The notes beneath the pieces were generated by a model, which ran no database searches, was not told the origin of the DNA, and saw only the letters and a list, made by a program, of their open reading frames with translations. Position numbers and translations under genes: made by a program. Shown here piece after piece: positions 1 through 24,525 of a stretch of 24,525 nt of DNA. Origin of the DNA: a virus. Numbering within the stretch: position 1 is the stretch's first letter; every line of letters begins with the position of its first letter. The stretch is taken from IMG/VR virus record IMGVR_UViG_3300032093_000800, positions 1 through 24,525 of that record. One strand, 5' to 3'.

Positions 1-2
1 AG

Positions 3-215
3 GCTGAAACCCGAGCAGCCGCCGCTGAGTCCGCCCGGCAGGCTTCCGACCAGTCATGGGACGAGGCCCAGCGAGCGGCCGAACTCGCCCGCCTCCGCGC
101 CGTCAACGAGTACAAGGCCAGCGGTGGAGGGGACGTTACCGGCGACGGCATCATCGACTCCCGAGACGTGGATCGCAGCCGGGCTGTGGGCTCTGGTGGC
201 ACTGCTGCTGTCTGA
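3..215 (+). CDS. C-terminal part of an unknown phage protein with a dockerin-like EF-hand motif (5' end outside window)
   Basis: The reading frame is open from the window edge to a TGA at 213-215, so only about 70 C-terminal residues are seen. The first half is rich in Ala, Glu and Arg and looks like a helix or coiled coil. It is followed by a glycine turn and the segment GDVTGDGIIDSRDV, which has the D-x-T-G-D-G-x-I-x-S-x-D spacing of a calcium-binding dockerin type I repeat. Only one such repeat is present, whereas true dockerins have two. Its place before tail tubular protein A suggests a virion structural protein, but that is inference. The last 90 bases overlap a possible small membrane protein in another frame, so one of the two may not be translated. 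Confidence 0.55.
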   Translation, partial: AETRAAAAESARQASDQSWDEAQRAAELARLRAVNEYKASGGGDVTGDGIIDSRDVDRSRAVGSGGTAAV

Positions 216-264
216 TCGCATCATCCGACTGTTCCGAAAGGACGACAATGCCCAAAGGAAGTGA
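124..264 (+). CDS. possible small single-span membrane protein (holin-like), overlapping neighbours
   Basis: A GTG at 124 preceded by AAGG (seven bases upstream) opens a 46-residue frame. The core WIAAGLWALVALLL is a convincing membrane span, followed by a basic tail (SDRIIRLFRK). One hydrophobic span with a positively charged C-terminus fits small phage holins and lysis accessory proteins, but nothing in the sequence proves that role. It overlaps the end of the upstream partial gene by 92 bases and the start of the next gene by 17, in different frames. Upstream of the GTG the same frame is Pro/Ser-rich and looks like a shadow, which is why the internal start was chosen. The span could be a chance product of GC-rich sequence. 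Confidence 0.35.
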   Translation: MEGTLPATASSTPETWIAAGLWALVALLLSDRIIRLFRKDDNAQRK

Positions 265-577
265 ATCTCTGTCCGTCGCCGCTGGCGGCGGCTCAACGTG
301 GACCGACCTGTTCCGCACCACTCTGTTCGGCGGCACCGATGACAGCATCGGGGCTTCGCTGGTGACGGTGGAGGTTCTGTCCGGCAGCATCGAACTGCAA
401 GTCAACACCGTTCACAACGTCACGGTCGCCAACCCCGCGTCGGCTGACACCCAGCCGATGAACGCGGGTCGGTCGTATGACTTCGTGGGCAAGGGTGCCA
501 AGACCGGCACGATCCATCACGTTCGCGCCCGCTCGTTGGGCGGGGCGACGGTCGCCTTCGCGGTGCGGGGAGCCTAA
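248..577 (+). CDS. unknown 109-aa protein upstream of tail tubular A
   Basis: The start is ATG 248, chosen because AAGGA lies directly upstream (237-241); a longer open frame from 56 lacks such support and would begin inside the upstream gene. The product is rich in Ser, Thr, Val and Gly with alternating hydrophobic residues (VTVEVLSGSIELQVNTVHNVTV), so it is probably a beta-sheet protein. It has no Cys, signal peptide or membrane span. It sits three bases before tail tubular protein A in the same direction. In T7 the neighbours here are capsid and scaffold genes, so a small virion component such as a decoration protein is plausible, but I do not recognise the family. Confidence 0.75.
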   Translation: MPKGSESLSVAAGGGSTWTDLFRTTLFGGTDDSIGASLVTVEVLSGSIELQVNTVHNVTVANPASADTQPMNAGRSYDFVGKGAKTGTIHHVRARSLGGATVAFAVRGA

Positions 578-580
578 CGC

Positions 581-1423
581 ATGACAGTCCTTGACGCGGT
601 GAACCAGATTCTCGAAGGCATCGGTGAAGCCCCGGTGCTGGTGCTGGACCCCGGCGGCACTTCCGACGCTGCACAGGCCCAGACCCATCTGGAGCGCGCC
701 CGCGTCAACGTGCTGTCTGAGGGGTGGGCTTGCACCGACGTAAGCGAGTACGCCATCGACCCGCCGACCACCCGCCTGACTGTTGGCGGCACCGGCTCGT
801 TCACCTACGGCGAGCAGGTGACTCAGACCGGCACCGGCGCGGTGGGCATCTTCAACCACCAGGTCGGCACGTCGCTGTTCCTCGCTCCGGTGAGCGGGAC
901 GTTCAACGCATCGGGCGGGCTGACCGGGGCCATGTCCGGCACGACCCGCACGGTGTCCGCTGTGGCGACCGTTACGCCGGTGCGGATCGCGGTCCCGAAC
1001 GCATGGACGATGGTTCGCCCCAGCCCCCGGCAGACCACGCGCCTCGCCGCGCTGGGTGGCGGGGACGGGAACACCTACCTGCGGTTCTATCGGGAGGCCG
1101 GGAGCCGTCCGCCTGCCAACGAACTGAACAGCCGCAACGACCTGTTCGAGCATCGGGTGTACGTGCGGGCCAGCGATTCGCCCGCGTTCGACACCCTCCC
1201 GCACGGGCTGGCCACACTGGTCACGGTCGCGGCCAAGATGACGTTCCAGACGTTCAAGAAGCGTGGCCTGACCGACGCTCGCCTGATCGAGATGGAACTG
1301 ACGACGGCCCGGTCCCGCGCGCTGCGTGAGGACGAGGATGCCCGCCAGACCAACCTGCTCAACACCACCGAACACGCCCGCGTGCGTGGTCGTCGCTGGT
1401 ATGACCCGAACATCGCGCGATAA
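581..1423 (+). CDS. tail tubular protein A (T7 gp11-like)
   Basis: In T7-like phages this protein forms the ring (adaptor/gatekeeper) between portal and nozzle. The N-terminus has the family pattern: LDAVNQILEGIGEAPV, then an Asp- and Ala-rich helix with LERARVNVLSEGW. The C-terminal half (TMVRPSPRQT to RGRRWYDPNIAR) is also typical. At 280 residues it is clearly longer than T7 gp11 (196). The extra length is a Gly/Thr-rich beta segment at about residues 66-131 (GTGSFTYGEQVTQ to TVSAVATV), apparently an inserted domain in the middle of the adaptor. It starts three bases after the preceding stop and ends two bases before tail tubular B, so the three are probably co-translated. The assignment is supported by both sequence and gene order. 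Confidence 0.88.
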   Translation: MTVLDAVNQILEGIGEAPVLVLDPGGTSDAAQAQTHLERARVNVLSEGWACTDVSEYAIDPPTTRLTVGGTGSFTYGEQVTQTGTGAVGIFNHQVGTSLFLAPVSGTFNASGGLTGAMSGTTRTVSAVATVTPVRIAVPNAWTMVRPSPRQTTRLAALGGGDGNTYLRFYREAGSRPPANELNSRNDLFEHRVYVRASDSPAFDTLPHGLATLVTVAAKMTFQTFKKRGLTDARLIEMELTTARSRALREDEDARQTNLLNTTEHARVRGRRWYDPNIAR

Positions 1424-1425
1424 CT

Positions 1426-4197
1426 ATGGCTGAACAAACCACCTTCCGCGTCCCCATCTTGGCGGGCGGCGAATCTCGGCAGCACCCGGCGGTTCGCCTG
1501 CCGGGCCAGACCGGGGCCGCGACCAACGTGGAGTTCAGCCTGATCGACGGGTGTTCGTCCCGACCGGGCACGCTGATCGACCGGGTGGTCACGGGGTTGA
1601 CGGGTGCGGGCAACTACCGCACCCACCCCATCGACCGCGACAACGGGGCAGAGCGGTACGCGGTGGTGTACGGGCTGGTGGGTGGCAGCATGGCCGTGCG
1701 GGCGTTCCGTATGCCCAGCAACGGTGCTGAGGCGACGGTGAACATCACCAGCGCGGCCCAGACCTACCTGACCGCTGGCAGTGCGACGGCGGACGACCTG
1801 CGGTTCCTGACCGTGGCGGACACCACGTTCATCCTGAACACCAAGGTGGTCCCCGCGTTGAAGTCTGCGGATCGCTACACGGTGGAGGCGGTGCTGGAGA
1901 CGGACGCCCAGGTGTTCAGCCAGCCGGGGAATTACCTCGGGGTGTACCAGGCCCAAGCGGCAAGCCCGACCTCGCCTGCGGGGTTCTGGCGGTACGACGA
2001 CAACGCCGGGAATGGCACGATCCGAGCGGCCGGTTCGCAGTCCTTGTTTGCTTCGATCCAGCTACCCACGGTGGCGGCTGGTGGTACGCCCGACTGGATC
2101 GACGTGGCCACGTACACCGCCCGACCGGCGTCGGGGTTCAAGGTGGCGTTCCGTAAGGCTGGGACTTCCGGTGCAACCGGGTCATGGGACAACACGACCA
2201 AGATTCTGACCGCGAGTTCTGGCGATTGGGCGGTCCTAGGCAATCTGGATGTTGGCGACTTCGTTCGCGTTAGCAACGCGGGCACCAGCGGATTGAGTGT
2301 TGGCACTTGGTATCGGGTGACAGAACTGCTGGTGGGTCTGTCTCAACTGAGGCTGGACGCCAACGGCGCGAACGGAAGCGGCATCACCCTGTCGGATGTT
2401 GGCTGCGAGTCCTCGGTGGTGACGGACTTCCGCGCCGCTGGCGTGGCAACGATGAACGACGTGGCGTTGGAGATTCAGCGTGCCCTCCGGGCCGCGAACG
2501 CACCCGACGCCTGCTGCTCATGGACGTGGACCCGCTCGGGGACCAACCGGGCCGGGTACTTCACGATCACTTCCCCGTATCGCGGAACACTGGCGACGAT
2601 CCCGTCCGTTTACAGCGGTGCGGCAATCGGGGCGGCGGTGTCAAGCGTGTTCGATTTGGCGGCGGCTGGTGGCCCATTCAACCCGACCGGATCGACTGTT
2701 GCGGCTGGTGCGGGCAATGCTGCCAGCCGGACCCTGCCGGTGGCGGATCGGTGGAAGCGGGTGGCTGCCAGCGGCCAGACGACCGCCGTGGTGGACGCGA
2801 CGACGATGCCCGTGGTCATGCGGCGGACGGTGCTGGGTTCCCCGGCCAGTTCGCCCAGCACGTTCAGCATCGACTTGGCGACGTGGGCTGACCGCACCAG
2901 CGGCAACGAGTCCAGCAACAAGCCCCCCACTCTGTTTACCACCGGAACCCCCATCCGCGACCTTGCCGTCCACCGCGACCGGCTGGCCCTGTGCAGCGGC
3001 GAACGCATCCTGCTCTCGCAGAGCGGGGACTACTTCAACCTGTGGATCGACGACACCGATGTCATCACCGACTCGGACCCAATCGACGTGGGGCCGAACT
3101 CGTCGCAGGTGGCAGACTTCCGGCGGCTGGTCCCGTTCCGGCGGGCGTTGCTCGCGGTCGGACCCGGCCAGCAATACGAACTGTCCTCCCCGGACATCCT
3201 CTCCCCCACCACCGCTTCGCTGGTCCAGACGACCGGGCTCCGGCTGCTGGACGTGGAGCCGAGCGTGCTGGGGTCGCGGGTGTACCTGTTCGGGCTCAAC
3301 CCGCAGGGAACGATGTTCGAGTATTTCTACGACGACGCCAACGTGCTGTCGTCCTCGGCGGACCTGACCGTCCACTGTTCCGGGCTGCTGCCCGCCACGG
3401 TTCGCACCCTGGCGGCGGATCCGTCCACGAACACGGTTCTGGTGCTGCCCAACGGCACCGGCTCGACGGTGTACGCCTACCGCTCGTTCTGGCTGGGCTC
3501 CCGCAAGGAGCAGTCCGCTTGGGCGACGTGGACGCTGGGTGGTTCCGCCCGCATCGCGGACGTGAGCGTGCTGGGCGAGGAAGCGGTCGCGCTGGTGGAG
3601 ACGGCCGGGCAGTTCACCATCCAGCGGTGGCCCATGCGGGAGCGGCTGTCCCCGTTCTCCCCGTCGTTGGACGCTCGCGTGACCCTGACCGGCGGATCGT
3701 TCTCCGGCAGCAACACCACCTGGACCCTGCCCGGTTCGGTGTCGGATTCGACGCTGGACCGCGTGGTCGCCAACGGGATCGTGTACCCCACGACTCGCCC
3801 GTCCGCTGTTCAGATCAGGGTGTCCGGTGTAGACCTGTCCGCAGGGTCGCACGTTGGTGGGCGTTCATTCGCGTCCACTGTTGAGTTGTCGCGCCCATAC
3901 TTGCGGAACATAGAGGGATTCGCAGATTTGTCGGCCAACACGACGCTCCGCGAGTTTACCTTCGCGTTCCAGAACAGCGGGGATTTCGTGATCCGGGCGG
4001 TGACTCCGCTCAGGGCCGACCGCACGCGGACGTTCACGGCCCCGGCCGGGACTGTCTCGACGGGGCAAATCACGTTCTGGATCAGCGGCGATCCAGAGCA
4101 GACCAAGGTGTTTCTGGAGAGCTTGGCCGGTGGTGGCCGTCCGTTCTCCATTGTGTCCTATACGGGAACGATGGACGCGGTTCCACTACAGAGGTGA
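1426..4197 (+). CDS. tail tubular protein B / nozzle (T7 gp12-like)
   Basis: This 923-residue protein should form the tail nozzle. The N-terminus carries the family signature: a Gln/Gly-rich strand, then HPAVRLPGQTGAATNVEFSL and DGCSSRPG. Further family-like stretches are LAVHRDRLALCSGERILLSQ with DYFNLW about 520-545 and the QQYELSSPD region. T7 gp12 is 794 residues, so about 130 are extra, probably the Gly/Ser/Thr-rich region at residues 160-300 (SGFKVAFRKAGTSG onward). The gene lies two bases after tail tubular A. Its final bases (AGAGGTG around the stop) also serve as ribosome binding site for the next gene. Third codon positions are strongly G/C with many G-ending codons, unlike the terminase downstream. 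Confidence 0.9.
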   Translation: MAEQTTFRVPILAGGESRQHPAVRLPGQTGAATNVEFSLIDGCSSRPGTLIDRVVTGLTGAGNYRTHPIDRDNGAERYAVVYGLVGGSMAVRAFRMPSNGAEATVNITSAAQTYLTAGSATADDLRFLTVADTTFILNTKVVPALKSADRYTVEAVLETDAQVFSQPGNYLGVYQAQAASPTSPAGFWRYDDNAGNGTIRAAGSQSLFASIQLPTVAAGGTPDWIDVATYTARPASGFKVAFRKAGTSGATGSWDNTTKILTASSGDWAVLGNLDVGDFVRVSNAGTSGLSVGTWYRVTELLVGLSQLRLDANGANGSGITLSDVGCESSVVTDFRAAGVATMNDVALEIQRALRAANAPDACCSWTWTRSGTNRAGYFTITSPYRGTLATIPSVYSGAAIGAAVSSVFDLAAAGGPFNPTGSTVAAGAGNAASRTLPVADRWKRVAASGQTTAVVDATTMPVVMRRTVLGSPASSPSTFSIDLATWADRTSGNESSNKPPTLFTTGTPIRDLAVHRDRLALCSGERILLSQSGDYFNLWIDDTDVITDSDPIDVGPNSSQVADFRRLVPFRRALLAVGPGQQYELSSPDILSPTTASLVQTTGLRLLDVEPSVLGSRVYLFGLNPQGTMFEYFYDDANVLSSSADLTVHCSGLLPATVRTLAADPSTNTVLVLPNGTGSTVYAYRSFWLGSRKEQSAWATWTLGGSARIADVSVLGEEAVALVETAGQFTIQRWPMRERLSPFSPSLDARVTLTGGSFSGSNTTWTLPGSVSDSTLDRVVANGIVYPTTRPSAVQIRVSGVDLSAGSHVGGRSFASTVELSRPYLRNIEGFADLSANTTLREFTFAFQNSGDFVIRAVTPLRADRTRTFTAPAGTVSTGQITFWISGDPEQTKVFLESLAGGGRPFSIVSYTGTMDAVPLQR

Positions 4198-4201
4198 ACA
4201 T

Positions 4202-4669
4202 ATGGGCGGAACAATGGCGATCGCGCAGGGCATCATCGGGGCAAGCCAAGCCTCGGCTGCGAACGATGCTATCGGCAATGCGGTCAACAACCAGCGACGG
4301 GCGTTGATGATCCAGCAAGCCCAGTTGACGGCGCAGAACGCTCAACAGAAGCAGAACGAACTGGAATCCAGGCGGAGGGCATTAGGTCGGCTACGGGCGG
4401 CATCGGCGTTGGCCGGTCTGTCTGCGGCGGGCACGCCTGACGCGCTGGCCGGGGCGGAGGTTGCCGCTGCTGCGGCAGACCAGAACACCCTTAGTCAGAA
4501 CGTCCGCATGGCCCTCCAGTCGGCGGGTAGCCAGACGGCGGCGAACATCGACGGGCTGAACAGCCGTCGTCAGTCGGTATTCTTGTCTGCTTTCCAAGGT
4601 GCCATGAATGGCATGTCACAGGGGATGCAGATCAGTTCCGGCATCAACTCGGCTATGGGAGGCCCGTAA
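4202..4669 (+). CDS. internal virion / ejection protein (T7 gp14-like)
   Basis: The 155-residue product is rich in Ala, Gln and Asn. It begins with a small-residue helix (AIAQGIIGASQASAAN), continues as a long polar helix (QAQLTAQNAQQKQNELESRRRALGRL), and has an Ala-rich middle and a Met/Gly/Ser-rich end. That composition, the length and the position directly after tail tubular B match the T7 gp14 type, the smallest ejection protein, which is delivered into the outer membrane at infection. ATG 4202 was chosen because AGAGGTG lies seven bases upstream, at the end of the previous gene; ATG 4214 is an alternative. The stop overlaps the next start (TAATG). Catalytic motifs are neither seen nor expected. 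Confidence 0.75.
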   Translation: MGGTMAIAQGIIGASQASAANDAIGNAVNNQRRALMIQQAQLTAQNAQQKQNELESRRRALGRLRAASALAGLSAAGTPDALAGAEVAAAAADQNTLSQNVRMALQSAGSQTAANIDGLNSRRQSVFLSAFQGAMNGMSQGMQISSGINSAMGGP

Positions 4670-7011
4670 TGAGCAGCTTCGGCGGACGGTTCGGCGGCCT
4701 GACGCTGCCTCCCAACGCGATTGAGACTTCGGCCCCTGAGTCGGGGACGCGGCGGACGGGCGGAAGCCTGCCCACGCCGGACGGCCCTCGGGTCGGCCTG
4801 ACGGCTCCGGGCGTGACGGCGAGCAATGGGGACTTCTCGGCCGCCCAGCGGGCCGCAGACCTCGCGCAAGCCCTGTCAGGTCTGGCGGGTGCCGTGGGCA
4901 TGGCCGGTCAGGTGGCTGCCCAGGAGCGTGCCCAGACCGAAGCGGAGGCCCGCCGTACCGAGGCTGAGGATGACGCGGCCGAGGCGTTGATGCGAGCGCA
5001 GGGCGTGACCGCCGCCCAGAACGAACTTCCCCGGATCGCGGCGGACATTGCCGCTGGCCGGATCGCCCGTCAGGGCGAAGAGACTGACGAGCAGTTGATC
5101 GAGCGGGTGATGGCCGAACGCACCGCCAACATGAGTGAGGCGGAGGCGATTGGCTACCGGGCGCGGGCGACCCCCGTGCTGCTGGAGAACTCGATCCGCG
5201 CCACCGAAGAAGCGGCCAAGACCGCCAGCGTGGAGATTGGCCAGCAGATGAACGATCTGGCCATGAGCGGGGCAATGAGCAACGACCGTGGCCTGATTGA
5301 CATGGCTGTCAAGGGCTACATGGCGACGTTCCGCGTGTCGCAGGCTGAAGCCGAAAAGGAGGTGATCATTCCTGCCATGATGCGAGCGGCGGAACTCGGT
5401 CAGGAAAACGTGGTCCAAAATCTGACGGCGGTGATCGGGCCGGATCGGTTCATGGCGGAGCAGGCTTTGGTCAGGGCCAAACTGGACGACGTTGCTGCCC
5501 GAAGGGAGAACCAGCAGTCCACCCAGTTCCGCGAGGCGGTCGCTGGAATCCAGAATCAGTATTCCACAGGAGCGATATCGCTTGGAAGCGTTGTTGAGTT
5601 CTACAACGACGCTCGCCGGTCTGGCCAGAGCGAGATCGCCCTTCGCCCCATCGCGGAGCAGATCGAGCGCGGCATCGCCACTGAAACCCGCGACTTGGAA
5701 GATCGTGCTCAGCAATCCCAGTTGAACGCCGCCAAGGCGAACACCGAGTCGTTATTCGACACCCTTGTCAGCGGGACCGGATGGGCATCACTCCCGCCGA
5801 AGGTGCAGATGATGACGAGCAACGGCGAACCCGTGCTTGACAGCAACGGGCAACCTCGCATGGTTGACAGCAGCGAATACATCGCCGCCGCCGTGGACCG
5901 ACGCGGGCGTGCGATTCTCAGCGACCAGAGCGTCCCCCCGGCGGAGCGGGCGGTTCGGCTGAACACTTGGTTGTCTACGACCGGGCTCAGGTGGGATGGC
6001 CTTGCCAACTTGATCTCCGCTGGCGCAAACGCCCAGTTGGGAACGACCGACCAGCCCGGCAACCCCGAGTCTGCGAAGTCGTTTACGAACTCGTTCCGCA
6101 TCTTCAACTCGCTTGGCCCCGCCGTGCAGACGGCACACAGCAGCGAGCCTCAGCAGAAGTTGTTCCGGGCGGTTGCCGAACGGATCAACGCCTCCACGCC
6201 GATCACGCCCGCCGGGCTTGCCAATGTGCCCGATGACCAGGTGGTTGCCGCTTGGCGTCAGGTGGCCGAGGCGAAGGCCCGTGGCGTGGACTTCAACCTC
6301 AAGCCTGAGAAGCTGGACAATGCCGTCCGGGAACTGACCAACACCAGTTGGGCACTGGCCTTCTGGAAGCCCGACGACGCCAACCAGACGGACTATGTTC
6401 GTTCGGCACTGTCGCGCGAGTTCAACGCCAAGCGTCTCGGCTTCGACAACGACGAATCGGCGTTAGCCGCTGCCGTCAAGACGATGCAGGAGAACTACCG
6501 GCTGGTCGGACCCGACCTTGCCCTGGTCAATGACCCGCGAATCAAGGGCGGTGCAGACGCGAAGGCTGCTTTGTTCAATCGCGTCGGCACGTCGATGGCC
6601 AAGCAGTTCCTCAAGGACAACCCGCCATTCTCTCGCAGCAACGGCGGACTTACCCACAAGGACTTCTATCTCACCCCGGTTGGCGATGGGAACATCACCG
6701 ACCAGTGGCAGTTGGTGTACCGCACCGACGAGAACCAGTTTGGCACGACCGGCCGGATGGTCACGATTGGCGACTTGAACGCCCTGCTGGGCGGCCAGAG
6801 TGCCGACCGTTACGTTGCGTTGCAGGACGCCAAGGAAGCCGAGCGCGAGCGTCGGGTGTATCAGGCCGCCCTTCGCGGGCCGACCCCGGCCGAACTGTCT
6901 CAGAAAATTGTCGACGCCCGCAATCGTGCGGAAGAAGCACGACGCGACTCCCTCCGTCCGCGACCGGCCGATGAGCCGTACATCCGCGCCCTCAACCGAC
7001 CGCAACCATGA
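4669..7011 (+). CDS. internal virion / ejection protein (T7 gp15-like)
   Basis: The 780-residue protein is close to T7 gp15 (747). After a Gly/Pro-rich start it has a long charged coiled coil at about residues 65-125 (QEERAQTEAEAR-type heptads) and then mainly helical sequence to the end. In T7 this protein is part of the core stack and crosses into the cell as part of the ejection channel. Placement between the gp14-like and gp16-like genes is the main support. It starts on the TAATG overlap and ends on an ATGA overlap with the next gene. No lytic or nuclease motif is visible. Confidence 0.75.
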   Translation: MSSFGGRFGGLTLPPNAIETSAPESGTRRTGGSLPTPDGPRVGLTAPGVTASNGDFSAAQRAADLAQALSGLAGAVGMAGQVAAQERAQTEAEARRTEAEDDAAEALMRAQGVTAAQNELPRIAADIAAGRIARQGEETDEQLIERVMAERTANMSEAEAIGYRARATPVLLENSIRATEEAAKTASVEIGQQMNDLAMSGAMSNDRGLIDMAVKGYMATFRVSQAEAEKEVIIPAMMRAAELGQENVVQNLTAVIGPDRFMAEQALVRAKLDDVAARRENQQSTQFREAVAGIQNQYSTGAISLGSVVEFYNDARRSGQSEIALRPIAEQIERGIATETRDLEDRAQQSQLNAAKANTESLFDTLVSGTGWASLPPKVQMMTSNGEPVLDSNGQPRMVDSSEYIAAAVDRRGRAILSDQSVPPAERAVRLNTWLSTTGLRWDGLANLISAGANAQLGTTDQPGNPESAKSFTNSFRIFNSLGPAVQTAHSSEPQQKLFRAVAERINASTPITPAGLANVPDDQVVAAWRQVAEAKARGVDFNLKPEKLDNAVRELTNTSWALAFWKPDDANQTDYVRSALSREFNAKRLGFDNDESALAAAVKTMQENYRLVGPDLALVNDPRIKGGADAKAALFNRVGTSMAKQFLKDNPPFSRSNGGLTHKDFYLTPVGDGNITDQWQLVYRTDENQFGTTGRMVTIGDLNALLGGQSADRYVALQDAKEAERERRVYQAALRGPTPAELSQKIVDARNRAEEARRDSLRPRPADEPYIRALNRPQP

Positions 7012-10000
7012 GCGACCCGTTTCTCCCCCGCACCCGCATCGCCCCTCAGTTCGGCGGCCCAGGAGCGGCGACGGTCATCCCGGAAGAGACTCCCGAAACC
7101 AGCATCTTCAACTTCCGCATCTCGGATTGGTGGCAGACCACCAGTGCGAACGCGGCGTCGAGCATGTTGAGCCGGATGTTCGTCGAGGACGACAACCAGC
7201 CGGTGCCGTGGAAGACCGACGAGGAATTCTTCAAGTACGCAGAGGGTGTTCCGCCGGAGGCGTTTGAATCGCTCCGGCAGGCCCCCAGCAAGCGAGAGGC
7301 TGACTACTGGCGGAACGAGTTCATCCAAACGCGCGAATCCAAAGAGCGGATGATGTCCGCTGGCTTCGCCGGTGAGATGCTGAACTCCGGCCTGTCATTC
7401 ATCGACCCTGTGAACGTCGTGGCATTGGCGGTCCCGCTTGGCCGAGCCGCGACGGCCATGCGTTCCCTGACGCGAGCGGGCCGCCTTTCGCTGTTGCTGC
7501 GGGAAGGTGCCATTGGTGGCACCGTGAACCTTGCTGCCGAATCGCTCCGGGCTGCCTACGACCCGACGCTTGACAACTCGGCCCTGGCCACCGCCTTCGC
7601 CTCCGGTGCGGCGGCGGGTATCACCGGGCCGCTCGGCCAGAACCTATCCCGTGGCGGTCGCTTCGCCCTGACCGGCGGTGGTCAGTTCGCCGCCGTGGGT
7701 GGTGTGGGTGTCGCCTCCGGGCAAAGCGTGGGTGACGCTGCCTCCGCCGCTGCGATGGCGATGATCGTCGGCGGTTCGCTGGCGGCCTTGCCCCCGACCG
7801 TGCGGTCGCAGATCGAGGCGCGTCTGAGCGAGGTTCCGCTGGTCGTGGCGGGTGACGATGCCCGTGCGGCTGGCTTGCCGCTCACGCCCGAGGGTGAGCA
7901 GCGGACGACGTTCAAGCCGGGGAAGGTGGAGCAGTTCGACAACTTTGTCGAGGCCCGTCTGTCCCGCGTGGCCAACGCGGTGCTGGACACCAACGAGACG
8001 CAGACGTTCACGCTTGGCCCCGACCTGAGCCGCGTGGTCGTCAACCGCGTCCGGCGGGCGTTCCCGAACACCGAGCGGCAGGTCGCTGGCTTGGCCGAGA
8101 TCGACATTCCGAACGCGACCATGCGTGCTGGCAAGGACGCCCTGCTGTCTGGAACTTTTCCGCTTGGCGATCTTCGGTACGTGCCCGAGGACTTCCAAGT
8201 CCGTGTCGGCGAGGACAACGGGAAGGTGGTGATCGAGTTCGGTGATCGGTGGGCGAACAGCACCCCCGAGAAGCGTGCCGAAGAGATCGACCTGCTGTAC
8301 GGCCGGACGGCGGCTGCCGACCTGATTCTCAAGCGTGCGGCCGAAGGGGCGACCGAAGTGTCCGCCCGCGACCTGTACCTCGGCATGGGCCTGAACAGCA
8401 TCTTTGATGCTCGCACGGTCCTGACCAACCTGATCCGGTCGGTTGACGAAAACATCCTGATCCGCAACGTGCTGGATGACACTCCGGGCAACGTGCTGAT
8501 CGACCCGGCGGACATGAACATCCCCCCCGCCCTCGACCCGACCCAGCCCACCCTCTTCGACGCCTACTCCGACAGCACGCCTCCGCCTCCGCCCGCCAAC
8601 GACGGACCCGCCGTGGCCGTGGGTGCCACCACGCCCGGCCAGACGATCTCCACCGTGGACCGCGCGGTCGAACCGGGCGACTTCGTGGCGACGGAGATGC
8701 GGGCGGCTGCCCCTGCCCGTCCCCTGAACGCACCCCGCTGGGACTTTGCGTATCAGGTCGGCACTTCGCTGGTGGACGACGTGCGGGAACTCGGCACGAT
8801 GCTGTTCTCCGACTCGCTTGTTCGAGCGGACGGCACGGTGAATATGTCCTCCGCTGCGGATTCGTGGGTCCGCCAGAACGTCCAGAAGCGGGAGATCGCG
8901 CACGCCCGGTCGATGGATGAGGCGTTCAACGATTGGAGCCAGCAGCAGGCGGCGACCGGCCGTGGCCGCGTGGACCTGATGTTCCGGGGCCGCCGCGAGT
9001 TCAACCAAGAGGTTGCCAAGGCCGCCCGTCGTCAGCCCGGCCAGTACACCCAGAACCCGGCGATCAACAAGGCCGCCGATGCGGTTCGGCGTGAACTGAG
9101 CGAACTTCTCAACCTCCAGCAGCGGCACCTTGTCGCGGGCATGGAGAGTGTCAACCCCAACGACAACTACGTCCATCGCGTGTACAACCTCACGCGGACG
9201 ATGGAAGCGATCAACCGGCACGGGATGGACAACGTGGTCCAGTTGTTCCGGCAGGCGATGGAGCGGCACATGGCCGCGAACCGCCTCAAGCCCAACGCCT
9301 TCCCGCCCATCGATCCGAAGATTCTGGATGCGGCGGCGGCGGGCATGGTCGAGCGGATGGTCGCTGGCAAACTCGGGTTCGAGTCTGTCGGCGGCGTGGT
9401 GCAGATGCCGTCCGACATGAGCGGCGTGCTGGCCCAGATTCTCCGGTCCAAGGGAGTGCCAGAGGACACGATCACCGCGACGTTGGCTCGGATGGTGGAC
9501 CAGGAATCCGAGGCTGGCCGGATCGACTCGGCCCGGTCCCGTGTGGCTCTGGACGAGACGACCGAGATCGTGACCCCCGCCGGTCGGCTGTCCATCGAGG
9601 ACATTCTGGAGAACGACGTTGACGTGCTGATGACGGTCTACCGCCGGAAGGCGATTGGCGCATCGGCCACGTCTGAAATCTTCCGTTCGTTCCGGGCGAA
9701 GGGGTATGCCGAGGTCAACACCTTCGACGGGTTGCTCGGTCGTATCCGGTCGGAAGCCCAGAAGAAGGCGTTGCAGCCCGGCGCGGACATGCTGGCCATC
9801 TCCCGCGACCTTGAGGCGAACATCGACCGCCTGACTGTCGGCTATCGCCACGTCATGGGCGAGGTGCTGTTCCCGCCTTCGACCAAGTTGCGGGGCCGCG
9901 TGGATGACGTTCTGGCCCTTGCCCGGCAGGCGTCCTACGGCGTGGTGATGAACGTGAACGGGTTCGCCCAGATCGCGGACACCTTCAAGTTCCTAGCCCC

Positions 10001-11141
10001 CGAGAACGCCAAGGCTCTCCGCAAGCAGGTGCCCCAGTTGGACAGCCTTCTGTCAATGGCCCGCGCTGGCAAGTTGCCGTCCGAGACTGTGCGGGAACTG
10101 GAGTACCACTTCGGCGTGGGTGCCGAGGCTGTGTCCGAGCGGATGATCAACCGCTTCGATGACGATGCCGCCAGCAACCAGTTGGCTGGTGGCCGCGTCG
10201 AGACAGCCATGCGGAACATCGGGCGTGTGACTTCGTGGATTGGATTCTCCCGCCCGATCAACCTGTTCAACCAGCGAATGGCCGCCCTGACCGCCATGCA
10301 GCGGATCGGGGATGCGATCCTTGACGGAAAGACTCCGACCGCCATCTTCGAGCGGATGGGGTTGGGCGACAAGGCCGACCGCGTGGCCGATCAGATTCGC
10401 ACGCACGGCAAGCTCAAGTCCAACAACGCCATCGAGCATCTGGGTCTGGACAAGTGGGACGACTACGAGGCGTATGCCGCGTTCCAGTCCGCGTTCGACC
10501 GGATGCGGCGCGAGGTCAACCAAGAGAACGACTTCGGCAACAGCACGCTCTGGATGCAGACGCCTATCGGCAAGACGATCATGCAGTTCCGCACGTTCGC
10601 CAACGTCGCGTACCAGAAGGCCACACTCCGGGGTGCCCAGCGGTTTATGAACGGCGAAGGCTGGGAGCAGGCGGGCACGATGCTGGTGAACTCCATCGGT
10701 GGTCTGCTCGGCTACGTCGCCCTCACTTACGTGAACTCCCTTGGCCGTGAGGACCGGGATGAGTTCTTGCAGGATCGTCTGTCCGCCAAGTCCCTTGCCA
10801 CGGCCATGTTCGCCCGCTCGCAGTGGTCGAGCCTGTTCCCGCTGGCGGCGGACACCGTTGGCTTCCACGTCTGGGGCCAGCAGCCGTTCGCACCCGCCCG
10901 CAACAGCGGCTTGCAGGGACACATCCTGTTCGGCAACCCGACCCTCTCGCTTGTGACCGGCGCGTCCAACGCCGTTCGCGGTGCGGTCGCCCCCAGCCTC
11001 AGCCCGGAGTATTCGTTCAGCCGCGAGGACTTGCAGGCGATCCGCAGCGTGACCCCCTTCCAGAACGCGGTGGGCCTGTCCTACTTCTGGAACACGCTCC
11101 GCGAGGACTTGCCCGCCCGGAGTCTGGAGCCCCAGCGGTGA
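7008..11141 (+). CDS. large internal virion protein (T7 gp16-like)
   Basis: At 1377 residues this is the largest gene and close to T7 gp16 (1318). The N-terminal region contains several hydrophobic Ala/Gly/Val stretches (about residues 125-145 and 205-270), which suits a protein that inserts into a membrane to form the ejection channel. A proline run (STPPPPPAND, about 525) looks like a flexible linker. The C-terminal third includes a recognisable structural-protein pattern with WMQTPIGKTIMQFRTF and the following VAYQK. In T7 the N-terminus of gp16 is a lytic transglycosylase; I see no catalytic Glu-Ser signature of that family here, so wall cleavage may be absent or done by another fold. It starts at ATGA overlap 7008 and its TGA is embedded in the GTG of the next gene. 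Confidence 0.82.
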   Translation: MSDPFLPRTRIAPQFGGPGAATVIPEETPETSIFNFRISDWWQTTSANAASSMLSRMFVEDDNQPVPWKTDEEFFKYAEGVPPEAFESLRQAPSKREADYWRNEFIQTRESKERMMSAGFAGEMLNSGLSFIDPVNVVALAVPLGRAATAMRSLTRAGRLSLLLREGAIGGTVNLAAESLRAAYDPTLDNSALATAFASGAAAGITGPLGQNLSRGGRFALTGGGQFAAVGGVGVASGQSVGDAASAAAMAMIVGGSLAALPPTVRSQIEARLSEVPLVVAGDDARAAGLPLTPEGEQRTTFKPGKVEQFDNFVEARLSRVANAVLDTNETQTFTLGPDLSRVVVNRVRRAFPNTERQVAGLAEIDIPNATMRAGKDALLSGTFPLGDLRYVPEDFQVRVGEDNGKVVIEFGDRWANSTPEKRAEEIDLLYGRTAAADLILKRAAEGATEVSARDLYLGMGLNSIFDARTVLTNLIRSVDENILIRNVLDDTPGNVLIDPADMNIPPALDPTQPTLFDAYSDSTPPPPPANDGPAVAVGATTPGQTISTVDRAVEPGDFVATEMRAAAPARPLNAPRWDFAYQVGTSLVDDVRELGTMLFSDSLVRADGTVNMSSAADSWVRQNVQKREIAHARSMDEAFNDWSQQQAATGRGRVDLMFRGRREFNQEVAKAARRQPGQYTQNPAINKAADAVRRELSELLNLQQRHLVAGMESVNPNDNYVHRVYNLTRTMEAINRHGMDNVVQLFRQAMERHMAANRLKPNAFPPIDPKILDAAAAGMVERMVAGKLGFESVGGVVQMPSDMSGVLAQILRSKGVPEDTITATLARMVDQESEAGRIDSARSRVALDETTEIVTPAGRLSIEDILENDVDVLMTVYRRKAIGASATSEIFRSFRAKGYAEVNTFDGLLGRIRSEAQKKALQPGADMLAISRDLEANIDRLTVGYRHVMGEVLFPPSTKLRGRVDDVLALARQASYGVVMNVNGFAQIADTFKFLAPENAKALRKQVPQLDSLLSMARAGKLPSETVRELEYHFGVGAEAVSERMINRFDDDAASNQLAGGRVETAMRNIGRVTSWIGFSRPINLFNQRMAALTAMQRIGDAILDGKTPTAIFERMGLGDKADRVADQIRTHGKLKSNNAIEHLGLDKWDDYEAYAAFQSAFDRMRREVNQENDFGNSTLWMQTPIGKTIMQFRTFANVAYQKATLRGAQRFMNGEGWEQAGTMLVNSIGGLLGYVALTYVNSLGREDRDEFLQDRLSAKSLATAMFARSQWSSLFPLAADTVGFHVWGQQPFAPARNSGLQGHILFGNPTLSLVTGASNAVRGAVAPSLSPEYSFSREDLQAIRSVTPFQNAVGLSYFWNTLREDLPARSLEPQR

Positions 11142-11404
11142 CACGCCTCCCCCGGCAGGCCAGCACCGACCCGCTGTTCGCGGCGTTCACTCAGGCGGTC
11201 GAGCGCAAACTGAACGAACTGACTGATCGCATAGCACGGCTTGAAGCAGCGATGCCAGTGAGCGGCGGCACGCTTCCCGACATTACTGGACCCAGCGTTT
11301 TGGGCCTCGAAAGCGGAACTGGGCAACCAACCTCGATCACGCTTGGCCCCGGGTTCTCCATCGTTGACGGAGAATTGAGATATGAAGCCCCAGTGACCCC
11401 ATGA
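11138..11404 (+). CDS. small fibre-tip-like protein in the T7 gene 17 position
   Basis: The start is GTG 11138, which overlaps the preceding stop (GTGA); a much longer open frame upstream is only a shadow of the large virion gene. The 88-residue product has a short coiled coil (FTQAVERKLNELTDRIARLEAA), then a Gly/Ser/Thr-rich beta segment (SVLGLESGTGQP, then GPGFSIVDGELRY). That layout resembles the last residues of trimeric phage tail fibres, where a coiled coil leads to a small beta tip. Its place between the gp16-like gene and terminase is that of the T7 fibre gene, yet it is far shorter than a full fibre. It may be a tail tip, an adaptor for a fibre encoded elsewhere, or a remnant. Confidence 0.6.
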   Translation: MTRLPRQASTDPLFAAFTQAVERKLNELTDRIARLEAAMPVSGGTLPDITGPSVLGLESGTGQPTSITLGPGFSIVDGELRYEAPVTP

Positions 11405-12192
11405 CAACCCCACTTCGCTGGCTCATCGTCTCTGACCTTCACGCCGGTTCGGTCGTCTCTCCAGTCCCCAAGGGCTTCGAGACTTCCGAGGGCGTGCGGG
11501 TGTCACCCAACCGCGTGCAATCGTGGATGAACGCCCAATGGGCTGACATGCTCAAGTGGGCGAAGTCCCTTGGCCCGTTCGGCATCATCCTCAACGGCGA
11601 CCTCATCGAGGGGTACCACCACCGCACGACGCAGGTGTGGTCGGTCGAAACCTCCGACCACATCCGCGCCGCCGTGCAGATGCTTCAACCCCTGTGCGAG
11701 TACGCCCAGACGGTGTACGTCGTCGAGGGGACGGAGTGTCACACCGGCAAGTCTGAACTCGGCATCGGAGCCATGCTCGGTGCCGACATCCCCCCGCCGG
11801 GCGGGTGGGGATCGTCCGCCTCGCGGATGCTTCTCGACATCCACGGCGACCGGGTTGTCGTCACGCACCACATGCCAACGTCGAAGCGACCGTGGACCCG
11901 CGCGTCCGCCTTGGGGCTGGAACTGATCGACCACGTTGTCAACGCCGCCGACGCTGGCGAGAAGTCCCCCCGCGTGGTGTGCATGGGGCACCGCCACACG
12001 CCCGGCTTCTACTCGGACGGCGACCGCCTCGCCGTTGTCACGCCCGCATGGCAGGGGCTGACAAGGTACGGCCACAAGGTCGTCCCCGCCGCCCGACTCG
12101 TTGTCGGCGCGATGCTGCTCGATTGGACACACGCAACGAAGGGCCAGTGCCCGGGGGTGACACCGTGGCTCCGTCGTCCCCCGGCTGGTTGA
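11401..12192 (+). CDS. calcineurin-like metallophosphoesterase
   Basis: This 263-residue protein carries the ordered metal-binding motifs of the family: D-x-H (SDLHAG, Asp12 and His14), G-D (LNGDLIEG, Asp67), a variant of the GNH(D/E) motif (GTECH, residues 100-104), His156-His157 (VVVTHHMP) and G-H-x-H (CMGHRHTPG, 196-199). The Asn of GNH is replaced, with Glu-Cys-His instead, which may alter activity. Members hydrolyse phosphomono- or diesters, including DNA ends and cyclic nucleotides; the substrate cannot be told here. The ATG overlaps the upstream stop (ATGA), so it is expressed with virion genes, and could be packaged or act late in DNA processing before the terminase. Confidence 0.82.
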   Translation: MTTPLRWLIVSDLHAGSVVSPVPKGFETSEGVRVSPNRVQSWMNAQWADMLKWAKSLGPFGIILNGDLIEGYHHRTTQVWSVETSDHIRAAVQMLQPLCEYAQTVYVVEGTECHTGKSELGIGAMLGADIPPPGGWGSSASRMLLDIHGDRVVVTHHMPTSKRPWTRASALGLELIDHVVNAADAGEKSPRVVCMGHRHTPGFYSDGDRLAVVTPAWQGLTRYGHKVVPAARLVVGAMLLDWTHATKGQCPGVTPWLRRPPAG

Positions 12193-12216
12193 TCCTCCCA
12201 CCTTGGATATTTCCTG

Positions 12217-12510
12217 ATGGCTACGACCCGGACGAAGACCTTGAAGTCGAACGGCCCGACCGAATCCGAACTCATCGAAGAGGCGATCCGGCTGGGCAAG
12301 ACCGCCCGCAACATCGGGGAGGAGGTGACGAACCTTCTCCGGCACGGCAAGCCCGTGAGCGTCATTGAAGTGGCCCGCCAGTTGGGCCAGAACAAACGCA
12401 CCGTGGCCCTCTCATGCGAACCGCTGATCGACTGCGGTGTACTTGAGTGTGGCTTTGTGAAGTTGAATGGCCGCCGGTGCAAGTGGGTTCGACTGGCGAA
12501 GCACGGCTAG
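12217..12510 (+). CDS. winged-helix DNA-binding protein
   Basis: The 97-residue product has a helical N-terminal half, then a helix-turn-helix-like stretch SVIEVARQLGQNKRTVALSC (about 50-69), then DCGVLECGFVKLNGRRCKWV, which reads as recognition helix end plus beta wing. It is basic overall. It sits 24 bases after the phosphoesterase and before a strong terminator, ahead of the small terminase. It could be a late regulator, or bind packaging sites. I see no convincing Shine-Dalgarno sequence before ATG 12217. The fold call is pattern-based. Confidence 0.6.
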   Translation: MATTRTKTLKSNGPTESELIEEAIRLGKTARNIGEEVTNLLRHGKPVSVIEVARQLGQNKRTVALSCEPLIDCGVLECGFVKLNGRRCKWVRLAKHG

Positions 12511-12557
12511 AATGTACCGCCGAAAGGCGCACCCTGATCGGGCAACCGAACGCGCTG

Positions 12558-12615
12558 CCGCCCCGTTCCACCATGAGTCCTTCGGGACTTGTGGTGGCGG
12601 GGCGGTGGTGTTTTT
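12558..12615 (+). terminator. long hairpin with UUCG loop and T tract before small terminase
   Basis: A 21-pair stem (12558-12605) closes on the tetraloop TTCG (12581-12584) flanked by C and G, the very stable C(UUCG)G form. From the base: CCGCCCCG pairs with CGGGGCGG, then a TT bulge, CCACCA pairs with TGGTGG, then two G-T pairs and AGTCC pairs with GGACT. Five T (12611-12615) follow after a short spacer, and the next gene's GGAG (12616-12619) comes immediately. It could be a factor-independent terminator, partial attenuator or RNase processing site between the winged-helix gene and terminase. Confidence 0.65.
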
Positions 12616-12625
12616 GGAGTTCACC

Positions 12626-12964
12626 ATGTCACCATCTGATGTTCAGAAGGCTATCGCCGAGGCGACCGACCGCACCCTCGCCGAATGGCTCGAAGTCGGC
12701 GTGCAGCGAACCGGCCCGGACGGGATGCCGCTTGTCGATGACGACGGCCAGCCCCTCATGCGGAAGGTCAACGCCTCCGAGATGAACGCGATCCTCAAGC
12801 GGCTCGCCCAGTTGGGCCTTACCGCGTCCGCGTCCTCCGCACCGGCCAGCCCCGCCGGACAACTCATCGCCGCCATGCAGGCCGCCACCGGCCAGCCTGT
12901 CGTCCCCATCAAGCCCCTCTCACTCGTCACCCCAGCCGAAGACCTCGACGACGAAGCCGCATGA
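12626..12964 (+). CDS. small terminase subunit (T7 gp18-like DNA maturase A)
   Basis: The 112-residue protein has the recognisable short motif VNASEMNAILKRLAQLGL (about 49-66), comparable to the V-(T/S)-A-S-(D/E)-L-N segment of podovirus small terminases, followed by a Pro/Ala-rich linker and a C-terminal acidic end (EDLDDEAA). It should recognise phage DNA and hand it to the large terminase. The start ATG 12626 has GGAG seven bases upstream. Its stop overlaps the large terminase start (ATGA). Small terminases vary greatly, so the call rests on this motif plus position. Confidence 0.78.
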   Translation: MSPSDVQKAIAEATDRTLAEWLEVGVQRTGPDGMPLVDDDGQPLMRKVNASEMNAILKRLAQLGLTASASSAPASPAGQLIAAMQAATGQPVVPIKPLSLVTPAEDLDDEAA

Positions 12965-14793
12965 CCACCATCATCGACCGGGCAGCCCAAGCCGAGTTCT
13001 TCGCTCGGCTCCACAACGAACTGCCCTTCTTCCTCAACGCGATCTGGACCGACCGCGGGCTCGACAAACACCATCCCCTCTCCGAGATCGAACACGACAT
13101 GGTCCTCTACGGGGCCGGTCTGCTCATCCCCTCCCGTCGCCGGGGCATCCTCGCCCCCCGTGGTGCGGGCAAGACCCACCTCGTCACCGCCGTCCTCTCC
13201 GCCTTCCGGCTCCGCCGCGACCCCGACCGCAAGATTCTGATCCCCTCCAAGTCCGAAGGTGAGGCCAAGAAGACCCTCGCCCTCATCCGCGAGTGGCTGG
13301 ACGCGGTGTGGTTCCTGCAAGACCTGGCCCCGCGCAAGTCTCAACGGGACGCCGCCACCTACTTCGACGTGGGAACGTGCAAGCCCGCCCGGCAGGAGTC
13401 CGTCAAGGCGATGGGCATCGGCGGCCAGCTTGAAGGCAACCGCGCCCACAGCATCTTCCCGGACGACGTGGAAACCAAGTCCAACACCAAGACCGTCGAA
13501 GCACGCGAAGAACTCGCCCGCCTCACCCGCGAGTTCAAGAACATCCTCTACCCGCACCGTGCCCACGCGACCGGCGGACCCATCGACCCCGTCGAGATCG
13601 TCTACGTCGGCACCGTCAAGCACGAAGAATCCATCTACCCGAAGCTCGAACGACGCGGATACCGCTTCCGCACCTACCCCATCGCCATCCCCGAAACCGA
13701 CCAAGAGTTCATCGGCCTCTCCCCTATCGTCGAAGCCCGGATGCTCCAAGGGGTCCGCGACGGTGCAACCGCTCCCGCCAACTGCCGAGCCAACGCGCCC
13801 GTCTTCCCCGCCCGCTTTCCCGAGGAGGAAATCCTCGAACGGCGTGCCGAAGGCGAAACCGACTTCTTGATGGAGTCCATGTGCGTCGTCAACCTCGCCT
13901 CCAAGCGACGGTACCCGCTCCGCCTCGCCGACCTGATCGTCTGGGCCATGCCCCCCACCCAAGGGCCAACCAGCATCTCCTGGGGCCACCGTGACCCCAC
14001 CAACCAATCCACCGCCCTCACCGACCTCGAATCCCTTGGGTTCGGCACCGACCGCTGCTACGGACCCATCGCCTTCTCCCCCACCTTCACCCCCTACGCC
14101 CGCACCATCGCATTCCTGGACCCCGCAGGCACCGGCACCGACGAGATGGCACTCGCCCTCGCCTCATCCCTCAACGGTGCCATCTTCGTTCACACCGTCC
14201 TCGGCCTCCCCGGTGGCATGTCCCAACTCAACCTCGACACCATCGCCTCCACCCTCCGGTCCTACAACGCACGCGAACTCCACTACGAAACCAACATCGA
14301 CGCCTTCGGTGTCCTCCGCTCCGCCCTGGAAGCCGCTGTCGCCCGTCACAAGATCGAACCCGCCAACACCCCCAATGACCCCTTCGCCGGGCTCGGTTGG
14401 TCCGCAGCCGTCATCCCCGCCCGTGCCACCGGCCAGAAGGAAGCCCGCATCCTCCGCGTCCTCGAACCCCTCTTTGCCCACCACCGACTCGTCATCCACC
14501 CCGACGCCCTCCGACCCCACCCCACCCGCCCCCGCGATTACGAACTCCAACACCAACTCGCCGCCCTCACCCACCAACGCGGCTGCCTCAACCACGATGA
14601 CCGCATCGACGCCCTCGCCGGTGTCACCGCCCGCCTCACCGACCTCGCCCTCTCCACCCCAGACCCCGACGCCCTCGAACGCGCCCGCCTCGCCAAACTC
14701 GCCGCTGTCGTCTTCACCGAAGACCATCAACAACACCAACCCGCGCCCCGCTGGTCCACCTCCTCCCGCTACAACCCGCCCGCTTACCGATGA
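12961..14793 (+). CDS. large terminase subunit (T7 gp19-like DNA maturase B)
   Basis: The 610-residue ATPase-nuclease drives packaging. Walker A is APRGAGKTH (residues 65-73, Lys71), Walker B is HSIFPDDVE (Asp168, Asp169, catalytic Glu171). The nuclease domain shows an acidic metal ligand in FLDPAGTGTDEMA (Asp387) and a second cluster in HDDRIDALAG (Asp546, Asp547, Asp550). Length is close to T7 gp19 (586). Codons in the 3' half end overwhelmingly in C (ctc, gcc, acc, ccc), unlike the G-ending codons in tail genes, so base composition or strand skew changes along this gene. It is the last gene before a long gene-free stretch, as in T7, where the genome terminus follows. Confidence 0.93.
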   Translation: MTTIIDRAAQAEFFARLHNELPFFLNAIWTDRGLDKHHPLSEIEHDMVLYGAGLLIPSRRRGILAPRGAGKTHLVTAVLSAFRLRRDPDRKILIPSKSEGEAKKTLALIREWLDAVWFLQDLAPRKSQRDAATYFDVGTCKPARQESVKAMGIGGQLEGNRAHSIFPDDVETKSNTKTVEAREELARLTREFKNILYPHRAHATGGPIDPVEIVYVGTVKHEESIYPKLERRGYRFRTYPIAIPETDQEFIGLSPIVEARMLQGVRDGATAPANCRANAPVFPARFPEEEILERRAEGETDFLMESMCVVNLASKRRYPLRLADLIVWAMPPTQGPTSISWGHRDPTNQSTALTDLESLGFGTDRCYGPIAFSPTFTPYARTIAFLDPAGTGTDEMALALASSLNGAIFVHTVLGLPGGMSQLNLDTIASTLRSYNARELHYETNIDAFGVLRSALEAAVARHKIEPANTPNDPFAGLGWSAAVIPARATGQKEARILRVLEPLFAHHRLVIHPDALRPHPTRPRDYELQHQLAALTHQRGCLNHDDRIDALAGVTARLTDLALSTPDPDALERARLAKLAAVVFTEDHQQHQPAPRWSTSSRYNPPAYR

Positions 14794-15007
14794 ACCCCTT
14801 GTCGTTCAAGTAGTAATTTTGTGAGGGGGTCAATCGATACATCAACAGCGGGCCGTTCCCCCCCTCGGGGGGCCTCGCACGCACGCGGAGGATGATCGCG
14901 CACGCATGCACGCGGAGGAAGAACACGCGCGCACGTGTAAGGAACTACGTCATCGGCTACCGTATCCGATGCTAACCCTCGCAACCATCGACACTTACGC
15001 TTGGTTG

Positions 15008-15026
15008 TTGGGCATGGCTTGGGCAA
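15008..15026 (-). promoter_or_regulatory. paired TTGCCCAA box (minus strand)
   Basis: On the minus strand this reads TTGCCCAA, three bases, then ATGCCCAA: two direct repeats 11 bases apart. The same arrangement flanks the attP core at 19763 and 20000. The spacing of one helical turn suggests two subunits of the same protein bound on one face. Its presence 4.7 kb from attP makes a purely integrase-arm role less certain. Confidence 0.45.
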
Positions 15027-15523
15027 CCCGGCATCACTGCACGTTGCTATTCGTACACATACGCGCGCGTGTACGTGTACTGGATGACTCCACCCGGTTC
15101 GTGCGGTCGGTTGCGGGAGGGCCGATCACCGACCCTCAACACCTACACACCCACACCACACGAGCGAACCGAAGCGGTAGACGCCGCGCCGATTGATCGT
15201 ATCGGCTCGCTGGTGTCGATCAGCACGATGGGCGGCTCACCGCCCCAACCGACGATCCGCGACGATCCTGGGCGGTTGTAGGGCGGTTGCGGGTCTACCT
15301 TTTTCGCGCGGTGTCGGGAGGATGACAACGACCAACGGACGCGGACCAACTCGAGCGGAGCGGGTCAAGCGGGTATTTTTGCGGGGGCTGTTCTGTTCGG
15401 GTACGTTCACGCGCTGCGGCAACCGATTGGGCTGTGCAACCTCGTCAACGTAAAAGCATGATTCTACCGGGGCAAATCAGCGATTTCAACCCGATACCTA
15501 CACTGACGGATCATACACGCGGC

Positions 15524-15563
15524 CCACCGAATCGCCCTCGAATCTTAGCGCGGCGTTCGGTGG
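15524..15563. repeat. inverted repeat upstream of early promoter
   Basis: CCACCGAA (15524-15531) pairs with TTCGGTGG (15556-15563), and inside it CGCC (15533-15536) pairs with GGCG (15552-15555), leaving a loop of about 15 bases. It could form an RNA stem if transcribed or act as a protein site upstream of the promoter. No T tract follows. Confidence 0.45.
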
Positions 15564-15603
15564 TTTGGAGGGTGGAATCCGCACCACTAGACTGTGCTAG
15601 ACC

Positions 15604-15631
15604 TTGACAGGAATCCGATAGAGTGTACGCT
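15604..15631 (+). promoter_or_regulatory. sigma70-like promoter of the early operon
   Basis: A perfect -35 (TTGACA, 15604-15609), a 16-base spacer and a weak -10 (TACGCT, 15626-15631) stand 60 bases before the first small gene. The predicted start near 15638 falls exactly at a strong hairpin. CTAG-N6-CTAG ends three bases before the -35 and could be an operator. A host-type promoter at the left edge of the early genes fits T7-like transcription order. Confidence 0.65.
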
Positions 15632-15637
15632 ATTGGG

Positions 15638-15690
15638 GTCGGCGGGAATGTCCCGGCCGACAACGCAACCCTGACAGTGGAGATTCAACC
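15638..15690 (+). promoter_or_regulatory. leader of first early gene: 5' hairpin plus GTGGAG box
   Basis: GTCGGCGGGA (15638-15647) pairs with TCCCGGCCGAC (15651-15661) with one bulged base and a three-base loop. CCCTGACAGTGGAG follows at 15669-15682, eight bases before GTG 15691. The same GTGGAG box occurs before all six genes of this operon. If transcription starts near 15638 the hairpin forms the extreme 5' end of the mRNA and may protect it. Confidence 0.6.
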
Positions 15691-16056
15691 GTGACCGCAA
15701 CCCGCAAGCCCCGCAAGCCCGCCGCCGCCCCTCGCCTGTTCGCTGTCAAGATGCAAAGCCCGCACGCTGGACTGGCTCGCCGTTGGGTCAACATCGACAA
15801 CCCGTATGACCTGGCGGACTTCCCCAACCTCTGCGCCAACCTGGCGGACGATGCCAAGCGGCTTGCATCGGATGGTACTTTCCGCACGCCCCTGGTTCTG
15901 TCCGAGTTCGGCAAGCCGGGCGTGTTCGTGTCCCTGGAAGAGACTCACGAAACCACCCAAGTCGGCCGGCTCTGCCTCTCTCGGACTGTGGAGCAGTGGC
16001 GTGCGGACCTGCGCCGGATGCTGGAGAATACCAGCGGACTCTACGCCAAGGGCTAA
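15691..16056 (+). CDS. unknown 121-aa early protein
   Basis: The GTG start lies eight bases after the GTGGAG box. The N-terminus is basic (ATRKPRKPAAAPR) followed by a compact domain ending DLRRMLENTSGLYAKG. A recognisable stretch is HAGLARRWVNIDNPYDLADFP. There is no signal peptide, membrane span or Cys pair. I do not recognise the family. It is the first gene after the early promoter, a position often used for proteins that act on the host immediately after infection, but function is unknown. Confidence 0.75.
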   Translation: MTATRKPRKPAAAPRLFAVKMQSPHAGLARRWVNIDNPYDLADFPNLCANLADDAKRLASDGTFRTPLVLSEFGKPGVFVSLEETHETTQVGRLCLSRTVEQWRADLRRMLENTSGLYAKG

Positions 16057-16155
16057 CCCAACCCGCCCCACCCGGCGAACCCCAACGGGCTCGCCTGGTA
16101 TTCCCTCGGCCGAACGTCGGCCGGGTTCCGTGTCCCTGACAGTGGAGTATCGACC
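16057..16155 (+). promoter_or_regulatory. intergenic leader 2: hairpin plus GTGGAG box
   Basis: CGGCCGA (16107-16113), loop ACG, TCGGCCG (16117-16123) form a 7-pair stem. CCCTGACAGTGGAG follows at 16134-16147, eight bases before GTG 16156. The last 50 bases are almost identical to those of the next intergenic region, and the parts after both stop codons are also alike (CCCACCCGGCG), so the roughly 95-base spacer appears duplicated. Confidence 0.65.
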
Positions 16156-16341
16156 GTGACTTACTACGCCATTCGCACCGCCAAGGGATATCTGGCACGC
16201 CAAGGGGATACCTCGTGGTTCCAGTCCGAGCCGACCGGGTGGGCTTTGTTTCTGACCGAGGACTACGCCCAAATGCTGGCCGAAGAGGCTTGCAAGCCCA
16301 TCCACGCGGATTGGTCCATCTACCGAGTCTTTGTTCGCTAA
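16156..16341 (+). CDS. unknown 61-aa early protein
   Basis: GTG 16156 follows the conserved leader box. The 61-residue protein begins MTYYAIRTAKGYLARQGD and contains WFQSEPTGWALFLTEDYAQML, a mix of beta strands and a helix rich in aromatic residues; it ends IYRVFVR. Such short beta-rich proteins with a Y-I-(V/I)-R opening are common in phage early regions and usually have no known role. The duplicated flanking spacers support it being a real gene unit. Confidence 0.7.
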   Translation: MTYYAIRTAKGYLARQGDTSWFQSEPTGWALFLTEDYAQMLAEEACKPIHADWSIYRVFVR

Positions 16342-16433
16342 CCCACCCACCCGGCGCGCTCCACCGAGCTCGCCCGGTCTTCACCGTCCGAACGTCGGGC
16401 GGGTTCCGTGTCCCTGACAGTGGAGTATTGACC
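16342..16433 (+). promoter_or_regulatory. intergenic leader 3: hairpin plus GTGGAG box
   Basis: CGTCCGA (16385-16391), loop ACG, TCGGGCG (16395-16401) form a stem with one T-G pair where leader 2 has G-C, so pairing is kept while bases change. CCCTGACAGTGGAG is at 16412-16425, eight bases before GTG 16434. Confidence 0.65.
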
Positions 16434-17411
16434 GTGACGAACACCCCGAACACCCTCACCCTCAACGAATCCGACGCGCTCGCCGTCCGAGCCCTGGCCA
16501 AGTGTGCCGCGTCCGAAGTGTCGCGCTACACGATCACCGGAGTGCACGCCAACGGTCCTGGCGGCTATGCCGCCACTACAGACGGTCGGCGGCTGATCTG
16601 GGCACCGATCAGCAAGGGCACCGCATCGACCATCATCCCGCGCGAACTGCTCAAGCGCGGCAAGATCGACCGGATGGAGATCGTCGGGGAGAAAGTTACC
16701 GCCCATCGCGGAGATGAGGCGCAGACCGCCCCCGCCGTTGAGGGTGCGTATCCGCCCATCGCCGAAGTGGCCAAGGTGGGCGGAGATCGGTTTATTACCG
16801 TCAACCCCCGCTCTCTGGCCGAACTGCTCCTGGCACTGGAAGAAACGTACCCCGACGATGCGGAGGTGAAGCCCGTTACGCTTTGCATCGGCGCAGCAAA
16901 CAAGCCCATGTCCCTGGCCACTTCTCACGGGGCGGGGGCATTGTTGATGCCGATCAACTGCGAAGGGGATACGCTGGCCAAGGTAGACGCGGCACTCCGC
17001 AAGATCGGCGGATACCACGCCGATATCCCTTCTCCGCCGCCCCCTGCTCCGGCCAAGCCCGCAAAGGCCAAGCCCACCGAACCGCCGCCCGCCCCGGTTG
17101 CTACTCCGGCTCCGGCTCCGGTTGCCAAGCCCGCACCGGCACCCAAGGCACCCAAGCCCACCCCCAAGGCGGAGCCCAAGCCCCAAGCCCCGGCACCGGC
17201 ACCCAAGCCCGCAACCCTCCCCGAACCCGCCGCCGCGCTGGTGAAGTGGGGCGCACAGTTCAACGGCACCGGGTTCACCAAGGCGGACGCGATCAAGGCG
17301 GGGGTAGTTGACCCGGCCGGGTGGAGTGTGGCACTCTCGGCCGCATACTCCGCCAAGGCACTCCGCCGCGTCAAGGAATCGCCCGACGTGCGGCACACTG
17401 TCTGCGCCTGA
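16434..17411 (+). CDS. sliding-clamp-like protein (DNA polymerase III beta-like) with Pro/Ala/Lys linker
   Basis: The start GTG 16434 was chosen because it follows the GTGGAG box; a longer open frame upstream covers the previous gene. The first ~195 of 325 residues resemble beta clamps: YAATTDGRRLIWAPI (45-59) matches the TDG-x-RL segment, AVEGAYPPIAEV (101-112) matches the strand seen as F/YP-x-(I/V) in clamps, and PRSLAELLLAL follows. Two clamp domains at most would fit, whereas bacterial DnaN has three. Residues ~197-263 are an extreme Pro/Ala/Lys linker, followed by a compact C-terminal domain (ALVKWGAQFNGTGFTKADAI onward). It may tether a phage polymerase or decoy host clamp partners. 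The clamp call is motif-based. Confidence 0.6.
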   Translation: MTNTPNTLTLNESDALAVRALAKCAASEVSRYTITGVHANGPGGYAATTDGRRLIWAPISKGTASTIIPRELLKRGKIDRMEIVGEKVTAHRGDEAQTAPAVEGAYPPIAEVAKVGGDRFITVNPRSLAELLLALEETYPDDAEVKPVTLCIGAANKPMSLATSHGAGALLMPINCEGDTLAKVDAALRKIGGYHADIPSPPPPAPAKPAKAKPTEPPPAPVATPAPAPVAKPAPAPKAPKPTPKAEPKPQAPAPAPKPATLPEPAAALVKWGAQFNGTGFTKADAIKAGVVDPAGWSVALSAAYSAKALRRVKESPDVRHTVCA

Positions 17412-17525
17412 CCCCCCACAAGGCACAGCGGGGCGCGCCGGAGACGGCCCGGCCCCGTATTCGCAAGAAAACCCCCGGCGCGGGCGTGTTGCCCAACACC
17501 GGGGGCGATAGTGGAGTATCAAGCG
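17412..17525 (+). promoter_or_regulatory. intergenic leader 4: CACAAGGCAC motif, hairpin, GTGGAG box
   Basis: CCCCACAAGGCACAGCGGGG begins at 17414. A hairpin follows: CCCCCGG (17472-17478) with CCGGGGG (17499-17505), and inside it GGGC with GCCC. TTGCCCAA occurs once in its 3' arm (17489-17496). GTGGAG (17511-17516) stands nine bases before ATG 17526. Confidence 0.6.
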
Positions 17526-17801
17526 ATGGTAGACAGTCACAAGGCACAGATGGAGGCGGATCGGTTGCGGGCGGCCGCGCCGGACATGCTGGCGGCTTTG
17601 GATTGGATGCTGGTGCGGTTCGCCGATCACGCCAAGTACGACGATGAGGACGCCGAGTGCATCCGGGCCGCCTACCTGGCCCGCGCTCGAGCTCTCGGCC
17701 AGCCCACCCCACAAGGCACCGCCGCCGCCGTGGCCGTGGCCTTGGGCCGCTCGCCCACCGAACCCGGCACCGCTCGGCTTGCGGCGGACCTCGGCGAATG
17801 A
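17526..17801 (+). CDS. unknown 91-aa early protein (AAPDMLAAL type)
   Basis: ATG 17526 follows the GTGGAG box; a GTG at 17511 would place that box inside the gene and was rejected. The motif ADRLRAAAPDMLAALDWMLVRF is widespread in short phage proteins of unknown role, usually near a C-terminus; here it is at the N-terminus. Two copies of the CACAAGGCAC motif fall inside the gene (17538, 17710) in two different frames (read HKA and PQGT), as if the motif had been inserted into coding sequence. Another protein with the APDLLAA pattern is at 21385. Confidence 0.65.
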   Translation: MVDSHKAQMEADRLRAAAPDMLAALDWMLVRFADHAKYDDEDAECIRAAYLARARALGQPTPQGTAAAVAVALGRSPTEPGTARLAADLGE

Positions 17802-17882
17802 TCCACCGCCCGCCGTGCCCCACAAGGTACAGCGGGCTTTCGGGGGCCGAGCCCGGCGGGTCCGGGCGTGTGGAGTGTTGCT
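17802..17882 (+). promoter_or_regulatory. intergenic leader 5: CACAAGGTAC motif, hairpin, GTGGAG box
   Basis: CCCCACAAGGTACAGCGGG (17818 on) is followed by CGGGCT (17833-17838) pairing with AGCCCG (17850-17855), then GTGGAGTGTTG at 17870-17880 and ATG 17883. Confidence 0.6.
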
Positions 17883-18260
17883 ATGCAAATGTGGACTTTC
17901 ACCATCACCGACAACGGCCGCATCGTGGAGAATCTGGACGACGGCCCCTTTCCCACGCGGGAACTGGCCGAAGAGGCGGCACAGGATGCGATGGATTCGT
18001 GCTGCCCGCCGCTGGACCCGATGCGGAAGTTCTACCGCTACACGGTCCACCATGCCCCGATGTACGTGGTGAGCCCGGCCAACGCATCGGCCCTCTACTA
18101 CGCCCTGGATGACATGCTGCCGCTTGCCCTCGCCTACTTGCAGGAGCGTGCGGCCAAGATGACGGCGGAGGATGACGACGACGAGGACGGGCTCCCGGCG
18201 AAATGGGAACTGGCGCAGCGGTACCGGGCGGCCAAGGCCGCGCTCAAGGCTTGTCAGTGA
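17883..18260 (+). CDS. unknown 125-aa early protein
   Basis: ATG 17883 is seven bases after the GTGGAG box. The 125-residue product opens with a beta-rich stretch (MQMWTFTITDNGRIVENLDDG) in which a following helix (TRELAEEAAQDAMDSC) resembles small phage domains with W-x-V-x-D. It has an acidic patch (EDDDDEDG, ~100) and ends in a basic helix (RYRAAKAALKACQ). Four Cys or more suggest nothing clear. Family not recognised. Confidence 0.7.
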   Translation: MQMWTFTITDNGRIVENLDDGPFPTRELAEEAAQDAMDSCCPPLDPMRKFYRYTVHHAPMYVVSPANASALYYALDDMLPLALAYLQERAAKMTAEDDDDEDGLPAKWELAQRYRAAKAALKACQ

Positions 18261-18343
18261 CCATCCCCGCCCCTTGCCCCACAAGGCACGGCGGCGGATT
18301 CAAGGGGGCCGAGCGGCACGGGTTGCCGCGTGGAGTGTTGACC
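18261..18343 (+). promoter_or_regulatory. intergenic leader 6: CACAAGGCAC motif, hairpin, GTGGAG box
   Basis: CCCCACAAGGCACGGCGG (18277 on) also forms a small stem with upstream CCTTG. GCGGCA (18313-18318) pairs with TGCCGC (18324-18329), and GTGGAG begins at 18330, directly on the stem base, eight bases before GTG 18344. Confidence 0.6.
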
Positions 18344-18571
18344 GTGACCCGATTCAAGTGCTGCGGCGAGGTGTTCGAGGATGTCATCGTCTGGGCTGGT
18401 GGGGTGTGGCAACGCACCGACAACGGCCAGCGATACGCCAAGTGGCAGGATGCCGTTCGTGAATACTGCGAACAGTTCCTCCGCGAGTCTGGCGGAGAAC
18501 CCGACCACTACCGGCGTGCGATTGACAAGGCGGTCGATTCCTGGAACCCCAGCGTCGGCACCGAAGACTGA
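18344..18571 (+). CDS. unknown 75-aa early protein
   Basis: GTG 18344 follows the leader box. The 75-residue product begins MTRFKCCGEVFEDVIVWAGG and has a helix WQDAVREYCEQFLRES followed by a polar end. Two adjacent Cys near the start and one in the helix do not form a zinc motif. It is the last of the six GTGGAG-box genes; the next gene, integrase, uses a different leader. No family recognised. Confidence 0.65.
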   Translation: MTRFKCCGEVFEDVIVWAGGVWQRTDNGQRYAKWQDAVREYCEQFLRESGGEPDHYRRAIDKAVDSWNPSVGTED

Positions 18572-18579
18572 CACTCCAC

Positions 18580-18613
18580 CCGCCCGCGTCCGGCCAACGC
18601 CGACGCGCGGCGG
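18580..18613 (+). promoter_or_regulatory. strong hairpin abutting the integrase start codon
   Basis: CCGCC-CGCGTC (18580-18590) pairs with GACGCG-C-GGCGG (18602-18613), and the apex is GGC-CAAC-GCC (18592-18601) with C18591 bulged: 14 pairs in all. The stem ends two bases before ATG 18616 and there is no ribosome binding sequence in between. An equivalent hairpin with the same apex stands before the excisionase-like gene at 20898. It may control start access. Confidence 0.65.
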
Positions 18614-18615
18614 TT

Positions 18616-19791
18616 ATGTATACCACTGTTCGACTCGAATCGTGCGGCGCGTACTGGCGTGCCGCTTGGGCTGTCGGTCCCTACGCCCGAAAGCGCGTGC
18701 TGCTGGGGCCGAAGTCCGAAATGTCACGCACCGCCGCTCTCCGCGAGTGCCGACAACTCGCCGTCCGCATGGGCCTGGGTGAGAAGCCCGGCCACAAGGC
18801 ACCGGGGCTGCGCGAGTGGTGCGATCATGTCATCGAGGGGAAGACCGACGCGCGAGAATCGACGATCACCGATCTGAAGTTCTCCGCCGTGCTGCTCGCT
18901 CAGGTCATCGGGGCCGACACCCGCATCGACCAAGTGACGACCGATCACGCCCGCCAGTTCCGCACCGCGCTGGAGGGGAGGACGTTCAAGCGATCCAAGC
19001 GGAAGGGAGCGGCCGAGTTCAAACTGGCAACCAACACCATCCGCAAGCACATGCGAAACGCCCGCGCGATCTTCGCGGCGGCAATGGAAGTGGACCACAT
19101 CCGCGCCAACCCCTTCCGGCTGGAGTCTACCGCTGTCGTGGATGTCGGCCAGCACTGGCGGATGATCGACGAGCCAACGCTCCGCCGCATGGCGGACGCG
19201 GCACCGCACGCCGGAGCCCGCGCCCTGCTGGCACTGTGCCGCTGGGCTGGACTCCGCCTCAACGAGGCGATCCGCCTCCGCTGGCAGCACGTTGACCTGG
19301 CGGCCGGGGTTCTCCGCATCCACCCACCCGCTAACAACCGGGGGGAGGCGGCCCCGACGACCAAGCACCGCTACCGCGAAGTCCCCATCGAGCCCCGCCT
19401 CCGGGCTGCACTCGATGAGGCGTTCGATACCGCCCCACAAGGCACGGCGAGCGTGTGCCGGGTGGGCTCCAGCGTCTCCGCCCAAGCCCTCATGCGGGCG
19501 ATCCTCCGCATCTCGGGGGTGCCGCCCTACCCCCAAGCGTTTCACGCCCTTCGGAAGTCGCGCGAGTCTGAATGGATGGCCGAGTACCCCGTGCTGACGG
19601 TCGCGGCGTGGATGGGGCACGACCCGGCCGTCGCCCAGAAGCACTACGTCAAGCCCCTGGCCGAACAGGTCGCGGCGGTGGTCACGCCACAAGGCACGAC
19701 GGTCGATGAGGTCGCGGCCCTCAAGGAACAGGTCGCCCAACTCACCTCAATGTTGGCGAAACTTGCCCAACATTTGCCCACACCGGCCTGA
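18616..19791 (+). CDS. int: phage tyrosine recombinase (integrase)
   Basis: This 391-residue integrase has the full catalytic set: Arg204 (AGLRLNEAIRLRW), Lys240 (TTKHRYREVP), His300 and Arg303 (FHALRKS), His325 (AAWMGHDP) and the nucleophile Tyr334 (QKHYVKP). The N-terminal ~60 residues form the arm-binding-like part, residues ~65-170 the core-binding helical domain. An extra C-terminal Leu-rich coiled coil follows the catalytic Tyr (VDEVAALKEQVAQLTSMLAKL). A terminator and the attP tRNA fragment lie immediately downstream, as usual for tRNA-targeting phages. Three CACAAGGCAC motifs lie inside the gene (18793, 19436, 19688) and one paired TTGCCCAA box inside its last codons. Confidence 0.95.
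   Translation: MYTTVRLESCGAYWRAAWAVGPYARKRVLLGPKSEMSRTAALRECRQLAVRMGLGEKPGHKAPGLREWCDHVIEGKTDARESTITDLKFSAVLLAQVIGADTRIDQVTTDHARQFRTALEGRTFKRSKRKGAAEFKLATNTIRKHMRNARAIFAAAMEVDHIRANPFRLESTAVVDVGQHWRMIDEPTLRRMADAAPHAGARALLALCRWAGLRLNEAIRLRWQHVDLAAGVLRIHPPANNRGEAAPTTKHRYREVPIEPRLRAALDEAFDTAPQGTASVCRVGSSVSAQALMRAILRISGVPPYPQAFHALRKSRESEWMAEYPVLTVAAWMGHDPAVAQKHYVKPLAEQVAAVVTPQGTTVDEVAALKEQVAQLTSMLAKLAQHLPTPA
19763..19780 (+). promoter_or_regulatory. candidate left arm-type sites of attP
   Basis: TTGCCCAA-CAT-TTGCCCA: two direct repeats 11 bases apart at the 3' end of the integrase gene, 72 bases before the tRNA fragment. An identical arrangement lies on the other side at 20000. Paired direct repeats flanking the core are typical of lambda-type integrase arm sites. 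Confidence 0.6.
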
Positions 19792-19814
19792 GTATTCACT
19801 CGCCCCGGAAGCAG

Positions 19815-19848
19815 AAACGCCCCTGGCATCGTGCCAGAGGCGTTTTTT
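19815..19848 (+). terminator. factor-independent terminator after integrase
   Basis: AAACGCC (19815-19821) pairs with GGCGTTT (19839-19845), and CTGGC (19823-19827) with GCCAG (19833-19837), with one C-A mismatch and a five-base loop; six T (19843-19848) follow. It closes the early/integration transcript 24 bases after the integrase stop. Confidence 0.88.
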
Positions 19849-19851
19849 ATA

Positions 19852-19893
<42 letters not shown>

Positions 19894-19999
19894 GTCGATG
19901 GTCCACCCCCTACTGCGCCCCACTATCCCGGTCACAAGGCACAGGACGCGGTTCAGGGGTACACCCGGCGACGGTCAGATACCCACAAATGCACCCACG

Positions 20000-20020
20000 T
20001 TGCCCAATTTTTGCCCAAAA
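20000..20020 (+). promoter_or_regulatory. candidate right arm-type sites of attP
   Basis: TTGCCCAA-TTT-TTGCCCAAAA, 107 bases beyond the tRNA fragment, with the same 11-base repeat distance and orientation as the pair at 19763. Confidence 0.6.
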
Positions 20021-20067
20021 ACCATCGGGGTGACTACCTGTTGTCACCTCTGATTGGGGGATTGTAC

Positions 20068-20095
20068 TTGAGGTTATACTCGTGCGTGGTATCCT
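20068..20095 (+). promoter_or_regulatory. promoter candidate before the 20124 gene
   Basis: TTGAGG (20068-20073), 16 bases, TATCCT (20090-20095); an alternative -10, TATACT (20075-20080), overlaps the spacer. It stands about 30 bases before ATG 20124. Confidence 0.4.
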
Positions 20096-20123
20096 GCTAG
20101 GCAACTGATAGGAGGGTCCGGGC

Positions 20124-20402
20124 ATGGGTTGCATTTTCGGAAGCGTGGGTGATTCGGTTCGGGGATTCATCACCACGACGGGCCGGTTCATTCCCGACGA
20201 GGGACAGATCATCGAGGTCTACGCCGACGTGGCCGTTATCGAACACGTCTCTGGGCAGCAACGTCGGCTGCCTTGGTCGCGGGTGATGGTGGCGGTGGTG
20301 GGGTGGGGTCAGCCATCGCCTGGACTGCTTGCACGAGGTCGGGCAGGAACTCCCGCACGAACTCGGGCTTGTCGCCGTGGAGCAAAGCGAACTTCGCCTT
20401 GA
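20124..20402 (+). CDS. unknown small protein, convergent overlap with next gene
   Basis: A strong ribosome site (AGGAGGG, 20110-20116) stands seven bases before ATG 20124. The first ~60 residues look like a real compact beta domain (FITTTGRFIPDEGQIIEVYA, then VAVIEHVSGQQRRLPW); the last ~30 are Arg/Ala/Gly-rich and resemble antisense sequence of the minus-strand gene it overlaps by 167 bases. Either the two are read alternately or the true end has drifted into the neighbour. Function unknown. It is the first gene right of attP, so it would sit at a prophage end after integration. Confidence 0.5.
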   Translation: MGCIFGSVGDSVRGFITTTGRFIPDEGQIIEVYADVAVIEHVSGQQRRLPWSRVMVAVVGWGQPSPGLLARGRAGTPARTRACRRGAKRTSP

Positions 20403-20532
20403 AGGGCAGGCGAGCCCACCACAACAGCACGCCCTCGGCCGCGTCGAGCTGGGTCAAGCCCATCGCATCGACCGCTTTTGTCCACTCCTCGAACGATGGC
20501 TGGCTGATATTGACTGCGCGGTACTTCTTCAT
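20236..20532 (-). CDS. ribbon-helix-helix-like regulator, only minus-strand gene
   Basis: The start was set at the ATG complementary to 20530-20532 because GGAG lies seven bases upstream; a longer frame begins at 20592 without support. Of 98 residues, the N-terminal YRAVNISQPSFEEW, then AVDAMGLTQLDAAEGVLLWW resembles a strand-helix-helix DNA-binding domain and aligns by eye with the diverging 20655 product (I-S-x-P/Q, then L-T-x-L-x-A). The C-terminus is Pro-rich then basic. Its opposite direction to all other genes and its place beside int and the xis-like gene suit a lysogeny repressor. The fold call is moderate. Confidence 0.6.
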   Translation of the reverse strand: MKKYRAVNISQPSFEEWTKAVDAMGLTQLDAAEGVLLWWARLPFKAKFALLHGDKPEFVREFLPDLVQAVQAMADPTPPPPPSPATKAADVAAQRRVR

Positions 20533-20619
20533 GGTAGTCTCCGGTTGGTGATCATTGTTCCCCAGTAGAGGTAACGGCGGCTGATCTGTCACGAAAAGCG
20601 AAAAATCTCACCATACCTA

Positions 20620-20651
20620 TTGACGGCCAGTAAGTCTCCCTGTAGACTTAC
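20620..20651 (+). promoter_or_regulatory. promoter with operator-like palindrome; predicted leaderless start
   Basis: TTGACG (20620-20625), 17 bases, TAGACT (20643-20648). A perfect inverted repeat GTAAGTCT / AGACTTAC (20630-20637, 20644-20651; six-base spacer) covers the spacer end and -10, so a bound protein would block transcription. The expected RNA start, about seven bases after the -10, coincides with ATG 20655, so the transcript may lack a leader. Confidence 0.62.
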
Positions 20652-20654
20652 GCC

Positions 20655-20849
20655 ATGCCCGAGAGTTCCACTACCACCCAGCAGTACACCCGCACGATCA
20701 GCGTCCCGGCGGCCGACTACGCGCGGCTGTCCGAGATCGCCCACAAGTTCCGTCTCACCAAGCTCGCCGCGTTCACGTTGGCGATGGACGTGATGCAGAA
20801 GGTCGATGACCAGGTGGTCTTCAACGCGCTCACCCGCGACCCCAAGTAG
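20655..20849 (+). CDS. ribbon-helix-helix-like regulator (Cro/Arc type)
   Basis: The 64-residue product reads as strand (YTRTISVPAAD), helix (YARLSEIAHKFR), helix (LTKLAAFTLAMDVMQ), the layout of CopG/Arc-type dimers that bind DNA through the strand; T/R residues in the strand fit base contacts. There is no Shine-Dalgarno before ATG 20655; the promoter geometry predicts RNA start at or beside the ATG. A palindrome over the -10 is the likely operator, perhaps autoregulatory. It diverges from the 20236-20532 gene with about 120 bases between starts, as in a two-regulator switch. Confidence 0.65.
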   Translation: MPESSTTTQQYTRTISVPAADYARLSEIAHKFRLTKLAAFTLAMDVMQKVDDQVVFNALTRDPK

Positions 20850-20863
20850 CACCCTTCCCCCTG

Positions 20864-20894
20864 CGGGCTGGTCAGGCCAACGCCGACCGGCCCG
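20864..20894 (+). promoter_or_regulatory. hairpin abutting the excisionase-like start codon
   Basis: CGGGCTGGTC (20864-20873) pairs with GACCGGCCCG (20885-20894) with one T-G pair; A20874 is bulged; the apex is GGC-CAAC-GCC (20875-20884). ATG 20898 follows after TTT with no ribosome site. Same architecture and apex as the hairpin before integrase, with different stem bases. Confidence 0.65.
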
Positions 20895-20897
20895 TTT

Positions 20898-21161
20898 ATG
20901 CGAGACAACGCAACGAAGGAACCGAAGGCCGCTGGCCCCACGGTTGTCCCCTTGTCGGCACCCAAGTTCGAGGCCAAGCCCGTCTACACCACCCACGAAC
21001 TGCGAGCGATGTTCGGCGTGAGCGAACGCACGCTCCAGCACTACCGCTCATCTGGCAAACTCAGAGCAATCAGGCTGGGCCGCGAAGTGCGGTACCTGCA
21101 TGACGACGTGGTGGCTTTTCTTGCCGCCCAACGTGAGGCATCAAACAGGAGTTACGCATGA
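20898..21161 (+). CDS. excisionase-type helix-turn-helix protein
   Basis: Residues ~29-80 of 87 match the MerR/excisionase-like HTH: YTTHELRAMFGVSERTLQHY (HTH) and then GKLRAIRLGREVRYLHDDVV, where the RxGR-x-(V/W)-R(Y/F) wing and the closing V-x-F-L helix are typical. Such proteins act as Xis or as small regulators. The shared hairpin leader with integrase links the two and favours an excisionase role. The stop overlaps the next start (ATGA). An N-terminal ~28-residue extension is disordered-looking. Confidence 0.78.
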   Translation: MRDNATKEPKAAGPTVVPLSAPKFEAKPVYTTHELRAMFGVSERTLQHYRSSGKLRAIRLGREVRYLHDDVVAFLAAQREASNRSYA

Positions 21162-21388
21162 CCAAGACAAGCCAGACATGTACTTGCCCTCGGTGTCACC
21201 GGCCCGCTTACGAAGTGTGGGAATCGGTGCCCGGTGGCAACGCCCGGTTCGCTGACTGCATGAGTTGCGACGAGAAGTACCAAACGTACTTCGAGTCTCA
21301 CGCGGAAGCGGCGGAAACCCGTGCGGAACTAGCCGAGATGGACGCACGCGAAGCGGCGTGGCATCGGGCGAATGGGGGTGGCAAGTGA
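21158..21388 (+). CDS. small zinc-ribbon-like protein
   Basis: The 76-residue product has TCTCPRCHRPAYEVW at the N-terminus and CMSCDEKY about 20 residues later, two Cys-x-x-Cys knuckles that could hold one zinc ion; an acidic/Ala-rich helix (AEAAETRAELAEMDAREAAW) follows. It is coupled to its neighbours by ATGA and GTGA overlaps. Zinc ribbons of this size often bind nucleic acid or protein partners; no specific role is visible. Confidence 0.72.
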   Translation: MTKTSQTCTCPRCHRPAYEVWESVPGGNARFADCMSCDEKYQTYFESHAEAAETRAELAEMDAREAAWHRANGGGK

Positions 21389-21657
21389 AGCACACCCCTG
21401 CACCGTGGAAGGTTTCGCTGGGCCACGGCGGCGAACTGTGGTTCGACCTCAAAGAGTCTGGAGAGTGGACCGAGTCCGACCGTCAGCTTGCCGAGGCCGC
21501 CCCCGACCTGCTGGCGGCGTGCGTCGAGGCGAAGCGGCTGCTGGGCACGATGTCCATGGTCGTCCATCCGTCAGCATCGACGGATCAGGAAACCGCCCTG
21601 CAAGCCTTTGGTGTTCTCGGGGATGCCATCGCCAAGGCCGAAGGGGGTGCGAAGTGA
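21385..21657 (+). CDS. unknown 90-aa phage protein (HTPAPW / APDLLAA family)
   Basis: The start is GTG 21385, overlapping the previous stop (GTGA). The opening KHTPAPWKV and the middle RQLAEAAPDLLAACVEAKRLL are the two hallmarks of a common short phage protein family of unknown role. It ends in a helical KAEGG tail and overlaps the next gene by GTGA. Confidence 0.75.
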   Translation: MKHTPAPWKVSLGHGGELWFDLKESGEWTESDRQLAEAAPDLLAACVEAKRLLGTMSMVVHPSASTDQETALQAFGVLGDAIAKAEGGAK

Positions 21658-21947
21658 GCCACAACTTCATCCAGATCAACAAGACCACCAACACGGTGAC
21701 GGTCCCCGCGACCGTGCTGGCGGACCTCTACGCGGGGTACTTGATGGGGCGGGTCGGCAACAACATGCCCGCCGCCAACGAGATCAGAACCCACCTCATG
21801 CTGACCATCTCCGATTGGGTCAACACCGTGGGCGACGAAGCGATGATATGGCTGACCGACGCCGGGGCCGTCACGCTGCAAGAGCGTGGGACCGAGGTGA
21901 TCCAGCGTGAACGTGACAAGAAGGAGCAGAGCAATGAGTCTGTCTAA
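21654..21947 (+). CDS. unknown 97-aa protein
   Basis: GTG 21654 overlaps the previous stop. The product begins with a beta strand pair (HNFIQINKTTNTVTVPATVLA), has a hydrophobic helix (DLYAGYLMGRVGN) and ends with a charged helix (QERGTEVIQRERDKKEQ). The last 14 bases overlap the ATPase gene and carry its ribosome site (AAGGAG, 21920-21925). Family not recognised. Confidence 0.65.
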   Translation: MSHNFIQINKTTNTVTVPATVLADLYAGYLMGRVGNNMPAANEIRTHLMLTISDWVNTVGDEAMIWLTDAGAVTLQERGTEVIQRERDKKEQSNESV

Positions 21948-22824
21948 GGCCAAGAAGCCCACCGCTATCAAGAAGCGGCTCAAAATGTTCGTGTTCGGAC
22001 CTGCTGGCGTGGGCAAGACCACGGCGGCGATCCAGTTCCCCAAGCCGGTCCTCGTTGACACGGAGGCTGGCGCAGAGAACGACCAGTACGTCAAGAAGCT
22101 CAATGCGGTGGGCGGCATCTACCTCGGCCCGCGTGAGGGTGCCACCAACTTCGAGACGCTGATGGAACTGGTGCGTGACCTGCTCTCCAAGCCGCACGAC
22201 TACCGCACGCTGGTCATCGACCCGCTGACCGTCGTGTACAACAACATGCTGGACGAGCAGGCGGCCATCACCGGCACCGACTACGGCAAGCACAAAGCCA
22301 TCCCAGATCGCAAGGTCAAGGCTCTCATGGTTCTGCTCACCAGGCTCGACCTGAACGTCGTCATCACCTCGCACCAGAAGGCGAAGTGGGTGAAGGGCCG
22401 GGACAGCCAAGGCCGCGAGACGCTGGCTCAAGATGGCGACACGTTCGACTGCATGAGCAAACTGGACTACATGTTCGACCTTGCTTTGAAGATCGAGAAG
22501 CGGGGCAAGGACCGGTTCGCTCAGGTCATCAAGACCCGCGTCGAAGAGTTCCCCGAGGACACGGTGCTGCCGTTCTCCTATGCCGAGTTCGCCAAGCGAT
22601 ACGGCATGGAGCGGATGGAAGCGGCCGCCGTGCCCGTCGCTCTGGCGACCAAGGAACAGGCCGAGGAAGCGGCGGCTCTGGTGGTCAAGGCTGGCATCCC
22701 CGCCGACACCGTCGAGAAGTGGATGGCTGTTGCCCAGGCCAACGACTGGGATGACATGCCCGCCGACACCATCGCCAAGTGCATCGCCCACATGCGTACC
22801 CGCGTCACCCCCATCACCCCCTGA
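21934..22824 (+). CDS. Sak4-like RecA-family recombination ATPase
   Basis: The start ATG 21934 has AAGGAG upstream; a frame from 21907 lacks this. The 296-residue protein has Walker A GPAGVGKTT (22-30, Lys28), a conserved acidic segment after strand 2 (VLVDTEAG), Walker B LVIDP (Asp96) and a sensor-like VVITSHQKAKW. This is the pattern of phage AAA_24/Sak4 ATPases, small RecA-like proteins that promote single-strand annealing together with an SSB. The gene is followed nine bases later by an SSB-like gene, supporting the pairing. The C-terminal third (about residue 225 on) is helical and Ala-rich and may bind a partner. Confidence 0.8.
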   Translation: MSLSKAKKPTAIKKRLKMFVFGPAGVGKTTAAIQFPKPVLVDTEAGAENDQYVKKLNAVGGIYLGPREGATNFETLMELVRDLLSKPHDYRTLVIDPLTVVYNNMLDEQAAITGTDYGKHKAIPDRKVKALMVLLTRLDLNVVITSHQKAKWVKGRDSQGRETLAQDGDTFDCMSKLDYMFDLALKIEKRGKDRFAQVIKTRVEEFPEDTVLPFSYAEFAKRYGMERMEAAAVPVALATKEQAEEAAALVVKAGIPADTVEKWMAVAQANDWDDMPADTIAKCIAHMRTRVTPITP

Positions 22825-22833
22825 GAGACACAC

Positions 22834-23274
22834 ATGGCTTTCCGATACGACCCCAACGCCCCGCAAGGCGAGATCATCCCCGCTGGCTCCTACATGGCGA
22901 CCATCCTGGCCGCCGAGGAGAAGGTCAGCAAGACCGGCAACCCGATGATCGAACTGAAGTTCAAACTCTACATGGACGACGGCACCGAGCGGACCATGAA
23001 GGACTGGATCGTGCAGACGATGGCGTGGAAACTGGGCAAGGTGGCAGACGCGATCGGCAAGACGGACGCCTTCGCGTCTGGCGAGTTCAACCGCAAGGAC
23101 TACATCGGCTGCAACCTTGAAGTGAAGATCGAACACAAGCCCGACAAGCGGGACGGCGGCGTGCGAGCGCAGATCACGGGGTTCGCCCCGCTGGCGGGCA
23201 CGATCAACACGAGGGTGCAGCCCATCTCGGCGAGCAAGGACGCCACCGTCAAGGACGACGACATTCCGTTCTGA
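22834..23274 (+). CDS. single-strand DNA-binding-like protein (DUF669-like) with DDDIPF tip
   Basis: The 146-residue product has the pattern P-x-G-x-Y-x-A-x-I-x-x-A-x-x-K-x-S-K-x-G-N-x-M-I of phage proteins that accompany Sak4-type ATPases, with beta-rich core and ends in KDDDIPF. DDDIPF is exactly the C-terminal tip of E. coli SSB, through which SSB recruits repair and replication proteins. Recombination or replication cofactor is therefore likely. No ribosome site is obvious in GAGACACAC before the ATG. Confidence 0.78.
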   Translation: MAFRYDPNAPQGEIIPAGSYMATILAAEEKVSKTGNPMIELKFKLYMDDGTERTMKDWIVQTMAWKLGKVADAIGKTDAFASGEFNRKDYIGCNLEVKIEHKPDKRDGGVRAQITGFAPLAGTINTRVQPISASKDATVKDDDIPF

Positions 23275-23487
23275 AACACCTTTCCCACACTGGCCAGCGG
23301 CGGGAACGTCGCTGGTCGGATTCGGGCGGCGGTGCGGTTTACTCCCTCCACCCGCCTCGTCCAGTCTCGGTCATCGCTGGTGCCGCATAACGGTCTACCC
23401 GTCCCGACCACGGCCCGTCTACCGCCGTGAGCAACCGACTCTCTCTCTTCCTCCCCGCCCGCTGCGGAAACGCACGGCGGGGGGTTC
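23275..23487 (+). other. intergenic region right of the recombination genes
   Basis: No gene is supported here. An 8-pair hairpin, GGCCAGCG (23292-23299) with CGCTGGTC (23310-23317), lies 17 bases after the stop but has no T tract. A CGTCTACC-type repeat (CGGTCTACC at 23391, CCGTCTACC near 23415) is visible. The next element is the tRNA-like sequence. Confidence 0.45.
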
Positions 23488-23623
23488 GCCCGGTCAGCGT
23501 GGACGGTGACACGCGGCGCACTTACCCCGCATGGGGATCGGCGAAGTGGGGATATGCCAAGGCCCCGCCGCCGCACAGGGAGGTGTTCCCCTGTGCAAGC
23601 CGGTTCGACTCCGGCACCGGGCA
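23488..23623 (+). other. tRNA-like sequence with expanded middle (136 nt)
   Basis: GCCCGGT (23488-23494) pairs perfectly with ACCGGGC (23616-23622), followed by A. GCGT...ACGC (23497-23500, 23511-23514) forms a D-arm-like stem and GCCGG-TTCGACT-CCGGC (23599-23615) is a perfect T arm. Between them are 84 bases instead of about 23, with CCCC/GGGG hairpins and an 8-pair stem GCACAGGG / CCCTGTGC (23573-23580, 23589-23596) just before the T arm. The acceptor, D and T parts match the second copy at 24346. It may be an expanded or degenerate tRNA. Confidence 0.4.
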
Positions 23624-23725
23624 TTCAACGGGCAACAGCCCAGAAAGTGAGACAGCATGGCAGCATCAAAGAAGAAGGCAGCGAAGTGGGTCGTGGTTCG
23701 GTCGTCGCAGTCCGGCGTTTGGTGT
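23599..23725 (+). repeat. 127-base exact direct repeat, copy 1
   Basis: Identical to 24399-24525, offset exactly 800. It covers the tRNA-like T arm and 3' end and the start of the 23657 gene. The base before it differs (A versus C), and the other copy runs to the window edge. Confidence 0.95.
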
Positions 23726-23940
23726 GGCGAGTTGGTCGCCGAGGCCGGAGACACGGTGACGCTGGCGAACGCGATGAAGGCGTGGCAGTGGAGCGGCGCG
23801 GCGGCTACGTCCGGGCTGGCTCTTCACGGCCCCCGCGACGGCAAGATCACCGAGCCGGTTTCGTCTGTGAAGGTGCTGGGGGTGTGTGAGGTGATCGACG
23901 CGACGGAGGAGGCGGTTGCGGCGTGGAAGGCGGTGAAGTC

Positions 23941-23953
<13 letters not shown>
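23657..23953 (+). CDS. small phage protein of unknown role (DUF6948-like by eye)
   Basis: The 98-residue product begins with a Lys-rich tail (MAASKKKAAKW), then VVVRSSQSGVWCGELV, a turn, TLANAMKAWQWSGAAATSGLAL and ITEPVSSVKVLGVCEVIDAT. I recall this arrangement of S-x-G-V-x-x-G-x-L, NA-x-x-x-W-x-W-x-GA and P-V from a short phage/bacterial family I believe is labelled DUF6948; this was not checked. Members as I remember them often end in a Gly-rich tail, and here such a tail follows in the -1 frame right after the stop. GTGAG lies upstream of the ATG. The first 69 bases recur at 24457. Confidence 0.75.
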
Positions 23954-24330
<377 letters not shown>

Positions 24331-24345
24331 CCCCTCGGGGGGTTC

Positions 24346-24423
24346 GCCCGGTCGGCGTGGCGGCGTACACGCGGTCCGTCCTGTGGACTCAAGACCTCGC
24401 CGGTTCGACTCCGGCACCGGGCA
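24346..24423 (+). tRNA. tRNA-like sequence, possible Arg (CCT) or degenerate
   Basis: GCCCGGT / ACCGGGC form the 7-pair acceptor, GCGT/ACGC the D stem with a GG-containing loop, and GCCGG-TTCGACT-CCGGC the T arm; discriminator A. A possible anticodon stem GGTCC / GGACT (one G-T) closes loop GTCCTGT with T33 and anticodon CCT. Against a working tRNA: position 8 is C rather than T, position 37 is G, and nine bases remain as variable loop. Total 78 bases, normal tRNA length. Confidence 0.35.
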
Positions 24424-24525
24424 TTCAACGGGCAACAGCCCAGAAAGTGAGACAGCATGGCAGCATCAAAGAAGAAGGCAGCGAAGTGGGTCGTGGTTCG
24501 GTCGTCGCAGTCCGGCGTTTGGTGT
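24399..24525 (+). repeat. 127-base exact direct repeat, copy 2 (runs to window edge)
   Basis: Identical to 23599-23725. The match begins inside the tRNA-like T arm and continues to the last base of the window. Confidence 0.95.
24457..24525 (+). CDS. second copy of the 23657 gene, partial
   Basis: The same upstream ribosome region, ATG and first 23 codons as at 23657 (MAASKKKAAKWVVVRSSQSG onward) run off the window. It is either a tandem paralogue or an assembly duplicate. Confidence 0.5.
   Translation, partial: MAASKKKAAKWVVVRSSQSGVWC

Follow-up and report, generated by a model that had tools for sequence, protein, structure and literature searches.

A divergent pair of small genes, found in a phage genome fragment with T7-like virion genes, is best explained as a lysis-lysogeny (immunity) switch, with a leftward repressor, a rightward early regulator and a palindrome serving as operator, a reading to which we assign a probability of roughly 0.55. 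The DNA analyzed (the window, meaning this whole stretch of 24,525 nucleotides) is a linear 24.5-kb virus record from IMG/VR (IMGVR_UViG_3300032093_000800), and is itself a fragment. The gene order runs from a tyrosine integrase gene, through a terminator-like hairpin and a candidate attachment site (attP), to the divergent pair, an excisionase-like HTH_17 gene and the Sak4/SSB genes, and these surroundings, together with the T7-like virion genes, support a lysogeny switch. Our best reading is that such a switch would be arranged like P22 immI or lambda cI/cro and would replace the usual MarR module, the fold of its proteins being unproven.

Genomic setting and candidate attachment site

To the left of the divergent pair lie T7-like virion and packaging genes, which include terL (phrog_38, E 1.6e-68; product 33–34% identical to TerL of T7-like phages) and the genes for tail tubular protein B (phrog_457, E 7.6e-99) and an internal virion protein (phrog_342, E 2.4e-108), followed by the integrase gene, the hairpin and half of a tRNA-Asp. 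To the right of the HTH_17 gene there are a Sak4-like gene and an SSB-like gene. The features next to the pair are:

18616-19791, plus strand: tyrosine integrase gene (phrog_1, E 7.9e-31; PF00589, E 9.4e-9)
19815-19845, plus strand: intrinsic-terminator-like hairpin after the integrase gene, AAACGCCCCTGGCA / TGCCAGAGGCGTTT, with a T-rich 3' side
19852-19919, minus strand: attP candidate, a tRNA-Asp(GTC) 3' half with a degenerate 5' half (Rfam tRNA, 20.9 bits; gathering score 29)
20898-21161, plus strand: HTH_17 or excisionase-like gene that follows the plus gene in its operon (PF12728, E 2e-11; phrog_66 excisionase, E 5.6e-10)

Both an integrase and a tRNA attP are thus present, as is characteristic of temperate (integrating) phages. 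The 35-nt 3' half of the tRNA-Asp was found in 22 IMG/VR contigs. Several of these have it inside a tRNA-like sequence that is complete, others have the half only, and this pattern marks an attachment site. Contigs in which the half (window 19852-19890) stands without a tRNA-like 5' half include L087, L090, L091, L093 and L107 (among L087-L108), and the distribution looks as if the same half were the attachment site for further phages too. The tRNA-Asp core was matched, at up to 3 mismatches, in 0 of 398 Pseudomonadota genomes, making a host from that group unlikely. The integrase gene and the excisionase-like gene (together spanning 18616-21161) flank the tRNA-Asp attP on opposite sides, so that after integration each would sit at a different end of the prophage. 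Relatives of the integrase were found neither in the IMG/VR scan nor among phages, and the IMG/VR scan returned none for the HTH_17 gene; the 5.9-kb region searched at the DNA level had no match among phage records.

Two further genes of the window were recorded in passing. A phage-borne tRNA-Arg (anticodon CCT; 24346-24423, plus strand) sits at its end, and a 97-aa winged-helix-like protein with a weak match to PF25212 (E 0.0012) is encoded at 12217-12510 (plus strand), between an exonuclease-like gene and terL; possible roles are those of a regulator or of the small subunit of the terminase.

The divergent genes, their promoters and the palindrome

The pair and its control elements, together with a small ORF that converges on it, comprise the following:

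20068-20095, plus strand: candidate promoter of the 20124 ORF, TTGAGG-16-TATCCT, with TG before the -10 (8/12 consensus match)
20124-20402, plus strand: small ORF convergent with the minus gene, with an AGGAGG Shine-Dalgarno (SD) sequence
20239-20532, minus strand: minus regulator candidate, 98 aa, ATG start at 20532, SD-like GGAG upstream, stop codon at 20236-20238
20610-20638, minus strand: possible but weak minus-gene promoter, read from the sequence, -10 TATGGT (20615-20610), -35 GAGACT (20638-20633)
20620-20648, plus strand: plus-operon promoter of sigma-70 type, TTGACG-17-TAGACT, with +1 predicted at 20655
20630-20651, no strand: perfect palindrome and proposed operator, GTAAGTCT-N6-AGACTTAC, with arms of 8+8 bp
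20655-20849, plus strand: plus regulator candidate, 64 aa, no SD sequence, predicted leaderless start, weakly ribbon-helix-helix (RHH)-like at residues 14-30

The two divergent genes, which the initial annotation had placed with starts at 20532 and 20655, are separated by 122 bp and are confirmed by coding signal, since, in codon log-odds scoring with the window's large genes as training set, each did best in its own frame (plus 0.44, minus 0.15, the remaining frames lower). The signal is clear for the plus ORF and less so for the minus ORF, in which it amounts to 0.29 over the N-terminal half and to about 0 over the C-terminal half; GC3 values of the two ORFs are 0.94 and 0.77. At 20068-20402 on the plus strand, an ORF with a strong SD sequence and an extended -10-like promoter runs toward the 3' end of the minus ORF, and because coding signal in this 20124 ORF is confined to its first ~112 nt, it may act as antisense transcription into the minus gene, or may end in such transcription.

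Between 18500 and 22000 the rightward promoter alone matches the sigma-70 consensus (0.5 ± 0.6 matches expected), and its -10 (20643-20648) is overlapped by the palindrome, just as had been claimed. The predicted RNA start, 7 nt past the -10, coincides with the A of the plus ATG at 20655, so that the claimed start at the ATG also holds as a sequence prediction. A repeat with 8-bp arms would arise by chance with a probability of 0.016 in the shuffled 122-bp intergenic stretch and of 0.003 in the 36-bp promoter stretch, and no second copy with up to 3 mismatches occurs elsewhere in the window. An apparent enrichment of the half-site (14 against 5.1 expected) was discarded, as 200 of 1680 permuted 8-mers were equally frequent. 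No consensus promoter was found for the minus gene, its TATGGT/GAGACT candidate falling under the 8/12 threshold of the scan; GAGACT, the candidate leftward -35, falls within the left arm of the palindrome, and if this weak candidate is real, both promoters would lie under one operator.

Read as an immunity switch, the leftward gene would most likely encode the repressor that silences the prophage. The rightward gene would be the first of an early lytic operon that continues with the excisionase-like gene, the Sak4-like recombinase and SSB, and its product would most likely be a small Cro- or Arc-like regulator. A dimer or pair of dimers bound at the palindrome, the putative operator, would block the rightward promoter, and occupancy may also act on the leftward promoter, the weak candidate -35 of which this palindrome contains. 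The rightward mRNA probably begins at its AUG, for which there is a precedent in phage PY54, whose cI and cro mRNAs are leaderless and were mapped experimentally (PMC4488713). Of all this, the ORFs, gene order, promoter match and palindrome, as well as the integrase gene, the attP-like half of a tRNA-Asp and the excisionase-like gene, are observed, and the fold, the leaderless start, the identity of the binding protein and the sense of regulation are inferred.

Relatedness and fold of the two products

The initial annotation had described the two products as paralogues alignable by eye, and this did not hold up. BLASTP of the two products returned no alignment, and their best local alignment was equalled by 58–59% of shuffles with BLOSUM matrices (p about 0.58, i.e. 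similarity at shuffle level) and by 8% with PAM250, while the positive control, the Arc/Mnt pair of P22, scored 115, a value reached by 0 of 2000 shuffles. One ungapped register selected by eye does give a shuffle fraction of 0.004, but its selection was made once the sequences had been seen.

With regard to an RHH fold, no match to PF01402 (RHH_1) or PF03869 (Arc) was found in the window. A profile was built from 30 PF01402 matches in genomes. The plus product scored 3.0 bits on it in the correct strand-helix register, a score equalled by 8 of 1000 shuffles and by 21 of 1902 background ORFs (~1% of controls); Arc and Mnt scored 4.4 and 2.8 bits on the same profile, control scores low enough to make this a weak test. 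On that same weak test the minus product reached -0.4 bits, out of register and outside its N-terminal region. A top-scoring background ORF, that at 12217-12510, was set aside, as its match is confined to 15 positions near helix two and its product looks more like a winged helix. AlphaFold2 models from single sequences were uninformative, consisting of one long helix for the plus product and having low confidence (pLDDT 63) for the minus product, and with models this poor Foldseek gave no RHH match for either product and no significant PDB match for the minus product. Neither product belongs to a recognized family in Pfam, PHROGs or NCBIfam, and no relatives of either were found in IMG/VR (peptide-pattern scans), in PDB sequences, or in phages and plasmids (tblastn, E<=1). 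The sole genome_contigs match to a product of the pair (L003) was discarded as out of frame inside an ABC-transporter gene.

Of the proposed RHH-like products, then, the plus product is weakly supported as compatible with the fold by its profile score, and neither the profile nor Pfam lends any support to that fold in the minus product. The Arc/Mnt-like lysis-lysogeny switch put forward initially survives as a switch layout, through the integrase and attP, the excisionase-like gene, the palindrome and the P22 precedent, and loses the paralogy and the RHH fold of the minus product. No toxin family was detected beside the plus gene in Pfam, PHROGs and NCBIfam scans of neighboring genes, the next gene being HTH_17/excisionase-like, and the pair, lacking an adjacent toxin, does not have the composition of a type II toxin-antitoxin locus (RHH antitoxin plus toxin).

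Regulators in T7-like relatives

T7-like phages were long regarded as strictly lytic, and the initial annotation had called repressors rarely described among them, a statement that needs qualifying. A tyrosine integrase occurs in 16 of the 30 T7-like IMG/VR relatives searched (which include L151-L166), and in 12 of these 16 a MarR-like gene (phrog_9665) lies directly upstream of it; for the integrase of L162 and L163 no neighbor of this kind was found. The downstream neighbor of the integrase gene was a T7-like RNA polymerase (RNAP) gene in all six relatives tested (hmmscan). Phage LUZ100 has the same arrangement of MarR-like regulator, integrase and RNAP, and its MarR-like regulator has been hypothesized to control lysogeny (PMC10134795); the integrating T7-like phages described to date are presumed to rely on a regulator of this MarR-like type. 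In T7-like cyanophages, integration is described with no repressor known (PMC8776855).

TerL relatives in IMG/VR are 29–35% identical, with the exception of contig L002 (IMGVR_UViG_3300005527_002555), which shares 12,146 nt (window 2961-15106) with complete identity and ends ~310 nt past terL. A search of the window for phrog_9665 gave nothing at E<=10; the two ORFs before the integrase gene (17868-18260 and 18203-18571) have no Pfam match, and the latter also no PHROG match. No PF00940 match indicative of a phage RNA polymerase was found in the incomplete window, in a search without its own positive control. The window being a fragment, comparison with the relatives that carry the MarR-integrase-RNAP module is limited.

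Alternative explanations

The original proposal, in which both products are Arc/Mnt-type RHH paralogues competing for a single palindrome, now appears improbable. The same layout does occur with true RHH paralogues in P22 immI, the plus product has a score similar to those of Arc and Mnt on the RHH_1 profile, with its strand and helix in register, and one by-eye register beats almost all shuffles, but unbiased alignments leave the pair at shuffle level, whereas Arc and Mnt are plainly alike, the minus product falls at the wrong place on the profile, and neither Pfam nor Foldseek, the latter with poor models, returned an RHH match. We also consider it unlikely, if less so, that the plus protein is an autoregulated regulator of an early or excision operon (HTH_17 being the excisionase), with a minus gene unrelated to immunity (e.g. 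a moron or host-takeover gene) and the immunity repressor encoded beyond the fragment. Because the window is a linear fragment, another repressor, e.g. a MarR-like one beside a phage RNA polymerase gene, may indeed lie outside it; the minus product has no recognized DNA-binding domain and its gene a weak coding signal in the C-terminal half, and T7-like relatives keep their MarR-like regulator by the integrase and RNAP genes, of which the fragment yielded no RNAP gene in the search lacking its own control. However, a lone leftward gene opposite an early operon, sharing its operator region, is in the standard position of a phage repressor, and the MarR-like gene of the relatives is directly upstream of the integrase, where the ORFs of the window are without a Pfam match.

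A tandem of two elements at one tRNA-Asp gene, with T7-like virion genes and the integrase on the left and the regulators and replication genes of another phage on the right, would also account for a tRNA 3' half present alone, since such a half fits the junction of two integrated elements as well. It would agree with the relatives, in which the integrase gene adjoins that of the phage RNAP rather than lying downstream of terL, and with contig L002, whose identity stops at 15106, short of the junction. Nevertheless, both sides are phage-like, the sole integrase seen adjoins the site, and a single circularized phage genome is the simpler account of the gene order, so that we regard the tandem as very improbable.

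Returning to the immunity switch as the preferred reading, we tentatively raise a broader scenario, which may well prove wrong, that a temperate lineage with T7-like virion genes has swapped MarR-integrase-RNAP control for a divergent two-regulator switch, made up of small DNA-binding proteins without detectable relatives, one shared operator and a leaderless early transcript, with integrase and excisionase split by attP to opposite prophage ends. If true, T7-like phages can bear a classical two-gene immunity module, i.e. a divergent repressor and early regulator with a single operator, and the switch is testable on a 150-bp promoter fragment.

Comparison with known switches

P22 immI (NC_002371) resembles the locus in having its mnt (minus) and arc (plus) genes divergent and separated by little DNA (90 bp, against 122 bp in the window), in having operators between the genes, including one that covers the rightward promoter, where the window has the palindrome as a putative operator, and in having the plus gene first in its operon. 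It differs in that P22 has two separate operators and the window one palindrome, Arc and Mnt are plain paralogues while the present pair is without detectable paralogy, and arc, which is not leaderless, has ant as its next gene, where an excisionase-like gene follows here. P22 immI is also located away from int/attP, which in the window adjoin the regulator pair.

The LUZ100-type module shares with the window the combination of a tyrosine integrase with T7-like virion genes, and a presumed small DNA-binding regulator of lysogeny. It is set apart by phrog_9665, which has no match in the window, by the RNAP gene, which was not seen beside the integrase gene here, and by gene order, as in the window the integrase gene comes after terL, with attP between it and the regulators. 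Lambda-like cI/cro loci, and especially immB of the telomere phage PY54, likewise have divergent genes for a repressor and an early regulator with a promoter operator, and PY54 has an mRNA start at the AUG, mapped there and predicted here (PMC4488713); the difference is that neither product of the window matches a known HTH family. Overall, we rate the system as working like the known divergent phage switches and as differing from the MarR-integrase-RNAP module that is usual in integrating T7-like phages.
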